The notes under the pieces were generated by a model. That model had not been told where the DNA came from. It saw nothing but the letters and a program-made list of their open reading frames with translations, and ran no database searches. This document shows, one piece after another, positions 1 through 64,000 of a DNA stretch of 64,000 nucleotides. This stretch comes from Azoarcus sp. (GTDB taxonomy: Bacteria > Pseudomonadota > Gammaproteobacteria > Burkholderiales > Rhodocyclaceae). A program made the position numbers and the translations under genes. Within the stretch, counting starts at the first letter, position 1. Each line of letters starts with the position of its first letter. The DNA lies in contig DYFV01000021.1 in the NCBI GenBank assembly GCA_020725025.1, positions 1 through 64,000 on the forward strand, given 5' to 3'.

Positions 1-252
1 GCATCATGTTCTCGCGCATGGTCTGCATGTGCTCCATGAGGAGCTTCTGGCGCTCTTCGGGCGTGCCCGCCTTGGCGATTCGGTCGAGCTGGACCTGCAT
101 CTTGGTCGCGTTCTCCTGCATGCGCTCCACGGCCTTCTCGGGGGACTGCGCGGCGGCGCCCGCCTGCTGCTCGGGGTGATGCTCGTCGACGGCCCAGGCC
201 GGTGCGGCCAGCATCAGCGCGGCGGCCAGCGTGGTGAGTGTCTTTTTCATGA
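1..252 (-). CDS. Periplasmic His/Met-rich protein, 3' end cut by the window
   Basis: The visible 84 codons start at an ATG preceded by AAGGAG seven bases upstream. Residues 1-20 form a signal peptide (MKKTLTTLAAALMLAAPAWA), after which comes a short charged region with DEHHPEQQ and then a predicted helix rich in Met and Gln (ERMQEN, TKMQVQ, MEHMQTMRENMM). It starts 42 bases after the copper ATPase stop on the same strand, so it is probably the last gene of that copper operon. A periplasmic copper-binding role is inferred from the position and from the Met/His content; no named family was recognised. The C-terminus lies outside the window. Confidence 0.7.
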
Positions 253-294
253 TCGATCTCCTTCGGAACGCCGCCTTCGGGGCGGCTCTGTGGG

Positions 295-2653
<2,359 letters not shown>

Positions 2654-2661
<8 letters not shown>

Positions 2662-2809
2662 GGTTGCGCTTCTCCCCGTCGCGCCGCGCCGCGTAGATCT
2701 GGTCCGGCGCGCTGCAGCACGGGCCCGCCTTCGCATTGCGGTGGGCACGTTCGTTCTCGGCCATCCAGGCGCGTAGCCGCGCGAGCAGGGTCTTCAGTCG
2801 TTCCAGCAT
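2654..2809 (-). CDS. 51-residue basic peptide with a CC motif
   Basis: This short gene begins with ATG after a GGGGAGA-like Shine-Dalgarno sequence and ends in a TGA that overlaps the ATG of the copper ATPase. The product is a predicted basic helix ([20 protein letters not shown]) followed by [12 protein letters not shown] and a charged tail. It has no signal peptide and no membrane segment. The adjacent cysteines and the translational coupling to CopA suggest a cytoplasmic copper carrier or an accessory of the pump, but this is inference; I do not recognise the family. It reads in frame with a longer open frame that is antisense-like noise upstream, so only the coupled start is supported. 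Confidence 0.6.
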
Positions 2810-2841
2810 TGCAGTCTCCCCTCTGAGGATAGACGGCAGGC

Positions 2842-3495
2842 CTAGCGATTCGTCGGGGCGTCGCCGTCGAAGCGCGGGATGAAGCCTGGGGTGCGTCGTG
2901 CGTAGGCCTCCCACTGCGCGCCGAATGCTGCCGCGGCCTCGCATTCCTCTCGCCGGGCGAGGTGCACGTAGGCGAATGCGAGCACCGGGAACATGGCGAG
3001 CGTGATGAGCGTCGGCCATTGCAGAAGGAAACCCAGCACGATCAGCAGGAAGGCCAGGTACTGGGGATGCCGCACCCGGGCATAGGGCCCGGTGGTCGCG
3101 AGCGCTCCGTTGGTCTGCGCCGCGTAAAGCACCTTCCACGCGGCGGCGAGCAGCCAGAAACCGCCGCCGATGAGGACGACGGAAATCAGGTGGAAGGGGC
3201 CGAAGTGCGGGTTGGTGCGCCAGCCGAACATGACCTCCAGCAGATGTCCCGAGTCGTGGGCGAGAAAGTCCACGCCCGGGAACTGTTGCGCGAGCCAGCC
3301 CGAGAGCAGGTAGATGGTGAGCGGGAAGCCGTACATCTCGGCGAAGAGCGCCACAACGAAGGCGGAATACATGCCCAGCGAACGCCAATCGCGCCCATTG
3401 GCGGGCTTGAAGAAGCTTGCCGCAAAGACGATGAAGACCACCGAGTTGATGGCCACCAGCCCCCACAGGCCGTAGGCGGAGCCGGCGTCGCTCAC
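2842..3495 (-). CDS. Isoprenylcysteine carboxyl methyltransferase-like membrane protein
   Basis: The protein has 217 residues, starts at GTG after GGGGGA, and overlaps the upstream stop as GTGA. It carries about five hydrophobic segments and the C-terminal signature of the ICMT / phospholipid methyltransferase family: [14 protein letters not shown] (about residue 130) with a later RREE. These enzymes transfer a methyl group from S-adenosylmethionine to a lipid or lipidated substrate at the membrane. Members of this family recur in bacterial copper and heavy-metal clusters, where their substrate is not established. Here it sits between a DUF2933 gene and a small Cys peptide upstream of copA. 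Confidence 0.8.
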
Positions 3496-3761
3496 GATTC
3501 GTCCCCCGTGTCGCGACGGTGGCGGTGTCCGTGGCCGCCGCCGTGCATGAAGAAGTGCATCAGCGGGCACGCGAGCAAGATGAGCCACGGCAGCCAGCCG
3601 ATCACGTGGGCGCGGTGCTCGAGGACGAGCAGGAACAGCGCGATTGCGGCAAGGCCGGCGAAGATCCACCAGGTGCGTCCGCGTCCCGCGCGCACTGGCG
3701 CCTGCGACCGTGCATCGGGGCGGCGGGGGGCGGTGTCGTCCGCATGTTCGTGAGTGCTCAC
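3492..3761 (-). CDS. DUF2933-like small membrane protein
   Basis: From the GTG start (GAGGGG six bases upstream) this gives 89 residues: a polar N-terminus with STHEHADD, two closely spaced hydrophobic stretches ([14 protein letters not shown] and [18 protein letters not shown]) and a His-rich tail ([13 protein letters not shown]). That layout matches the DUF2933 family found next to copper and silver resistance genes. An ATG ten codons upstream (base 3791) is possible but lacks a ribosome-binding site. It is the first gene of the leftward copper operon, and its His-rich C-terminus could bind metal; the function itself is unknown. Confidence 0.75.
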
Positions 3762-3826
3762 GGAAGTCCCCTCGCAGTCGGTCGGTTTCATTATCGACCC
3801 GGCTTGCCGACAGCATCCTGACGCGA

Positions 3827-3846
3827 GGATTACGCCGGCGTAATCC
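3827..3846. promoter_or_regulatory. Perfect 20-bp palindrome, putative CopR/CusR-type operator
   Basis: GGATTACGCCGGCGTAATCC is a perfect inverted repeat with the core ATTAC-N6-GTAAT at 3829-3844. It lies between the leftward copper operon (start 3761) and the rightward GH15 gene (start 3998). The same core occurs at 16556-16571 in front of the second copper operon. OmpR-family copper regulators bind palindromes of this kind; which protein binds here is inferred, because no such regulator is encoded in the window. Confidence 0.65.
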
Positions 3847-3997
3847 GCGCGGAGGCGCGCGCGACCCTGGCCGCCATAGCAATTCACGTACGCGCCCGCG
3901 CCGCGCCGATCACCCGGGCACCGTCCTTGCAACTCCGCGGGCACATGGCGCGGCCTTGCCGCCGTGCCGGTTGCCGACTGCCCGGAAAGAGGCGCTT

Positions 3998-5833
3998 ATG
4001 GCGGACGCGCGCACGGCCTACCGGCCGATCGCTGACTACGCGCTCATTGGAAACACGCACTCGGCGGCGCTGATCGGGAGCGACGGCAGCATCGACTGGT
4101 GCTGCCTGCCGCATTTCGACAGCGGCGCGGTGTTCTGCCGCCTGCTCGATGCGGCGCGGGGCGGATATTTCCGGGTGGGGCCGGACGGCGAGTACCAGGC
4201 CACCCGTCGCTACGCCGAAAGCACGGCCGTGCTCGAGACCGACTTCACCACCGCGCGGGGGCGTGCGCGGCTGACCGATTTCATGCACAGCGGGCGGATC
4301 GCGCAAAGCCGCCTGGGCGACGAGGACCCGCACTGCCATCGCCTGCTGCGCCGGATCGAGGGGTTGGACGGCGAGATCGAGCTCGCGCTCGAGTTCCGGC
4401 CGACCTTCGATTTCGCGCGGCGTTCGGCGAGTCTCGCGCCCGCACCGGCGGGCGTGCTCGCCATGAGCGGCGACGAACGGCTTGTGTTGCGCCTGGAGCC
4501 GGCGATGCATCTGGAGCTCGCCGGTGATCTCGCGCACGGACGCTTGCGCGTGCGGGCCGGGGAGCGGATATGGATCGTGCTGTCGCATGCCGACGCGCAG
4601 AGCGGGGAGGCCGCGCTGGAGATCGCCGACCCCGACACGCTGCTCGTCGAGACGTACGGTCACTGGCGCGAGTGGGATGCCCTGTGCACCTACGAGGGGC
4701 CGTTCGAGCCCTGCGTGCGCCTGTCCGCACGGGTGCTGAAGCTGCTCACCTTCGGGCCGACGGGTGGGCTCGTCGCCGCACCCACCTGCTCGCTGCCCGA
4801 GCAGATCGGCGGCGTGCGCAACTGGGACTACCGCTACTCCTGGCTGCGCGACTCGGCGCTGGTGCTGCACGCGCTCATGTCCATCGGCTACCACCAGGCG
4901 GCCCTGGATTTCTTCACCTGGCTGGAAGACCTTTGCGACGGCGAGTGCCGGGACATGCAGATCATGTATCGCCTGGACGGCGGGCGCGACATGCCGGAGG
5001 TGGAACTCGCGCACCTGCAGGGCTACCGCGGCTCGGCGCCCGTGCGCCTGGGAAACGCCGCCGCCGGACAGACCCAGCTCGACGTCTATGGCCACGTACT
5101 CGACGCCGCATCGGTGTGCCTCTCCGCCATGAAACACCCTATCCGGCAAGGGCTCATGCGCGTGCTCGGCTACCTCGCCGATCAGGCGGCGACGCGATGG
5201 AACGAGCCCGACCACGGCCTTTGGGAGGCTCGCTGCAAGCCGCGTCACTACCTGTCGTCCAAGCTGATGTGCTGGGTCGCGCTGGACCGGGCGGTGCGCC
5301 TCGCGGGGCAGGGCAAGCTCAGCGGCGACGTCGGGCGCTGGCGGCGCGAGCGCGACGCGGTGCGCCGGGCGATCCTCGAGCGCGGCTACGACGCCTCGGC
5401 GCGCGCCTTCACCCAGGTGCTGGGCGAGCCCCAACTCGACGCGAGCGCGCTGTTGATGCCGCTCGTGGGCTTCCTGCCGGCCAGCGACGAGCGGGTGCGC
5501 CATACGGTCGAGAGCATCAGGAAGCGGTTGACCGCCGACGGCCTGGTCTACCGCTACCTGGGCGGCGACGGCGTGGCGGGCGGCGAGGCGACCTTCGCGA
5601 TCTGCACCTTCTGGCTCGCCGACAACCTCGCGCTGCAGGGGCGCATCGATGAGGCGGAGGAGCTGGTGCAGCGGGTCCTCGCCTTCGGCAGCGACCTCGG
5701 CCTGCTCTCCGAGGAAATCGACCCGAGGAGCGGCTTGCTGCTCGGCAACTACCCCCAGGGTTTCACCCATCTCGCGCTCATCCATTCGGCGCTCACGATC
5801 AGCCGCGCGCGGCGCGGCAAGGCACGGTCATGA
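3998..5833 (+). CDS. Glycoside hydrolase family 15 protein (glucoamylase/trehalase-like)
   Basis: From the ATG preceded by GGAAAGAGG the product has 611 residues and no signal peptide, so it is probably cytoplasmic. GH15 enzymes hydrolyse alpha-glucosidic bonds (glucoamylase, alpha,alpha-trehalase). Supporting motifs are the N-terminal sandwich start (ADYALIGNTHSAALIG, DGSIDWCCLPHFDS), the (alpha/alpha)6 barrel signature GGVRNWDYRYSWLRDSA, a later CWVALDRAVRLA, and the C-terminal catalytic region LLSEEIDPRSG...GNYPQGFTHL. Its stop overlaps the next gene's ATG, so the two are coupled. Trehalase versus glucodextranase activity cannot be told from sequence; many bacterial homologues of this length act on trehalose. 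Confidence 0.88.
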   Translation: MADARTAYRPIADYALIGNTHSAALIGSDGSIDWCCLPHFDSGAVFCRLLDAARGGYFRVGPDGEYQATRRYAESTAVLETDFTTARGRARLTDFMHSGRIAQSRLGDEDPHCHRLLRRIEGLDGEIELALEFRPTFDFARRSASLAPAPAGVLAMSGDERLVLRLEPAMHLELAGDLAHGRLRVRAGERIWIVLSHADAQSGEAALEIADPDTLLVETYGHWREWDALCTYEGPFEPCVRLSARVLKLLTFGPTGGLVAAPTCSLPEQIGGVRNWDYRYSWLRDSALVLHALMSIGYHQAALDFFTWLEDLCDGECRDMQIMYRLDGGRDMPEVELAHLQGYRGSAPVRLGNAAAGQTQLDVYGHVLDAASVCLSAMKHPIRQGLMRVLGYLADQAATRWNEPDHGLWEARCKPRHYLSSKLMCWVALDRAVRLAGQGKLSGDVGRWRRERDAVRRAILERGYDASARAFTQVLGEPQLDASALLMPLVGFLPASDERVRHTVESIRKRLTADGLVYRYLGGDGVAGGEATFAICTFWLADNLALQGRIDEAEELVQRVLAFGSDLGLLSEEIDPRSGLLLGNYPQGFTHLALIHSALTISRARRGKARS

Positions 5834-7287
5834 ACGACACCGCCAGGACCCGTCACGACTCGCCCGCCATGGCCGAGCACATGCAGGAAATGCGCAGCAT
5901 GCACTTCGCCATGCTGTGGGTGCACTACGCCAACATCCTGCTCGGCGCCTGGCTTCTCTTCAGCCCGCTCGCCTTCGGCGTGTTCGACGCGCAGCCCTTC
6001 AGCGACGCGGTGATGCGGGTGACCACCGAGCGCGAGCTGGCCGCCCCGGGCGAGCGGCTCGCCTGGGGCGGCTGGAGCGACATGGCGAGCGGCGCCCTGA
6101 TCATGCTCTTCGGCGCGCTATCGCTCTCGCCGCGCTTTTCCTGGGCGCAGTGGGCCAACGCCGCCGTGGGCACCTGGCTGCTGTTCGCGCCGCTGGTCTT
6201 CTGGACGCCGAGCGCCGCCGTCTACAACAACGACACCCTGATCGGGGCGCTGGTGATCACCTTCTCCATCCTGGTGCCGATGATGCCCGGCATGAGCCAC
6301 GCATCCATGATGGACAAGTCGGACCTGCCGCCGGGCTGGACCTACTCGCCCTCGACCTACCTGCAGCGCCTGCCCATCGTGGCCCTGGGCTTCGTCGGCT
6401 TTCTCATCGCGCGCCAGCTCACCGCGTATCAGCTGGGACACGCTGACGGGGTGTGGGAGCCCTTCTTCGCCGGCGAAGGGGTGGAGAACGGCACCGAGAC
6501 CATCATCACCTCGGACGTGTCGAAGGCCTGGCCGATCGCCGACGCCGGGCTGGGCGCGGTGAGCTACATGTTCGAGGTGCTGATGGGGGTGATGGGCGAC
6601 CGGCGGCGCTGGCGCACCATGCCCTGGATGGTGGCGGCCTTCGGCGTCGTGGTGGTGCCCCTGGGGGTGGTCAGCATCTACTTCATCATCATCCAGCCGA
6701 TCATGATCGGCACCTGGTGCACCCTGTGCCTCGCGGCCGCCTTCGCCATGCTGGTGATGATCCCCTACACCCTGGACGAGCTGGTGGCGATGGGGCAGTT
6801 CCTGGTGCGCAGCCACCGTCGCGGCGAGCCCTTCTGGCGCACTTTCTTCACCGGCGGGGCCGAGCCCGAGGGCGGGCAGGACCGGCACCCGGGCTTCGAC
6901 GCGCCGCTCGCCGCCTCGACGGCCTCGGCCGTGCGCGGGGTGACCGTGCCGTGGACGCTTGCCGCGAGCGCGCTGCTCGGTGCGTCGCTGATGTTCACCC
7001 GCATCCTGTTCGGCACCGAACCGCCCCTGGCCCACAGCGACCACCTTGTCGGGGCGCTGATCGTCACCTTCGCGATCATGGCCATGGCCGAGGTGGGGCG
7101 CACGCTGCGCTACGCCAACGTCGCCTTCGGCGCGTGGCTCGTCGCGGCGCCGTGGCTCCTCGACGGCGCCGGCACGGGGGGCGCGCTATACGGCGTGATC
7201 ATGGGCGTGTTGGTGATCGCGCTCAGCCTGCCGCGGGGGCGGCGCAGTGCCGAGCACTACGGTGGCTGGGACCGGTGGGTGGTCTGA
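5830..7287 (+). CDS. SPW-repeat / vitamin K epoxide reductase family membrane protein
   Basis: This is a 485-residue polytopic membrane protein overlapping the GH15 stop codon (ATGA). Residues about 25-140 and about 365-485 resemble SPW repeats: paired hydrophobic helices with GAWLLFSPLAFG, GTWLLFAPLVFW and GAWLVAAPWLLD. The middle, about 175-320, is VKOR-like, with YQLGHADGVWEPFF, TSDVSKAWPI and the CXXC pair in GTWCTLCLA (about 297). VKOR enzymes reoxidise thiol partners with quinone. I see no other cysteines, so the loop pair that relays electrons in canonical VKORs is absent, which makes disulfide formation uncertain. The function of this fused family is not established. Confidence 0.8.
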   Translation: MNDTARTRHDSPAMAEHMQEMRSMHFAMLWVHYANILLGAWLLFSPLAFGVFDAQPFSDAVMRVTTERELAAPGERLAWGGWSDMASGALIMLFGALSLSPRFSWAQWANAAVGTWLLFAPLVFWTPSAAVYNNDTLIGALVITFSILVPMMPGMSHASMMDKSDLPPGWTYSPSTYLQRLPIVALGFVGFLIARQLTAYQLGHADGVWEPFFAGEGVENGTETIITSDVSKAWPIADAGLGAVSYMFEVLMGVMGDRRRWRTMPWMVAAFGVVVVPLGVVSIYFIIIQPIMIGTWCTLCLAAAFAMLVMIPYTLDELVAMGQFLVRSHRRGEPFWRTFFTGGAEPEGGQDRHPGFDAPLAASTASAVRGVTVPWTLAASALLGASLMFTRILFGTEPPLAHSDHLVGALIVTFAIMAMAEVGRTLRYANVAFGAWLVAAPWLLDGAGTGGALYGVIMGVLVIALSLPRGRRSAEHYGGWDRWVV

Positions 7288-7308
7288 GGCGGCACCGTGA
7301 ATTCGTGC

Positions 7309-7336
7309 TTGCTTTTCATTCGTTCGATCGTTAGAT
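7309..7336 (+). promoter_or_regulatory. Sigma-70-like promoter of the ArsR-rhodanese gene
   Basis: TTGCTT at 7309-7314 and TTAGAT at 7331-7336 are separated by 16 bases. The expected transcription start falls at or next to the ATG at 7344, so the mRNA may be leaderless or nearly so; no convincing Shine-Dalgarno sequence precedes that ATG. Read from sequence only. Confidence 0.4.
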
Positions 7337-7345
7337 TGAGTGAAT
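7318..7345. promoter_or_regulatory. Imperfect 28-bp inverted repeat overlapping promoter and start codon
   Basis: ATTC...GAAT arms with internal TC, ATC / GAT, GA matches give 9 of 14 symmetric positions centred near 7331. It covers the -10 element and the first two bases of the ATG. ArsR-family repressors usually bind such AT-containing dyads at their own promoter, so this is a candidate autoregulatory operator. Confidence 0.4.
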
Positions 7346-8015
7346 GGAAAAACGCAAACTCAAGGATCTGCTGTACGAACAGGTCGCCCGCATCGGCAAG
7401 GCGGTTTCCAGCCCGAAGCGGCTGGAGCTGCTGGAAGTGCTCGCCCAGGGTGAGAAGACGGTCGAAGAGCTGGCGGGCGAGCTCTCCATCGACATCAAGC
7501 TCGCCAGCGCGCACCTGAAGGCCCTGAAGGACGCCCGGCTGGTGGACTCCCGCCGCGAGGGCAAGTACGTGATCCATCGCCTGAGCGGGGCCGACGTCGC
7601 GGGGCTGTGGGTGAGCCTGCGCGAGGTGGCCGAGGAGCACCTGCTGGAGCTGCGCATGGCCCTCGACCAGATGACGGCCGATCCTTCGAAGCTCACCTCG
7701 CTGGGCCGGGAGGCGCTTCTCGAGCAGGCCCGCGGCGGCGCGGTCGTGGTCATCGACGTGCGCCCGCGGGACGAGTACGACACCGCCCACCTGCCGTGCG
7801 CCCGCTCCATGCCGGTGGCCGAGATCGAGCGGCGCCTGTCGGAGCTGCCCCGCGACAAGGAGATCGTCGCCTACTGCCGCGGCCCGTTCTGCCTCCTCTC
7901 CGACGAGGCGGTGCGCCTGCTCGCGGCCAAGGGCTATCGCGTGAGCAAGATCGCCGACGGGGTGAGCGAGTGGCAGGCGGCGGGGCTTCCGGTCGAAGGC
8001 AGCGCCACGCATTGA
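7344..8015 (+). CDS. ArsR-family regulator fused to a rhodanese domain
   Basis: In this 223-residue cytoplasmic protein, residues about 10-95 form a winged helix of the ArsR/SmtB type (AVSSPKRLELLEVL, SIDIKLASAHLKALKDA, GKYVIHRLSG). Residues about 120-215 form a rhodanese domain (VVVIDVRPRDEYDTAHLP) with active-site loop CRGPFCLLS, so a catalytic Cys is present. A fused rhodanese suggests that the repressor senses sulfane sulfur or persulfide rather than a metal. It heads a co-directional cluster of sulfur genes (8047-12296) and is probably autoregulated through the dyad at 7318. Both domain assignments are clear; the ligand is inferred. Confidence 0.9.
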   Translation: MEKRKLKDLLYEQVARIGKAVSSPKRLELLEVLAQGEKTVEELAGELSIDIKLASAHLKALKDARLVDSRREGKYVIHRLSGADVAGLWVSLREVAEEHLLELRMALDQMTADPSKLTSLGREALLEQARGGAVVVIDVRPRDEYDTAHLPCARSMPVAEIERRLSELPRDKEIVAYCRGPFCLLSDEAVRLLAAKGYRVSKIADGVSEWQAAGLPVEGSATH

Positions 8016-8046
8016 GAACCATCACCACGTCCAGGAGGGGAGAGCG

Positions 8047-8502
8047 ATGAATACGATCATCAAGGGTTTCGCGGCAGTCACGCTGACCGCGCTCGCAGCG
8101 GCGACGGGCTACGCGGCGGAACACGGCTCGATGGCCGTACCCGGCGCGGTCGATCCTGCCGGGCGCAGGGTGCTCACCTTCATCGCCAAGGATCCTCCCG
8201 GGGTGCGCTGCAACGGCAACCTGCAGGTCGCCGCGGAGCTCGCCAATACCTATCGCGTCCCGATCCAGCTCCTGCCCGCGAGCCTCGCACCGGGCCTGCC
8301 GGCGCCCGCGGTCTTCTACGGCGAGCAGGTGATCGTGGCGGACGGCAAGGATCACAACGGCGTGGCGAGCTTCCAGATCGTGGCCGACGTCCTCGACGTG
8401 GAAGGCGTGCCGCGGCAGGCGAAGGAGGGCCTGCTGTTCAACGAGAAGGTGCGCGTCGATTTCGACGCGCTGAAGGCGAGCATCAAGACGGGAGGAAAGT
8501 GA
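8047..8502 (+). CDS. Small secreted protein, possibly thioredoxin-like with a single Cys
   Basis: The 151-residue product has a signal peptide ending near ATGYAAEHG, and the ATG follows GGAGGGGAGAGCG. The mature part alternates beta and alpha segments: RRVLTFIAKDPPGVRCNGN, a helix VAAELANTY, a strand RVPIQLLP, then LPAPAVFYGEQVIVADG and a C-terminal helix. This resembles a thioredoxin-like fold, with PAPAV at the cis-Pro position and one cysteine (GVRCNG) instead of a CXXC pair. I do not recognise a named family. Its place directly before a DsrE gene suggests a periplasmic sulfur-carrier role, which is inference. Confidence 0.6.
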   Translation: MNTIIKGFAAVTLTALAAATGYAAEHGSMAVPGAVDPAGRRVLTFIAKDPPGVRCNGNLQVAAELANTYRVPIQLLPASLAPGLPAPAVFYGEQVIVADGKDHNGVASFQIVADVLDVEGVPRQAKEGLLFNEKVRVDFDALKASIKTGGK

Positions 8503-8503
8503 A

Positions 8504-8854
8504 GTGGCGACCACGCTCTTCATCCTCAACGACGCCCCCTACGGCAACGAGCGCGCCTACAACGCGTTGCGCCTGGCCGGAGCCATCGCCGGAAAGCCGG
8601 ACCAGCGGGTGCGCCTCTTCCTGATGGCCGACGCGGTCGGCTGCGCCAAGGCCGGCCAGAAGGTGCCGGAGGGCTACTACAACGTGCAGCTCATGCTGGG
8701 CAAGGTGCTGCGCCAGGGCGAGGTCGCCCTGTGCGGCACCTGCATGGACGCGCGCGGCATGAGCGAGGCGGAGACGGTCGAGGGCGCCCGGCGCTCGACG
8801 TTGGCCGAGCTCGCGCAGTGGACCGTCGAGGCGGACAAGGTGTTGGTGTTCTAG
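8504..8854 (+). CDS. DsrE/DsrF-like sulfur-relay family protein
   Basis: This gives 116 residues from GTG, with GGAGG eight bases upstream and only one base after the previous stop. The fold markers are TTLFILNDAPYGNERAYNALRLAG at the N-terminus, RVRLFLMADAV in the middle and the cysteine-bearing LCGTCMDARGM (about 80-90) where DsrE-type proteins carry their persulfide-accepting Cys. DsrE-family proteins pass sulfane sulfur between partners in the cytoplasm. With a persulfide-dioxygenase-like enzyme next door, a role in handling sulfide-derived persulfide is likely. The family call is firm; its partners are inferred. Confidence 0.85.
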   Translation: MATTLFILNDAPYGNERAYNALRLAGAIAGKPDQRVRLFLMADAVGCAKAGQKVPEGYYNVQLMLGKVLRQGEVALCGTCMDARGMSEAETVEGARRSTLAELAQWTVEADKVLVF

Positions 8855-8865
8855 GAGGTTCGATC

Positions 8866-9603
8866 ATGTTTTTCAGGCAGCTGGCCACGCGCGAATCCAC
8901 GCTCTCCTACTTCTTCGGCTGCGCAGGACATGCGACGGCGGTGGCGGTCGACGTCGTCGCGGGCGACGAGGACTGGTTCGCCGAGGAGGCGCGCAAAGCG
9001 GCGGTGGAGATCCGCTACGTGATCGACACCCATGTCCACGCCGACCACTACTCGGGCGGCCGTGCGCTGGCGCAGCGGGTGGGCGCACCCTATTGCCTGC
9101 ACGAGTCGAACGCGGGCCGCGTCAAGTTCGACTTCCAGCCGCTGAGCGACGGTGAGATCCTCGACGTCGGCAACGTCAAGGTCGAGGTGCTCCACACGCC
9201 GGGCCACACCCCCGACAGCGTCTGCCTGCTCGTGACCGACATGCGCCGGGGCGAGGCGCCCTGGTTCGTGCTCACCGGCGATACCCTGTTCGTGGGCGCC
9301 GTGGGCCGGCCCGACCTCGCCGGCCGGGAAACGGAGATGGCAGGCGCCCTCCACGACAGCCTGCATGCAAGACTGCTGCCGCTGCCGGACGCGCTGGAGA
9401 TCTTTCCCGGCCACCAGGCGGGCAGCGTGTGCGGCGCGGGGCTGTCCGGCAAGCCGTCGTCGACCCTGGCCTTCGAAAAACGCTGGAATCCTGCGCTCGC
9501 CATGGATCGCGCGGCCTTCATCGACCATCTGACGGGGGAGATCCCGCCCCGGCCGGCGGAGATGGATACCATGGTCCGCGCCAACCTGGGCCTGGCGGGC
9601 TGA
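8866..9603 (+). CDS. Metallo-beta-lactamase-fold hydrolase, persulfide dioxygenase-like
   Basis: The ATG chosen has AGGAGG seven bases upstream and gives 245 residues. The metal site is complete: THVHADHYSGG (about 51-60), HTPGHTPDS, LTGDTLFVGAVGRPDLAG and FPGHQAG. The GRPDLAG segment is typical of the ETHE1/Blh branch, which oxidises glutathione persulfide to sulfite with a single iron. The conserved late segment TLAFEKRWNPAL also fits that branch. Together with the ArsR-rhodanese regulator and the DsrE protein it makes a small sulfide-detoxification unit. A plain glyoxalase II function is the main alternative and is less likely by context. Confidence 0.82.
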   Translation: MFFRQLATRESTLSYFFGCAGHATAVAVDVVAGDEDWFAEEARKAAVEIRYVIDTHVHADHYSGGRALAQRVGAPYCLHESNAGRVKFDFQPLSDGEILDVGNVKVEVLHTPGHTPDSVCLLVTDMRRGEAPWFVLTGDTLFVGAVGRPDLAGRETEMAGALHDSLHARLLPLPDALEIFPGHQAGSVCGAGLSGKPSSTLAFEKRWNPALAMDRAAFIDHLTGEIPPRPAEMDTMVRANLGLAG

Positions 9604-9606
9604 CCG

Positions 9607-10857
9607 ATGCACACCGCCTCGGTCCCGATCCGGCTCGGCCTGCGCGAGAACCTCGGCCAGTTCGCGTTGCTGGTGCTGGTGAACGCCTTCGTCGGCGCCA
9701 TGGTGGGCCTCGAGCGCAGCATCCTGCCGGCCATCGCCGAAGAAGAATTCGACATCGCGGCACGCACCGCGATCCTCTCCTTCATCGTCGTCTTCGGCGT
9801 CACCAAGGCGCTCACCAACTACTTCGCCGGGCGGCTTTCCGACCGCTACGGGCGCAAGCACGTGCTGGTCGCGGGCTGGCTGGTGGCGATCCCGGTGCCC
9901 TTCATGCTCATGTGGGCGCCCGACTGGGACTGGGTGGTGGCCGCCAACGTGCTGCTCGGCGTGAGCCAGGGGCTCACCTGGTCCACCACGGTGATCATGA
10001 AGATCGACCTGGTGGGCCCGAAGCAGCGGGGCCTGGCGATGGGCCTGAACGAGTTCGCCGGCTACTTCGCGGTGGCGGCGAGCGCGCTCGCCACCGGCTG
10101 GCTTGCCGCAGCGTACGGGTTGCGGCCGCAGCCCTTCTACCTGGGCGTGGCCTATGTCGCCCTGGGGCTGCTGCTTTCCGCGCTCGCGGTGCGCGAGACG
10201 CGCCACCACGTCGCCCACGAGGTGCGTACCCACCACGCCACCGGTGCGGGGGACGCGCTTACCCAGGCGGAGGTCTTCCGCCGCACCTCGCTCACCGACC
10301 GCAATCTCTCCAGCGTGAGCCAGGCGGGGCTGGTGAACAATCTCAACGACGGCATGGCCTGGGGGCTCTTCCCGCTGCTCTTCGCCGCCGCGGGGATGAC
10401 GCTCGCCGAGATCGGCGTGCTCGCCGCGATCTATCCTGCAGTGTGGGGCGTCACCCAGATCTTCACCGGCGCGCTCTCCGACCGCATCGGACGCAAGGGC
10501 CTCATCGTTGGAGGCATGTGGGTGCAGACGGCGGGCATCGCGATCACCGCGGCGGGCTCGGACTTCTCCGCCTTCGGGCTCGGCGGGGTGCTGCTCGGCC
10601 TCGGCACCGCCATGGTCTATCCGACGCTGCTCGCCGCCATCGGCGACGTCGCGCACCCGACCTGGCGCGCCTCGGCGGTAGGTGTGTACCGCCTGTGGCG
10701 GGACCTGGGCTACGCGGTCGGCGCGCTGCTCGCGGGGATCACCGCGGACCTCTTCGGCCTCGCCGCGGCGGTCTGGGTGGTGGCGTTGCTCACCTTCCTG
10801 TCCGGCGTCGTCGCGGCGCTCCGGATGCGTGAAACCCTGGCGCGGCGACCGTCGTGA
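9607..10857 (+). CDS. MFS transporter
   Basis: This is a 416-residue protein with about twelve hydrophobic segments, starting three bases after the previous stop. The loop motif GRLSDRYGRK (about 75) and its echo in the second half, GALSDRIGRK, are the major facilitator superfamily signature. A long polar loop near the middle (RETRHHVAHEVRTHHATG) splits the two six-helix halves. The substrate is unknown; its place in the persulfide cluster suggests export of sulfite, thiosulfate or another sulfur product, which is inference. Confidence 0.85.
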   Translation: MHTASVPIRLGLRENLGQFALLVLVNAFVGAMVGLERSILPAIAEEEFDIAARTAILSFIVVFGVTKALTNYFAGRLSDRYGRKHVLVAGWLVAIPVPFMLMWAPDWDWVVAANVLLGVSQGLTWSTTVIMKIDLVGPKQRGLAMGLNEFAGYFAVAASALATGWLAAAYGLRPQPFYLGVAYVALGLLLSALAVRETRHHVAHEVRTHHATGAGDALTQAEVFRRTSLTDRNLSSVSQAGLVNNLNDGMAWGLFPLLFAAAGMTLAEIGVLAAIYPAVWGVTQIFTGALSDRIGRKGLIVGGMWVQTAGIAITAAGSDFSAFGLGGVLLGLGTAMVYPTLLAAIGDVAHPTWRASAVGVYRLWRDLGYAVGALLAGITADLFGLAAAVWVVALLTFLSGVVAALRMRETLARRPS

Positions 10858-10887
10858 GCGACAGGCGTCGGGGGGAGGGATCCGTAT

Positions 10888-11147
10888 ATGAACATGATGG
10901 ACCACTGGGGTGAATTCGGCGGGTGGGGCATGGGTTTCGGTTTCCTCTTCATGATCCTGTTCTGGGTCCTGGTCGTCGCCGGCGTCGTGGCCCTGGTTCG
11001 CTGGCTGCTGCCGTCGCGGGGGATGCCCGGCCCGGGGGTGGGCGAGCGGCCGCGCGACAAGACGCCGCTCGAGATCGTGCAGGAGCGCTACGCGCGCGGC
11101 GAGATCGACCGCGAGGAATACGAACAGAAGAAACGGGATCTGGAAAA

Positions 11148-11151
<4 letters not shown>
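10888..11151 (+). CDS. SHOCT-domain small membrane protein
   Basis: The 87 residues comprise one membrane segment (about 18-42, GFLFMILFWVLVVAGVVAL) after a Gly/Met/Trp-rich start, then a C-terminal SHOCT motif (TPLEIVQERYARGEIDREEYEQ). SHOCT segments mediate oligomerisation of many otherwise unrelated small proteins. Its last codons overlap the ATG of the cysteine desulfurase gene (AAATGA), so the two are translationally coupled. The function is unknown. Confidence 0.85.
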
Positions 11152-12296
<1,145 letters not shown>

Positions 12297-12319
12297 GCCG
12301 CGCGCCGGCCACCGAAGGT

Positions 12320-12652
12320 TCAGGCCGCGGCCATCTGGCGGCACTCCTCGGCACAACGGCGGCAGGCCTCCGCGCATTCCTGGCAATGCCCGTGGGAATG
12401 CCTCGCACATTCGTCTCCACAGGTCTGGCAGATTTCGGCGCACAGCGCGCACACCTGCCGCGCGAACTCGCTGCCGCGCGCCATGAAGCCGGCGGCCAGG
12501 CGGCAGATGGCGGCGCAGTCCATGTCGAGGGCGATGCAGCGCGCCATCGCGGGGACATCGCTTTCCTTCAGGCAGGCGGTGGCGCAGTGGTCGCAGGCGT
12601 CCGCGCAGGAATTGCAGGCTTCGATGCAGGATTCGTACTCTCGGTGTGCCAT
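12320..12652 (-). CDS. Csp3-like four-helix-bundle copper storage protein (DUF326)
   Basis: This is a 110-residue cytoplasmic protein with 19 cysteines in CXXXC and CXXC repeats along four predicted helices (CIEACNSCADACDHC, CIALDMDCAAIC, CALCAEICQTCGDEC, HCQECAEACRRCAEEC). Csp-type bundles store many Cu(I) ions on Cys residues facing the core. There is no signal or Tat peptide, which fits the cytosolic Csp3 branch rather than Csp1. It follows the cupredoxin, multicopper oxidase and TolC-like genes on the same strand with a gap of about 150 bases, so it may be the last gene of the operon or have its own promoter. Confidence 0.92.
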   Translation of the reverse strand: MAHREYESCIEACNSCADACDHCATACLKESDVPAMARCIALDMDCAAICRLAAGFMARGSEFARQVCALCAEICQTCGDECARHSHGHCQECAEACRRCAEECRQMAAA

Positions 12653-12803
12653 GTCGCACCTCTCGCAGATGGGGTTGGGTTTGCCGGACGTTCCGCCGGC
12701 CGCTTCTCGACACTCCCCGCCACCGAGGTGCCTTGGCAGCGGCGGCGGGTGATCGCGGCGCCCTCTGCTGCAAGCGGCGTGCCTCGCACGCCGGCCGGGG
12801 GCC

Positions 12804-13313
12804 TCAGCGGGCCTCGACCACGATCGTGCCCACCATGCCGGCCTGGTAGTGGCCAGGGATCAGGCAGGCGAAGCGGAAGCTGCCCGGTCGGTTGAAGGTC
12901 CACACGATCTCGCCGCGCCCGTCCGGTGCGACGTGGGCCATCCAGGGCTCGTCATGTTCCATGTCCGGGAATCGGGCCATCAGCGCGGCGTGCTCGTCGA
13001 GCGTCTCCTGCGTGCCGATCACCATCTCGTGCATCACCTGGCCGCGGTTTTGCGGGCGGAAGCGGATCGTCTCGCCTTGGCGCACGCGGATCCGGTCGGG
13101 CTCGAAGCGCATCGCGTCGGTCATGCGGATCTCCACCTCCCGGTCGACGGCCTTCGCATCGCCGGCGATGCCCCACGGCTGCTGGACCTTCTCGATCGCT
13201 TCGGCGGCGGTCGTCTCGTGCTTGGCGCCGCCGTGGGCCAGGGCGAGCCCGGCGGGGGCGAGGAGGGCCGCGACGAGGAGCGCGCGGCGGGCGTCGATGG
13301 GACATTTGTTCAT
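12804..13313 (-). CDS. Periplasmic cupredoxin, CopI-like
   Basis: The 169-residue protein has a signal peptide ending near GLALAHGG. Its C-terminal half is a cupredoxin: RIRVRQGETIRFRPQN, the first copper ligand in QVMHEMVIG, and the Cys-His-Met loop FACLIPGHYQAGM. An additional His/Met stretch (MARFPDMEHDEPWMAH) lies between the two. The layout matches CopI-type periplasmic copper-tolerance proteins. It follows the multicopper oxidase gene by about 40 bases on the same strand. An electron-transfer role to that oxidase is possible. Confidence 0.88.
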   Translation of the reverse strand: MNKCPIDARRALLVAALLAPAGLALAHGGAKHETTAAEAIEKVQQPWGIAGDAKAVDREVEIRMTDAMRFEPDRIRVRQGETIRFRPQNRGQVMHEMVIGTQETLDEHAALMARFPDMEHDEPWMAHVAPDGRGEIVWTFNRPGSFRFACLIPGHYQAGMVGTIVVEAR

Positions 13314-13353
13314 GATTGTTCTTTCCTTGCAGTCCGTGCGGCGAGCGCGCCGC

Positions 13354-14739
13354 TCAGTGGGCGCCGTGGCGGCGGGGCTTGCGCACCTCCAGTTCGATTC
13401 CCTGCTTCGGGCGCGTTCCGCCGACTGGCTGGTCGCGTGCGGGCTCCGGCACCTCGCCGGTCCATTCGTAGGCCACCGTGCCGGCCGGGTGGGAGAACCA
13501 GCCCGGGTCGGAGTAGTCGCCCGGCTTCTGGTCGCGGCGCACCTTCATGACGGTGAACATCCCGCCCATCTCCAGCGCCCCGAAGGGGCCCTGGCCGGTC
13601 ATCATGGGCAGGGTGTTGTCCGGCAGGGGCATCTCCATCTCGCCCATGTCGGCCATGCCGCGCTCGCCCATCAGCATGTACTCGGGCACGAGCTTCTGGA
13701 TCTTCTCGATCACGCCGCGGTGGTCGACGCCGATCATGGTCGGCACGTCGTGCCCCATGGCGTTCATGGCGTGGTGCGACTTGTGGCAGTGCATGGCCCA
13801 GTCGCCTTCCTCGTCCGCGACGAGCTCGATCTGGCGCATCTGTCCGACCGCCACGTCGGTCGTCACCTCCGGCCAGCGCGAGCCTTTGGGGGTGGGGCCG
13901 CCGTCGGTGCCGGTCACCTCGAACTCGTGCCCGTGGACATGGATCGGGTGGTTGGTCATGGTGAGGTTGCCGATGCGGATGCGCACCCGGTCGTTCCTGC
14001 GCACGTTGAGCGTGTCGATGCCCGGGAAGACACGGCTGTTGAAGGTCCACAGGTTGAAGTCGAGCATGGTGTTCACCCGCGGCGTGTAGCTGCCCGGCTC
14101 GATGTCGTAGGCGTTGAGCAGGATGCAGAAATCGCGGTCGGCGCGCTCGATCGCCGGGTGTCGCCCGCGCGGGTGGGTGACCCACATGCCCATCATGCCC
14201 ATCGCCATCTGCACCATCTCGTCCGCGTGGGGGTGGTACATGAAGGTGCCCGGGCGGCGGGCGACGAACTCGTAGACAAAGGTCTTGCCCGGCGGGATGT
14301 GCGGCTGGGTCAGCCCGCCCACCCCGTCCATGCCGCTGGGCAGGCGCTGGCCGTGCCAGTGGATGGTGGTGTGCTCGGGCAGCCGGTTGGTGACGAAGAT
14401 GCGCACCCGGTCGCCTTCCACCACCTCGATGGTGGGGCCGGGCGACTGGCCGTTGTAGCCCCACAGGCGCGCGGTCATGCCGGGCGCGAACTCGCGCTCG
14501 ACCGGCTCGGCGACCAGGTGGAACTCCTTCACGCCGTTGTTCATGCGCCACGGCGCGGTCCAGCCGTTCAGCGTCACCACCGGGTTGTAGGGGCGGCCAT
14601 CGGGCGGCACGAGCGGCGGCTGGGTGTCGGCGCTGGTCTGGATCACGGGCTCGGGCAGCGCCGCGAGCGCCACCCGGCTCACCGCCGAGGCGGCGGCGAG
14701 CAGGCCGGCGCCGGCAAGGAAATGACGTCGCGAATTCAT
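13354..14739 (-). CDS. Tat-exported multicopper oxidase (CueO/CopA-type)
   Basis: The 461 residues begin with a twin-arginine signal (MNSRRHFLAGAGLLAAAS). The four copper-binding motifs are all present: TIHWHGQRLPSGMDG, FMYHPHADEM, HPIHVHGHEFE and DWAMHCHKSHH. Such enzymes oxidise Cu(I) to Cu(II) in the periplasm. Met-rich stretches (MVQMAMGMMGMW; DMGEMEMPLPDNTLPMM) are typical of cuprous oxidases. The ATG at 14739 is preferred over one 18 codons upstream because it starts the Tat signal. It lies 16 bases downstream of the TolC-like gene. Confidence 0.93.
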   Translation of the reverse strand: MNSRRHFLAGAGLLAAASAVSRVALAALPEPVIQTSADTQPPLVPPDGRPYNPVVTLNGWTAPWRMNNGVKEFHLVAEPVEREFAPGMTARLWGYNGQSPGPTIEVVEGDRVRIFVTNRLPEHTTIHWHGQRLPSGMDGVGGLTQPHIPPGKTFVYEFVARRPGTFMYHPHADEMVQMAMGMMGMWVTHPRGRHPAIERADRDFCILLNAYDIEPGSYTPRVNTMLDFNLWTFNSRVFPGIDTLNVRRNDRVRIRIGNLTMTNHPIHVHGHEFEVTGTDGGPTPKGSRWPEVTTDVAVGQMRQIELVADEEGDWAMHCHKSHHAMNAMGHDVPTMIGVDHRGVIEKIQKLVPEYMLMGERGMADMGEMEMPLPDNTLPMMTGQGPFGALEMGGMFTVMKVRRDQKPGDYSDPGWFSHPAGTVAYEWTGEVPEPARDQPVGGTRPKQGIELEVRKPRRHGAH

Positions 14740-14755
14740 GGGGCGGGTCTCCGGC

Positions 14756-16174
14756 TCAGTGCCCGCCGCCGGCGTCTTCGCCGGCGGACGCACGGGCCTG
14801 CAGGGACATCGGGGCGACCGGGGTGCCGAGCAGTGACGCTTCGAGCAAGGCGTCGGCGAGCCAGAAGTCGCGCTCGGCCTCGATCGCCTGGCTCACGCTG
14901 GCGACGCGGGCGCGCGCGTCGGCGAGGAGCTCGAAGACGCCGATCAACATTCCGTTGTATTGGAGCAGCATCTCCTCCGAGATCTTCTGGCGCAGGGGCA
15001 CGACCTCGTCCCGGTAGTGGCGCGCGAGAGCCCAGGCGGTGCGCCAGGCGGCATAGCTCTCGCGGACCTGGGAGGCGGCGTCCACGCCTGCCTGGGCGGT
15101 GCGGTTGAAGGCGGCCAGGTAGCGCGCCTCGGCGCCGGCGCGGGCGGCGTCGCCGAAGTCGAAGAGCGGCAGCGGGAGCTCCAGCTCGAAGCCGCGCTGC
15201 GGCGCTTCACCCGTTTCGCGGACCTCGATCCCCGCCACGTGCAGGCCGTTCACCACGCTGGTGACCCGGGTGAGGCCGAGGTCGCGCGCGACGGCGTCGA
15301 GTTCGGCGCGGGCAAGCCGCAGGTCGAGCCGCCCTTCGAGCGCGCCCTGGGTGACCGCCGCCTCGTCGCGCGCCTCGGCCGGCAGCTCGGGCAGGCGCTC
15401 GGGAAGCTCGAGCCGCGCAGCCTGGGCCGCGGGCAGCCCCAGGAGCCGCACCAGGGTCTCGCGGCTCGCGACCGCCTGCTGGCGTGCGCGGGCGAGCTGG
15501 GCGACCGCCTCGGCATGGAAGGCCTGCTCGCGGGCCCGCTGCAGCCTGCTGTAGTTGCCCACGCCCTGCATGCGCCGCGCGAGCTCGGCAGCCGCCTCGG
15601 CGGCTTCGGCCACCTCCTCCTGGTAGCGCGCCGCCTGTTGCGCGGCCACGGCGCGCACCCAGGCCTGGCGGACCTCGGTCACCAGCGACACGAGGGCGGC
15701 CGACGCCTGCAGGCGCGCCGCCTCCTGGCGCCGCTCCGCGCGCTCGCGCTTCGCCGGCAGCAGCAGGATGTCGAGGAGCGAGAAGCCCAGCGCACGCCCG
15801 ATCTCGAGCTCGCGCCCGGCGTGGCCGTCGCGCACCAGGCGCTCGAAGGCGAACACCGGATTGGGGATGCGCGCCGAGCGGGTGGCGTCGGCGGACGCCG
15901 CCGCGGCCTCGGCCAGCACCGTCTGGAAGGCGGGGCTGTAACCGAGCGCGATGCGAACCGCTTCATCCCGGCCGAGCGGTGCACCGAGCAGGCGCTCGAC
16001 CTCGCGGGCCATGTCGAGGCGGGCCTCCTGGGATCTCAGCCAGCGGGTCTCGGCGCCGAGACGCTCACGGCCGAAGCGGTCGACCGCCGCGTAGTTGTCG
16101 TCGATGACCGTGGTGGCGCATCCTGCGAGGACCAGGGTCGCACCGAGCACGGCCGAGATTGCCGCGCCGTTCAT
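14756..16174 (-). CDS. TolC-family outer-membrane lipoprotein
   Basis: The 472-residue protein has a lipoprotein signal (LVLAGCAT), followed by two long helical repeats rich in Ala, Arg and Glu and a duplicated central region. Markers include GRDEAVRIALGYSPAFQ, IPNPVFAFE, FELELPLPLFDFGDA and YNGMLIGVFELLADARARV. TolC-family proteins are trimeric outer-membrane ducts. Homologues in copper clusters occur without an adjacent RND pump or membrane-fusion protein, and none is present here. Its ATG overlaps the stop of the small upstream gene. Confidence 0.88.
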   Translation of the reverse strand: MNGAAISAVLGATLVLAGCATTVIDDNYAAVDRFGRERLGAETRWLRSQEARLDMAREVERLLGAPLGRDEAVRIALGYSPAFQTVLAEAAAASADATRSARIPNPVFAFERLVRDGHAGRELEIGRALGFSLLDILLLPAKRERAERRQEAARLQASAALVSLVTEVRQAWVRAVAAQQAARYQEEVAEAAEAAAELARRMQGVGNYSRLQRAREQAFHAEAVAQLARARQQAVASRETLVRLLGLPAAQAARLELPERLPELPAEARDEAAVTQGALEGRLDLRLARAELDAVARDLGLTRVTSVVNGLHVAGIEVRETGEAPQRGFELELPLPLFDFGDAARAGAEARYLAAFNRTAQAGVDAASQVRESYAAWRTAWALARHYRDEVVPLRQKISEEMLLQYNGMLIGVFELLADARARVASVSQAIEAERDFWLADALLEASLLGTPVAPMSLQARASAGEDAGGGH

Positions 16175-16461
16175 CGCCTGCCTCCGTGCTCGTGAGGATT
16201 GTGCGACGAAGTGCTCGATGCTGCGGGTACGTTCGGGCGGCGGGGAGCGAGCTGTCCCGCGTGCCCGCCGAGCCGTCCCGCCTCGTCGTTCACCGTGCGC
16301 CAGTCGCGCAGGGGCTCGTCGGGGTCGAAGGGGCGATAGCCTTTCAGGGCGGGCGAGGCCCGGCGTGCGTCGTTCGTGTCGGGGGGCTCGGCGGCGAGGG
16401 CCGGCACGCTTGCGAGCGCCGCGAGCAGGCCGACGAGTCCGCACGGGATCGTTCTCTGCAT
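16171..16461 (-). CDS. Small secreted protein heading the copper operon
   Basis: The 96 residues start with a clear signal peptide (LVGLLAALASVPALAAEPP), followed by a polar, low-complexity mature part (RRASPALKGYRPFDPDEPLRDWR; SSTSSHNPHEHGGRR). The ATG has GGAGA eleven bases upstream and the stop overlaps the TolC-like start (ATGA). No family was recognised. The terminal HNPHEHGG could bind metal. It is the first gene after the ATTAC-N6-GTAAT operator, so it is likely induced by copper. Confidence 0.6.
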   Translation of the reverse strand: MQRTIPCGLVGLLAALASVPALAAEPPDTNDARRASPALKGYRPFDPDEPLRDWRTVNDEAGRLGGHAGQLAPRRPNVPAASSTSSHNPHEHGGRR

Positions 16462-16554
16462 GGGATGTCTCCGCCAAGGGGGCGTGGCTGGCCGCGCTCT
16501 TCGGCGGGCTGGAGGGATGATGCGGGCGGCGCACGGTCAGCGCCCTGACGCCGG

Positions 16555-16572
16555 CATTACATCTTCGTAATG
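16555..16572. promoter_or_regulatory. Second ATTAC-N6-GTAAT palindrome, putative copper operator
   Basis: CATTACATCTTCGTAATG has perfect 6-bp arms around ATCTTC. It shares the ATTAC-N6-GTAAT core with 3829-3844. It lies in the 261-base gap between the leftward copper operon (start 16461) and the rightward DUF411 gene (start 16723), so it could control both. Binding by a CopR/CusR-type regulator is inferred. Confidence 0.65.
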
Positions 16573-16722
16573 TGGGCCGATGCATCCGCCGTTTTTGCCC
16601 GCGGTCAATGCTGCGGGCGGCGCGGCGGGTCAGAATCCGTTCCATCCTCGCCGGCCGGGGCGACGCGAACCCTGCGGCGTAGAATCCGACCAATGTCTGT
16701 CCAGATCGTGTCAGGAGCTCAC

Positions 16723-17178
16723 ATGAACATCCCGTCCCGCCTCCGCCCCATCGTTTCCTCGCTCGTCCTGTGCGCCGCGCTCGGCGGCGGCGCGGCTTTC
16801 GCCGCCGGCGAAGAGGTCATGATGTACAAGGACCCCAACTGCGGCTGCTGCACCAAGTGGGCCGACCACATGCGCGCCAACGGCTTCACCGTGAAGGAGA
16901 TCCACAGCCGGGACATGGGCGCGGTCAAACGCGAGGCCGGGGTGCCGCAGGCGGCTGCCTCATGTCATACTGCGTGGGTCGGTGGCTACGTCGTCGAGGG
17001 CCACGTGCCGGCCGCCGACGTGAAGCGCTTGCTCGCGCAGAAGCCGAAGGTCGCGGGCATCGCCGCCCCCGGCATGCCGATGGGCTCGCCCGGGATGGAG
17101 GGTCCGTATCCGGCCGACAAGTACGACGTCGTGAGCTTCGACGCCGAGGGCCGGACGCGGGTGTTCGCCAAACACTGA
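16723..17178 (+). CDS. copG: DUF411 metal-binding protein (CopG-like)
   Basis: The 151-residue periplasmic protein has a signal peptide ending near GGGAAFAAGE. The DUF411 signature follows: VMMYKDPNCGCCTKWADHM with a CGCC motif, then EIHSRDMGAVKREAGVP, SCHTAWVGGYVVEGHVPA and a Met-rich GIAAPGMPMGSPGM. CopG proteins of this fold are thought to change the redox or binding state of copper in the periplasm. The start was chosen for the GGAG site and the signal peptide. It diverges from the multicopper oxidase operon and shares the operator at 16555. Confidence 0.85.
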   Translation: MNIPSRLRPIVSSLVLCAALGGGAAFAAGEEVMMYKDPNCGCCTKWADHMRANGFTVKEIHSRDMGAVKREAGVPQAAASCHTAWVGGYVVEGHVPAADVKRLLAQKPKVAGIAAPGMPMGSPGMEGPYPADKYDVVSFDAEGRTRVFAKH

Positions 17179-17209
17179 TCCGGGGCCCTGGGCCCCGAAG
17201 GGGCTCGTC

Positions 17210-17539
17210 ATGAAGAAGCTGATCGCCGTCTCCGCGAGCGCGGTCCTGCTGGCATCCTGGAGCGGCATCGCGTCGGCTCAGGACTACGACAACACCGTGA
17301 CCGGGGACCGGGCCGGCGACATGCTTGCGGACCTCCTCATCGTGAGACCGGTCGGTCTGGTCGGGTCGGTCCTGGGAGCGGTCGGGTGGGTCGTCACGCT
17401 GCCCTTCACCCTGCCCACGGGCTCGGCCGACGAGGCAGGTCGGGAGCTGGTGGGTAAACCCCTCGAATACACCTTCTACCGCCCGCTGGGCGATTTCGAG
17501 CGCTGCGGCGCCGATCGCCACGCCTGCGGGGCCTGGTGA
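17210..17539 (+). CDS. Small secreted protein of unknown function
   Basis: The 109 residues start with a signal peptide (MKKLIAVSASAVLLASWSG...ASA), followed by DYDNTVTGDRAGDMLADLLIVRPVG, a glycine-rich hydrophobic segment (LVGSVLGAVGWVVTLPF) and a C-terminal part with GRELVGKPLEYTFYRPLGDF and two cysteines near the end. Similar small proteins occur widely in proteobacteria, and I know no function for them. It lies 31 bases after the DUF411 gene and may be co-transcribed. Confidence 0.7.
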   Translation: MKKLIAVSASAVLLASWSGIASAQDYDNTVTGDRAGDMLADLLIVRPVGLVGSVLGAVGWVVTLPFTLPTGSADEAGRELVGKPLEYTFYRPLGDFERCGADRHACGAW

Positions 17540-18066
17540 CGCCGGCGGGCGGTTCGCGGCCCGTCACGACCCGGGAGCGGCGGAAGCCGGAGATCGCGAT
17601 TTCGACATCTTTTGCCCTTCGCCCCTGGTGGCGGATCGCGGCGCTGCCCGTGGTGGCATGGCTGGCCGCCTGCAGCCCCGTCCCGGAGGCCGGCATCGAT
17701 CCCTCCGATCCGGAGCAGGTCGCGCTGGGGGAGGCGGTGTATCGCCGGCACTGCGCCGCCTGTCACGGCGCGCGGCTCGAGGGCCAGCCGGACTGGCAGC
17801 GGCGCCGGCCCGACGGACGCCTGCCAGCGCCGCCGCACGATGCGAGCGGCCACACCTGGCACCACCGCAACGAGCTGCTGTTCGCCATCACCCGCGAGGG
17901 CATGATCCCGCCGTGGGCGCCCGAGGGCTACGAGAGCGACATGCCGGCTTTCGCCGGCGTGCTCTCGGACGAGGAGATCCGTGCAGTGCTCGCCTACATC
18001 CAGAGCACCTGGCCGCCGGAGATCATGGCCATGCGAGAGAAGATGCTGGAGCAGATGGGGCGCTGA
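17536..18066 (+). CDS. Mono-haem c-type cytochrome, probable lipoprotein
   Basis: The haem site is RHCAACHGARLEGQPDW, and a C-terminal MPAFAGVLSDEEIRAVLAYI provides the distal Met ligand region, as in cytochrome c class I domains. Read from the GTG that overlaps the previous stop it has 176 residues. The stretch WLAACSP around residue 45 could be a lipobox, which would mean that the true start lies later than the GTG. It is an exported electron carrier, and its position next to copper genes suggests coupling to copper redox. The start is the weakest part of this call. Confidence 0.75.
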   Translation: MTPAGGSRPVTTRERRKPEIAISTSFALRPWWRIAALPVVAWLAACSPVPEAGIDPSDPEQVALGEAVYRRHCAACHGARLEGQPDWQRRRPDGRLPAPPHDASGHTWHHRNELLFAITREGMIPPWAPEGYESDMPAFAGVLSDEEIRAVLAYIQSTWPPEIMAMREKMLEQMGR

Positions 18067-18181
18067 GACGGCGGGCCGGCCGTCGAGCCCCCACCGGTGG
18101 TTGACGTATCCGTTAACCCCAAGTCCCTCGCGAGGCGGCCGCTGCTATGCTTGCCGGTTTTCGCTGCCCCTCGGCCACACC

Positions 18182-18886
18182 ATGAATGCATCCTTCAAGC
18201 AGGGCGCCCGCGAGGGCTTCCGCCTGTTCCTGCCCATGTCGGTGGGCCTCGTGCCGTGGGCGCTGGTGACCGGCGTGGCGATGCGATCGGCGGGCCTTTC
18301 TCCGCTCGAGGCGATGGGCATGAACGTCATCGTGTTCGCCGGCACCGCACAGCTCGGCACGCTGCCGCTCATCGTCGCAGGAGCGCCTTTGTGGCTCATC
18401 TTCGCCACGGCGCTGGTGCTGAACCTGCGCTTCGTGATCTTCAGCGCGGCGCTGGCGCCCGCCTTCGAGGGCCAGCCGTGGCGGCGGCGCCTCGCCTCGA
18501 GCTACCTCCTGGTGGACGGCGTGTTCGCGGTGTGCACGGAGAAGATCCTCCAATCGGACGATCCGCGGTGGCGCTGGGGCTGCTTCATCGCGCCGTCGGT
18601 GTGGTGCTGGGTGTTGTGGCAGAGCTTCGCACTCGTCGGTGTGCTGGGGGCCGGGGCCATTCCCCGCGACTGGTCACTGGAGTTCATGGCCACCATCGCG
18701 CTCATGGTGATGCTGGTGCCGATGACGCAGCTGCGCCCCATGCTGGTGGCGGCGGTGTCGGGAGGCCTCGCGGCGGTGCTGTTGCGTGGCATGCCGCTCA
18801 AGCTCGGGCTCATCGCGGGGATCTCGGTCGGCATCGCCGCAGGCTTCGCCGCCGAGCACTGGGACGGCAGGCGGAGGCCGGCATGA
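18182..18886 (+). CDS. azlC: AzlC-family amino acid exporter, large subunit
   Basis: This 234-residue inner-membrane protein has about seven to eight hydrophobic segments. The family markers are GFRLFLPMSVGLVPWALVTG, NVIVFAGTAQLGTLPLI and LRFVIFSAALAPAFEG. AzlC with AzlD forms a branched-chain amino acid exporter (in E. coli, YgaZH exports valine). The last codon overlaps the ATG of the small AzlD-like subunit, the usual arrangement for this pair. Confidence 0.88.
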   Translation: MNASFKQGAREGFRLFLPMSVGLVPWALVTGVAMRSAGLSPLEAMGMNVIVFAGTAQLGTLPLIVAGAPLWLIFATALVLNLRFVIFSAALAPAFEGQPWRRRLASSYLLVDGVFAVCTEKILQSDDPRWRWGCFIAPSVWCWVLWQSFALVGVLGAGAIPRDWSLEFMATIALMVMLVPMTQLRPMLVAAVSGGLAAVLLRGMPLKLGLIAGISVGIAAGFAAEHWDGRRRPA

Positions 18887-19209
18887 TCGAGGGTACGTGG
18901 CTTTGGATCACCTTCGCGCTGATCGCACTCGCCACCATCGGGCCGCGCGGCAGCTTCATTCTGCTCGGCGCCGGCGCGCGTCTGCCGCCGGCCCTGCAGC
19001 GCGCGCTGCGCTACGCGCCGGCGGCGGCGCTGGCGGCGCTGGTCGCGCCCGATCTCCTGCTCGATGGCGGCGAGTTCGATCCGGTGAATCCCCAGTTCGC
19101 CGCGGGGCTGGTGGTGATCGCCGCGGCCCTGCGCTCGCGAAACCCGTGGCTGCCCTTCATCGCCGGGATGGGGCTGCTGCTGTTGTTGCGCAAGGGACTG
19201 GGCTGGTAG
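18883..19209 (+). CDS. azlD: AzlD-family small subunit of amino acid exporter
   Basis: The 108 residues carry three to four membrane segments: WLWITFALIALATIGPRGSFI, a central RALRYAPAAALAALVAPDLL and a C-terminal FIAGMGLLLLLRKGLGW. The PAAALAALVAP stretch is the AzlD signature. The start overlaps the AzlC stop as ATGA, so equal translation of the two subunits is expected. Confidence 0.86.
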   Translation: MIEGTWLWITFALIALATIGPRGSFILLGAGARLPPALQRALRYAPAAALAALVAPDLLLDGGEFDPVNPQFAAGLVVIAAALRSRNPWLPFIAGMGLLLLLRKGLGW

Positions 19210-19346
19210 TACCGGTCCCGATACCCGTTCTGCCTGAGCGGCGGAACCGTTTCGGGTAGCCGCATTCGACCGGACTGGACTATATTCGGCCAATCCGTAC
19301 GCGTCGGGCAGGGCTGCGACGCGTCCGGGCCGAACAGGAGAACGCG

Positions 19347-19829
19347 ATGAAAGGCAACCCGAACGTCCTCTCGACCCTGAACGCGCTGCTCGCCGACGAA
19401 CTGGCGGCCCGCGATCAGTACTTCATCCACTCGCGCATGCTCGACGACTGGGGCCTGCAGCGCGCGGCCGCACGCATCGCACACGAGATGGAGGACGAGA
19501 CCGCCCACGCCGATGCGCTGATCCGGCGCATCCTGTTCCTCGAGGGGACGCCGCAGATGACGCCGGGCGCGCTCACCGTTGGCACGGATCTGCCCGACGT
19601 CTTCGCCAAGGACCTCGCCGTCGAGCTCAGGGTGGTGGACAACCTGCGCGCGGCGATCGCCCTGTGCGAGCAGGAGCGGGACTATGTCACCCGCGAGATG
19701 CTCGAGCAGATGCTCGACGACACCGAAGAGGACCATGCGCACTGGCTCGAGCAGCAGCTGGGCCTCATCAGGATGGTCGGCTTACAGAACTACCTGCAGA
19801 GCCAGATGGGCGGCTCGCCGGGCGGCTGA
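19347..19829 (+). CDS. bfr: Bacterioferritin lacking the haem-ligand methionine
   Basis: This is a 160-residue four-helix iron-storage subunit. The ferroxidase ligands are conserved: Glu18 (ADELAARDQY), Glu51 and His54 (EDETAHAD), Glu93 (AVELRVVD) and the later Glu-His pair (DDTEEDHAHW). Position 52, which is the haem-binding methionine in E. coli Bfr, is threonine here, whereas the second copy at 31788 keeps it. Paired Bfr subunits that differ in haem binding are known from other proteobacteria, where they form mixed 24-mers. The C-terminus [10 protein letters not shown] is typical. Confidence 0.9.
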   Translation: MKGNPNVLSTLNALLADELAARDQYFIHSRMLDDWGLQRAAARIAHEMEDETAHADALIRRILFLEGTPQMTPGALTVGTDLPDVFAKDLAVELRVVDNLRAAIALCEQERDYVTREMLEQMLDDTEEDHAHWLEQQLGLIRMVGLQNYLQSQMGGSPGG

Positions 19830-19833
19830 GCAG

Positions 19834-19852
19834 CGGATCGGTCTCGGATCCG
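19834..19852. terminator. Short hairpin between converging bfr and rhodanese genes
   Basis: CGGATC and GATCCG arms (6 bp) flank a seven-base loop, four bases after the bfr stop and before the converging rhodanese gene. No T-run follows, so termination here is a weak inference. Confidence 0.25.
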
Positions 19853-19866
19853 GCTGTTCAGGCGTC

Positions 19867-20325
19867 TCAGCAGCGGGCGCAGGGCTCGATCGGCAGTCCG
19901 CGTCGCAGCCAGCCCGGTCCCGCGGCGCTGCCGACCATTCCTTCGCGGACGTTGTAGACCCGGGTGAAGCCCTGGGACAGCAGGAAGCGCTGGACCTGGG
20001 TGCTGCGATTGCCAGTGCGGCAAATGAGGGCGATGGGGGCGTTGCGGTCGCCGGCCACGCGCTGCAGCACCGCATTCATGAAGCCCGCGGCACCACCGGG
20101 ATGCAGCATGTCGATGCGCGCGGCGTTCTCCGCGACGCCGGTCGCGCGCCATTCGTCCGGCCGGCGGATGTCGATGAGCACGAGCTGACCTGCGGCGGCG
20201 CGCGCCTGCGCCTCCGGCGCGCTGATGTCCAGGCCGTCGGCATTCCCGGCCGCTGCGGCGTGCATTGTGAGCGCGGCCACGGCGGCGAGGCCGCCATGGA
20301 TCACGAGTCGACGAAACGGGTTCAT
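19867..20325 (-). CDS. Exported rhodanese-like sulfurtransferase
   Basis: The 152-residue protein has an N-terminal signal (FRRLVIHGGLAAVAALTMHAAAAG), then a single rhodanese domain with VLIDIRRPDEWRATG and active-site loop CRTGNRSTQVQ. A further Cys pair ends the protein (EPCARC). The second of two in-frame ATGs is chosen because GGAG lies six bases before it; the first ATG sits directly on that GGAG. Single-domain periplasmic rhodaneses move sulfane sulfur or act in phage-shock-like functions. It stands alone between bfr and the tonB operon. Confidence 0.85.
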   Translation of the reverse strand: MNPFRRLVIHGGLAAVAALTMHAAAAGNADGLDISAPEAQARAAAGQLVLIDIRRPDEWRATGVAENAARIDMLHPGGAAGFMNAVLQRVAGDRNAPIALICRTGNRSTQVQRFLLSQGFTRVYNVREGMVGSAAGPGWLRRGLPIEPCARC

Positions 20326-20453
20326 GGCCATCTCCAGGCGGTTCGAGTCCTGCGGCGGTGGTCGGTCGCGCAGGCGCGTCGGACGGCGTGAATATTAGCA
20401 GACGCTGACGTACCCGGAGCGGCTGTTACAGCGCGAAGCGTATGGCAGGGAAG

Positions 20454-20482
20454 TTGTGCAATGCAAATTAATTCTATATGAT
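20454..20482 (+). promoter_or_regulatory. Promoter of the tonB-exbB-exbD operon
   Basis: TTGTGC (20454-20459) and TATGAT (20477-20482) lie 17 bases apart in a locally AT-rich stretch. The -10 element overlaps the Fur box at 20479, as expected for an iron-repressed promoter. The tonB ATG follows 32 bases after the -10 element, without a clear Shine-Dalgarno sequence. Confidence 0.5.
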
Positions 20483-20495
20483 AAGTATTCGCATT
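20479..20495. promoter_or_regulatory. Fur box upstream of tonB
   Basis: TGATAAGTATTCGCATT matches the 7-1-7 Fur consensus TGATAATNATTATCA at most positions. Read on the other strand it gives AATGCGAATACTTATCA, whose AATGCGAAT half also occurs in the hemP promoter at 32758-32776. A second, weaker half-site (AATGCAAAT) lies just upstream. Confidence 0.65.
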
Positions 20496-20514
20496 TACCC
20501 GTTACTACTCCAGA

Positions 20515-21219
20515 ATGCCCCAGCCCTGTCTCGATCGCCGCATTTCGCCGCTCGGCCTCCTGGCCGCGAGCGGGCTGCACGTCGCGGCGTTCGTCGGCGT
20601 GGCGAGCTTCGGGGCGGTCACGGCACCGGCTGCGCCGCAGCCCATGATGGCGCAGCTCATCGTCCCCGAGGCGCCGCCCGCGCCCGCAGTGGAGCCGCCG
20701 CGCCCGAAGCCGGCGGAGCCGCCGCCTCCCGTTCGCAGAAAGCCGGCGCCGGTCGCGAAGCCGCGGCCTGCGCCGCCTCCCAAGGTGCTCGCCGCACCGA
20801 GTCCGGAGCCGGCGGAGGTAGCCGCTGTCGCGCCGGCGCCCGAAATTCCCGAACCTCCGGCACCGCCTGCGCCGGCGGCTCCGCCGCCGCCGCCCGCACG
20901 GGCCGTACCGGCTGCCCCGCCGGCGCCCGTGCAGGTGAGCGCGCCGCGCTTCGACGCGGATTACCTCGATAACCCGCCTCCGGCCTATCCGCCCCTGTCC
21001 CGGCGCATGCGCGAGGAGGGCAGGGTGATGCTGAGGGTCTTCGTCGAGCCCGACGGGCGGCCGAGCCAGGTGGCGGTGAAGGAGGGAAGCGGCTCGCCGC
21101 GGCTGGACCGCGCAGCCGAGGAGGCGGTCCGGCGCTGGAAGTTCGTGCCGGCACGCCGCGGAGAAGAGACTGTGGGCGCCTGGGTGCTGGTTCCGATTGT
21201 GTTCAGTTTGAGGGGTTGA
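20515..21219 (+). CDS. tonB: TonB family energy-transducing protein
   Basis: The protein has 234 residues. A single N-terminal membrane anchor (about 12-36) is followed by a long Pro/Ala/Lys-rich spacer (about 45-150) that spans the periplasm, and a C-terminal TonB domain (YPPLSRRMREEGRVMLRVFVEPDG; DRAAEEAVRRWKFVPARR). It passes proton-motive energy from ExbB-ExbD to outer-membrane receptors for iron or other ligands. It is followed directly by exbB and exbD. Iron control is indicated by the overlapping promoter and Fur box. Confidence 0.92.
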   Translation: MPQPCLDRRISPLGLLAASGLHVAAFVGVASFGAVTAPAAPQPMMAQLIVPEAPPAPAVEPPRPKPAEPPPPVRRKPAPVAKPRPAPPPKVLAAPSPEPAEVAAVAPAPEIPEPPAPPAPAAPPPPPARAVPAAPPAPVQVSAPRFDADYLDNPPPAYPPLSRRMREEGRVMLRVFVEPDGRPSQVAVKEGSGSPRLDRAAEEAVRRWKFVPARRGEETVGAWVLVPIVFSLRG

Positions 21220-21220
21220 G

Positions 21221-22027
21221 ATGGTGGAACAACTGGGCTTTGCCCATTTCCTGGCGAACGCCGATGCGGTAGCGCGTGCAATCCTCGCCGTCATGCTGGC
21301 GGCGTCGATCGGCAGCTGGTACCTGATTCTGGTCAAGGGGGCGCGCGTGTTGCGCATGCGCAGCCGCAGCGCACGCTTTCTGTCCGCCTTCTGGGATGCG
21401 CGCAACCTCGAGGAGGTGGCCGGCCGGATCCGCGAGAGCGGCACCACCGAGCCCTTTTCGCACCTGCTTCACCACGGCTTCACCGCGATCGAGCAGATCG
21501 GGCGCATGAAGCAGGGCAACGAAGCGGGTGCACGCCTGATCGATTCCGGCGCACCCGACGAGATGCTCACCCGCGCGCTCAAGCGCTCCATCGAAGAGGA
21601 CAAGACCGAGCTCGAGTTCGGGCAGACCTTCCTCGCCACCGTCGCCTCGGCCGCGCCCTTCGTCGGACTGCTCGGCACCGTGTGGGGGATCTACCACGCC
21701 CTGATCGCGGTCGGGGCCTCGGGGCAGGCTTCGCTCGACAAGGTGGCAGGTCCGGTCGGCGAGGCGCTCATCATGACGGGCATCGGCCTCGCCGTGGCGA
21801 TCCCGGCGGCCATCGCCTACAACGCCTTCGCGCGCGCCAACCGCAACACGCTGGCGAAGCTCAACTCCTTCGCTTACGACGTGCACACATTCCTTGCCAC
21901 CGGCGTCAAGAGCTCGCCGATGCGCAGCGACGCCCGCATCACGAGCGAGCGCGTGATCGCCCTCGCCCAGACCCTGGGCAGCGCGGAGCCGTCGTCGGCG
22001 GCGCATCCCGGCCTCGCGGTACGGTGA
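21221..22027 (+). CDS. exbB: ExbB proton-channel subunit (MotA/TolQ/ExbB family)
   Basis: This 268-residue inner-membrane protein has three hydrophobic segments: LAVMLAASIGSWYLILVKGA near the start and a pair around 140-200 (FLATVASAAPFVGLLGTVWGIY; IMTGIGLAVAIPAAIAYNAF). The conserved VASAAPFVGLLGTVWG motif is the family signature. It begins one base after the tonB stop and is followed by exbD, completing the TonB energising complex. Confidence 0.93.
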   Translation: MVEQLGFAHFLANADAVARAILAVMLAASIGSWYLILVKGARVLRMRSRSARFLSAFWDARNLEEVAGRIRESGTTEPFSHLLHHGFTAIEQIGRMKQGNEAGARLIDSGAPDEMLTRALKRSIEEDKTELEFGQTFLATVASAAPFVGLLGTVWGIYHALIAVGASGQASLDKVAGPVGEALIMTGIGLAVAIPAAIAYNAFARANRNTLAKLNSFAYDVHTFLATGVKSSPMRSDARITSERVIALAQTLGSAEPSSAAHPGLAVR

Positions 22028-22036
22028 GGGCCTAGC

Positions 22037-22459
22037 ATGGCGTTCGGAAGCATGGAGGCGGGCGACGACAACGAGCCCCTCGCCGAGATCAACATGGTGC
22101 CGCTCATCGACGTGATGCTGGTGCTGCTCATCATCTTCATCGTCGCCGCGCCGTTGCTGACCCACGCGGTCCGGGTCGACCTGCCCAAGGCATCGAGCGC
22201 GCCGGCGCAGGCGAAGCCCGACAATATCCAGCTGGCGATCGACGCCGAGAACCGCATCTTCTGGAATACCCAGGAAGTGTCCTTCGCCGAGCTCTCGGCG
22301 CGGTTCACCGCCGAGGCGGCACGCTCGCCCCAGCCCGAGCTCCACATCCGCGCAGACCGCACCGCACCCTACGGCCGCGTGGCCGAGGTGATGTCGGAGG
22401 CGGCTCGTAACGGGCTCTCCAAGATCGGCTTCGTCACCGACCCGCGCACGGAGCCCTGA
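22037..22459 (+). CDS. exbD: ExbD biopolymer transport protein
   Basis: The 140 residues include one membrane helix at about 20-42 (INMVPLIDVMLVLLIIFIVAAP) carrying the conserved proton-path aspartate in PLIDVMLVLL, and a periplasmic domain ending in GLSKIGFVTDPR. ExbD works with ExbB and TonB. It starts nine bases after exbB. Confidence 0.93.
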   Translation: MAFGSMEAGDDNEPLAEINMVPLIDVMLVLLIIFIVAAPLLTHAVRVDLPKASSAPAQAKPDNIQLAIDAENRIFWNTQEVSFAELSARFTAEAARSPQPELHIRADRTAPYGRVAEVMSEAARNGLSKIGFVTDPRTEP

Positions 22460-22551
22460 GCGCGGCCTCCGCCCCGGATGCCCCCCTTGTCATAGAATCC
22501 GGACTGGCGCGGCGCACTACGCGCCGCAGCCGCGGAGGATCCGGGGGGCGT

Positions 22552-23187
22552 ATGAGGGGTGAACGGTCGGAAAGCACGGACGGCGGGCTGCGCGTCGACG
22601 CGCTCGCGCGGCCCGGGCTCGAGACCGAGCCCTTCCGCGTGGCGCCCGGCGAATGCCTGCCGGTGGTCGGCCCCTCGGGTTCGGGCAAGACGCTGCTCTT
22701 GCGCGCGATCGCCGACCTGGACCCGAATCGCGGCGAGGTGTGGGCCGACGGCGTCTCGCGCGCGGCGGTGCCGGCGCCGTCCTGGCGTCGGCGTGTAGTG
22801 TATCTGGCCGCCGAATCCGCCTGGTGGGCCGAAGAGGTCGCCGCCCACTTCGCCAGACCCGAGCAGCTCGCCGAGCTTGCGCCCGAGCTGGGCCTGCCGG
22901 CCGACTGCGGCGCCTGGCCGGTGTCGCGGCTGTCCTCGGGCGAGCGTCAGCGCCTGGCGCTCGCCCGCGCCCTGGTGCTCGCACCGCAGGTGCTGCTCCT
23001 CGACGAGCCCACCGCGGCCCTCGATCCCGACGGCGTCGCGCGGGTGGAGGCGCTCGTCGGCCGTCGCTTGGGCGACTCTGCCTGCGCCCTGTGGGTGACT
23101 CACGACGCGGCCCAGGCGCAGCGGCTCAATGCCCGGCGGCGCCTTGCCGTGAAGGCGGGTCATGCGCGGATCGAGGCGCAGGCATGA
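22552..23187 (+). CDS. fetA: ABC transporter ATP-binding protein, FetA (YbbL)-like
   Basis: The 211-residue ATPase has Walker A GPSGSGKT, signature RLSSGERQRLALARAL, Walker B VLLLDEPTAALD and H-loop WVTHDAAQ. The N-terminal part is short and lacks strong hydrophobic segments. It overlaps the UPF0014 permease gene (GGCATGA), which is the FetAB arrangement. In E. coli FetAB aids export of iron under oxidative stress. Location after tonB-exbBD fits an iron link, but the substrate is inferred. Confidence 0.8.
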   Translation: MRGERSESTDGGLRVDALARPGLETEPFRVAPGECLPVVGPSGSGKTLLLRAIADLDPNRGEVWADGVSRAAVPAPSWRRRVVYLAAESAWWAEEVAAHFARPEQLAELAPELGLPADCGAWPVSRLSSGERQRLALARALVLAPQVLLLDEPTAALDPDGVARVEALVGRRLGDSACALWVTHDAAQAQRLNARRRLAVKAGHARIEAQA

Positions 23188-23990
23188 ACACGGCCCCCGA
23201 CCTGCCGCTCGCCCACCTCGCGCTCGCCGCCGGGCTCCTCGCCCTGCCGCTGGGCGCTTCCGCCTGGCTGCGCCTGGGGCTCGTCCGCCCGCTGCTGGTG
23301 GCCGCCGTGCGCATGGTGGCGCAGCTCTTCGCCATCGGACTGGTGCTCGATGCGCTCCTCGCGGTGCGCTCCCCCTTCTGGATCGCGGCGCTGATTGCGC
23401 TCATGGTCGGTTTCGCCGGGCGCGAGGCCATGGCGCGCCAGGAGCGGCCGCTGGCGGGCGTGTGGGGCTACGGCGTCGCAACCCTGGCGATGGCGGCCGG
23501 CCTCGCGCTCGCCCTCTCGGTCGCTCTCGCCACCGAGGTGCGGCCCGATCCCTGGTTCGATGCGCGGGTCGTCATCCCCCTCGGGGGCATGATGCTCGGC
23601 AACGCCATGACCGGCGTCGCCCTGGCGCTGTCGGGCCTGGTGAGGGGCGTGGAGACCGAGGGGCGGGCGGTCGAGGCTCGGCTCGCGCTCGGCGAGCCCA
23701 TCGAGGCGGCGATGCGCCCGCTGGTGCGCCGCGCGCTCGCCCAGGGGCTGATGCCCACCATCAACGCCATGGCCGCCACCGGCCTGGTCTTCCTGCCCGG
23801 CATGATGACCGGCCAGATCCTCGCCGGCGCGGCACCGCTCGTGGCGGTGAAGATGCAGCTCCTGGTGATGCTGCTGATCTCGGGCAGCACCGCGCTCGGT
23901 GCGCTCGTCGCGGTGCGGCTTGCCGCGCGCCGGCTAGGCGACGAGCGCCACCGGCTGCGGCTCGACCGGCTCGCGCCCAAGCAGACCTAG
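23184..23990 (+). CDS. fetB: UPF0014 permease, FetB (YbbM)-like
   Basis: This is a 268-residue inner-membrane protein with about seven hydrophobic helices. Family markers are VRMVAQLFAIGLVLDALL, VIPLGGMMLGNAMTGVALAL, FLPGMMTGQILAGAAPLVAV and KMQLLVMLLISGSTAL. It forms an ABC transporter with the preceding ATPase; the E. coli pair exports iron. The ATG overlaps the fetA stop. Confidence 0.87.
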   Translation: MNTAPDLPLAHLALAAGLLALPLGASAWLRLGLVRPLLVAAVRMVAQLFAIGLVLDALLAVRSPFWIAALIALMVGFAGREAMARQERPLAGVWGYGVATLAMAAGLALALSVALATEVRPDPWFDARVVIPLGGMMLGNAMTGVALALSGLVRGVETEGRAVEARLALGEPIEAAMRPLVRRALAQGLMPTINAMAATGLVFLPGMMTGQILAGAAPLVAVKMQLLVMLLISGSTALGALVAVRLAARRLGDERHRLRLDRLAPKQT

Positions 23991-24112
23991 GGCGCGGGCC
24001 GGCGCGGTCCTTGTCCCTTTCCCCAAGCACATCGATGCCGCGAGCGGCGGGTGCGCGACACCCGGAAACGGGCACGGGTGTTTCACTATTTCTTTTCCAT
24101 AGTCATAAGGCA

Positions 24113-24141
24113 TTGAAGAGGAGATGCCAAGAGAATATAGT
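24113..24141 (+). promoter_or_regulatory. Sigma-70-like promoter upstream of the CsgG-like lipoprotein
   Basis: TTGAAG (24113-24118) and TATAGT (24136-24141) are separated by 17 bases in a stretch clearly richer in A/T than its surroundings. It lies within the 212-base gap after fetB, about 60 bases before the ATG at 24203. Confidence 0.45.
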
Positions 24142-24202
24142 TCCGGCTGTTGCGCGAGTGCGCGCGCACCCCAGACCCATCTACGACATGCCAGGAACGA
24201 AC

Positions 24203-25240
24203 ATGAAAAGATCCACGATCACGCTTCTCGCGGCTGTCGGCGCCGGTCTTGCAGTGTCCGGCTGCTTCAGCGCTCCGGTCAGGAGCGGCGACGACAGCGC
24301 CCGGACCGCAGCCACCGGCTCGGCGGCCGGCACCGGCAACGCCAATGTCAGCAGCAAGCTGGAGCGGTGCGACCGTCCCGCCGGCACGATCGCCATCGTG
24401 GAGAATCAGTCCTCGGATTGGTACCACTACATCACGCGCGAGTACCGCCTCACCTCGACCGTCCCCGTGCTGCGGCTCCTGATCCAGCAGTCCAACTGCT
24501 TCGTGGTCGTCGAGCGCGGCCGTGCGATGGCGCACATGAAGCAGGAGCGCGCGCTGGAGGCGAGCGGCGAGTTGCGCGAGGGCAGCAGCTTCGGCAAGGG
24601 CCAGATGGTGAGCGCCGACTACAGCCTCGATCCCCAGGTGCTGGTCAGCGCGCGGGACACCGGTGGCCTGCGCGGCGCGCTTGGCGGCTGGAGCGGCGCG
24701 CTCGGCGTGGTGGGTGGAGTGTTGGGCTCGATCAAGTCGAACGAGGCGGCGACCCTGCTCACCCTGGTCGACAATCGCTCGGGCGTGCAGGTGGCGGTCG
24801 CCGAGGGCAGTGCGAAGAACTTCGATTGGGGACTTGGCGGGGCGCTTTTCGGCGGCTCCGGCGGCGGCGCCCTCGGCGGCTACACCAGGACGCCCCAGGG
24901 CAAGGTGATCGCCGGTGCCTTCGTGGACGCGTACAACCAGCTGGTGGTCGCGATGCGCAGCTATGCGCCGCAGACGATGGGCGACCGGGGGCTGGGAACC
25001 GGGGGGCGGATGGCGGTCGACGGCGCGCCGCAGCCGGTGTCGGCCAACGGAGGCGCGGGAACGGGCAGCGTGCTCCGGGACGCCCAGCAGCGCCTGAACG
25101 ACCTGGGTTACGACGCGGGCAGTCCGGACGGCAAGTTCGGCAGCAAGACCGCCAGCGCCCTGCGGCAGTTCCAGACGGACCGCGGCATCGCGGTGACCGG
25201 CCGGCTGGACACGGCGACCCGGGCGGAGCTGGCGCGCTAG
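24203..25240 (+). CDS. CsgG-like lipoprotein with C-terminal peptidoglycan-binding domain
   Basis: The 345 residues start with a lipoprotein signal (AVGAGLAVSGCFS). Residues about 50-260 resemble the CsgG/curli-secretion fold: AIVENQSSDWYHYITREY, VLRLLIQQSNCFVVVERGRAMAHMKQERAL, ADYSLDPQVLVSA and LLTLVDNRSGVQVAVAEGSA. Residues about 285-345 are a PG_binding_1 domain (LRDAQQRLNDLGYDAGSPDG...ASALRQFQTDRG...RLDTATRAELAR). It is a predicted outer-membrane protein held to the wall. No curli subunit genes are nearby, so a true CsgG export channel is doubtful. Confidence 0.8.
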   Translation: MKRSTITLLAAVGAGLAVSGCFSAPVRSGDDSARTAATGSAAGTGNANVSSKLERCDRPAGTIAIVENQSSDWYHYITREYRLTSTVPVLRLLIQQSNCFVVVERGRAMAHMKQERALEASGELREGSSFGKGQMVSADYSLDPQVLVSARDTGGLRGALGGWSGALGVVGGVLGSIKSNEAATLLTLVDNRSGVQVAVAEGSAKNFDWGLGGALFGGSGGGALGGYTRTPQGKVIAGAFVDAYNQLVVAMRSYAPQTMGDRGLGTGGRMAVDGAPQPVSANGGAGTGSVLRDAQQRLNDLGYDAGSPDGKFGSKTASALRQFQTDRGIAVTGRLDTATRAELAR

Positions 25241-25248
25241 CCGGGGGT

Positions 25249-26652
25249 CTATCCGCCCTGTCCGCTCCAGCCGCCCCCCAGCGCCTTGTAGAGGTCCAGC
25301 GCGTCGGCGAGTCTCGCGAGCCGTAGCTGGGCGAGCTGGTCCTCCGCCTGGAAGAGGGTGCGCTGCGCATCGAGCACGGTCAGGAGGTCGTCCACGCCTT
25401 CGCGATAGCGCAGCTCGGCGAGCCGCAGGCTGCGCCGCGCCTCCTCGCGGATGAGCAGCTGGGTGTCCTCCTGGAGCCGGTCGCGGGCGGCGTTTCCGAG
25501 GGCGTCCTCGACTTCCTTGAGCGCGGTGTGAACCGCCTGGCGGTAGGTCTGCACCAGCTGCTCCCGCTGTGATCGGGAGAGCGCCACCTGATTGCGCAGG
25601 CGCCCGCCGTCGAACACCGTGTGGGCGAGGGAGGCGGTGAGTGCGAGGGTGCTCGCCGGGTTGGCGAGGGAGGCGAGCGCCGCGGTGGCGAGCCCCGACG
25701 AGCCCGACAGCTCGATTGCCGGCAGCAGCGCCGCCCGGGCCGCGGCCACGTCGGCGTCGGCGGCGGCGAGCCGCGCCTCGGCGCTGGCGAGGTCGGGGCG
25801 GCGAACGAGGAGCTCGGCAGGCAGGCCGGCGGCGATCCCGGGAACAGCCAGGTGCTCGAGCCGCTCCTCGCTCAGCGGCAGAGGCTGCGGGGCGCGTCCG
25901 AGCAGCACTGCGAGCGCGGTGAGCGTCTGGCGCGCCTGCACCGCGAGCGGATCGATGGCGGCGCGCTGGGCGAGCACCGTAGCGCGCTGGCGGCTTACGT
26001 CGAGGACGGACGCGGCGCCGTTTCGATAGCGCGCCTCCACGATCGCTAACACGCGCTCGGCGATGGCGAGGTTCTCCCGGGCGATGCCGAGCCGGGTCTG
26101 CAGCGACAGGTACTGGAAATAGGTGGCGGCGACGCCGGTGGCGAGGCTGAGGCGCGCCGCGTCCAGGTCGTAACGCGAGGCGGCGAGGTCGGCGCGGGCG
26201 GCCTCGACGCCGGCGGCGAGCCGTCCCCACAGGTCCACCTCGTAGGCGATGGCGAGGCTCGCGCCGGTCGATTCGCCGTCGATGGCGGTGCCGCGCCCGT
26301 CGTCGCTGCGGCGCCAGCCGGTATTCCCGCCGAGGTTGGCGGTGGGCAGGCGCGCCGCGCCGGCGTTCTCGAGCAGGATGGCGGCCTGCCGCACCCGCTC
26401 CGCGGTGATGCGCAGGTCCGGATTGGCGGCGAGCGCCTCGTCGAGCAGGGGCTGCAGTTGCGACGAGCCGAAAGCCTGCCACCACCCGGCCCCGGGCAGC
26501 GTCGCACCCGGGGCAGCGGGTTCGGCCCATTGCGCGGGCAGCGCCAGCTCCGGGCGCGTGGCCGGTTCGGTAACCGCGCAACCGGCGAGCGCGAGGGCGA
26601 GAGCGGCGGCGGGCGCGAGGCGAGGACGGGACGGTGCGGACATGGGCGTCAT
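25249..26652 (-). CDS. RND-type efflux outer-membrane lipoprotein (NodT/OprM family)
   Basis: The protein has 467 residues. After a lipoprotein signal ([13 protein letters not shown]) come two outer-membrane-efflux-protein repeats with markers [54 protein letters not shown] and [28 protein letters not shown]. It is the outer duct of the tripartite pump with MacA and MacB encoded upstream. The ATG at 26652 overlaps the macB stop (ATGA). Confidence 0.92.
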
Positions 26653-28622
26653 TCGGATGCGAGCGCGACCACCGGATCCAGCCGGGCGGCCTTGCGCGCC
26701 GGCAGGTAGCCGAAGACCAGGCCGGTGACGAATGCGCAGCCGAAGGCCAGCACCACCGGCAGGACGGAGTACTGGATGGGGGTGTCGAAGGCGGCGATCA
26801 CCGCGGCCGTGCCGAGCCCGACTGCCACCCCGATGAGGCCGCCCAGCGCGGACACCACCAGCGCCTCGATCAGGAACTGCTGCAGGATGTTCTTCATGCG
26901 CGCGCCGGTGGCCATGCGGATGCCGATTTCGCGGGTGCGCTCGGTGACGGACACCAGCATGATGTTCATCACCCCGATGCCGCCCACCAGCAGCGAGATC
27001 GCGGCCACGGTGCCGAGGAGCACGGTGAGCGTGTTCTGGGTCTCGGACACGCTCTCGATGATGGAGGCCATGTTGCGGATCTGGAAGTCTTCCACGCCGT
27101 GGCGGGCGAGCAGCAGGGCGTGGATCTCCGCCTGGGTGGCGTCGATGGCGGCCACGTTCTCGACCGCGACGGTGACGTTGCGCAGGTGGCGCTGGCCGAA
27201 GAGGCGCAGGCTGCCGGTGGAGTAGGGCACGAAGATCACGTCGTCCTGGTCGCGGCCCCAACTGGTCGCGCCCATCGGGCCCATGACGCCGATCACCTGG
27301 AACAGGATGTTGTTCACCAGGACGTACTTGCCGATCGGGTCGGCGCCGGGAAAGAGCGCATCGGCCACGGTCTGCCCGAGCACCGCCACGGTGGCGTAGG
27401 CGAGCTCGTCGTCCGCGTCGAAGAAGGTGCCGCGCGCCACCGGCCAGGTGCGTGCGACCACGTAGTCGGCCGAGGTGGCGTTGGCGTCGGTGCGGTGGTC
27501 GAAGCTGCCGAAGCGCACGGTGACGCTGCCGGAGAGCTCGGGTACCGCCGCGCGCACGTTGCCGAGCTCGCCGATCGCGGTCACGTCGTCGGGTACCAGG
27601 GTGGCGATGCCGCTCGCCCCGCGCTGGTTGGGCGCGCCGGGGCGCACGGTAAGGAGGTTGCTCCCCATGGCGCTGATGCGGTCCACGATCTCCTGCTTCG
27701 CCCCGTCGCCGATGGCGAGCATGGCGATTACCGCGGCTACGCCGATGACGATGCCGAGAAGCGTCAGCGCCGAGCGGAACAGGTTGGCGCGCAGGGCCCG
27801 CAGTGCGGTGCGGGTCGCCTCGATCACGTCCGACAGCGGCGAGGTGCGATCCAGGTGCGGGGCGAAGTCCGGCTCCGGCTCGGTCCGCGGCCGCGGGCCC
27901 GGGTCGGCGACGATGTTCCCGTCGCGCAGCTCGATCACGCGCTCGGCCATGTCGGCCACCTCCCGCGCGTGGGTGATGAGGATCACGGTATGGCCCGCGG
28001 CGGAGAGCTCCGCCAGCAGCGCCATCACCTCGGCGCCGCTCCTGCTGTCGAGGGCGCCGGTGGGTTCGTCGGCGAGGATGATGCGCCCGCCGTTCATCAG
28101 CGCCCGGGCGATGGACACCCGCTGCTGCTGGCCGCCGGAGAGTTGGCTCGGGCGGTGACCGACCCGCTCGGCGAGCCCCAGCCGGGCGAGCAGCGCCTCG
28201 GCGCGCGCGTGGCGTTCGGCGGGCGGCATGCCCGAATAGAGCGCCGGCACCTCCACGTTCTCGCGCGCGGTGGCGCTGCCGATCAGGTTGTAGCTCTGGA
28301 AGACGAAGCCGAAGGCCTCGCGGCGCAGGCGCGCGAGCTCGTCCGGTTCGAAGCCGGCGACATCCTCTCCCAGGAAGCGGTAGATGCCGCCGGTGGGGCG
28401 GTCGAGGCAGCCCAGGATGTTCATGAGCGTCGACTTGCCCGAGCCCGAGGCCCCCATGATGGCCACGAACTCGCCGGGCATGATGGTGAGGTCGATGCCG
28501 TGGAGCACCTCCACGGCGAGTTCGCCGCTCCGGTAGGTCTTGGTCACGCCTGCCAGCTCGATGAGCGGCACGCGGGCGGCCGGGTCGGGCCGCAAGTCGG
28601 CGATGAAGGTTTCGGTCTTCAT
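26649..28622 (-). CDS. macB: MacB-type ABC exporter (ATPase-permease fusion)
   Basis: The 657-residue protein has an N-terminal ATPase domain with Walker [10 protein letters not shown], signature [15 protein letters not shown], Walker [16 protein letters not shown] (about 20-240). A permease half with four membrane helices follows: one near 285, then a large periplasmic domain, then three near the C-terminus ([22 protein letters not shown] is the FtsX signature). MacB drives export of macrolides, toxins or lipopeptides through MacA and an outer duct. It is coupled to macA by an ATGA overlap. Confidence 0.93.
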
Positions 28623-29905
28623 AGACGCGGGCGCATGCGGGGCGCCTGACCCGAGGCTCCGTCGCCGCGCGCCCCGGCCGAGATCCCGGACACCACCCGC
28701 TCGCCTTCCTCGAGGCCGGCCAGCACCTGGGCCTGAACGCGGTTGCTGATGCCGAGCTCGACCTGGCGCTCCTCGAGGCGGCCGTCGGGTGTCGCCACCC
28801 GCACCGTCGCGGTACGCTTGCCGCCTTCGCCGGTTGCGGAGACGCCGGGCCGGCGCCGGCCGTCGCGGTGCCCGGCGTCGCCCGGCACGGCGAGCGCGGA
28901 CATCGGCACGACGAGCGTGTCCTGCGCGGCTGCGGCGACGAAGAACACCTGGGCCGTCATCTGCGTCATCAGGGCACGATTCGGGTTGGGAACGTCGAAG
29001 AGCGCGTTGTAGAGCACGACGTTGTTCGTCACCGTGGGCGTGGGCTCGATCTTGCGCAGCGTGCCGCTGTAACGCCGTCCCTGACCGCCCAGGGTGGTGA
29101 ACCAGACGTCCATGCCGGGCCGCAGCCGGCCCACGTCCGCCTCCGACACCTGGGTCGCCACGGTCATGGTGGACAGGTCGGCCACGCGCAGGATCACCGG
29201 CGCCTGCTGGACGGAATTGAGCGTCTGGCCCTGGCGGGCGGTGATCGAAACGACCGTGCCCCCGATCGGCGCGAAGATCCGCGCGTAGTTGAGGTTCGCC
29301 TCGTCGGCGCGCAGGTTCGACTCGGTCTGGTCGATCTGGGCGCGCAGCGACTCGATCTGCGCCTGCGCCGAGCGCAGCGCGGCTTCCGCGTTCTGCAGCG
29401 CCTCCTCCGTGGTGGCGTCCTCGGCCATCAGGTTCTTTTGCCGGCGGTGCTGGATCTCGGCGAGCGTGAGCGTCGCCTCCCGATCCTGCAAGAGCGCGCG
29501 TTGGTTGCGCAGCTGGGCGCGGGTGGCGTCGACACGGCTCTGAAGCACCACCGGGTCGATTTCGGCCAGCAGATCGCCCGCTTTCACCTCCGAGCCCACC
29601 TCCACGTGGATCTTGCGCAGCTGCCCCGAAACCTGGGCGCCGACGTCCACGTAGTCGCGCGGCTGCAGCGTGCCGGTCGCGGTCACCAGATCCTCGAGGT
29701 CGCCCCGCGTGACGGTGGCGAGCTGGTAGCGCGCCAGCTCGTCGGGTTCGGCGAGCCAGGTGCTCCAGGCGAACCAGCCGCCGGCGCCGAGCAGCGCGAG
29801 GGCGACGACGAACACCGCGAGCCTTGCGGCGCGACGCGGCGCGGAGCGGCGGGAAGGGGGCGCGGCCTTGCGGTCCGGAGCATTCGGATCACGGGGAGAG
29901 GGCAT
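28619..29905 (-). CDS. macA: MacA-type periplasmic adaptor (HlyD family)
   Basis: The 428 residues have one N-terminal membrane anchor ([19 protein letters not shown]), a barrel-sandwich domain ([29 protein letters not shown]), a long alpha-hairpin (about 120-215) and beta-barrel segments. MacA joins MacB to the outer-membrane duct and stimulates its ATPase. A run of basic residues ([10 protein letters not shown]) interrupts the barrel late in the protein. First gene of the macA-macB-outer-duct operon. Confidence 0.92.
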
Positions 29906-30066
29906 CGGGAGCGGGAAGATGGGGAGGCAGTTGCGGGCTACAGGATTCGCGGGCTACAGGATAGGGGATGGCGTGCGCTGCTTTGTATCGTATTGCAGGG
30001 AGGCGGTTCCGCGCTCGCGAAGGTTTTCTGACCTGGGTCAACAGGCGGCAGGGATGACGGGTATCT

Positions 30067-30085
30067 AATCGCATCAGCTGCGATT
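30067..30085. repeat. 7-5-7 inverted repeat upstream of cytochrome c peroxidase
   Basis: AATCGCA-TCAGC-TGCGATT is a perfect inverted repeat about 56 bases before the peroxidase ATG. It overlaps the start of the Irr-like box by two bases. It could be a second operator or part of a larger site; the binding protein is unknown. Confidence 0.4.
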
Positions 30086-30100
30086 TAGACGAAGTCTAGA
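30084..30100. promoter_or_regulatory. ICE-like (Irr box) motif
   Basis: TTTAGACGAAGTCTAGA matches the iron control element TTTAGAANNNTTCTAAA at 11 of its 14 defined positions. It lies 41 bases before the peroxidase ATG, and an Irr-like Fur-family regulator is encoded 1.2 kb downstream. Irr boxes are best known in alphaproteobacteria, so function here is inferred. Confidence 0.5.
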
Positions 30101-30140
30101 AAAAGAGTTCGTCATCGATTCTTCGCTCGAGGAGTAAACC

Positions 30141-31142
30141 ATGAAAGTGAAAACGACGAGCCTCGCCATCGCCCTGGCGCTCACCACCGTGGCCGGCGGC
30201 ACTTGGGCTGCAGCCAAGGACGAGCCGATCCAGGCCCTGCAGGCGGCCAAGGTCACCAATCCGGCCAAGGTCGAGCTGGGCAAGAAGCTCTTCTTCGACC
30301 CGCGCCTCTCCAAATCGGGCTTCATCTCCTGCAACTCCTGCCACAACCTGTCGATGGGCGGCTCCGACAACCTGAAGACCTCGATCGGCCACAACTGGCA
30401 GCAGGGCCCCATCAATGCGCCCACCGTGCTCAACTCCAGCCTGGCGGTGGCGCAGTTCTGGGATGGCCGCGCGCCCGACCTCAAGGCCCAGGCGGGCGGC
30501 CCCATCGCCAATCCCGGCGAGATGGCCTTCACCCACGAGCTGGCGGTCGACGTCCTGCAGTCCATCCCCGGCTACGTCGCCGAGTTCAAGTCGGTGTACG
30601 GCTCCGCACGCATCGACATCGACAAGGTGACCGACGCCATCGCCGCCTTCGAGGAGACGCTGGTCACGCCGAATTCGCCCTTCGACAAGTGGCTGATGGG
30701 CGACGAGAAGGCCCTCAACGCCCGCGAGCTCGCCGGCTACAAGCTGTTCAAGGACAGCGGCTGCGTCGCCTGTCACAACGGCCCGGCGGTGGGTGGCACC
30801 TCCTTCCAGAAGATGGGCATCGTCGAGCCGTACAAGGCGAAGAGCCCTGCCGAAGGCCGCGTGGCGGTGACCGGCAAGGACGAGGACCGCTTCAAGTTCA
30901 AGGTGCCGACGCTGCGCAACGTCGAGCTGACCTACCCGTACTTCCATGACGGCGAAGCGGCCACGCTGGAGCAGGCGGTGGACGTGATGGGGCGCCTGCA
31001 GCTGGGACGGAAGTACAGCGGGGAGGAGGTCGGCCAGATCGTGGCCTTCCTGAAGACGCTGACCGGCGATCAGCCCCTCTTTACCGTGCCGCTGCTACCG
31101 CCCTCCAGCAACAGCACACCGCGTCCGACGCCGTTCGACTGA
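30141..31142 (+). CDS. ccp: Di-haem cytochrome c peroxidase
   Basis: This is a 333-residue periplasmic enzyme reducing hydrogen peroxide with electrons from cytochrome c or azurin. A signal peptide ends near GGTWAAAKD. The two haem sites are SCNSCHNLSMGG (about 65) and GCVACHNGPAVGG (about 210). Other family markers are LGKKLFFDPRLS, PIANPGEMAF and PTLRNVELTYPYFHDG. The ATG follows GAGGAG. Its upstream region holds an ICE-like box, and an Irr-like regulator and bacterioferritin genes follow, so iron- and peroxide-linked control is likely. Confidence 0.93.
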   Translation: MKVKTTSLAIALALTTVAGGTWAAAKDEPIQALQAAKVTNPAKVELGKKLFFDPRLSKSGFISCNSCHNLSMGGSDNLKTSIGHNWQQGPINAPTVLNSSLAVAQFWDGRAPDLKAQAGGPIANPGEMAFTHELAVDVLQSIPGYVAEFKSVYGSARIDIDKVTDAIAAFEETLVTPNSPFDKWLMGDEKALNARELAGYKLFKDSGCVACHNGPAVGGTSFQKMGIVEPYKAKSPAEGRVAVTGKDEDRFKFKVPTLRNVELTYPYFHDGEAATLEQAVDVMGRLQLGRKYSGEEVGQIVAFLKTLTGDQPLFTVPLLPPSSNSTPRPTPFD

Positions 31143-31162
31143 GGCGGCCGGGCCAGTCCGGA

Positions 31163-31185
31163 GCGGAGCCGCAGCACGGCTCCGC
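31163..31185 (+). terminator. 9-bp GC hairpin after the peroxidase gene
   Basis: GCGGAGCCG and CGGCTCCGC arms flank a five-base loop, 21 bases after the stop codon. No T-run follows, so it may act as a processing or Rho-linked stop rather than an intrinsic terminator. Confidence 0.4.
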
Positions 31186-31312
31186 CGCCACGGTCCGCTT
31201 GTCCTGCGTCATGGACACGACGCCCCCTCCGCTCTATTATCGACGGAGCCCCCGCCGCTGCGGCGGGAAACGGCGGAAAACCTGACCAAGGTCAAAAACA
31301 GGCTCCGGACAG

Positions 31313-31741
31313 ATGGACAAACTGACAACCAACGACGCTGTCGCGCTCTTGCGACGGGCCGGTGTACCGGTCACGGTGCAGCGTCTGGAGATTGCGCGCG
31401 TGCTGTTTTCGCGGCCCCTGCACGTATCGGCCGACCAGGTCCTTGCCATGGCTCGCGAAAATGCGCCGGAAACCTCGCGCGCGACGGTGTACAACACCCT
31501 GAAACTGTTTCGCGAGAAGAAATTGGTCAAGGAACTGATCGTCGATCCGGAGCGGGTGGTGTACGACTCCAACACCCATCCGCACTACCACCTGTACGAC
31601 ATCAACACCGGCGAGCTCACCGATGTCTCTGCCGAGGAGTTGCGCGTGGTGGGCGTGCCCCGGCTGCCCGAGGGCGTCGAACTGGAGCAGGTGGACGTGA
31701 TCATCCGCGTCCGCGGCAAGGCGGTGTCAGAAGCCGCCTGA
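31313..31741 (+). CDS. Irr-like Fur-family transcriptional regulator
   Basis: The 142-residue protein has an N-terminal winged helix (LLRRAGVPVTVQRLEIARVLF; SRATVYNTLKLFREKKLVKEL) and a dimerisation domain with VVYDSNTHPHYHLYDINTGEL, the His-rich metal or haem site. It has no cysteine at all, so the structural CXXC zinc sites of Fur, PerR and Zur are absent; this and the NTHPHYH motif resemble Irr, a haem- and iron-status regulator. It lies between the peroxidase and bacterioferritin genes, and an ICE-like box occurs upstream of the peroxidase. PerR-like function is the main alternative. Confidence 0.82.
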   Translation: MDKLTTNDAVALLRRAGVPVTVQRLEIARVLFSRPLHVSADQVLAMARENAPETSRATVYNTLKLFREKKLVKELIVDPERVVYDSNTHPHYHLYDINTGELTDVSAEELRVVGVPRLPEGVELEQVDVIIRVRGKAVSEAA

Positions 31742-31755
31742 TTTCAAGGCGGCAA

Positions 31756-31776
31756 GGCGGAGCGTTGCGCTCCGCC
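31756..31776. terminator. 9-bp hairpin between converging regulator and bacterioferritin genes
   Basis: GGCGGAGCG and CGCTCCGCC flank a TTG loop in the 46-base gap between the converging genes. It can form on either transcript. No T-run follows on the plus strand. Confidence 0.45.
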
Positions 31777-31787
31777 CCCGGGCCTCC

Positions 31788-32264
31788 TCAGGAGCCGCTG
31801 TCCATCTGCGACTGCAGGTAGTTCTGCAGGCCGACCTTGTTGAGAAGCTCGAGCTGGGTCTCGAGGTAGTCGATGTGTTCCTCGGTATCCTCGAGGATGT
31901 CTTCGAGCAACTCGCGCGAGACGTAGTCCTTACAGGACTCGCAGTAGGCGATGGCATCGATGAGGTCGGTCCGCGAGGCCGTCTCGAGCTGCAGGTCGCC
32001 CTGCAGGCACTCGGGCACCGACTCCCCGATAAGGAGCTTGTTGAGGTTCTGCAGATTCGGCAGTCCCTCGAGGAACAGCACGCGCTCGATCAGCTTGTCG
32101 GCGTGCTTCATCTCCTCGATCGATTCCTCGTACTCGTGATGTCCGAGGCGACCCAGTCCCCAGTTCTTGTACATGCGGGCATGCAGGAAGTACTGGTTGA
32201 TCGCGGTCAGTTCGTTGGTCAGCTGCCTGTTGAGGAGTTGTACGACTTTCTTGTCACTTTTCAT
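31788..32264 (-). CDS. bfr: Haem-binding-type bacterioferritin
   Basis: This 158-residue iron-storage subunit is close to the E. coli Bfr pattern: [41 protein letters not shown] with Glu51, Met52 and His54, then LETASRTDL and [14 protein letters not shown]. Met52, the axial haem ligand between subunits, is kept, in contrast to the copy at 19347. It is coupled to bfd by an ATGA overlap. Together the two Bfr types could form mixed shells. Confidence 0.94.
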
Positions 32265-32491
32265 GCGGCCTCCGCGGCGAGGGACAGCGTGGAGAAGAGG
32301 CCGGCCGGGGCCGGCGTCTGTGCGCGCTCGGCCAGCGCGTTACGCAGGCAATCGCGAGCGCACGTCGCGCAACGGCCGCATTCGCCGGCCACCCCCAGTT
32401 GCTGGCGCAGGTCGCGCAGCGTAGAGGCTCCGTTTTCGACGGCCTTGCCGATGTGGCGCTCGGTTACCGCGTTACATACACAGACGTACAT
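32261..32491 (-). CDS. bfd: Bacterioferritin-associated ferredoxin
   Basis: This is a 76-residue [2Fe-2S] protein with [18 protein letters not shown] and the second ligand pair in [11 protein letters not shown]. Bfd docks on haem-loaded bacterioferritin and delivers electrons that release stored iron. The C-terminal tail beyond residue 55 is longer than usual and Ala-rich. The stop overlaps the bfr start, which fits its partner role for the haem-type Bfr. Confidence 0.92.
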
Positions 32492-32533
32492 AGTGTAGCC
32501 CCGATTCTCCGTTTTTCCGCCCTCGCGGCGGGC

Positions 32534-32743
32534 TTACTTGGTCAGGATCAGCTTGCCGGCGCGAGTCGCGCGCAGGACGTAGTGAATGCCTTCGTGGTCG
32601 ATCGTGACGCTGGCGCGCCCGCACAGGAGTTTCTCGCTCGGGATGGCCTGCCCATGGCCTTCCACCGGCTGCCGTGCATACACCTCGTTCGCCTCGGCGA
32701 ACGGCTGCGACAGGAGCGGAGTAGGCTGCGGCGCGATCGACAT
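32534..32743 (-). CDS. hemP: Hemin uptake protein HemP
   Basis: From the ATG at 32743 the product has 69 residues; a TTG five codons upstream is less likely. The conserved C-terminal half is IPSEKLLCGRASVTIDHEGIHY followed by LRATRAGKLILTK, the HemP signature. HemP is a small cytoplasmic protein that promotes expression of haem uptake in betaproteobacteria. It has a good promoter and a Fur box directly upstream, so it should be iron-repressed. No haem receptor gene is adjacent. Confidence 0.88.
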   Translation of the reverse strand: MSIAPQPTPLLSQPFAEANEVYARQPVEGHGQAIPSEKLLCGRASVTIDHEGIHYVLRATRAGKLILTK

Positions 32744-32757
32744 GATTTCGAATAACA

Positions 32758-32776
32758 AATAGGAACGATTCGCATT
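32758..32776. promoter_or_regulatory. Fur box upstream of hemP
   Basis: On the minus strand the site reads AATGCGAATCGTTCCTATT, close to the betaproteobacterial Fur pattern AATGCGAATNATTCTCATT. It shares the AATGCGAAT half-site with the tonB operator at 20479-20495 and abuts the -10 element of the hemP promoter. Confidence 0.6.
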
Positions 32777-32802
32777 ACAACACTGGCGGCTGGAGAGGTC
32801 AA
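32774..32802 (-). promoter_or_regulatory. Sigma-70 promoter of hemP
   Basis: On the minus strand TTGACC (32802-32797) and TGTAAT (32779-32774) are 17 bases apart, a near-consensus arrangement. The Fur box lies just downstream, over the expected transcription start. The rest of the 229-base gap between hemP and 32973 shows nothing else. Confidence 0.55.
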
Positions 32803-32972
32803 CTGTTTGCGTGCACGGAGCCGTCTGTCGGGATGTTTACACGCTGTCTCGCTTCCGCCATGACTTGGCTCGCTCGAAGAGGCGCGTCTCGCGCGCCCCG
32901 GCACACGACGCGCCGGCAGGGCGGAAGCGGTCCGTCGGCGTCAAGCAATCCCCATGCCTTCGGCAGGCGGAA

Positions 32973-33398
32973 TCAGGGCAGGCGCAGTAGCGTCCTGACC
33001 TCGGGGCCGGCGGCGCTTTCGGGGAGATAGGCGATGAGGCGGGGGTTGGCGGCGAGCCAGTCGAGGGCCTCCTCGACGTCGCGCGCTTCGCGCGGCGGCA
33101 GGGCTCGGCCGGTGAACACCATGCGCGACCAGTAGGCGCGGATCTGTGCCGGGTTCTTGCCGGTGAGCTGCATGTAGAAGTCGTCGCGCACCGGCCCCGG
33201 CGGCAGGTCGACGAGGGTCACCGCGATGCCGCCGGGCAACTCGCGGCTGCGGCCGAGGTAAAGCTGTTCGGCCTGCTCGCGCGACAGGCTCGCGATCGGG
33301 CTGTCGACGGCGCACACCAGCACCGTGCCGGCCTGGGCGGGCGTCCCGGGCGCGGCCAGGAGGACGGCGCAGAGGAGGAGGAGGCCGACCCGTCTCAC
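32973..33398 (-). CDS. Secreted phosphate-binding-protein-like protein
   Basis: The 141 residues include a signal peptide ending near GTPAQAGTV and a short PBP-like domain: PIASLSREQAEQLYLGRSRELPGG, then VRDDFYMQLTGKNPAQIRAYWSRMVFTGRALPP and PRLIAYLPESA. This matches the short PstS-like family annotated as phosphate ABC transporter substrate-binding proteins, which often occur without ABC partners. It starts nine bases after the barrel-protein gene and so belongs to the operon with the GGDEF-EAL protein. Ligand unknown. Confidence 0.78.
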   Translation of the reverse strand: MRRVGLLLLCAVLLAAPGTPAQAGTVLVCAVDSPIASLSREQAEQLYLGRSRELPGGIAVTLVDLPPGPVRDDFYMQLTGKNPAQIRAYWSRMVFTGRALPPREARDVEEALDWLAANPRLIAYLPESAAGPEVRTLLRLP

Positions 33399-33407
33399 CG
33401 TCGTCGC

Positions 33408-34622
33408 TCAGAAGGTGAGGTCCAGCGACACGGACAGCGTGTGCATCGTGCGGCTGCCGACGCGGGTGGTGAGCGGATCGCTGCGGGGGAAGTACGAACC
33501 CCAGGCGTCGCCGTCCGGTCGCGCCCGGGCGAGCTCGCCCTTGAGCGCCGCATTGCGCGCGAAGTCCCAGCGCAGGCCGGCGGTGATGCTGCGCTGCGCA
33601 TTGTTGCGCGAGGTGAGGAAGGCCTGCCACACCGGGACGATCGCCTGCGGCACGTTGTCCGGCAGGCGCGCCATGGGCCGATCCGTCTGCTGTCGCGCCA
33701 GCACGAGGTAGGGAGTGAGTGCGCCGAAGCGGCGTCCGGCGCTCAGGTACCAGCCGTGAGCGCTCACCACGTAGCGGTTGGCACGGCGCTGCACGTACTC
33801 GGCGACGAGCTGCCAGCGGCCGTCGTCCCACTGTGCGCCGACCGAATCGAAGCTGGTCGTGCCCCGGGTGCCGCTGAGCTCGGCGATCACGGAACCGGCC
33901 CCGGCCGCCTGGAGAATGCCGACGAACTGCCGGAACTGCGCATCGCCGCGCTGCATGGTGAAGCGCCCATCGCCGTGGCCCAGGTGCAGCGACAGGCTGC
34001 CGTAGGACAGCACGGCGTTCAGGCCCCAGGTCTCGCGCAGGCGCGCGCGCCCCTCGGGAAAGGGCACGTCCCCGCTGCCGTAATAGGGGTGCAGCTCGAG
34101 GTCGAGCCCGCCAAGGCGCAGGTGGTAGAGGAGATCGACGCCGTCGAGGTCGTTGAAGGGGTTGAGCCCGTACACCTCCACAGGGGGGCGGACCCAGGGG
34201 TTGGCGTAGTTGACGTAGAGGGAGTCCGACAGCATGAAGAAGGGCACGCGCAGCCGCCCGACGCGCAATGTCAGGCCGGGGGCGAGGGCGTGCCGGAAGA
34301 AGGCCAGGGTGAGGCGCGGGTCGTAGCGCTCGCTGCCGTCCTCGCGCACCAGTGTCTGCAGGGTGACGTCGCTCGCCGCACCGAGCGGCAGGCTCGCCTG
34401 CAGGCCGAGCAGGCTGTCGGGGCTGAAATCGGGATCGCTGTCGCCGGGATAGTTCACGCCGTAGCGGGTGAACCACACGTCCTTGCGGTCGGTGGTGACC
34501 GCACCCAGCGTGGCGAAGCCGGAGAAAGTCGGCCCGCCGGGCTCGGCGGCGGGCGCGTGCGCCGAGGCGAGGGCTCCGGCGAGGGCTACGAGCAGCGCCC
34601 CGGCCAGGCGTCGAAGCGTCAC
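33408..34622 (-). CDS. Porin-like outer-membrane beta-barrel protein
   Basis: The 404 residues start at a GTG that overlaps the stop of the GGDEF-EAL gene (GTGA). After a signal peptide (LAGALLVALAGALASAHAPA) the sequence alternates short amphipathic strands, for example FSGFATLGAVTTD, LTLRVGRLRVPFFML, LHLGHGDGRFTM and TMHTLSVSLDLTF, and it ends in Phe as outer-membrane barrels do. Similar proteins are found with short PstS-like proteins and sensory signalling proteins. Substrate unknown. Confidence 0.78.
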   Translation of the reverse strand: MTLRRLAGALLVALAGALASAHAPAAEPGGPTFSGFATLGAVTTDRKDVWFTRYGVNYPGDSDPDFSPDSLLGLQASLPLGAASDVTLQTLVREDGSERYDPRLTLAFFRHALAPGLTLRVGRLRVPFFMLSDSLYVNYANPWVRPPVEVYGLNPFNDLDGVDLLYHLRLGGLDLELHPYYGSGDVPFPEGRARLRETWGLNAVLSYGSLSLHLGHGDGRFTMQRGDAQFRQFVGILQAAGAGSVIAELSGTRGTTSFDSVGAQWDDGRWQLVAEYVQRRANRYVVSAHGWYLSAGRRFGALTPYLVLARQQTDRPMARLPDNVPQAIVPVWQAFLTSRNNAQRSITAGLRWDFARNAALKGELARARPDGDAWGSYFPRSDPLTTRVGSRTMHTLSVSLDLTF

Positions 34623-37054
34623 CGGCGCTCCTCCAGCACGGCCGAGTCGGCGAAGAGCAGGCGCTCGACCGCGGCGTCGTCGAGGGGGCGCGCGAAGTGA
34701 TAGCCCTGCCCGTAGTCGCAAGCCATGCTCTTGAGAAGGTCGGCCTGCTCGGGCGTCTCGATGCACTCGGCCACCACGGTCATGCCCAGGTCGTGGGCGA
34801 GCTCGATGCTGCGCCCGACGACGGTGCGCAGGCGCGCATCCTCGGCGATGGAGCGGACGAAGGAGCCGTCGAGCTTGAGCACGTCGCACGGCATGGTGTG
34901 CAGGTAGCTCAGCGCGGAGTAGCCCGTGCCGAAGTCGTCGATCAGGACTGCCATGCCGGCCGCGCGCAGGCGCTGCAGGGTGGCGGCGGCGGGCCCGTCC
35001 GGATGGGCGAGGACGCTTTCGGTCACTTCGAAGCGCAAGCGGTCGGGGGTCAGGCCGTGGCGCCCGACGGTCGCGATGATCTCGTCGGCGAGGTCGGCGC
35101 GGGCGAGCTGCTGCGCCGACAGATTGATGCTCACGCTCGGCACCGGTCCGTCGCCGGCCCGGCGCTGCCAGTAGGCGATGCGCAGGCACACGCGCTCGAG
35201 CACGAGCATGCCGAGCTCGTGGATCAGCCCGAGCGTCTCGGCCAGGGGGACGAACAGGTAGGGAGGGAGCAGCCCTTCGCGCGGGTGCGGCCAGCGCACG
35301 AGCGCCTCGAAGCTCGCCACGCTGCCGTCGGCGAGGTCGATGATGGGCTGGTAATGCACCGCCAGCGCGCCGGTTCGCAGGGCGATGCGCAGCTCCGTCT
35401 CCAGGCGCAGGCTCTGCAGGGCCTGCGTGTGCATCGAGGCGTGGTAGATCGCCACGCCTTCGTCGCCGCTGCGGCGCGCGCGGTGCAGCGCGTTGTCCGC
35501 GTCGCGCAGCAGGGCCTCGGCGTCTCCGTCGTGGTCCACGCCGAGCGCTACGCCGACGCGGCAATTCGGGTGGAGCGTCTGCCCGGCGAGCTCCGTCGGC
35601 TGTCCGACCCGCTCGCGCAGCGAATCGGCGATGCGCAGCGCATCGGCCGGGTCCTCGATGCCGTTCAGGAGCAGGGCGAACTGATCGCCGCCGACGCGCG
35701 CCGCGATGTCGCCTTCCCGCAGCACGGCGTGCAGGGCGGCGGTCACGCGCCGCAACAGCTCGTCGCCTACGGCATGCCCGAAGCTGTCGTTGACCAGGCG
35801 GAAGCGCTCGAGGTTGAGCGTGAGCACGGCGAAGCGGCGGCGCCCGCTGCGGCGCTGGCGCCCCAGCGCGTTGGCCACGTGCTCGAGGAAGAGCGCCCGG
35901 TTGGGTAGTCCCGTGAGCCGGTCGTGGAGCGCGTCGAACTGCAGCTGGGACTCGGCGAGCTTGTGCAGGTGGATGTCGGAGAGCGAACCCGCCATGCGGA
36001 AGGCGCGCCCGTCGCCGCCGACGAGCGCAACGCCGCGTTTCATCACCCAGCGGTAGCTGCCGTCCGGCTGGCGCGCCCGGTACTCGTACTTGAACTGGGC
36101 GCTGAGACCCTTCAGGTGCTCGATGAGCGCGAGCCGATAGCCCTGGATCTCGTCGGGATGGATCCGGGCGAGGATCGCGCCGGCCTCGTGCAGCGTCCCG
36201 GCCGGCAGTCCGGCGATCTCGCAGTAGCGGGGCGAGCAGTACACCGTACCCGCCTCGATGTCCCAGTCCCACAGCCCGTCGTTGGCCCCGCGGATCGCGA
36301 GCGCGTAGCGCTGCTCGCTCGCCTGCAGCTGCTCGGCGGTGTCCTGCAGCTCCTCGATGCGCATCTGCAGCGTCGAGGCCATCACGTTGAAGTGCCTGGC
36401 GAGCTGCGCGAGCTCGTCCTCGCCCTGGGCCGGCAGGCGGTGGTCGAGACGCCCTTCGGCGAGCGCCTGACTGCCGGCGAGGAGCCGCCCCAGGTTGCGC
36501 GTGAGGAGGTAGCCGATGAGCGAGAGCAGTACGAGCGTGAGCAGGATCTCGGCAAGCGCGATGGCGCTGCCCTGCTCGATGATCGCCTGGCGCGCCGCGG
36601 CGAGTACCGCCACCGATACGCCGAACTGCATGAAGCCCACCTCGTTGCGGTCGAGCAGCAGGGGCTTCCTGACGTGCATCACGCGCCCGGCGCGCGGCGG
36701 CACGCCGGCGTCGTCGGGCGGGGGCAGGGCCGTCATCCCGGGCAGGCCGGCGCTCACCAGCATGCGTCCGTCGGCCGTGCCGATGCGCACGTAGACCAGG
36801 CCCTCTTCGGCATCGGTGAGCAGTTCCTCGAGTACGTCCTGAAGGACGCCGTAGCGGCCCTGCTCGCCGTAGGCCACCGCCATGGCGTGGAGCATGGTCG
36901 CGTTCTGGTTCACCAGGGTGGCGAGGCTGGCGCTGCTCGCCTCGTTCATCAGGCGCACGCTGTTGGCGAGGAGGAGGGTGAGCAGCAGCACCTGCACCAC
37001 GGTGCTCGCCAGGAGCAGCCGCAGCCGGATCGAGGTGCGTTGAAACGGGGGCAT
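34619..37054 (-). CDS. Membrane sensor with HAMP, PAS, degenerate GGDEF and EAL domains
   Basis: The protein has 811 residues. Two membrane helices (about 10-32 and 165-186) enclose a periplasmic sensor of about 130 residues; a HAMP domain (to about 235), a PAS domain (about 245-365), a GGDEF domain and an EAL domain follow. The GGDEF signature is GGDQF (455-459), so diguanylate cyclase activity is doubtful. The EAL domain looks active: SFEALVRW (582-589), SINLSAQQL, EVTESVL, DDFGTGYSAL, LKLDGSFV, AECIET and YGQGYHF. It is probably a c-di-GMP phosphodiesterase responding to a periplasmic cue. It is coupled to the barrel and PstS-like genes downstream. Confidence 0.9.
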   Translation of the reverse strand: MPPFQRTSIRLRLLLASTVVQVLLLTLLLANSVRLMNEASSASLATLVNQNATMLHAMAVAYGEQGRYGVLQDVLEELLTDAEEGLVYVRIGTADGRMLVSAGLPGMTALPPPDDAGVPPRAGRVMHVRKPLLLDRNEVGFMQFGVSVAVLAAARQAIIEQGSAIALAEILLTLVLLSLIGYLLTRNLGRLLAGSQALAEGRLDHRLPAQGEDELAQLARHFNVMASTLQMRIEELQDTAEQLQASEQRYALAIRGANDGLWDWDIEAGTVYCSPRYCEIAGLPAGTLHEAGAILARIHPDEIQGYRLALIEHLKGLSAQFKYEYRARQPDGSYRWVMKRGVALVGGDGRAFRMAGSLSDIHLHKLAESQLQFDALHDRLTGLPNRALFLEHVANALGRQRRSGRRRFAVLTLNLERFRLVNDSFGHAVGDELLRRVTAALHAVLREGDIAARVGGDQFALLLNGIEDPADALRIADSLRERVGQPTELAGQTLHPNCRVGVALGVDHDGDAEALLRDADNALHRARRSGDEGVAIYHASMHTQALQSLRLETELRIALRTGALAVHYQPIIDLADGSVASFEALVRWPHPREGLLPPYLFVPLAETLGLIHELGMLVLERVCLRIAYWQRRAGDGPVPSVSINLSAQQLARADLADEIIATVGRHGLTPDRLRFEVTESVLAHPDGPAAATLQRLRAAGMAVLIDDFGTGYSALSYLHTMPCDVLKLDGSFVRSIAEDARLRTVVGRSIELAHDLGMTVVAECIETPEQADLLKSMACDYGQGYHFARPLDDAAVERLLFADSAVLEERR

Positions 37055-37077
37055 CGGGGGACGGCTCTCGTCGCGCC

Positions 37078-38478
37078 TCAGCGCCGCCGCAGGCGGCGTA
37101 CCGCCGAGCTCGCGTCGATCTGACCGCGTCCGGCGAAGGCTTCGACGTTGTCCTCGATGCGGTCCGGGTCGTAGAGGTAGTTGACCATGATGCCCCAGGA
37201 CTGGCGCAGCCCCTTCTCCGAGGTGTCGGCGAGCCAGTTGAGCCGCTCGACGCGTGCCCCGTTGCCCAGGTGGAAGCGCGCCACCGGGTCGAGCGGCGCG
37301 GCGGCCGCCTCCGGCCGAGGGCCGAGCAGATAGGCGGCCGCGACGCGCAGCAGCGGCTCGCGCAGGGCCGCGCAGCGCTCCGGGTCGGCATGCCAGGCGG
37401 TGTCGCCGGCGAGCAGCGACTGCAGCGCGGGCGAGTGCGCATCGGCGATGCCGACCGCGGCGAGCCGCTTCCAGTCCTCCTCGGTGAAGGCGGCCTGCAC
37501 CGCCTCGGGATTGCGCCCCGCCCAGCGCACCAGACCGGGGATGGGCGACAGGGTGGCGAAGGTCTTCAGGCGCGGGAAGTCCCGTTGCAGGTCGTCCACC
37601 ACGCGCTTCAGGAGGAAGTTGCCGAAGGAGACCCCGCGCAGTCCCGTCTGCGTATTGCTGATGGAGTAGAAGATGGCGGTGTTGGCGCGCGCGGCGTCCA
37701 TCACCGGCGCGCTCACGTCGAGCAGCTTCTGAACGTTGTCGGCGAGCTCGTCGAGCAGCGCGACCTCGACGAAGATGAGCGGCTCGAGCGGCATCCGCGG
37801 GTGGAAGAAGGCGTAGCAGCGACGGTCCGAGTCGAGCCGGTTCTTGAGGTCCTGCCACGATTGGATCTCGTGCACCGCCTCGTACTGCACCAGCTTTTCC
37901 AGCAGCGCCGCCGGGGAGTTCCAGGTGAGCCGCGTGAGCTCCAGGAAACCCACGTCGAACCAGGCGGTGAGCCGCGCGCCGAGCTCGCGGTCGAGCGCCT
38001 GCAGCTCCTTGTCGTGCTCGAGGAAGCGCAGCATGTCGGCGCGCAGGTCCACCAGGAACTTCACGCCCTGCGGAATGGCGTTGAACTGGGTGAGGATGCG
38101 GATGCGCGAGGAGCGCATCGCTGCGCGCAGCTGCGCCTCGGCGTCCCACTGCTGCGGCGTGCCCACCGCCCGCTGGTAGGCGTCGTGAGCCGCGGCGATC
38201 TTGCGCGGATCGGGGCCGAACTCGAGCGCGATGATGCGCAGGAAGGCGTGCCGCCCTTCGTCGTCCAGCTGCAGGTAGGTGTCCGCCAGCCGCGCCGCGC
38301 GCTGGCGCGTCGAAACCTCGCCCCCGACGCTGTCGGCGCACTCCCGGAGCTGCTGGCGAATGCGCTCCAGCTGCCTTTCCGAAGGCTCGCGGCTCCTGCC
38401 GGTGGCGCTGGCGACGATCGCCCGCACCTTGGAGAGGCTGCGCGAAACCAGTCCGGATGTCATCCCAAGTTCCCTCAT
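37078..38478 (-). CDS. mcd: Malonyl-CoA decarboxylase
   Basis: The 466-residue enzyme converts malonyl-CoA to acetyl-CoA and CO2. Family markers are an N-terminal helical domain, FHPRMPLEPLIFVEVALL, the catalytic Ser region FYSISNTQTGLRGVSFGNFL, FATLSPIPGLVRW and the catalytic His region ARFHLGNGARVERLNW, ending in SWGIMVNYLYD. An internal ATG five codons in (MTSGLV) is an alternative start. It lies 23 bases upstream of the GGDEF-EAL gene on the same strand, so the two may be co-transcribed. It could supply acetyl-CoA from malonate-derived or fatty acid intermediates. Confidence 0.93.
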   Translation of the reverse strand: MRELGMTSGLVSRSLSKVRAIVASATGRSREPSERQLERIRQQLRECADSVGGEVSTRQRAARLADTYLQLDDEGRHAFLRIIALEFGPDPRKIAAAHDAYQRAVGTPQQWDAEAQLRAAMRSSRIRILTQFNAIPQGVKFLVDLRADMLRFLEHDKELQALDRELGARLTAWFDVGFLELTRLTWNSPAALLEKLVQYEAVHEIQSWQDLKNRLDSDRRCYAFFHPRMPLEPLIFVEVALLDELADNVQKLLDVSAPVMDAARANTAIFYSISNTQTGLRGVSFGNFLLKRVVDDLQRDFPRLKTFATLSPIPGLVRWAGRNPEAVQAAFTEEDWKRLAAVGIADAHSPALQSLLAGDTAWHADPERCAALREPLLRVAAAYLLGPRPEAAAAPLDPVARFHLGNGARVERLNWLADTSEKGLRQSWGIMVNYLYDPDRIEDNVEAFAGRGQIDASSAVRRLRRR

Positions 38479-38601
38479 CGTACAACGACCCGCAATGAGG
38501 GCATCATACCGCGTTCCGCCCGGGGGCCGACACTGGGAATATGTCCCTCGTAATATCCTGATGCGAAATCGGGCGGGAGTTCCCAGGCGGTGCCGGGGCG
38601 C

Positions 38602-39393
38602 TTACGCGGGTCGCGCGGCCGAGCGCGCGAGCAGCCACAGACCCGCGGCCACCATCGGGACGCATAGCCACTGCGCGGTCGACAGGCCGAGCGCGAGCGT
38701 GCCGAAGATTCCCGGGTCGGGGGTGCGGAAGAACTCGGCAGCAAAGCGCAGCACGCCGTAGCCCACCAGGAACACCGCCGACACCGCCATCACCGGACGC
38801 GGCCGGGCGGCGTACAGCCACAGGACGGCGAAAAGCAGCAGTCCTTCGCCGGCCGCCTGGTAGAGCTGGGAGGGATGGCGCGGCAGCGCGTCCACCCAGG
38901 GGAAGATCATGGCCCACGGCAGGTCGGGGTCGGCCGGGCGGCCCCACAGCTCGCCGTTGATGAAGTTGCCGATGCGTCCCAGCGCGAGCCCGGTGGGGAC
39001 CAGCGGGGCGATGAAGTCGGTGACCTCCCAGAAGCGCCGGCCGTGGCGCCGCGCGTACATCCACACTGCGACCAGCACGCCCAGGAAGCCGCCGTGGAAG
39101 CTCATGCCGCCCTTCCAGATGGCGAGGATCTCCTCGGGGTGGGAGAGGTAGTAGCCGGGCTGGAAGAAGAGCACCTCACCGAGGCGTCCGCCCAGCACCA
39201 CCCCGATCATCCCGTAGAGGAGGAGATCGTCGACGTCCTGGCCGGTCCACTTCAGGTCCGGCCGCCGCCGTGCGTGCGCGCGGCCGAGCAGCATGAAGAG
39301 CACGAAGGCGAGCAGGTACATCAGGCCGTACCAGCGTATCGAGAGCGGGCCGACGGAGATGGCGACGGGGTCGAACTGAGGGTGGATCAGCAT
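38602..39393 (-). CDS. lgt: Prolipoprotein diacylglyceryl transferase
   Basis: This 263-residue inner-membrane enzyme moves diacylglycerol from phosphatidylglycerol to the lipobox cysteine of prolipoproteins. It has about seven hydrophobic helices, the active-site region [11 protein letters not shown], the Lgt signature [18 protein letters not shown] and a later [13 protein letters not shown]. An in-frame extension upstream overlaps the yceH gene and was not used. It follows yceH by 19 bases on the same strand. Confidence 0.95.
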
Positions 39394-39412
39394 GTGCTTT
39401 CGGGCAGGCGGG

Positions 39413-40108
39413 TCATTCGAACTGGGCGCGGAACTTCTCGAACTCGGTGCGCAGCCAGTCCACCTCCTGGCGCAGGCGGCGGACCTCCTCCTCGAGCTCG
39501 GCGGTGCGCCCGCCGCGCGCCGGGCCTCCCGCCGCCTGGGCGCTTGCGAGGGACTCGGCGAGCTGCTCCAGCACCTGGGGGCCGCCGAGCAGGTGCGCGT
39601 AGCGCGTCTCCTTGGTGCCCGGCGCGCGTGGCAGCGGGGCCACCATCGGCGGGTACTTCTCCGACAGGTGCTCGAGCACCGCCTCGACCGCCGCGATGTC
39701 GTCGAAGCGGTGCATGCGCTCGGCGCGCTGGCGGATCTCGCCCGCGGTCTGGGCACCGCGCAGCATGAGCGTGGCGAGCACCGCCTGCTCCGGCGGCGGC
39801 AGGGAGTGGCGCAGCCGCACCAGATGCTCGTACTTGTCGACCCGGGCGCCCGCCTGGTCGCGCCGCGACACCAGGCGGCGTGCCTGCAGCCGCGCCAGCG
39901 CGTCGAGCACCGTCTCTTCCGAGACGCTCATCACCGGTTCGCGGCCGGTGAGCTGATTGCAGCCGGAGACGATGGCGTTCACCGACAGCGGGTAGTTGTC
40001 GGGGGTGACGAAGGCTTTCTCGATCAACACGCCGAGCACCCGGATCTCGAACGGGTCCAGGTCGTAGTGCTCGTCGGACGCCGGCGCGGCGGTGTCGTGG
40101 TCGGTCAT
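39413..40108 (-). CDS. yceH: YceH/DUF480 protein
   Basis: The 231-residue cytoplasmic protein is made of two winged-helix-like repeats, with [26 protein letters not shown] and [12 protein letters not shown] in the first and [25 protein letters not shown] in the second, then a C-terminal coiled coil (about 195-231). The family is conserved in proteobacteria and has no settled function. First gene of a likely yceH-lgt operon. Confidence 0.9.
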
Positions 40109-40242
40109 CGGTGCGTTCCCTGGCTGCCTCTGAAGGACGCCAATGATAGCCGACTCGCCGTTTCGCTTCGGTTAGAATCCCCATCTTCACCTGCAGCAGC
40201 GCGCCGCATCGACGGCGCGCGCGTCACCGCACCGAGGACAAC

Positions 40243-42093
40243 ATGCCCCAATACCGTTCCCGCACCTCCACCGCCGGCCGCAACATGGCGGGTGCCCGCG
40301 CGCTGTGGCGCGCCACCGGCATGAAGGACGGCGATTTCGAGAAGCCGATCATCGCCGTCGCCAACAGCTTCACCCAGTTCGTGCCCGGCCACGTGCATCT
40401 CAAGGACCTGGGCCAGCTGGTCGCGCGCGAGATCGAGGCCGCGGGCGGGGTCGCCAAGGAGTTCAATACCATCGCGGTGGACGACGGCATCGCCATGGGC
40501 CATGGCGGCATGCTCTACTCGCTGCCCTCGCGCGAGCTCATCGCCGACAGCGTGGAGTACATGGTCAACGCCCACACCGCCGACGCCCTGGTGTGCATCT
40601 CCAACTGCGACAAGATCACCCCGGGCATGCTCATGGCCGCGCTGCGGCTCAACATCCCCGCCATCTTCGTCTCGGGCGGGCCGATGGAGGCAGGCAAGGT
40701 GAAGTGGGAGGCCAAGGTCATCTCCCTCGATCTGGTGGACGCCATGGTCAAGGCGGCCGACAGCAGCTGCTCCGACGAGGAGGTGGCCGCCGTCGAGCGC
40801 TCGGCCTGTCCGACCTGCGGCTCGTGCTCCGGCATGTTCACCGCCAACTCGATGAACTGCCTCACCGAGGCGCTGGGCCTCTCCCTGCCGGGCAACGGCA
40901 CGGTGCTCGCCACCCACGCCGACCGCGAGCAGCTCTTCCGCAAGGCGGGGCGCACCATCGTCGACATGGCGCGGCGCTGGTACGAGAAGGACGACGCCTC
41001 GGTGCTGCCGCGCTCGATCGCGAGCTTCAAGGCCTTCGAGAACGCAATCAGCCTCGACGTGGCGATGGGCGGCTCGACCAACACCGTGCTGCACCTGCTG
41101 GCCGCCGCGCGCGAGGCCGGCGTGGACTTCACCATGGCCGACATCGACCGCATCTCGCGCAAGGTGCCCTGCCTGTGCAAGGTCGCTCCGGCGGTGCCCG
41201 ACGTGCACATCGAGGACGTCCACCGCGCCGGCGGCATCATGGGGATCCTGGGCGAGCTCAACCGCGCCGGCCTGCTGCATGCCGAGCTGCCGACGGTCCA
41301 CAGCAAGACCCTGGGCGAGGCGCTCAGCCGCTGGGACGTGATGCAGGCCCACGACAACAGCGTCTTCGAGTTCTACAAGGCCGCCCCCGGCGGCGTGCCC
41401 ACCCAGGTCGCGTTCTCCCAGAACCGGCGCTGGAACGAGCTCGACATGGACCGCTCCCACGGCGTCATCCGCGACCGCGCCAACGCCTTCAGCCAGGACG
41501 GCGGGCTCGCGGTGCTCTACGGCAACATCGCCGAGAAGGGCTGCATCGTGAAGACGGCCGGCGTCGACGAGTCGATCTGGACCTTCACCGGCCGCGCGCG
41601 CGTCTTCGAGAGCCAGGAAGCGGCGGTCGAAGGCATCCTCGGCGACCGGATCGTCGCCGGCGACGTGGTGGTGATCCGCTACGAAGGCCCCAAGGGCGGG
41701 CCGGGCATGCAGGAGATGCTCTATCCGACCAGCTACCTGAAGTCGAAAGGGCTGGGCAAGTCCTGCGCGCTGCTCACCGACGGCCGCTTCTCGGGGGGCA
41801 CCTCGGGCTTGTCCATCGGCCACGCCTCGCCGGAAGCCGCCTGCGGCGGCGCCATCGCGCTGGTGGAGGAGGGCGACACCATCGAGATCGACATCCCGGG
41901 GCGTCGCATCCATCTGGCGGTCTCCGACGAGGAGCTCGCGCGGCGGCGTGCCGCGATGGACGCGAAAGGTGCGCAGGCGTGGAAGCCGGTCAACCGCGAG
42001 CGCTTCGTCTCGGCTGCCCTGCAGGCCTACGCCGCGCTCACCACCAGTGCCGACACCGGGGCAGTGCGCGACGTGAGCCAGGTTCAGCGGTAA
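40243..42093 (+). CDS. ilvD: Dihydroxy-acid dehydratase
   Basis: This 616-residue Fe-S enzyme dehydrates 2,3-dihydroxy-isovalerate and its methyl homologue in valine, leucine and isoleucine synthesis. The cluster cysteines are in [10 protein letters not shown] and [17 protein letters not shown], and other markers are [12 protein letters not shown] and [16 protein letters not shown]. The length equals that of E. coli IlvD, a [4Fe-4S] type. The ATG has GAGGA before it. It is followed after 28 bases by the EAL-HDOD gene. Confidence 0.96.
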
Positions 42094-42121
42094 GACTTTC
42101 CGCGACGGGGGAGGGGACAGG

Positions 42122-43504
42122 ATGTTCGGTTGGCTGATGCGGCTCTTCGGCGGCAGCGGTGCGCCGGTACCGGTACCGGCGGCAGGCGGTGCGCCCTCCG
42201 AGGCGCCCGCCGTCCCGGCCGACGAACCGCCTCCATCGGCCCCGGCGTCGGCCCCCGAAACCTCCGTGCCGGCCGGCGACGCGCTGCTGCGCCGCGCCGA
42301 GATCCTCGACCGCGACCAAAACCTCGTCGGCTACAGCTTCGAGCTGCGGGAAGAGCTGACCGGCAACATCCGCGCTTCCGGACGGCGGGTGCGCGACTTC
42401 GTCGACGGCATGCTGGTCGAGCAGATCGATCGCTACGGCCGGGGCGCCGCGCTGCGTGGCCGCGGCATCTGCCTGCGGGTTTGGGACGGCTTCCTCGGCC
42501 AGCCGGTCCTCGGCCGCCTCGCCGGCCTGCCGGTCACGCTGCTGGTGCAGCCGGAGAACCCCGTCCGCGCGGCCGCCGCGGACACCCTCGCCCACGCCCG
42601 CCGGGCGCGCGAAACCGGCCTTCAGATCGCGCTCGACTGCAACGAGACCGGCCCCTGGCTCGACAGCATGCTGCCGGTGGCCGACGCCGCGGTCTTCCGC
42701 ATGGGCTTCTGCGCGCCCGAGGAGATCGCGCTCTTCGTGCGCGCGATCGAGCGCCAGCGCCCGGGCCTGCCGGTATGGGCGTGGGAGGTGGGCACGGTGG
42801 ACGACTTCGAGCTCGCCGGCAAGGTCGGCTGCGCCGCCTTCTCCGGCGGCTTCGTGCTGCGGCGGGACGACTGGAAGGGCAACCGCCTGTCGCCCCACGG
42901 CCTGCGCCTCGCGTCGCTGCTCAACCGCCTGCGCACCGGCGTCGATACGCGCGAGATCGCCGAGATTCTCAAGCACGACATGGCGCTCGCCTACCGCCTG
43001 CTGCGCTACGTCAACGCGGCCGCGTGGGGCTTGCAGCAACGCATCACCTCGGTCGAGCAGGCCATCGTGGTACTCGGCCAGCAACCGCTGCAGCGCTGGG
43101 TGTCGATGATGCTGATGGGCAGTGCGCGCGCAGCACCCGGTGCCTCGGTGGTGATGGAGGGCGCGCTGGTGCGTGCGCGCTTCCTGGAGCTGCTCGGTGC
43201 GCTGCGCGGCGAGCGGGATCCGGCCGCGCAGCTTTTCGTGCTCGGGCTCTTCTCGATGCTCGACGTGGCGCTCAAGCTGCCGCTCGAGGAGGCGATACGG
43301 CCGCTCAATCTCTCCGAGGCGATGCAGGACGCGCTGCTCCGCCGGCAGGGGCCCCTCGCGCCCTACCTGGAGCTCGTGCTCGCGCTCGAGCGCGGCAATG
43401 CCGATCGCATCAGGGCCTTCGCCGCCACCCTCGGCGTGAGCCTCGGCGACATCAACCGCCTGCAGTTCGAGGCGCTGGAGTGGGTGCAGGCGGCCGAATC
43501 CTGA
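42122..43504 (+). CDS. YuxH-like protein: degenerate EAL plus HDOD domain
   Basis: The 460-residue protein has a Pro/Ala-rich N-terminus (to about 50), an EAL-like fold (about 55-255) and a HDOD domain (about 255-455; LLNRLRTGVDTREIAEILKHDMALAYRLLRYVN, SVEQAIVVLGQQPLQRWVSMMLM). The EAL motif and the metal ligands are missing (RAEILDRDQNLVGYSFELRE at the start of the fold), so it should not cleave c-di-GMP and may instead bind it or act as a scaffold. The next gene encodes a stand-alone HDOD protein behind a c-di-GMP riboswitch. Confidence 0.85.
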   Translation: MFGWLMRLFGGSGAPVPVPAAGGAPSEAPAVPADEPPPSAPASAPETSVPAGDALLRRAEILDRDQNLVGYSFELREELTGNIRASGRRVRDFVDGMLVEQIDRYGRGAALRGRGICLRVWDGFLGQPVLGRLAGLPVTLLVQPENPVRAAAADTLAHARRARETGLQIALDCNETGPWLDSMLPVADAAVFRMGFCAPEEIALFVRAIERQRPGLPVWAWEVGTVDDFELAGKVGCAAFSGGFVLRRDDWKGNRLSPHGLRLASLLNRLRTGVDTREIAEILKHDMALAYRLLRYVNAAAWGLQQRITSVEQAIVVLGQQPLQRWVSMMLMGSARAAPGASVVMEGALVRARFLELLGALRGERDPAAQLFVLGLFSMLDVALKLPLEEAIRPLNLSEAMQDALLRRQGPLAPYLELVLALERGNADRIRAFAATLGVSLGDINRLQFEALEWVQAAES

Positions 43505-43599
43505 AAGCTTGCTGCGGCCTTCGGCTGGGCGCCGAGAAATCCGTCACACCTGTATGCGAATCGAGTCGTGGTGGGGCTGCCCAATTCTGGTAAGGTATG

Positions 43600-43688
43600 G
43601 GGCAGTGAATGAGGCAAACCCGTCGAAAGGCGGGGACGCAAAGTCTTCGGTCTAACGGGCGCTGCGCCCCACGATAGCGAGACTGCCG
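43600..43688 (+). promoter_or_regulatory. c-di-GMP-I (GEMM) riboswitch
   Basis: The aptamer core is recognisable: GGCAG/CTGCC closing stem (43601-43605 with 43683-43687), GAGGCAAACCCGTCGAAAGG with its GAAA tetraloop, GGGGACGCAAAGTC, GGTCTAACG and GATAGCGAGACTGCC. These are the conserved blocks of the GEMM-I class that binds cyclic di-GMP. A short CGGGC-TTT-GCCCG hairpin (43692-43704) follows and may be the expression platform. The controlled gene is the HDOD protein at 43775. Confidence 0.88.
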
Positions 43689-43774
43689 CCGCGGGCTTTG
43701 CCCGGCGTGCGCCGCTGTGCCACGTCCACGTGGCTTTGCCTCTAGCGAATTTCACATTTGCCAGGAGGTTCCCC

Positions 43775-44653
43775 ATGGCGCCGGAAATTCATCGTGCCGA
43801 GCTCGACGGCAACTCGGTATCCGCCCTCTTGAAGAGCATCACCATTCCGCCCTGCCCGGCGGTGGTGACGGCCCTGATGACCGAGGTCCGCAGGGACGAC
43901 GGCGATTTCAACCGCGTGGGCCGCCTGCTCGCGGGCGACGTGAGCCTCGCCGCCTCCATGATGAAGACCGCCAACTCGCCGCTCTTCGGGCTGCGGCGCA
44001 AGGTGCCTTCGGTCCAGCAGGCGCTGGCGGTGCTGGGACTCAAGAACGTGGTCAGCATCGTCACCGGCCTCGCCTTGCAGCAGGCGGTGTCGCCGCGCGG
44101 CGTGAACATGGAGCGCTTCTGGGAGCGCTCCAGCCTCCACGCGGTGATCTGCTCGCGCCTGGCTCGCCACCTTCCGGGTGTCGGGCGGGAGGATGCCTAC
44201 ACCTTCGGGCTCTTCCACGACTGCGGCATTCCCGTGCTGATGCAGCGCTTTCCCGAGTACAAGCAGACGCTCGCGGTGGCCAACCGCTCCGGACGCCCCT
44301 TCACGGAGGTCGAGTTCGAGCAGCACGCCACCAGCCACGTAATCGTCGGCGCGATGCTCGCGCGCAACTGGCAGTTGCCCGAACTCGTCTCGGAGGCGAT
44401 CCGCTTGCACCACGACGCCGAGGTCCTGCTCGGCGAGACGGGCGACGTCTCCGAGCCGGTGCGCGCGCTCGCCTGCGTGTCGACGCTGGCCGACAAGCTC
44501 ACCGCCGATTTCCTGGGGCACGATGCCGATGTCGAGTGGGACCAGTTCGGCGGCGCCGTGCTGGACTATCTCGGCCTCGACGAAGGCGAGCTCGAGGACA
44601 TCCGGGTCGAGGTCGGAGAAGAGCTCTCCGATGCGGTCGCCCTGCGCAGCTAG
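43775..44653 (+). CDS. HDOD-domain signalling protein
   Basis: The 292 residues are almost entirely one HDOD domain: LLKSITIPPCPAVVTALMTEV, VGRLLAGDVSLAASMMKTANSPLFG, VPSVQQALAVLGLKNVVSIV and FGLFHDCGIPVLMQRF. HDOD proteins are non-enzymatic relatives of HD phosphohydrolases that scaffold signalling complexes. The ATG with AGGAGG seven bases upstream was chosen over one 15 codons earlier. The riboswitch before it makes expression depend on c-di-GMP. Confidence 0.9.
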   Translation: MAPEIHRAELDGNSVSALLKSITIPPCPAVVTALMTEVRRDDGDFNRVGRLLAGDVSLAASMMKTANSPLFGLRRKVPSVQQALAVLGLKNVVSIVTGLALQQAVSPRGVNMERFWERSSLHAVICSRLARHLPGVGREDAYTFGLFHDCGIPVLMQRFPEYKQTLAVANRSGRPFTEVEFEQHATSHVIVGAMLARNWQLPELVSEAIRLHHDAEVLLGETGDVSEPVRALACVSTLADKLTADFLGHDADVEWDQFGGAVLDYLGLDEGELEDIRVEVGEELSDAVALRS

Positions 44654-44713
44654 ACCCGACGGGCCGTCCGGCGTGCCTTGACCGGCTTTCGGGCGCCCTC
44701 TACCATCCGCCGC

Positions 44714-44908
44714 ATGGACGCAGAACTCAATCGACTCGAGCATCAGGTGGAGCAACTCATCGGGCTCTACCAATCCGGAAAGGCGGAGGTGCGCGAGCTG
44801 CGCACCCAGCTCGCTCACCTGGAGGCGGAGAATCGCCGCCTCGCCGACAAGGTCCGCCTGGCCACCGAACGGCTCGAGGCGCTGCTCGACAAACTGCCGC
44901 AGGACTGA
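44714..44908 (+). CDS. ZapB-like coiled-coil protein (TIGR02449-type)
   Basis: The 64 residues are predicted to be one coiled coil with Leu heptads (LNRLEHQVEQLIGLYQSGKA, LRTQLAHLEAENRRLADKV, ERLEALLDKLPQ). Such short proteins lie directly before zapA in many beta- and gammaproteobacteria and are thought to help septum assembly. Its stop is followed by the zapA ATG after one base. Confidence 0.82.
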   Translation: MDAELNRLEHQVEQLIGLYQSGKAEVRELRTQLAHLEAENRRLADKVRLATERLEALLDKLPQD

Positions 44909-44909
44909 C

Positions 44910-45209
44910 ATGACGGATACCCTGGACATCACCCTCCTCGGCAAGGAATACCGGGTGGCCTGCCGGCCCGAGGAGCGGGAGGGACTGCTCGCGGCGGTCG
45001 CCTATCTGGACGAACGGCTGAACGATCTGGCGCGGCGCACGAACGCCTCCGGCGAGAAGCTCGCGACCATGACGGCGCTCAACATCGCACACGAGTTTTT
45101 GCAGTTTCAGAAGAGCGGCGGGTTTGACATGCAGGCCGCAAAGCGTAGAATCGGTTTCGTGAATGCGCGCCTCGAAGGGGTGCTCGCCCAGCAGGAAAAG
45201 CTGTTCTGA
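44910..45209 (+). CDS. zapA: Cell division protein ZapA
   Basis: The 99-residue protein stabilises FtsZ filaments at mid-cell. Markers are LDITLLGKEYRVACRPEEREGLLAAVAYLDERL at the N-terminus and the helix EKLATMTALNIAHEFLQFQ. It sits between the ZapB-like coiled coil and the 6S RNA gene, the usual order. A 6-bp hairpin (GACCGA/TCGGTC, 45208-45227) covers its stop codon. Confidence 0.93.
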   Translation: MTDTLDITLLGKEYRVACRPEEREGLLAAVAYLDERLNDLARRTNASGEKLATMTALNIAHEFLQFQKSGGFDMQAAKRRIGFVNARLEGVLAQQEKLF

Positions 45210-45267
45210 CCGAAAGAAAAATCGGTCTGAAAACAGCGGTTTGCGGAGCGGGCAGGCGTGCGACAGG

Positions 45268-45448
45268 TCAATCCCCTGCCGTGTTCGTTGAAGTCGTGTT
45301 TCCTTGGACCAATGTCGAGAGACTTGGTTGTGGACCTCAAGCTCCGCAGGTGTGCGCGCCCCTCAGCCGGGTGCGCCTGATGCGGAAGGAAAGCGACCGC
45401 CCTGAACCCCAGGTTCAGGATAATCGGCGGAAACGGCACTGGCGGGGG
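45268..45448 (+). ncRNA. ssrS: 6S RNA
   Basis: The sequence keeps the betaproteobacterial 6S blocks in order: CCCCTGCCGTGTTCGTT, GACTTGGTTGTGGACCTCAA, CTCCGCAGGTGTGCGCG, GGTGCGCCTGATGCGGAAGG, GAACCCCAGGTTCAGGATAA and the closing GGCACTGGCGGGG. It folds as a long hairpin with a central bubble that mimics an open promoter and binds sigma-70 RNA polymerase in stationary phase. Location after zapA is conserved. The ends are estimated. Confidence 0.92.
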
Positions 45449-45866
45449 GCCAATCGAAAGGCGCGGACTTCGGTCCGCGCTTTTTTTCGTGCGTCGCCGG
45501 ACAGGGGCTGAGCTCGATCACCGCGCTCTCCGGTAGCCCGGGCAGAAGTGCGGCGAGCGGACGGCAGTCGCCCTCGACGCATAGCTCGTAGCCTGCGGTG
45601 TAGGGCGAGTGTGCGAGATCGAGCCGGGCGGTGCGCAGCCGTCCCGGGTAGCGCCATACGCCGTCCTCGAGACGGGCCTCGGGGGGCGGCTCCATGCCCG
45701 CCCCGGAGCCGTGGATGCGCGCCTCGACGAGCACCAGCGCCTGGCCGTCGAGCCGCCAGTCCTCCTCCCATCGCACTTTCTCGATCGAGTGCATCCACGC
45801 GAGGGTGAAGCCCGCCGTTGCGATGCGTGCGGCGAGCAGGCCGCTCGCCAGGCACAGCGCCGTCAT
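45363..45866 (-). CDS. DUF1850 protein with a tail reading antisense into 6S RNA
   Basis: The 167 residues have a DUF1850 core (about 1-122): FTLAWMHSIEKVRWEEDWRL, LVLVEARIHGSGAGMEPP and YELCVEGDCRPLAALLPG up to VIELSPC. DUF1850 proteins accompany TRAP-TAXI transporters with a fused permease, as here; their role is unknown. The ATG overlaps the permease stop (ATGA). The core should end near 45500, but the first in-frame stop is at 45363, so about 45 extra residues (THEKKRGPKSAPF onward) are read through the 6S terminator and the antisense of the 6S 3' part. Confidence 0.8.
   Translation of the reverse strand: MTALCLASGLLAARIATAGFTLAWMHSIEKVRWEEDWRLDGQALVLVEARIHGSGAGMEPPPEARLEDGVWRYPGRLRTARLDLAHSPYTAGYELCVEGDCRPLAALLPGLPESAVIELSPCPATHEKKRGPKSAPFDWPPASAVSADYPEPGVQGGRFPSASGAPG
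45461..45487 (+). terminator. Intrinsic terminator of 6S RNA
   Basis: GCGCGGAC-TTCG-GTCCGCGC is a perfect 8-bp stem with a stable tetraloop, followed by seven T residues. It lies 13 bases after the 6S closing stem and inside the overlapping DUF1850 frame on the other strand. Confidence 0.93.
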
Positions 45867-47902
45867 GCCGGCGCGGGACGGCGTTGCCGCCAGAGCTCCC
45901 AGGCGACGAAGACCGCGGCGCCGGCGAGCCCGATCTCGTCGGTGATCGGCAAGGCTGCGATGAGGAAAGCCGCCGAGGCAAACGCCAAAGCCCGCTGCGG
46001 CCAGGAAAGGGCCTGACCGAAGTACCCGATCGAGGCGGCGCCCCACAGGCCGATGGCCACCAGCGCCTTGAACACGATCCACGCGACGTCGAGCACGCCC
46101 GGGTCGCCCTGCAGCATCAGGGCCGGGGCGTACACCGCCATGTAAGGGACGACGAAGCCCGCGATCGCCACCCGCACCGCCTGCACCCCGATCCGCATCC
46201 CCGACACGCCCGCGATCGGTGCGGCGGCGAAGGCGGCCAGCGCCACCGGCGGCGTGAGGTCGGCGAGGATGCCGAAGTAGAACACGAACATGTGGCTCAC
46301 GATGAGCGGCACACCGAGCTCCAGCAGCGCCGGCGCGGCGAGCGAGGAGGTGATGATGTAGTTCGGAATGGTCGGGATGCCCATGCCGAGGATGAGGCAC
46401 ACCAGCATGGTGAGCACCAGTGAGAGCAGCAGGCTTTCCCGCCCCAGGGAGATGATGGCGTTGGCGAAGGTGGTGGCCGCCCCCGTGAGGGTGAGCACGC
46501 CGATGATCACCCCGACCAGCGCGCAGGCGATACCGACCGGCAGCGCGTGGCGGGCACCGTCGGCGAGCGCGTTGACCGCCAGCCGCAGGGTCGCCCGGCC
46601 GCCCTGGACGAACCAGCAGGCGAGGACGAGCAGCCCGATGAGGAGGAAGACCGCGCCGATGCCGAAACGGAAGAAACTCGCGCTCGCCAGCCCCAGCGCC
46701 ACCCAGAACGCCACGCGCAGCGCGGTGCCCGAGAGCCGCAGCGCGATGGCGGCGCCCAGGATCAGCACCGCGGTCAGCGCGAGCCCCACGGTGCCCGAGA
46801 AGAGCGGCGTGTAGCCCGCGAACAGCAGCCACACCAGGGCACCCAGCGGCAGCAGCAGGTACCAGTTGCGCCGCACCGCCGCCCAGGGGTCCGGGCACTC
46901 GGCCTTGGCGAGCCCGTGCAGGCCGGCCCGGCCGGCTTCCAGGTGCACCATCCAGAAGGCGGTGACGAAGTAGAGCAGGGCCGGGATGATGGCGGCCTTG
47001 ACGATCTCGAGGTAGGCCACCCCGATGGTCTCGGCCATGATGAAGGCCACCGCCCCCATCACCGGCGGCATGATCTGCCCGCCCATGCTGGAGGTCGCCT
47101 CCACGCCGCCGGCGAACTCGGGCCGGTAGCCGAACTTCTTCATCAGCGGAATGGTGAACTGGCCCGTGGTCACCACGTTGGCGACGCCCGAGCCGTTGAT
47201 CGTGCCCATGAGGCCCGACGCGATCACCGACACCTTGGCCGGCCCGCCGCGGGTGTGTCCGACGGTGCCCAGGGCGAAGTCGGTGAAGAGGCGGATCATC
47301 CCCGCCTGCTCCAGGAAGGAGCCGAACAGGATGAAGAGGAAGATGTAGGTCGAGCTCACGTAGGTGGGCACGCCGTAGATGCCCTCGGTGCCGAAGGCGA
47401 GGTGCTCGACGAGCTGCTCGAAGGGGTAGCCGCGGTGGGCGAGCGCGTCCGGCAGATAGGGGCCGAGGAGCGCGAAGGCGAAGAACGCCGCGCAGATCAA
47501 GGGCAGCGCGAAGCCCATGACGCGGCGGGCGGCCTCGAACACCAGGACGAGGGTGATGGTGCCGACCACCACGTCCATGCGGGTCGGGTCGCCGGCGCGC
47601 TGGATGAGGTCGGCCTCGAAGATCCAGTGATAGAAGGCGAGCGTGAAGCCGGTGAGACCCACCAGCCAGGCGAGCACCGGAGAAGCGCGCCGCCCGAGTC
47701 CCCAGCCCTGGAGCAGCCCGAAGGTGAGCAGCAGCAGGAAGCCCACGTGGATGGCGCGGACCACCTGAGAGGAGAGCGGGCTGAAGGCCGCGGTGACGAT
47801 CTGGAAGGCCGAGAACGTCACCGCGATCAGGAACAGCGCGCGCGCCTGGAGGCCGCGCTCGCGCTCCCAGCCGAAGGGGGCCAGGGACGAGGGTTCGGCC
47901 AT
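45863..47902 (-). CDS. TRAP transporter permease, fused small and large subunits
   Basis: The 679-residue membrane protein has an N-terminal four-helix DctQ-like part (about 20-135) joined to a DctM-like part with about twelve helices. Markers are GGPAKVSVIASGLMGTINGSG, TSSMGGQIMPPVMGAVAFIMAE, GMGIPTIPNYII and FGILADLTPPVALAAF. Fused permeases of this type work with TAXI binding proteins, one of which is encoded immediately upstream. The likely substrate, from the neighbouring glutaryl-CoA genes, is a dicarboxylate such as glutarate. Confidence 0.92.
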   Translation of the reverse strand: MAEPSSLAPFGWERERGLQARALFLIAVTFSAFQIVTAAFSPLSSQVVRAIHVGFLLLLTFGLLQGWGLGRRASPVLAWLVGLTGFTLAFYHWIFEADLIQRAGDPTRMDVVVGTITLVLVFEAARRVMGFALPLICAAFFAFALLGPYLPDALAHRGYPFEQLVEHLAFGTEGIYGVPTYVSSTYIFLFILFGSFLEQAGMIRLFTDFALGTVGHTRGGPAKVSVIASGLMGTINGSGVANVVTTGQFTIPLMKKFGYRPEFAGGVEATSSMGGQIMPPVMGAVAFIMAETIGVAYLEIVKAAIIPALLYFVTAFWMVHLEAGRAGLHGLAKAECPDPWAAVRRNWYLLLPLGALVWLLFAGYTPLFSGTVGLALTAVLILGAAIALRLSGTALRVAFWVALGLASASFFRFGIGAVFLLIGLLVLACWFVQGGRATLRLAVNALADGARHALPVGIACALVGVIIGVLTLTGAATTFANAIISLGRESLLLSLVLTMLVCLILGMGIPTIPNYIITSSLAAPALLELGVPLIVSHMFVFYFGILADLTPPVALAAFAAAPIAGVSGMRIGVQAVRVAIAGFVVPYMAVYAPALMLQGDPGVLDVAWIVFKALVAIGLWGAASIGYFGQALSWPQRALAFASAAFLIAALPITDEIGLAGAAVFVAWELWRQRRPAPA

Positions 47903-47905
47903 GGC

Positions 47906-48853
47906 CTACTTGAGGACGCCGGCCTCGCGGTAGTAGCGTTCCGCGCCCGGGTGCAGCGGCAGGGGCAGGCCCTTGGCCGCATCCTCGAGCACGATGCCGC
48001 GCGCTGCCGAGTGGGCCGCGACGAGCTGGTCGTGGTTCGCGAAGGTCGCCTTGGTCATGGCGTAGACCGCGTCGTCCGAGACGCCCTCGTGGGTGACCAG
48101 GATGTTGCGGATCCGTACCGTCGGGACGTCCTGCGCCTGGCCCTGGTAGGTGCTGGCGGGGATCGTGCCCGGCTGGTAGGCGGCATCGCCGATCTTGGCG
48201 ACCACGTCGGCCGGGATCGGGATCACCACGATCCGGATGGCGTTGGCGAGGTCGCGGATGGAGGCCACGCCCAGGCCGGCCGACTGCAGGGTGGCGTCGA
48301 GCTGGCGGTTCTTCATGAGCTCGACCGATTCCCCGAAGGGCAGGTACTCGACCTTGCCGAAGTCGGAGTAGGAGAGACCGGCGGCCTTCAGGATGGCGCG
48401 GGCGTTGAGCTCGGTGCCCGAGCGCGGCGCGCCCACCGAGATGCGCTTGCCCTTGAGGTCGGCGAGCGTCTTGATGCCGGAGTCGGCCGAGGCCACTAGC
48501 TGGATGTAGTTGGGGTAGATGCCGGCGAGTCCGCGCAGCTTGTCGAGTTTCTTCTTGAAGCCGGCTTCCTCGTCGCCGTTCCAGGCGGCGGAGACGGCAT
48601 CGCCGAGGGAGAAGGCCACTTCGCCGCGTCCGGCCTGCAGCAGGTTGAGGTTCTCGGCGCTCGCCTTGGTCGATTGCACCGAAACCTTGGCATTGGGCAG
48701 CGCCTGGCCGTAGATCTGCGAGAGCGCGACACCGAGCGGGTAGTAGACACCGCTGGTGCCGCCGGTGAGAACGTTCACGAACTGCTGCGCGGAGGCGGTG
48801 GCCGACACCCCCAGGGTGAGGGCGGCCAGGGCGAGGCTGCGGATCAACTTCAT
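47906..48853 (-). CDS. TAXI-family TRAP transporter solute-binding protein
   Basis: The 315-residue periplasmic protein has a signal peptide ending near VSATASAQQ, followed by the TAXI signature VNVLTGGTSGVYYPLGVALSQ. Later markers are SAENLNLLQAGRGEVAFSLGD, LKGKRISVGAPRSGTELNAR and FGESVELMKNRQLDAT. It captures the substrate for the fused permease encoded three bases downstream. A 145-base gap with a long hairpin separates it from the CoA-transferase gene. Confidence 0.93.
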   Translation of the reverse strand: MKLIRSLALAALTLGVSATASAQQFVNVLTGGTSGVYYPLGVALSQIYGQALPNAKVSVQSTKASAENLNLLQAGRGEVAFSLGDAVSAAWNGDEEAGFKKKLDKLRGLAGIYPNYIQLVASADSGIKTLADLKGKRISVGAPRSGTELNARAILKAAGLSYSDFGKVEYLPFGESVELMKNRQLDATLQSAGLGVASIRDLANAIRIVVIPIPADVVAKIGDAAYQPGTIPASTYQGQAQDVPTVRIRNILVTHEGVSDDAVYAMTKATFANHDQLVAAHSAARGIVLEDAAKGLPLPLHPGAERYYREAGVLK

Positions 48854-48971
48854 CTCGAGGTCTCCTTCAGTGTGAGCTGGTGCGACGCGTGGCGGCGGAT
48901 CTCAGGCCCGCCTGCCGAAAGGTGTACCGCAGAACTGTGCATCCAAGAAGCGGGCTCGCCCATCGGTGTTT

Positions 48972-49005
48972 CCCCTGATGCCGGTGTCACTACCGGCTTC
49001 AGGGG
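48972..49005 (-). terminator. Long hairpin at the end of the CoA-transferase gene
   Basis: CCCCTGA-T-GCCGGT and ACCGGC-T-TCAGGGG form a 13-pair stem with one T-T mismatch and a six-base loop. One arm contains the stop codon of the CoA-transferase gene. There is no T-run, so it may separate expression of the enzyme genes and the transporter genes by another mechanism. Confidence 0.45.
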
Positions 49006-50195
49006 ATTCCGATCACGTCTTGCTGCGCGAGCCTCGCCAGCTCGGATTCGGTGAGGCCGAGCTCGCGCCCGAGCACCGCGGCGGTGTGCGCGCCGAGCGC
49101 CGGTGGCGCGCGGCGGTAGGTCGGGGGTGTGGCCGACAGGCGTAGCGGGTTGGCGACCTGGGGCACGCCGCCCACGTCCTTCCGCATGCCCCGGTGACGG
49201 ATCTGCGGGTCGTCGAAGACGCGCTCGAGATCGTTGATCGGTCCGCCCGGCACCCCCGCTCCGTCGAGGGCGGCGGCCCATTCGTCGGTGGTGCGCATCA
49301 CCGTCGCCTGGCGCAGCAGCGGGATCAGCGTCTTGCGGTTCGCCACCCGCGCCGCGTTGGTGGCGAAGCGCGGGTCGGTCGCCCACTCGGGCCGCCCGGC
49401 GAGCCGGCAGAAGGCCGCCCATTGGTGGTCGTTGCCGACGGCGAGCACGATGTCGCCGTCGGCCGTGGGGAAGGCCTCGTAGGGCACGATGTCGGGATGG
49501 GCGTTGCCCATGCGCCGCGGCGTCTGGCCCGTGACGAGGTAGTTCATCGCCTGGTTCGCGAGACAGGCGACCTGCACGTCCAGGAGCGCCAGATCGATGT
49601 GCTGGCCCTCGCCGGTACGATCCCGGTGAGCCAGGGCGGCGAGGATCCCCACCGTGGCGTAGAGGCCGGTGAGCACGTCGGTGAGCGCCACACCCACCTT
49701 CTGCGGTGGCCCGTCCGGATCCCCCGTGATGCTCATCAGTCCGCCCATCGCCTGCAACAGGAAGTCGTAGCCCGGCCGCTGGGCGTAGGGGCCATCCTGG
49801 CCGAAGCCGGTGATCGAGCAATAGACGAGGCGCGGGTTGGCCGCCCGCAGGCTCACCGCGTCGAGCCCGTACCGGGCGAGCGCGCCCACCTTGTAGTTCT
49901 CGATCACGACGTCGGCCCGGGCCGCTAGCCGGCGCACCAGCCCCTGGCCCTCCGGGCGCGTGATGTCGATCGCCACCGACTCCTTGTTGCGGTTGGCGGC
50001 GAGGAAGTAGGCTGTCTCGTGGCCGTGTCCGGTGTCGAACCACGGCGGGCCCCAGCTGCGGGTGTCGTCGCCGGTTCCGGGGCGCTCGATCTTGATCACC
50101 TCGGCGCCCAGGTCGGCAAGCAGCTGGCTCGCCCACGGCCCGGCCAGCACCCGCGACAGGTCGAGGATCTTGAGGTGGGCGAGGGCGTCGCTCAT
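48999..50195 (-). CDS. Class III CoA-transferase (CaiB/BaiF family)
   Basis: The 398 residues include LKILDLSRVLAGPWASQLLADLGAEVIKIE, ADVVIENYKVGALARYGLD, FLLQAMGGLMSITGDPDG and the catalytic-aspartate region HIDLALLDVQVACLANQAM. Such enzymes transfer CoA between carboxylic acids through mixed anhydride and thioester intermediates. It lies four bases after a glutaryl-CoA dehydrogenase gene, an arrangement that in other organisms marks succinyl-CoA:glutarate CoA-transferase. The specificity is inferred. Confidence 0.9.
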   Translation of the reverse strand: MSDALAHLKILDLSRVLAGPWASQLLADLGAEVIKIERPGTGDDTRSWGPPWFDTGHGHETAYFLAANRNKESVAIDITRPEGQGLVRRLAARADVVIENYKVGALARYGLDAVSLRAANPRLVYCSITGFGQDGPYAQRPGYDFLLQAMGGLMSITGDPDGPPQKVGVALTDVLTGLYATVGILAALAHRDRTGEGQHIDLALLDVQVACLANQAMNYLVTGQTPRRMGNAHPDIVPYEAFPTADGDIVLAVGNDHQWAAFCRLAGRPEWATDPRFATNAARVANRKTLIPLLRQATVMRTTDEWAAALDGAGVPGGPINDLERVFDDPQIRHRGMRKDVGGVPQVANPLRLSATPPTYRRAPPALGAHTAAVLGRELGLTESELARLAQQDVIGIP

Positions 50196-50199
50196 TGTG

Positions 50200-51390
50200 T
50201 CAGCAGAAGGCCTGAATGCCGGTCTGGGCGCGGCCCAGGATCAGCGCGTGGATGTCGTGGGTGCCCTCGTAGGTGTTCACCCCCTCCAGGTTCACCAGGT
50301 GGCGGGCCACTCCGAACTCGTCGGAGATGCCGTTGCCGCCCAGCATGTCGCGGGCGAGCCGCGCCACCTCCAGGGCCTTGCCGCAGGAGTTGCGCTTCAT
50401 GATGGAGGTGATCTCCACCGCCGCCGTGCCTTCGTCCTTCATCCGGCCCAGCCGCAGGCAGCCCTGCAGCGCGAGGGTGATCTCGGTCTGCATGTCGGCG
50501 AGCTTCTTCTGGACGAGCTGGTTGGCGGCGAGCGGACGGCCGAACTGCTTGCGTTCCAGCACGTAGCGGCGCGCGGTGTGCCAGCAGAACTCCGCCGCCC
50601 CGAGTGCGCCCCAGCCGATGCCGTAGCGCGCCGAGTCGAGGCAGGTGAAGGGGCCCGCGAGGCCGCGCACCTCGGGAAAGGCATTCTCTTCCGGGCAGAA
50701 CACCTCGTCCATCACGATCTCGCCGGTGACCGAAGTGCGCAGGCCCACCTTGCCGTGGATGGCCGGCGCGGTGAGGCCGGGCCAGCCCTTCTCCAGCACG
50801 AAGCCGCGGATGCGGTCGCGCCCGTCCTCCTCGAGCTTGGCCCACACCACGAAGACGTCGGCGATCGGCGAGTTGGTGATCCACGTCTTGCTGCCCGTGA
50901 GCACGAAGCCGCCGTCGACCCGCTTCGCCCGGCTGCGCATGGAGGCGGGATCCGAGCCCGCGTCCGGCTCGGTGAGCCCGAAGCAGCCCACGAGCTCGCC
51001 CTTCGCCAGCCGCGGCAGGTACTTGCGGCGCACCGCCTGGGCGGCGAAGGTGTGGATCGGCAGCATCACCAGGGAGGACTGCACGCTCATCATTGAGCGA
51101 TAGCCCGAGTCGACCCGCTCGATCTCCCGCGCGATGAGACCGTAGCTCACGTAGTTGAGGCCGGCGCCGCCATACGCTTCGGGGATGGTGGCGCCGAGCA
51201 GGCCCAGCGCGCCCATTTCCTCGAAGATCGTCCGGTCGGTGAGCTCATGCCGGAAGGCGTCGGTGACGCGCGGCATGAGCTTGTCCTGAGCATAGGCGCG
51301 CGCGGTGTCGGCCACCATGCGCTCCTCGTCGGAGAGCTGCCGCTCGAGCAGCAGCGGGTCGTTCCAGTGGAAGGCGGTTTCGGCGCTCAT
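50200..51390 (-). CDS. gcdH: Glutaryl-CoA dehydrogenase
   Basis: This 396-residue FAD enzyme oxidises and decarboxylates glutaryl-CoA to crotonyl-CoA. Markers are [18 protein letters not shown], the substrate-binding [39 protein letters not shown] and the catalytic Glu region [20 protein letters not shown]. The SVQSSLVM and YEGTHDIH forms are those of GcdH rather than of general acyl-CoA dehydrogenases. It forms an operon with the CoA-transferase; the TRAP genes follow. Confidence 0.93.
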
Positions 51391-51526
51391 CTCGGCTCCT
51401 CGATCGATCTCCGGGCAATTCAGCGGAACGCGGTCACCCTGGCATGCTGCGAAGCGGCGGGCGGCCGCGTGACATGGGCCGCGCGGAACGGCACAATCGG
51501 CGGCTCTCCCGGCGATCCGAGGTGTC

Positions 51527-52003
51527 ATGCCAATGCGCTACTGGCTCATGAAGTCCGAACCGGACGACTGCTCCATCGACGATCTCGCGGCGATGCCGAA
51601 CCAGACCGTGGCGTGGTACGGCGTGCGCAACTACCAGGCACGCAACCTCATGCGCGACCAGATGAAGGTGGGCGACCTGGCCTTCTTCTACCACTCCAGT
51701 TGCCCGGAGCCCGGCATCGCCGGCATCGCGCGCATCGCGAGCGATGCCTACCCGGACGCTACCCAGTTCGACCCCCAAAGCCGCTTCCACGATCCCAGGT
51801 CGCGTCCGGAGGAGCCGCGCTGGCTCAACGTGGACGTCCAGCTCGTGCAAAAGACGCGCCTGGTGTCCCTGGCCGAGTTGCGCGCCGCGCCGGAACTCGC
51901 CAACATGCGCGTCCTCGCCCGCGGCAACCGGCTCTCCATCACGCCGGTCGATCCCGCCGAATGGGCCTTCATCACCCGTGAACTGATGCATCTGCCGGCA
52001 TGA
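51527..52003 (+). CDS. EVE-domain protein
   Basis: The 158-residue cytoplasmic protein is a complete EVE domain: [57 protein letters not shown] and a C-terminal [21 protein letters not shown] domains bind modified bases in nucleic acids. A second ATG two codons in is an alternative start. Its stop overlaps the start of the TauE-like gene. Confidence 0.9.
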
Positions 52004-52806
52004 CTTTCGACATTTGGTGGCTCTCCTATCTGGTGCTCGGCGCCTTCGTGGGCTTCTTCGCGGGCCTCCTCGGCGTAGGGGGCGGCGGCATCATGGTGCC
52101 GGTGCTCACCAGTCTCTTCGTGGCCCAGGGCTTCCCCAAGGAGAGCGTGGTGCATCTCGCGCTCGGCACCTCCATGGCCGCGATCGTGCTCACGTCCTTC
52201 GCGAGCCTGCGTGCCCACCATCGGCACGGGGCGGTCCGCTGGGACGTGGTGCGCCACATCACGCCGGGCATCCTGCTGGGGACCTTCGCCGCCACCTTCA
52301 TCGCCTCGCGGGTGCCCTCCAAGCCCCTGGCGATCTTCTTCGCCTGCTTCATGGCCTACGTGTCGCTGCAGATGCTGGCCAACATCAAGCCCAAGCCCTC
52401 GCGGGCGCTGCCCGGCCCGCTGGGCATGAGCGCGGTGGGCATGGGCATCGGCGGGGTGTCGGCGCTGGTGGCGATCGGTGGCGGCTCCCTCTCGGTGCCC
52501 TTCATGACCTGGTGCAACGTCAAGGTGCACAACGCCATCGGCACCTCGGCGGCGATCGGCCTCCCGATCGCGCTGGCCGGTACCGTCGGCTACCTGGTCA
52601 ACGGCTGGGGCGCAGGCGGCATGCCCCCACTCTCGCTCGGTTTCGTCTACCTGCCGGCGCTGGTGCTGGTGTCCGTGGTGAGCATGTACATGGCGCCCAC
52701 GGGCGCGAAGCTCGCCCACCGCCTGCCCGTGGCCACCCTCAAGAAGATCTTCGCCGGCGTGCTTCTGGCCCTGTGCGCCAAGATGCTGCACGCACTCTTC
52801 TTCTGA
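52000..52806 (+). CDS. TauE/SafE-family permease
   Basis: This 268-residue inner-membrane protein has about eight hydrophobic helices. Family markers are FVGFFAGLLGVGGGGIMVPVL, HLALGTSMAAIVLTSFASLRAHHR and the repeat GIGGVSALVAIGGGSLSVPFM. TauE/SafE proteins export sulfite, sulfoacetate or related organic anions. It overlaps the EVE gene and precedes the ergothioneine genes; the substrate is not known. Confidence 0.9.
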   Translation: MTFDIWWLSYLVLGAFVGFFAGLLGVGGGGIMVPVLTSLFVAQGFPKESVVHLALGTSMAAIVLTSFASLRAHHRHGAVRWDVVRHITPGILLGTFAATFIASRVPSKPLAIFFACFMAYVSLQMLANIKPKPSRALPGPLGMSAVGMGIGGVSALVAIGGGSLSVPFMTWCNVKVHNAIGTSAAIGLPIALAGTVGYLVNGWGAGGMPPLSLGFVYLPALVLVSVVSMYMAPTGAKLAHRLPVATLKKIFAGVLLALCAKMLHALFF

Positions 52807-52883
52807 CGCGCCCGTCCGTGCCCGCCTTGACCGCGGGCAGAGGATTTGCTTTCCTGCCAATGTAGCGACGAGCGGGGAAGGCC

Positions 52884-54185
52884 ATGGACAGAGCGGAGGA
52901 CTACCCGGCGTTGCCGGGGTTGGACGAGGACGCACCCCGCGACGAGTGGGCCGCGGCCTATCAGCGGATCCGTGCCGACACCGAGGCGCTCGCGGCCCCC
53001 CTCGCGATCGAGGACTACGTGATCCAGGCGGCCGACGAGGCGAGCCCGGCCAAGTGGCACCTCGCCCATGTCAGCTGGTACTTCGAGACCTTCGTCCTGC
53101 GCGAGTACCTGCCCGGCTACACCGAGTTCGATCCGGCCTATCGGGTGCTCTTCAACTCCTACTACGAGCAGGTCGGCGCCTACCATCCGCGCCCGGCGCG
53201 GGGTTTCCTGGCCCGCCCCACGGTGGCCGACGTTTACCACTACCGCGCCCACGTGGACGGCCACATGCTCGCGCTGCTCGCCGAGCGGCGCGACCGGCCG
53301 TGGCCCGAGATCCTGGAGCGGATCGCGATCGGGCTGAACCACGAGCAGCAGCACCAGGAGCTGCTCCTCACCGACATCAAGCGCAACTTCGCCGCCAATC
53401 CGCTGCGCCCGGCCTACCGCAGCAACCTGCCGATGCCGCCTTCCGGCAAGCGGGCGCCTGTCGACTGGCAGGAGTTCCCGGGCGGGCTGGTGGAGATCGG
53501 GCACGCCGGGGGCAGCTTCGCCTACGACAACGAGCGGCCGCGCCACCGCGTGTGGCTCGACCCGTTCCGACTGGCCTCGCGTCCGGTCACCAACGGCGAG
53601 TACCTGGCCTTCATGGAATCGGGCGGTTACGCCAGTCCGGCGCTGTGGCTCTCCGACGGATGGGCGCGGGTCCGCCAGGAGGGCTGGTCCGGCCCGCTCT
53701 ACTGGGAGCGGATCGAGGGCATCTGGTGGCAGTTCACCCTCGCGGGCATGCGACCGCTCGACCCCGACGCCCCGGTCGCCCACGTGAGCTACTACGAGGC
53801 CGACGCCTATGCCCGCTGGGCGGGGCGGCGGCTGCCTACCGAGGCGGAATGGGAGGTGGCGGCCGCGGACGAGCCCATCGTCGGAAACCTGCGCGAGGGC
53901 GGCTATCTGCAACCGATCGCGGCGCGGCCCGGCGACGGGCTGCGCCAGCTCTACGGGGATGTCTGGGAGCACACCGCCTCGGCCTATCTGCCGTACCCCG
54001 GCTTCAGTCCCCCGCCGGGCGCGCTCGGCGAGTACAACGGCAAATTCATGTGCGGCCAGATGGTCCTGCGGGGCGGCTCATGCGTCACGCCGCCCGGCCA
54101 TCTGCGCGCCACCTACCGCAACTTCTTCTATCCTCACGAACGCTGGCAGTTCCAGGGCCTGCGCCTCGCGGAGGACGGAGAATGA
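52884..54185 (+). CDS. egtB: Ergothioneine biosynthesis sulfoxide synthase EgtB
   Basis: The 433-residue mononuclear iron enzyme joins hercynine with a thiol (cysteine or gamma-glutamylcysteine) using oxygen. The DinB-like N-terminal domain carries the iron ligands in KWHLAHVSWYFETFVL and NHEQQHQELLL. The C-terminal formylglycine-enzyme-like domain has FRLASRPVTNGEYLAFMESGGY, SYYEADAYARWAGRRLPTEAEWE and CGQMVLRGGSCVTPPGHLRATYRNFF. It is coupled to egtD. No egtA or egtC is nearby, so cysteine is the likelier thiol donor, an inference. Confidence 0.94.
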   Translation: MDRAEDYPALPGLDEDAPRDEWAAAYQRIRADTEALAAPLAIEDYVIQAADEASPAKWHLAHVSWYFETFVLREYLPGYTEFDPAYRVLFNSYYEQVGAYHPRPARGFLARPTVADVYHYRAHVDGHMLALLAERRDRPWPEILERIAIGLNHEQQHQELLLTDIKRNFAANPLRPAYRSNLPMPPSGKRAPVDWQEFPGGLVEIGHAGGSFAYDNERPRHRVWLDPFRLASRPVTNGEYLAFMESGGYASPALWLSDGWARVRQEGWSGPLYWERIEGIWWQFTLAGMRPLDPDAPVAHVSYYEADAYARWAGRRLPTEAEWEVAAADEPIVGNLREGGYLQPIAARPGDGLRQLYGDVWEHTASAYLPYPGFSPPPGALGEYNGKFMCGQMVLRGGSCVTPPGHLRATYRNFFYPHERWQFQGLRLAEDGE

Positions 54186-55153
54186 ACGGGGCGCCGGCGA
54201 ATCTGCACATCCACGACCTGCGTCCGCCCCCGGCGGACTTCCGCGCCGCGGTGATCGAGGGCCTGGGGCAGCGGCCGCGCCGGCTCTCCCCCAAGTTCTT
54301 CTACGACGCCCAGGGCTCGGCGCTCTTCGACGAGATCACCCGTCTGCCGGAGTACTACCCGACCCGCACCGAGATCGGCATCCTGCGCCGCCATGCGGCC
54401 GAGATGGCGGCGCTCGTCGGACGCGACACGCTCCTCATCGAGCTCGGCAGCGGCAGCGACGTGAAGGTCCGGCTGCTGCTCGACGCGCTGCATCCTCGGG
54501 CCTACCTGCCCATCGACATCTCCCACGAGCACCTGGCGCGCTCGGCCGGGGCGATCGCGGCCGACTATCCGGCGCTTGCGGTGCACGCCCTGTGCGCCGA
54601 CTACACGCGGCGCTTCGAGCTGCCCGAAGCGGTGAGCGGTTTCCCGAGGGCCGCCTTCTTTCCCGGCTCGAGCATCGGAAATTTCGAGCCGGCCCAGGCC
54701 AGGCGGCTGCTCGCCGCGGTCGGCGCGCTGCTCGGGCGGGGCGGGCGGATGCTGATCGGAGTCGATCTCAAGAAGGATCCGGCGCTCCTGGACGCAGCCT
54801 ACAACGACAGCCGGGGGGTGACGGCGCGCTTCAACCGCAACCTGCTCCATCGCATGCGGCGCGAGCTCGATGCCGCGGTCGATCCCGCCGGCTTCCACCA
54901 CCACGCCTTCTACAACTCGGTGGAGGGGCGCATCGAGATGCACCTCGTCGCGATGCGGGATCAGGTGATCGGCGTCGACGGCACCCGCTTTCCGTTCGCC
55001 GCCGGCGACGGCATCCACACCGAGAACTCCTACAAGTTCAACGTCGAGGAGTTCGGCGAGCTCGCCCGGGCGGCGGGCTTCGAGACGCTGCGGGTGTGGC
55101 AGGATGAAGCGGAGCTCTTCAGCGTGCACGCCCTCGCCTTCGACGGCGCGTGA
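54182..55153 (+). CDS. egtD: L-histidine N-alpha-methyltransferase EgtD
   Basis: This 323-residue enzyme trimethylates histidine to hercynine with three S-adenosylmethionine. Markers are LSPKFFYDAQGSALFDEIT, EYYPTRTEIGIL, IELGSGSDVKVRLLLDAL, PIDISHEHL, FFPGSSIGNFEP and the substrate-site region IGVDLKKDP...AYNDSRGVTARFNRN. The ATG overlaps the egtB stop. EgtB and EgtD together with a C-S lyase from elsewhere would make ergothioneine. Confidence 0.95.
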   Translation: MNGAPANLHIHDLRPPPADFRAAVIEGLGQRPRRLSPKFFYDAQGSALFDEITRLPEYYPTRTEIGILRRHAAEMAALVGRDTLLIELGSGSDVKVRLLLDALHPRAYLPIDISHEHLARSAGAIAADYPALAVHALCADYTRRFELPEAVSGFPRAAFFPGSSIGNFEPAQARRLLAAVGALLGRGGRMLIGVDLKKDPALLDAAYNDSRGVTARFNRNLLHRMRRELDAAVDPAGFHHHAFYNSVEGRIEMHLVAMRDQVIGVDGTRFPFAAGDGIHTENSYKFNVEEFGELARAAGFETLRVWQDEAELFSVHALAFDGA

Positions 55154-55173
55154 GCCGCGACGTCGGGCGGCGC

Positions 55174-56112
55174 CTATTGGCCCTGCGGGGAGAGGCCCTC
55201 CATCAGCGCGGCGAGATTGCTGCGCATGAGCGCCACGTAGGTGGGAGCCTCTCCATCTGCGGACGAGAGGGCATCGGAGAACAGCGTGCCGCCCAGACGT
55301 GCCCCGCCTTCCTTGCGGATGCGCTCCACGAGTCGCGGGTCGCTCACGTTCTCGACGAAGACGACCGGCACCCTCTCCTTGCGCAGCTGACGGATGAGCT
55401 GGGCGATGCCGGCGGCCGAGGGCTGGGACTCGTTGCTCACACCGGCGGCGGCGAGGAAATGCACGCCGTAGGCACGTCCGAAGTAGGCGAAGGCGTCGTG
55501 GGAGGTGACCACCCTGCGCCGCTCGGCCGGTACCTTCGCGAGTGCGGCCCGGATTTCGGCGTCGAGCGCCTGGAGCTCGGCAGTGTAGCGCTCGGCATTG
55601 GCGCGATAGACGGCCGCGCCTTCGGGGTCGGCTGCAGCGAGGGCGGCGCCGATGTTAGCGACGTAGCGCACGACGTTTGCGACGTCTTGCCAGGCGTGGG
55701 GATCGACCGCGCCGTGGTCGTGGCCGTGTCCGTGCTCATGCTCGTGGCCGTGCCCGTGCTCGCCGGAGAGCGGCTCGACGCCCTTGCTCGCCACCACCAG
55801 AGTGCCGCGGAAGCCGGCCGAGCGGGCCAGCCGCTCCATCCAGGCGTCGAAGCCGAGACCGTTCATCACCACGAGCCGGGCCCGGCCCAGCAGTCGCGAA
55901 TCGGACGGGCGCGCCTGGTAAGCGTGGGCGTCCTCGTCGGGGCCGATGAGGGTGGTAACGCGCACCCGGTCTCCCCCTACCTGCCGGACGAGGTCGCCGA
56001 GGATGCTGAAGCTCGCCACCACCTCCACCGGCGCTGCCGCACGCAGAGGCGCGGAGGCGAGCGCGAGGAGCAGCGCGAGGACGGCGAGGGCGAAGTTGCG
56101 ATAGGGGAGCAT
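55174..56112 (-). CDS. znuA: Zinc ABC transporter substrate-binding protein ZnuA
   Basis: The 312-residue periplasmic protein has a signal peptide ending near SAPLRAAAPV. Its central His-rich loop (GEHGHGHEHEHGHGHDHG, about 125-143) is typical of ZnuA. Ligand regions are PDEDAHAYQARPSD, VDPHAWQDVANV, VTSHDAFAYFGRAYG and the late FVENVSDPRLVERI. It captures zinc for ZnuB/ZnuC. Last gene of the leftward zinc operon, 37 bases after znuB, converging with egtD. Confidence 0.94.
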   Translation of the reverse strand: MLPYRNFALAVLALLLALASAPLRAAAPVEVVASFSILGDLVRQVGGDRVRVTTLIGPDEDAHAYQARPSDSRLLGRARLVVMNGLGFDAWMERLARSAGFRGTLVVASKGVEPLSGEHGHGHEHEHGHGHDHGAVDPHAWQDVANVVRYVANIGAALAAADPEGAAVYRANAERYTAELQALDAEIRAALAKVPAERRRVVTSHDAFAYFGRAYGVHFLAAAGVSNESQPSAAGIAQLIRQLRKERVPVVFVENVSDPRLVERIRKEGGARLGGTLFSDALSSADGEAPTYVALMRSNLAALMEGLSPQGQ

Positions 56113-56149
56113 CGATCGGTCTTCCTGTTCGTTGATGTTGTTCGGGAAA

Positions 56150-57016
56150 TCAGGCCTCGAGGTGCGGTCGTGGATCGAGCCGCGGACCGAGCAGACCGCC
56201 GGGCGCGAACGCGAGGGAGAGCACGTAGACGACGCCGATCACCAGGATGATGGCCGGTCCTGCCGGCACGTCGGCGTGGAAGGAGACGAGCAGGCCCGCG
56301 AGCCCGCTCGAGAAGGCGATGGCCGCGGCGAGCGCCAGCATGGCGGACAGCGTGCGCGCCCATAGCCGCGCAGCCGCCGCAGGCAGGATCATGATGCCCA
56401 CCGCCATCAGCGTGCCCAGCGCGTGGAAGCCGCTCACCAGGTTCAGCACCACCAGCGCCAGGAAGCCGTAGTGCGCCACCGGCGACAGGCGGCTCACGCC
56501 GCGCAGGAAGGCCGGATCGAAGCATTCCAGCACCAGCGGGCGGAAGAGCAGCGCCAGCCCCACGAGGGAGACGCTGGCGATGCTCGCGATCAGGAGCAGC
56601 GAGCCGTCGTCGAGCGCCAGCACCGAGCCGAACAGCACGTGCAGCAGGTCGAGGTTCCTGCCGCGCAGGGACACGATCATCACGCCGGCGGCGAGCGAAA
56701 GCAGGTAGAAGGCGGCGAGGCTCGCGTCCTCCCGCAGGATGGAGGCGCGTGCCACGAGGCCCGCGCCAAGCGCCACCACCAGGCCGGCAACGATGCCGCC
56801 CACGGTCATGGCGCCCAGCGACAGACCGAAGGCGAGGTAGCCCAGCGCCGCGCCGGGCAGGATGGCATGCCCCATGGCGTCGCCCATGAGGCTCATGCGA
56901 CGCAGCATCAGGAACACGCCGACCGGGGTCGCGCCGAGCGAAAGCGCCAGCGCGCCGGCGAGTGCGCGGCGCATGAACTCGAACTCCAGGAAGGGCGAGA
57001 CGAGCGCGTCGATCAC
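56150..57016 (-). CDS. znuB: Zinc ABC transporter permease ZnuB
   Basis: From a GTG overlapping the znuC stop (ATGTGA) the product has 288 residues with about eight hydrophobic helices. The ABC-3 family markers are FEFMRRALAGALALSLGATPVGVFLMLRR, SLMGDAMGHAILPGAALGY and a cytoplasmic GVSRLSPVAHY. It forms the membrane channel of the ZnuABC zinc importer. Confidence 0.93.
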   Translation of the reverse strand: MIDALVSPFLEFEFMRRALAGALALSLGATPVGVFLMLRRMSLMGDAMGHAILPGAALGYLAFGLSLGAMTVGGIVAGLVVALGAGLVARASILREDASLAAFYLLSLAAGVMIVSLRGRNLDLLHVLFGSVLALDDGSLLLIASIASVSLVGLALLFRPLVLECFDPAFLRGVSRLSPVAHYGFLALVVLNLVSGFHALGTLMAVGIMILPAAAARLWARTLSAMLALAAAIAFSSGLAGLLVSFHADVPAGPAIILVIGVVYVLSLAFAPGGLLGPRLDPRPHLEA

Positions 57017-57783
57017 ATGGTCACCCGTTCGGTATCGCGGTGGCACACCGGCGCGTGGTCGTCGAGCGCCTCGGAAAGCCCGCGCGCCCGCGCGAGCAGC
57101 GCGTCGGTGAGCACCTCCGGCGTGGGTCCGAAGGCCACCGGCTCGCGGGCGAGCAGCAGGCAGGTGGGGAAGTGGCGCCGCACCTGCTCGAGGTCGTGGA
57201 CCACGGTGAGGATGGTGCGGCCCTCGGCGTGCCAGGCGAGCACCAGGGCGACCAGGTCCTCCACGGTGCGGGTGTCGATGGCGGCGAAGGGCTCGTCGAG
57301 GAGCACCACCGGGGCGTCCTGCAGGATCAGGCGGGCGAAGCGGGCGCGCTGCAGCTGGCCGCCGGAGAGCGAGCTCACCGGCCGCGCCTCGAACCCGGCG
57401 AGGCTCACCGAGGCGAGCGCCGACGCGACGCGTCGCTGGTGTTCGGGGCGCAGCGCGCCGAAAGCTCCGATTTCGCGCCACAGCCCCATCGCCACCATGT
57501 CGAACACGGTCAGGGGAAAGCTGTGGTCGAGCTCGCCGCGCTGAGGCAGGTAGGCCACGGCGCCGCGCGGCAGGCGCGGCATGTGGATGCGTCCGCCCAG
57601 GGGGCGGAGCTCGCCCGCGATGCCCTTGAGCAGCGTCGACTTTCCGGCGCCGTTGGGGCCCACCACCGCCACCAGCGCGCCGGCGGGGATCTCGCCCGAG
57701 AGGTGATGCACGGCCGGGTGGCGCTCGTAGCCGAGGGTGAGATCCTCGAAGCGGATCAGCGGGGGCATGTACTGCTGCATCAT
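57013..57783 (-). CDS. znuC: Zinc ABC transporter ATPase ZnuC
   Basis: The 256-residue ATPase has Walker A GPNGAGKST, YLPQRGELDHSFPLTVFDMVAMGLW in the Q-loop region, signature SLSGGQLQRARFARL, Walker B VVLLDEPFAAID and H-loop TVVHDLEQV. The ATG at 57783 overlaps the stop of a 39-codon frame upstream (ATGA); two later ATGs are alternative starts. It is the only ATPase of the metal-import type in this region and may also serve the second binding protein and permease at 60352-62081. Confidence 0.93.
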   Translation of the reverse strand: MMQQYMPPLIRFEDLTLGYERHPAVHHLSGEIPAGALVAVVGPNGAGKSTLLKGIAGELRPLGGRIHMPRLPRGAVAYLPQRGELDHSFPLTVFDMVAMGLWREIGAFGALRPEHQRRVASALASVSLAGFEARPVSSLSGGQLQRARFARLILQDAPVVLLDEPFAAIDTRTVEDLVALVLAWHAEGRTILTVVHDLEQVRRHFPTCLLLAREPVAFGPTPEVLTDALLARARGLSEALDDHAPVCHRDTERVTM

Positions 57784-57899
57784 CCTAGGGCCCACATCAC
57801 GGTGAGCCACAGCAAGGCCGTCGCGCCGCCGGCGATCGCGAGGCGGACTCCCAGGCCGGCGCCGAGCAGGCTGCGGGCGGGGCGGTGCACAGGGCTCAT
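57780..57899 (-). CDS. Possible 39-residue single-pass membrane peptide
   Basis: The frame MSPVHRPARSLL... has one hydrophobic segment (RLAIAGGATALLWLTVMWAL, about 19-38) after a basic N-terminus, and its TGA overlaps the znuC ATG. The ATG lies 35 bases downstream of the Zur palindrome. Coupling and position support a real gene; the short length and lack of a recognised family leave doubt. Small membrane peptides of this sort can stabilise transporter complexes, which is inference. Confidence 0.45.
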   Translation of the reverse strand: MSPVHRPARSLLGAGLGVRLAIAGGATALLWLTVMWALG

Positions 57900-57933
57900 C
57901 GGCGGACTCCGGTCGGTTGAAGGGGGCGAATCA

Positions 57934-57948
57934 TGCAACGGCGTTGCA
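57934..57948. promoter_or_regulatory. Perfect 7-1-7 palindrome, putative Zur box
   Basis: TGCAACGGCGTTGCA is a perfect 15-bp inverted repeat in the gap between the zur stop (57961) and the znuC operon. Its TGCAAC arm recurs in the site at 58453-58467. Zur binding is inferred from its place before the zinc importer genes. Confidence 0.7.
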
Positions 57949-57960
57949 ATTTGGACAAGT

Positions 57961-58449
57961 TCAAACAATGCCGTCGGGTTGTTCCCCCGCCGGGGCGTCC
58001 TCGGCTCGCTGCCGGCCGCAATCGGCGCAGGCGCCATGGAACACGAGCTCGGCGCGGTCCAGGCTGAAGCCCGCCGGGAGCGCCACCGCGAAGGCCGGGG
58101 AGAGATCCTCGAGGCAGATCACGTGCCCGCAGCGATCGCAATGGAAATGCGCATGGCGGTGGCTGTCGCCGCGCACCGCCTCGAAGCGCCACGCCCGGTC
58201 GTTGCCCGCGAGGCGCTGCGCTATGCCTTGCTCCACCAGCCAATCGAGCGCCCGGTAGAGCGTGACGCGGTCGGGCGCGAGTCCGCCGCCGGCGAGCCGG
58301 GTGGCGATCTCCTCGTGGCTGAGCGGATGCGGGCTCGACAGCAGGAGCTCGAGCACCGCGACGCGGGCGCGCGTGACGCGTCCGCCGTGGGCGGCGATCA
58401 GGGTGCCGGCCGCGCTGCCTTCCGTTCGTGCGGGCATAATCGTTCGCAT
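57961..58449 (-). CDS. zur: Zinc uptake regulator, Fur family
   Basis: From the first ATG the product has 162 residues; a second ATG at 58437 is possible. The winged-helix part includes GGRVTRARVAVLELLLSS and PDRVTLYRALDWLVEQGIAQ. The C-terminal half has the HAHFHCDRCGHVICLED site and a second CXXC in HGACADCGR, the structural zinc sites of Zur. It lies upstream of znuCBA on the same strand and diverges from a second zinc-linked gene set, with candidate operators on both sides. Confidence 0.92.
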   Translation of the reverse strand: MRTIMPARTEGSAAGTLIAAHGGRVTRARVAVLELLLSSPHPLSHEEIATRLAGGGLAPDRVTLYRALDWLVEQGIAQRLAGNDRAWRFEAVRGDSHRHAHFHCDRCGHVICLEDLSPAFAVALPAGFSLDRAELVFHGACADCGRQRAEDAPAGEQPDGIV

Positions 58450-58452
58450 TGC

Positions 58453-58467
58453 GTTTGCTATTGCAAC
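58453..58467. promoter_or_regulatory. Second candidate Zur site between divergent arms
   Basis: GTTTGCTATTGCAAC has 4-bp TTGC/GCAA arms and keeps the TTGCAAC half-site of the perfect box at 57934. It lies four bases before the zur ATG and about 65 bases before the start of the rightward zinc operon, so it could control both. Confidence 0.4.
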
Positions 58468-58532
58468 AGTGTAGCGTTTAGCACCTTCGCGGCGCAATGT
58501 GCCGCTTCCGTCGCGCTCCCGTCGGCTCATCC

Positions 58533-58856
58533 ATGCGTCTTCGCGCCCAGGCGCTTCTTGCCGTGATCCTTTCCCTATGCCTCGTGCTCCTGCAGCACGG
58601 GGCGCTGGTGCATGCGTTCGTGCACCTTCACGGGGACGACGAGCACTCCCATGAGACCGGGTTCGAAGCCTGGCACGCCCTCGACGAGCGCTGCGAGACC
58701 TGCGCGGCTTACGCCGCATGCGGCTCGGGCCCGCCGGGCAGCCACTGGCTGCGCGTGGCGGGCAGTGCGGCCGAGGTTCTCGCCGCCGAGCCCGCTGCGG
58801 TCCATGCGCGCGCGGCCACCGCCTACGCGGCGCGCGCGCCACCCGTTCCCGTCTAG
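58533..58856 (+). CDS. Small His/Cys-rich membrane-anchored protein
   Basis: From the ATG at 58533 the product has 107 residues: an N-terminal hydrophobic segment (LLAVILSLCLVLLQHGALV), then VHAFVHLHGDDEHSHETG and RCETCAAYAACG, and an Ala-rich tail. An upstream ATG at 58497 is possible. The layout resembles DUF2946-type small metal-associated proteins, but the match is uncertain. The first gene of the rightward zinc set; zinc binding in the periplasm is inferred. Confidence 0.55.
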   Translation: MRLRAQALLAVILSLCLVLLQHGALVHAFVHLHGDDEHSHETGFEAWHALDERCETCAAYAACGSGPPGSHWLRVAGSAAEVLAAEPAAVHARAATAYAARAPPVPV

Positions 58857-58943
58857 TCAGCCCTTCTGTTAACGAGCCCGGTGCCGCCGAAGCTGCGGAG
58901 GGCGCCGGCCGTCCTCTTCATGACGAGACAAGGAACAACCGAA

Positions 58944-60341
58944 ATGCCCCGTGTTTTGCCCCGCCTGACCCTGGCCCTGCTGGCCGCCGCAGCCCTGCCC
59001 GCGACGGCCGCCGACAGCGACGAACTCGCCCAGCTGCGCGCCGAGATCGCGGCCCTGCGCCAGAGCTACGACGCCCGCATCGCCGATCTGGAAGCCCGCC
59101 TGCGCCAGGCCGAAGCGCCTGCTGCCGCGGCGGAGCCGGCGCGCGCCGCACCCGCCGCCCAGGCGGCTGCGGCCCCCGCCGTCGGCGGGGGCTTCAACCC
59201 CGACATTTCCCTGATCCTTCAGGGGCAATACCGCCGGATGAAGGACGCCGACGAACGCGAGATCACCGGCTTCGTGGCCGGCGGACACGACCACGACGAG
59301 GAAGGCGGGCCGGAGCGCGGTTTCTCCCTCGACCACACCGAGCTGGTGCTCTCGGCCAACATCGACCCCCATTTCCGCGGCCTCGCCAACCTCGCGCTGG
59401 TGGACGGCGAGGTCGAGGTGGAGGAGGCGTGGTTCCAGACCATCGGCCTGGGCCACGGCCTGGGGGTCAAGGCCGGCCGCTTCCGCTCCGGCATCGGCTA
59501 CCTCAACGAGCAGCATCCCCACCAGTGGGACTTCGCCGACGCGCCGCTGATGTACACCGCCCTTTTCGGCGAGCATGCCAGCTATGCCAACGACGGCATC
59601 CAGCTGAAATGGGTCGCGCCTACGGCGCTCTTCCTGGAACTCGGCGCGGAAATCGGCCGTGGCGTGAACTTCCCCGGGACCGACCGCAACGTGAACGGCG
59701 TCGGGTCGAGTGCGCTGTTCGCCCACGTGGGCGGTGACGTGGGTACTTCCCACAGCTGGCGCGCGGGCGTGTCCTGGCTAGGCACCCGGGCGCGCGACCG
59801 CGAGTCCCACTTCGAGGACACCCTGGCCGGCGAGGAGGTGGTGGGCGCCTTCAGCGGCAAGAGCCGCACCTGGATCGCCGACGCCGTGTGGAAGTGGGCG
59901 CCGGAGGGCAACCCCACGCGGACCAACCTGACGGTCCAGGCCGAGTACTTCCAGCGCCGCGAGCGTGGCTCCCTCGACTGCTTCGAGGAGGACGGCAGCG
60001 GCACGACGGCCTGCGCGGCCGGCGTGTCCAGCACCTACCGCACCCGCCAGTCCGGCTGGTACGCCCAGACCGTGTACCAGTTCATGCCGCGCTGGCGCGC
60101 CGGCGTGCGCTACGACCGGCTCGACAGCGGCAGCATCGACTACGGCGTGAACGACGCCAACATCGAGGTCGCCGACTACCGGCCCAACCGCACCACGGTG
60201 ATGCTCGACTACAGCCCCAGCGAGTTCTCCCGCCTGCGCCTGCAGTTCGCGCGCGACCGGGCGATGGAGGGGCTCACCGACAACCAGGTGTGGCTGCAGT
60301 ACGTGATGAGCCTCGGCGCCCACGGCGCGCACAGCTTCTGA
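58944..60341 (+). CDS. Porin-like outer-membrane protein with N-terminal coiled coil
   Basis: The 465 residues start at the ATG with AAGGA nine bases upstream. After a signal peptide (LTLALLAAAALPATAAD) come a short coiled coil (LAQLRAEIAALRQSYDARI) and an Ala/Pro linker, then a beta-barrel with DISLILQGQYRRMKDAD, HTELVLSANIDPHFRG and a C-terminal WLQYVMSLGAHGAHSF ending in Phe. A surface-loop candidate is GGHDHDEEGGPERG, and the C-terminus also carries His. It is probably a zinc-regulated porin working with the transport genes that follow. Confidence 0.78.
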   Translation: MPRVLPRLTLALLAAAALPATAADSDELAQLRAEIAALRQSYDARIADLEARLRQAEAPAAAAEPARAAPAAQAAAAPAVGGGFNPDISLILQGQYRRMKDADEREITGFVAGGHDHDEEGGPERGFSLDHTELVLSANIDPHFRGLANLALVDGEVEVEEAWFQTIGLGHGLGVKAGRFRSGIGYLNEQHPHQWDFADAPLMYTALFGEHASYANDGIQLKWVAPTALFLELGAEIGRGVNFPGTDRNVNGVGSSALFAHVGGDVGTSHSWRAGVSWLGTRARDRESHFEDTLAGEEVVGAFSGKSRTWIADAVWKWAPEGNPTRTNLTVQAEYFQRRERGSLDCFEEDGSGTTACAAGVSSTYRTRQSGWYAQTVYQFMPRWRAGVRYDRLDSGSIDYGVNDANIEVADYRPNRTTVMLDYSPSEFSRLRLQFARDRAMEGLTDNQVWLQYVMSLGAHGAHSF

Positions 60342-60351
60342 GGGAGACGCC

Positions 60352-61257
60352 ATGGGCACGCGACTGATCGCAACGGCGGCGCTGGCGCTCGCCGCCATCG
60401 CCCAGCCGGCCCTGGCCGCGCTGAACGTGGTGGCCTGCGAGCCGGAATGGGGCGCGCTGGTGCAGGAGCTCGCCGGCGACAAGGCCGAGGTCTATGTCGC
60501 CACCACCGCACTGCAGGACGTGCACCGCATCCAGGCGCGCCCCAGCCTGGTGGCGGCGGCGCGGCGGGCGGACCTGCTGGTGTGCACCGGCGCCGAGCTG
60601 GAGGTGGGCTGGCTGCCCGTGCTGCAGCGCCAGTCGGGCAATGCGGCCATCCAGCCGGGGCGGCCCGGCTACTTCGAGGCGGCGCAGTTCGTCGCCCTGA
60701 TGGAGGCGCCGGCGCGGATCGATCGCGCCGAGGGCGACATCCACGCCGCGGGCAATCCTCACATCCAGACCAACCCGCACAACATCGCCCGCGTGGCCGA
60801 GGCACTGGCAGGCCGTCTGGCGGAGATCGATCCCGCCAACGCGGCCTCGTACCGCGCCCGGCAGGCCGACTTCGCCGCGCGCTGGCTGGCGGCCATCGCC
60901 CGCTGGGAGGCCGCGGCCGCCCCCTTGCGGGGCATGCCGGTGGCCGTACAGCACAACGGCTTCCCGTATCTGGAAGCGTGGCTGGGGCTGCGCCGGGTGG
61001 CGACCCTGGAGCCCAAGCCGGGGGTGGAGCCCTCCAGCGGGCACCTCGCCACGCTGCTCCGGCAGCTCGAGCGCGAACCCGTGCGGGCCGTGCTGCGCGC
61101 GGCCTACAACGATCCGCGCAGCGCCGAGTGGCTCGCCGGGCGCGCCGGCATCCCGGTGGTGGTCCTGCCGTTCACCGTGGGCGGCAGCGACGAGGCGGAC
61201 GACCTCTTCGGGTTGTTCGACGACACCGTGGCGCGGCTGCTGAAGGCCGTGCGATGA
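60352..61257 (+). CDS. Second zinc-type ABC substrate-binding protein (cluster A-I)
   Basis: The 301-residue periplasmic protein has a signal peptide ending near AQPALAALN. The metal-ligand regions of the ZnuA family are present: LQDVHRIQARPS, GNPHIQTNPHNIARVA, AVQHNGFPYLEAWLG and RAAYNDPRSAEWLAG. It lacks the central His-rich loop of the ZnuA at 55174. It overlaps the next permease gene. No ATPase of the matching type is in this arm, so it may share ZnuC. Confidence 0.88.
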   Translation: MGTRLIATAALALAAIAQPALAALNVVACEPEWGALVQELAGDKAEVYVATTALQDVHRIQARPSLVAAARRADLLVCTGAELEVGWLPVLQRQSGNAAIQPGRPGYFEAAQFVALMEAPARIDRAEGDIHAAGNPHIQTNPHNIARVAEALAGRLAEIDPANAASYRARQADFAARWLAAIARWEAAAAPLRGMPVAVQHNGFPYLEAWLGLRRVATLEPKPGVEPSSGHLATLLRQLEREPVRAVLRAAYNDPRSAEWLAGRAGIPVVVLPFTVGGSDEADDLFGLFDDTVARLLKAVR

Positions 61258-62081
61258 ACCTCGATGCCCTCGATCCCGGCATCCTCGGGCCGGCGCTGGT
61301 CGCGGGGCTGCTGGTCGTCGCCACCCACGTGCCCCTTGGAATGCGGGTGCTGGAGCGCGGCATCGTGTTCATCGACCTCGCCATCGCCCAGATCGCCGGC
61401 ATCGGGGTCATCGCCGCCCATGCCCTGGGCTGGGAGCCGCGAGGCTGGGCGGTTCAGGCGGTGGCGGTCGGCGCTGCGCTGACCGGCGCGATGCTGCTCA
61501 CCTGGACCGAACGGCGCTGGGCCGAGGTCCAGGAGGCGCTCATCGGGGTGCTGTTCGTGCTCGCCTCGTGCGCGGGCATCCTGCTGCTGGCCGGCAATCC
61601 GCACGGCGGCGAGCACCTGCGGGAGCTCCTGGCGGGCCAGATCCTGTGGGTGGGGTGGGACCAGCTGGCGGTGACGGCGGTGGTGACCGCGGCCGTGCTC
61701 GCGCTGTGGTTCGTGCCGTCGCGCCCACCCGGCCGTACCGCCTTCTACCTCGTCTTCGCCGTGGCGGTGACGGCCTCGGTGCAACTCGTGGGCGTTTATC
61801 TGGTCTTCGCCACGCTCATCGTGCCGGCGCTCGCTACCCGACGTCTCGGGCGAGGCCGCCGGCTGGCGGTCGGCTATGCCGTCGGCGTGCTCGGCTATGC
61901 GTCGGGGCTGGCGCTGTCGGCCCTCTTCGATTTACCTTCCGGGGCGATGGTCGTGTGGCTGATGGCCGCCGTCGGCGCGGCGGCGCTGGCCATTCGTCCC
62001 GGGCAGGATGCCGCGGCCGGTGCCGCGGCGTCGTCGCATCCGCCCGTGACGACGGGCCTTCGACAGGAGGATGGATCATGA
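61254..62081 (+). CDS. Second zinc-type ABC permease (ABC-3 family)
   Basis: The 275-residue protein has about eight hydrophobic helices. Markers are LVVATHVPLGMRVLERGIVFIDLAIAQIAGIG, a variant of the ABC-3 start, and VQLVGVYLVFATLIVPALAT. The ATG overlaps the stop of the binding protein. Compared with ZnuB at 56150 it has a shorter N-terminus and a polar C-terminal tail (AAGAAASSHPPVTTGLRQ). It works with the binding protein at 60352; the ATPase is missing here. Confidence 0.86.
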   Translation: MNLDALDPGILGPALVAGLLVVATHVPLGMRVLERGIVFIDLAIAQIAGIGVIAAHALGWEPRGWAVQAVAVGAALTGAMLLTWTERRWAEVQEALIGVLFVLASCAGILLLAGNPHGGEHLRELLAGQILWVGWDQLAVTAVVTAAVLALWFVPSRPPGRTAFYLVFAVAVTASVQLVGVYLVFATLIVPALATRRLGRGRRLAVGYAVGVLGYASGLALSALFDLPSGAMVVWLMAAVGAAALAIRPGQDAAAGAAASSHPPVTTGLRQEDGS

Positions 62082-62626
62082 TCAGGATATTCGTCGGCGC
62101 ACTGGCCGCCGGCTTCATGCTGCCGGCGGGCGCTCAGCACGCGCCCCATGCCCACGGCGTGGCGGACCTGCGCGTGGCGATCGATGGCAACCGCCTGCAG
62201 ATCGAGCTGGAGAGCCCGCTCGACAATCTCGTCGGTTTCGAGCACGCCCCGCGGGACGCCAAGCAGCGGGCCGCGCTCGCCCGGGCCGAGGCGCGCCTGC
62301 GGGACCCGGGCAAGCTCTTCGTCGTGCCGGCCACGGCCGGCTGCGAGCTGAAGGAAGCCGCAGTGGAGTCGCCCTGGCCGCAGGCGGGGAAGGCCGAGCA
62401 CGGGCACGACCATGACCACGGGCACGACCACGACGGGGAGGCGACCCACGCCGACATGCACGCGCACTACGCGTGGGAGTGCGCCAAGCCCGCGGCGCTG
62501 AAAGAGATGGGGGTGAATCTCTTCGACGCCTTCCCGCGGCTGCACCAGGTGCGGGTCGAGACGGCGACGCCGGGCGGGCAGGGCGCGTCCGTCCTCGACA
62601 AGGCGCATCGCAAGCTCGAGCTGTGA
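62078..62626 (+). CDS. DUF2796 zinc-binding protein, ZrgA-like
   Basis: The 182-residue periplasmic protein has AGGAGG seven bases before the ATG and a signal peptide ending near LPAGAQHAP. DUF2796 markers are HAHGVADLRVAIDGNRLQIELESPLDNLVGFEHAP and YAWECAKPAALKEMGVNLFDAFPRLHQV. A His-Asp stretch (HGHDHDHGHDHDG) binds zinc in related ZrgA proteins. It is coupled (GTGA) to the ABC ATPase that follows, as in the zrg gene order. Confidence 0.88.
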   Translation: MIRIFVGALAAGFMLPAGAQHAPHAHGVADLRVAIDGNRLQIELESPLDNLVGFEHAPRDAKQRAALARAEARLRDPGKLFVVPATAGCELKEAAVESPWPQAGKAEHGHDHDHGHDHDGEATHADMHAHYAWECAKPAALKEMGVNLFDAFPRLHQVRVETATPGGQGASVLDKAHRKLEL

Positions 62627-63351
62627 GCACGCTCGATACGCCTTCCGCCGCCGTCGAGTTCCGCGACGTCGTCTACCGCTGGCCCGGCGCGGCGCGGCCC
62701 TGTCTCGCCATCGAGACCTTCCGCGTCACACCGGGCGAGCGCGTCTTCCTGCACGGGCCGAGCGGCAGCGGCAAGAGCACGCTGCTGTCGCTGGTGGGCG
62801 GCGTGCTATCGCCCGCGCAAGGGCAGGTGGCGGTGCTCGGTCAAGACCTGGCGCGGCTTCCCGCCGGCGCGCGGGACCGCTTCCGCGCCGACCATGTGGG
62901 TTTCATCTTCCAGCTCTTCAACCTGCTGCCCTATCTCTCGGCCCTGGACAACATCGTTCTGCCCTGCCGCTTCTCGCCGGCGCGGCACGCGCGGGTCGCC
63001 GCGGCCGGCGCCCGTCCCCACGCCGAGGCGCGGCGGCTCGCGGCCCATCTCGACCTCGACGCCGAGCTCCTGGCGCGCCCGGCCGCCGAGCTGTCGGTAG
63101 GCCAGCAGCAACGCGTCGCTGCCGCGCGCGCCCTGATCGGCCGGCCGGGCCTGGTGATCGCCGACGAGCCTACCTCGGCGCTCGACGCCGACCGCCAGCG
63201 CGGCTTTCTCGACCTGCTGCTCGCCGAATGCGCCGAGGCCGGGGCGAGCCTGCTCTTCGTGAGCCACGATGCGCGGCTCGCCGAGCGCTTCGACCGGGTG
63301 GTGGCGCTCGCCGACATCAACCGGGCCGTCACCGGGGAGGTGCCTGCATGA
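62623..63351 (+). CDS. LolD/MacB-type ABC ATPase
   Basis: From GTG the product has 242 residues. It has Walker A GPSGSGKST, signature ELSVGQQQRVAAARAL, Walker B LVIADEPTSALDAD and H-loop FVSHDARL. This is the ATPase branch that partners with FtsX-type permeases (LolCDE, MacB), and such a permease follows with an ATGA overlap. Together with the ZrgA-like protein it forms a zinc-linked ABC unit of mechanotransmission type; transport direction is unknown. Confidence 0.88.
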   Translation: MSTLDTPSAAVEFRDVVYRWPGAARPCLAIETFRVTPGERVFLHGPSGSGKSTLLSLVGGVLSPAQGQVAVLGQDLARLPAGARDRFRADHVGFIFQLFNLLPYLSALDNIVLPCRFSPARHARVAAAGARPHAEARRLAAHLDLDAELLARPAAELSVGQQQRVAAARALIGRPGLVIADEPTSALDADRQRGFLDLLLAECAEAGASLLFVSHDARLAERFDRVVALADINRAVTGEVPA

Positions 63352-64000
63352 CGCCGCTGTGGCACCTCACCCGCAAGAGCATCGCCAACCGGCGCCTCAC
63401 GGTGGCGCTCACCGTGGCCGCGGTGGCACTGGCAGTGGCGATGCTGCTCGGCGTGGAGCGCCTGAGGAGCGACGCGCGCGAGGGCTTCGCGCAGACCATC
63501 TCGGGCACGGATCTCGTTGTGGGCGCGAGAAGCGGCCCGATGCAGCTCCTGCTCTACTCGGTGTTCCACATGGGCAACGCCACCAACAACGTGTCGTGGG
63601 CGAGCATACAGAAGCTCGCCGCGCATCCGCAGGTGGCCTGGCTGGTGCCGATCTCCCTGGGCGACTCCCATCGCGGGTTCCGCGTGGTGGGCACGACCAC
63701 CGGCTATTTCGAGCACTATCGCTACGGGCACGGCGAGCCGCTGCGCTTCGCCGAGGGGCGGCCGTTCGACGGAATCTTCGAGGCGGTGGTAGGTGCCGAG
63801 GTGGCGGCCCGCCTGGGCTACAGCGTCGGCGAGCGCATCGTAGTGAGCCACGGCGCCGGCGAGGTGAGCTTCGCCGAGCACGACGACAAGCCCTTCACCG
63901 TGGTCGGCGTGCTCGCGCGCACCGGCACCCCGGTCGACCGCTCGGTGCTGGTGAGCCTCCAGGCGATCGAGGCCATCCACGTGGACTGGCAGGGCGGGGC
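63348..64000 (+). CDS. FtsX-like ABC permease, 3' end cut by the window
   Basis: The first 217 codons are visible. One N-terminal membrane helix (RLTVALTVAAVALAVAMLLGV) is followed by a large extracytoplasmic domain starting with AREGFAQTISGTDLVVGARSGPMQLLLYSVFHMGN and containing VPISLGDSHRGFRVVGTTTGYFEHY. This is the MacB-like periplasmic domain of FtsX permeases, family DUF of the zrg type. It pairs with the ATPase before it. The remaining membrane helices lie beyond the window. Confidence 0.85.
   Translation, partial: MTPLWHLTRKSIANRRLTVALTVAAVALAVAMLLGVERLRSDAREGFAQTISGTDLVVGARSGPMQLLLYSVFHMGNATNNVSWASIQKLAAHPQVAWLVPISLGDSHRGFRVVGTTTGYFEHYRYGHGEPLRFAEGRPFDGIFEAVVGAEVAARLGYSVGERIVVSHGAGEVSFAEHDDKPFTVVGVLARTGTPVDRSVLVSLQAIEAIHVDWQGG

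Follow-up and report, generated by a model that had tools for sequence, protein, structure and literature searches.

How would a metal-binding protein and an ABC-type permease take up zinc with no ATPase gene beside them? The ATPase is a defining part of ABC importers, and the question is posed by a locus of an Azoarcus sp. (contig DYFV01000021.1) of which we analysed the first 64,000 nucleotides (the window), where a divergent zur-type repressor gene separates a canonical zinc arm on one side from a second arm on the other (Table 1). The genes that a first-pass annotation, made from the sequence alone, had named in the second arm are all present on the + strand by ORF and profile searches, and the operon gene calls bear out its remark that no metal-import ATPase accompanies the second pair of binding protein and permease, ZnuA2 and ZnuB2. 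Neither Pfam nor NCBIfam has a match to the His-rich peptide encoded first in the operon. Starting with znuA2, each gene overlaps its successor by 4 bases up to the FtsX gene, a pattern that fits a single operon with translational coupling; 3′ of the DUF3299 gene lie a PilZ gene in convergent orientation, an ABC exporter resembling those of type I secretion, and a regulator of the LuxR type.

Table 1. Features of the two zinc arms, in forward-strand contig positions (the window ends at 64000)
Feature	Position	Strand	Basis
znuA1, canonical zinc-binding protein	55174..56112	-	PF01297 across whole domain, 4.0e-90
znuB1, canonical permease (in-genome control)	56150..57016	-	PF00950 1.1e-51
ZnuB1 coupling-helix segment (residues 160-178), missing from ZnuB2	56483..56539	-	Alignment
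znuC ORF, start uncertain	57013..57810	-	ZnuC-type ATPase, 557 bits
zur-type repressor, divergent	57961..58449	-	PF01475 9e-13
His-rich small secreted or membrane peptide, head of operon	58533..58856	+	ORF call
Outer-membrane porin of the triad	ORF 58881-60341, likely start 58944	+	Fold model, Foldseek, conserved triad position
znuA2, periplasmic metal-binding protein	60352..61257	+	PF01297 8.7e-43
znuB2, ABC-3-fold permease without coupling helix	61254..62081	+	PF00950 6.1e-21
ZnuB2 short-loop codons (residues 153-160), site where coupling helix expected	61710..61733	+	AlphaFold model, alignment
zrgA (DUF2796), periplasmic zinc-binding protein of the joined Zrg unit	62078..62626	+	PF10986 2.7e-58
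zrgC, LolD/MacB-type ATPase	62623..63351	+	PF00005 4.4e-28
zrgB, FtsX/MacB-like (MacB_PCD) permease	63348-64610, running past window end	+	PF02687 8e-16, PF12704 9.2e-16
DUF3299 gene, outside window	64613-65215	follows zrgB	PF11736 9.5e-46

A second zinc-type ATPase might have lain just beyond the window, as the first-pass annotation had considered, but none is encoded over the 7.5 kb from the window end to the contig end (71484). Genome-wide, ZnuC is the sole ZnuC-type ATPase found (the next ABC ATPase scores 74 bits), and the only two PF01297 proteins are both at this locus. Against the NCBIfam Azt cut-offs the first arm falls just short (ZnuC as AztA 215.7 against 220; ZnuB1 256.1 against 280), and the second is below those for AztABCD equivalogs (ZnuA2 87.6 against 350 bits; ZnuB2 49.9 against 280). 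Measured as an ABC metal importer of the ZnuABC type, the second arm i) has a cluster A-I binding protein, with the PF01297 domain and four histidines (H58, H131, H137, and H201, each in 100% of 87 homologues); ii) has an ABC-3 permease fold, by PF00950 and by its model; iii) lacks the cytoplasmic coupling helix on which the ATPase docks; and iv) has no cognate ATPase in the operon.

The ATPase-less pair is not a chance arrangement, because 102 of the 108 loci that encode a ZnuB2 relative carry porin, znuA2, and znuB2 in this order and on the same strand (a stricter count gives 101 loci with 99 distinct ZnuB2s), which also makes the porin a member of the zinc set, as had been supposed. The six exceptions are a locus where a second znuA2 scored better (L019), what is apparently one locus fetched twice with a split znuA2 and no porin seen (L023 and L144), a locus that ends before the porin (L039), one from which the porin is absent (L068), and a znuB2 remnant adjoining an iron/sugar-type ATPase (L163); frame changes break locus L162, and some loci were fetched twice, ZnuB2 being identical in L025/L132 and in L145/L166. 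Elsewhere in the phylum the triad was found in 13 of 15 further loci, the remaining two having binding protein and permease only, and the sole match in a plasmid collection was a 2.06-Mb Vibrio campbellii record called a plasmid. An ABC ATPase lies on the same strand within 3 kb at 4 of the 101 triad loci (ZrgC here and, named by eye, a DppD-like ATPase in L127 and FetA-like ones in L158 and L159), compared with an ABC ATPase within 1.5 kb in 40/40 canonical ZnuB loci taken as a control. Neighbour clustering recovered porin, znuA2, and znuB2 first, and besides these only weaker clusters, downstream in 19 and 18 loci and a His-rich ORF upstream in 12; we therefore rejected an extra conserved gene accompanying the triad, and the same clustering gave no ATPase cluster beside it except the divergent zrg and znu genes. 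A 100/100 branch separates the ZnuB2s, all on one side, from ZnuB1.

The first-pass annotation overlooked that the permease itself is altered. Published structures of this fold locate the coupling helix in one cytoplasmic loop: that of BhuU lies between TM6 and TM7 and binds the ATPase (PMC5136619), and that of FhuB (542-559) is docked on FhuC (PMC8660799). This loop has 30 residues in 41/41 aligned canonical ZnuB1 sequences but 7-13 in 87 of 88 ZnuB2s (21 in the one remaining) and 8-12 in all 15 further ZnuB2 loci; the score and length filter behind the count had removed L040 (loop of 11), L054 (cut by the contig end), L056 (16), and L068 (13-14), as well as L105, a canonical ZnuB with a loop of 30 and an ATPase. 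ZnuB1 of the same genome retains the helix, unlike ZnuB2, whose AlphaFold model (pLDDT 87.9) has helices at 135-152 and 161-179 with no helix between them. The model nonetheless keeps the ABC-permease fold (Z 23.6, rmsd 3.5, and 246 aligned residues against PsaC (VIA); Z 20.1 against BtuC). Polar residues D41, Q46, E94, Q129, T173, and D226 are invariant within the helices; a cytoplasmic stretch at 84-94 is conserved and peculiar to ZnuB2 (E94 in 100% of 88); D-L-A-x-A-Q is a diagnostic motif; and an NPHGGEH loop contains H117 and E120. At the presumed metal site a histidine of ZnuB1 is replaced by glutamine in ZnuB2, a change that is not specific to motor loss, because L105 has the glutamine yet also the full loop and an ATPase.

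Many carriers of the triad have no recognisable motor of the zinc type at all. We retained 80 of 102 carrier genomes, dropping 22 (9 because their matches were weak or partial, 13 for lower completeness or higher contamination); 41 of the 80 also have a canonical ABC-3 permease (ZnuB; best E-value 2e-43 or better) and 39 do not (genome's best E-value weaker than 1e-20). Thauera sp. 2A1 is one laboratory strain in which the two arms occur together. A ZnuC-type ATPase is unrecognisable in 38 of these 39, where the best score is at most 192 bits compared with 237-308 bits in 10/10 controls; the carriers lacking both include six single-contig genomes. The exception (G086) has a ZnuC-like ATPase of 274 bits at a contig edge, and one of the 39 (G308) is fragmentary, G222 of the same genus having a canonical ZnuB. 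Among 11 further genomes both ZnuB and the ZnuC-type ATPase are absent in 8 and both present in 3.

Our preferred reading, with a probability of roughly 0.6, is that ZnuA2-ZnuB2 together with its own porin is an ATP-independent, binding-protein-dependent zinc permease in which the descendant of an ABC importer has shed its motor; jointly with this, that ZnuB2 descends from an importer permease of the ZnuB/PsaC family that lost both ATPase and coupling helix, and that the three genes porin-znuA2-znuB2 form the core of an operon for zinc acquisition. The porin would admit Zn2+, and its conserved histidines may select for it; ZnuA2 would capture the ion in the periplasm through its own conserved histidines and dock on ZnuB2; and ZnuB2 would let the ion through to the cytosol by facilitated diffusion or secondary transport, with the membrane potential and the very low level of free zinc inside the cell, and not ATP, as the driving force. 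The porin has 465 residues and no Pfam family above cut-off, but its AlphaFold model (mean pLDDT 81.2) is a barrel with an N-terminal helix (25-62), porins, among them OmpT, DcaP, and OprO, head its Foldseek matches, and H191, H193, H460, and H463 are invariant in 31 sequences. A TonB-dependent zinc receptor like ZnuD/omr (a plug and a 22-strand barrel) was rejected on the basis of the length, the absence of any plug-domain match, and the porin-like matches.

We wish to stress that the ATP-free reading faces an energetic problem, in that a protein that binds zinc tightly would have to give it up without ATP, and that a very divergent ATPase may grip ZnuB2 by another route. The most serious rival, though itself improbable, is that an ABC ATPase of a different kind, encoded at a distance (BtuD- or FecE-like, for example), drives ZnuB2 through an unusual interface: each genome has dozens of ABC ATPases and the conserved stretch at 84-94 could be a new contact, but the docking helix is lost, and in 10 of 14 inspected genomes without canonical ZnuB the best ZnuC look-alike adjoins FecCD permeases of its own (by eye, the other four include one LptB-like and two type I importer-like ATPases). 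Next in order, and also unlikely, ZnuB2 could be no transporter but serve a ZnuA2 that supplies other importers, as its docking or sensing partner in the membrane or as a store of zinc. Loss of the motor would be in keeping with loss of transport as well, and of 43 genomes in which canonical ZnuB is absent 35 have a ZIP-family protein, so that the triad is not the sole zinc route there; against this stand the strong conservation of the membrane domain, its invariant polar residues and full PsaC/BtuC fold, and four triad genomes (G126, G179, Shewanella pneumatophori, and S. salipaludis) that showed neither ZnuABC, ZrgA, nor ZIP.

The first-pass annotation had offered the proposal that ZnuC energises both permeases, sparing the second arm an ATPase gene. 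ATPase sharing is known among other ABC systems, znuC lies at a distance of only 3.5 kb, and about half of the carriers (the 41 above) have a canonical ZnuB as well; yet the coupling helix of ZnuB1 is missing from ZnuB2, and 38 of the 39 carriers without canonical ZnuB, like 8 of the 11 further genomes, show no ZnuC-type ATPase, so that a ZnuC driving both permeases is very unlikely here and fails in those carriers, and we rejected it as the main reading. That the Zrg ATPase/FtsX pair acts as the motor of ZnuB2, or draws zinc across the envelope on its behalf, is hardly credible even though zrgA, zrgC, and zrgB directly overlap the 3′ end of the triad in this strain and a zrgC-type ATPase is in or near 10 other of the 101 triad loci (divergent, about 1.5-2.3 kb off, or in the set; with the whole zrg cluster in 9), as FtsX-type ATPases act on FtsX-type permeases and ZrgA occurs in only 4 of the 43 genomes without canonical ZnuB, from which we conclude that the triad does not need Zrg.

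The ABC unit behind the pair is, as had been recognised, of the FtsX/MacB kind (PF00005, PF02687, PF12704) and joined to the DUF2796 protein, ZrgA. The suggestion that the arm mixes an importer with a mechanotransmission ABC unit thus holds for the gene order here, but the ZrgA/MacB-like/DUF3299 genes are the known Zrg system, dispensable to the triad, and we read them as a separate zinc-starvation module sharing its operon. In common with ZrgABCDE of V. cholerae and PA4063-PA4066 of Pseudomonas aeruginosa there are ZrgA, a separate LolD/MacB-type ATPase, an FtsX/MacB permease, and a DUF3299 protein (here encoded outside the window); by NCBIfam ZrgA scores 136.7 bits, under its cut-off of 185, and the best models for ZrgC (DevA, LolD, FtsE) are all under theirs. 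The present locus differs in joining these genes with the triad in one operon. Its His-rich first peptide, short and divergent, has no Pfam match that would relate it to the DUF2607 protein ZrgD. Neither a MacA adaptor nor a TolC partner, as in a MacAB-TolC exporter, was found among the operon ORFs.

Among the nearest described systems is ZnuAII-ZnuBII-omr of Vibrio parahaemolyticus (the vpa1307 operon), likewise a zinc-repressed second ZnuA and ZnuB with no ATPase gene named, whose expression rises 283- to 1034-fold without zinc (PMC9817125). Strain VP3218 of this species requires vpa1307, a ZnuA2 relative, and its two conserved histidines for normal growth under TPEN (PMC3794297), whereas in RIMD2210633 the single znuAII mutant grows as wild type and the gene has only a minor role, in the absence of zrgA (PMC9817125); the codons of the mutagenesis primers give, by eye, the ZnuA2 motifs QDPHYVQAR and GNPHVQF (PMC3794297). 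These effects are no proof of ATP independence, because V. parahaemolyticus also has ZnuC, and the available text of neither paper remarks on the missing ATPase. V. campbellii, listed there as having the cluster (PMC9817125), has the same triad and short loop, but the outer-membrane gene, named a TonB-dependent receptor in that paper, is in V. campbellii a 380-residue porin relative. Counting against our reading, a canonical-type Zur box with at most one mismatch lies upstream of the porin in only 4 of 87 loci, and in none of the shuffles; for the operon in the window the best has 5 mismatches (gamma-proteobacterial 13-mer as consensus).

With ZnuABC, PsaABC, and AztABC (cluster A-I) the second arm shares the PF01297 and PF00950 domains and the PsaC/BtuC fold of the model; it differs in lacking a cognate ATPase and coupling helix and in having its own porin gene and the D-L-A-x-A-Q motif. 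The binding-protein-dependent TRAP and TTT secondary transporters and solitary ECF S components capture or import solutes without an ABC ATPase, and the triad would be alike in this if the ATP-independent reading is right, although folds and origin differ, ZnuB2 coming from an ABC importer permease. The open-licence literature of PubMed Central, outside which most subscription papers fall, yielded in its available text no description of a ZnuB-type permease without ATPase and coupling helix. We consider it about an even bet that ZnuA2-ZnuB2 founds a transporter class, an ABC-importer-derived zinc importer driven by membrane potential or protons, with its own porin and spread through the Pseudomonadota. 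In databases ZnuB2-type proteins are classed under PF00950 like any other metal ABC permease, and the loss of ATPase and helix is therefore easily overlooked. If the ATP-independent reading is true, the membrane domain of an ABC importer can work alone, and nature would have supplied a test of the role of ATP in metal import; the triad would also provide zinc with a TonB-independent partner for entry at the outer membrane, and would allow experiments on how a protein that binds its metal tightly releases it without ATP.

Gene order, the absence of an ATPase, and the absence of a coupling helix (the cytoplasmic element by which ABC permeases of this fold grip their ATPase) are each seen across many genomes and are mutually consistent. 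The genes named in the first-pass annotation are all present, in a single rightward operon divergent from zur and the canonical znuC-znuB1-znuA1 set: a His-rich peptide, a porin, znuA2 and znuB2 (the second binding protein and permease), zrgA, a LolD/MacB-type ATPase, an FtsX/MacB-like permease and, past the window end in the rest of the contig, a DUF3299 gene. Every junction from znuA2 through the FtsX gene is a four-base overlap. From the DUF3299 gene to the contig end lie an opposite-strand PilZ gene, an exporter resembling type I secretion systems, and a regulator of the LuxR type, and no second zinc ATPase was found between window end and contig end; in a whole-genome search ZnuC is the sole ATPase of zinc type, at 557 bits versus 74 for the next ABC ATPase.

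We took ZnuB2 neighborhoods from named genomes, relatives of the host, and class members, counting a locus if its ZnuB2 match reached at least 90 bits (n=108). Porin, znuA2, and znuB2 follow one another in this order on a single strand (the triad) in 102 of the 108; a second count gave 101 triad loci with 99 distinct ZnuB2s. In 4 of these 101 loci an ABC ATPase shares the strand of the triad and lies no more than 3 kb away: ZrgC in the window, a DppD-like protein in L127, and FetA-like proteins in L158 and L159 (the latter three by eye). As a control, a same-strand ATPase lies within 1.5 kb in 40/40 canonical ZnuB1 loci. ZnuB2 relatives occur in 12 of 31 near genomes, 91 of 370 from the class, and 37 in a phylum-wide sample of 397; the 15 phylum-set loci read, 11 of which come from other classes or lineages than the host's class, all have znuA2 and znuB2, and 13 the porin.

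The ATPase is also missing from whole genomes. Specifically, i) among 80 of the 102 known carriers of a ZnuB2 relative, 39 have no ABC-3 permease beyond the ZnuB2 type, judged by each genome's best E-value; ii) a profile built from 22 ZnuCs of canonical loci gives best scores of 237-308 bits in 10/10 control genomes and at most 192 bits in 38 of these 39 carriers, the exception (G086) having ZnuC at a contig edge; iii) genomes in a single contig account for six of the 38 (G099, G101, G138, G262, G304, and G389); iv) ZnuB1 and ZnuC are both present in 3 and both absent in 8 of 11 additional genomes to which named loci had led, the 8 including Shewanella pneumatophori, S. salipaludis, and Sulfurisoma sediminicola; and v) a FecCD permease adjoins the best ZnuC look-alike in 10 of 14 ZnuC-less genomes inspected, and those 10 ATPases are therefore parts of other importers.

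Aligning 88 ZnuB2s (86 distinct) with 41 ZnuB1s (40 distinct) leaves a clean gap in ZnuB2 opposite about 19 ZnuB1 residues (160-178 of the window ZnuB1; consensus RPLLA-TFDEELARVEG), the loop being 30 residues long in 41/41 ZnuB1s, 7-13 in 87 of the ZnuB2s, and 21 in the remaining one; the most distant relatives, at about 40% identity or below, still have loops of 5-16. Published structures of this fold place the coupling helix in the corresponding loop: that of BhuU lies in the TM6-TM7 loop and touches the ATPase (PMC5136619), and those of FhuB are residues 209-226 and 542-559, mutation of a coupling-helix glycine reducing uptake (PMC8660799). The ZnuB2 profile matches the solved ZnuB 9oko (E 4e-12), in which 17 extra residues are inserted at the coupling-loop position. 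The AlphaFold model of ZnuB2 (pLDDT 87.9, pTM 0.82) has a helix at 135-152, a short loop, and a helix at 161-179, and elsewhere retains the PsaC/BtuC fold (Foldseek 1.1e-7; VIA Z 23.6 and 20.1). A maximum-likelihood tree, which carries a long-branch warning, separates 50 short-loop permeases from 41 canonical ones by a 100/100 branch. By alignment and model, ZnuB2 has lost its grip on an ATPase.

The permease of L105 has Gln at the presumed metal site, a full coupling loop, and an adjoining ZnuC, so that a His-to-Gln change there is no proof of motor loss; the neighboring binding protein is closer to ZnuA2 than to ZnuA1. L105 may be a surviving relative of the form that preceded the loss of the motor, and may resemble an intermediate. 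In some lineages the unit decays (L163 and L162 in the table). Neither a porin nor an ATPase was found in the 17.5 kb read around the more distant permease of L068.

Features and their positions in the window and in compared loci
Sequence	Position	Feature
Window	52884-55153	EgtB-like gene (FGE-sulfatase and DinB_2 domains), then EgtD-like methyltransferase (by eye); putative ergothioneine synthesis
Window	55174-57810	Canonical arm, more like the AztABC zinc importer than like ZnuABC of E. coli (ZnuC 215.7 bits, AztA cut-off 220; ZnuB1 256.1 bits, cut-off 280)
Window	57780-57896	Small ORF between zur and znuC; single helix, ~39 residues, MSPVHRPARSLLGAG...
L003	13850-19485 (contig 65849-71484)	ABC exporter resembling type I secretion systems, membrane-fusion-like protein and regulator of the LuxR type; a giant repetitive adhesin begins just before the contig stops (adhesin by eye)
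L099 (G038)	1467-4700	zrgA immediately before a znuC-znuB1-znuA1 set
L105	2995-4810	Permease with adjoining ZnuC
L149 (V. campbellii, NZ_CP050465.1)	3681-6537	Triad, porin with His/Asp-rich loop; record has just 2 annotated features overall
L163 (G127)	6675-8376	Truncated znuB2 remnant next to an iron/sugar-importer-type ATPase
L162 (G254)		znuA2/znuB2 split across several frames
L068 (G021:C4)		Second, more distant short-loop permease with binding protein, in a genome also having the triad

The genes behind the triad (ZrgA, a separate ATPase, an FtsX-type permease, and DUF3299) make up the known Zrg system, which is described as a zinc uptake system in V. cholerae (PMC9820375) and interpreted as a MacB-type pyochelin-cobalt exporter in P. 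aeruginosa (PMC11481552). Zrg is joined to the triad in the window and lies divergently beside it in nine Rhodocyclales-type loci; L099 shows a different combination of Zrg parts with zinc transporters. Of the 43 genomes lacking a canonical ZnuB, ZrgA is present in 4 and a ZIP protein in 35, and none of ZnuABC, ZrgA, and ZIP was detected in G126, G179, Shewanella pneumatophori, or S. salipaludis.

ZnuA2 has four invariant histidines (87/87). Its published Vibrio relative vpa1307 restored growth under TPEN, an effect lost on changing two conserved histidines, and the mutagenesis primers indicate, by eye, that these are the ZnuA2 motif histidines (PMC3794297). In another Vibrio strain, deleting the vpa1307 counterpart alone had no effect and, without zrgA, only a minor one; the gene matching the V. 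campbellii triad porin is there, in V. parahaemolyticus, named a TonB-dependent receptor (PMC9817125). The triad is also present in V. campbellii, where the ZnuB2 loop counts 10 residues. The model of the window's porin is a barrel of general-porin likeness, and four histidines are invariant in the porin. We therefore read the triad as importing zinc, with an inner-membrane step that would proceed without an ABC ATPase. That transport is ATP-free is an inference, and we give this reading as a whole a probability of roughly 0.6. No published description of an ATPase-free importer of the ZnuB2 type was found in the open-licence literature. ZnuB2 residues D41, Q46, E94, Q129, T173, and D226 are invariant or almost so, and the conserved NPHGGEHL loop (residues 113-123), which would face the periplasm by charge-inferred topology, could receive zinc from ZnuA2. 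Since free zinc in the cytosol is very low, uniport down the electrochemical gradient would in principle suffice for transport.
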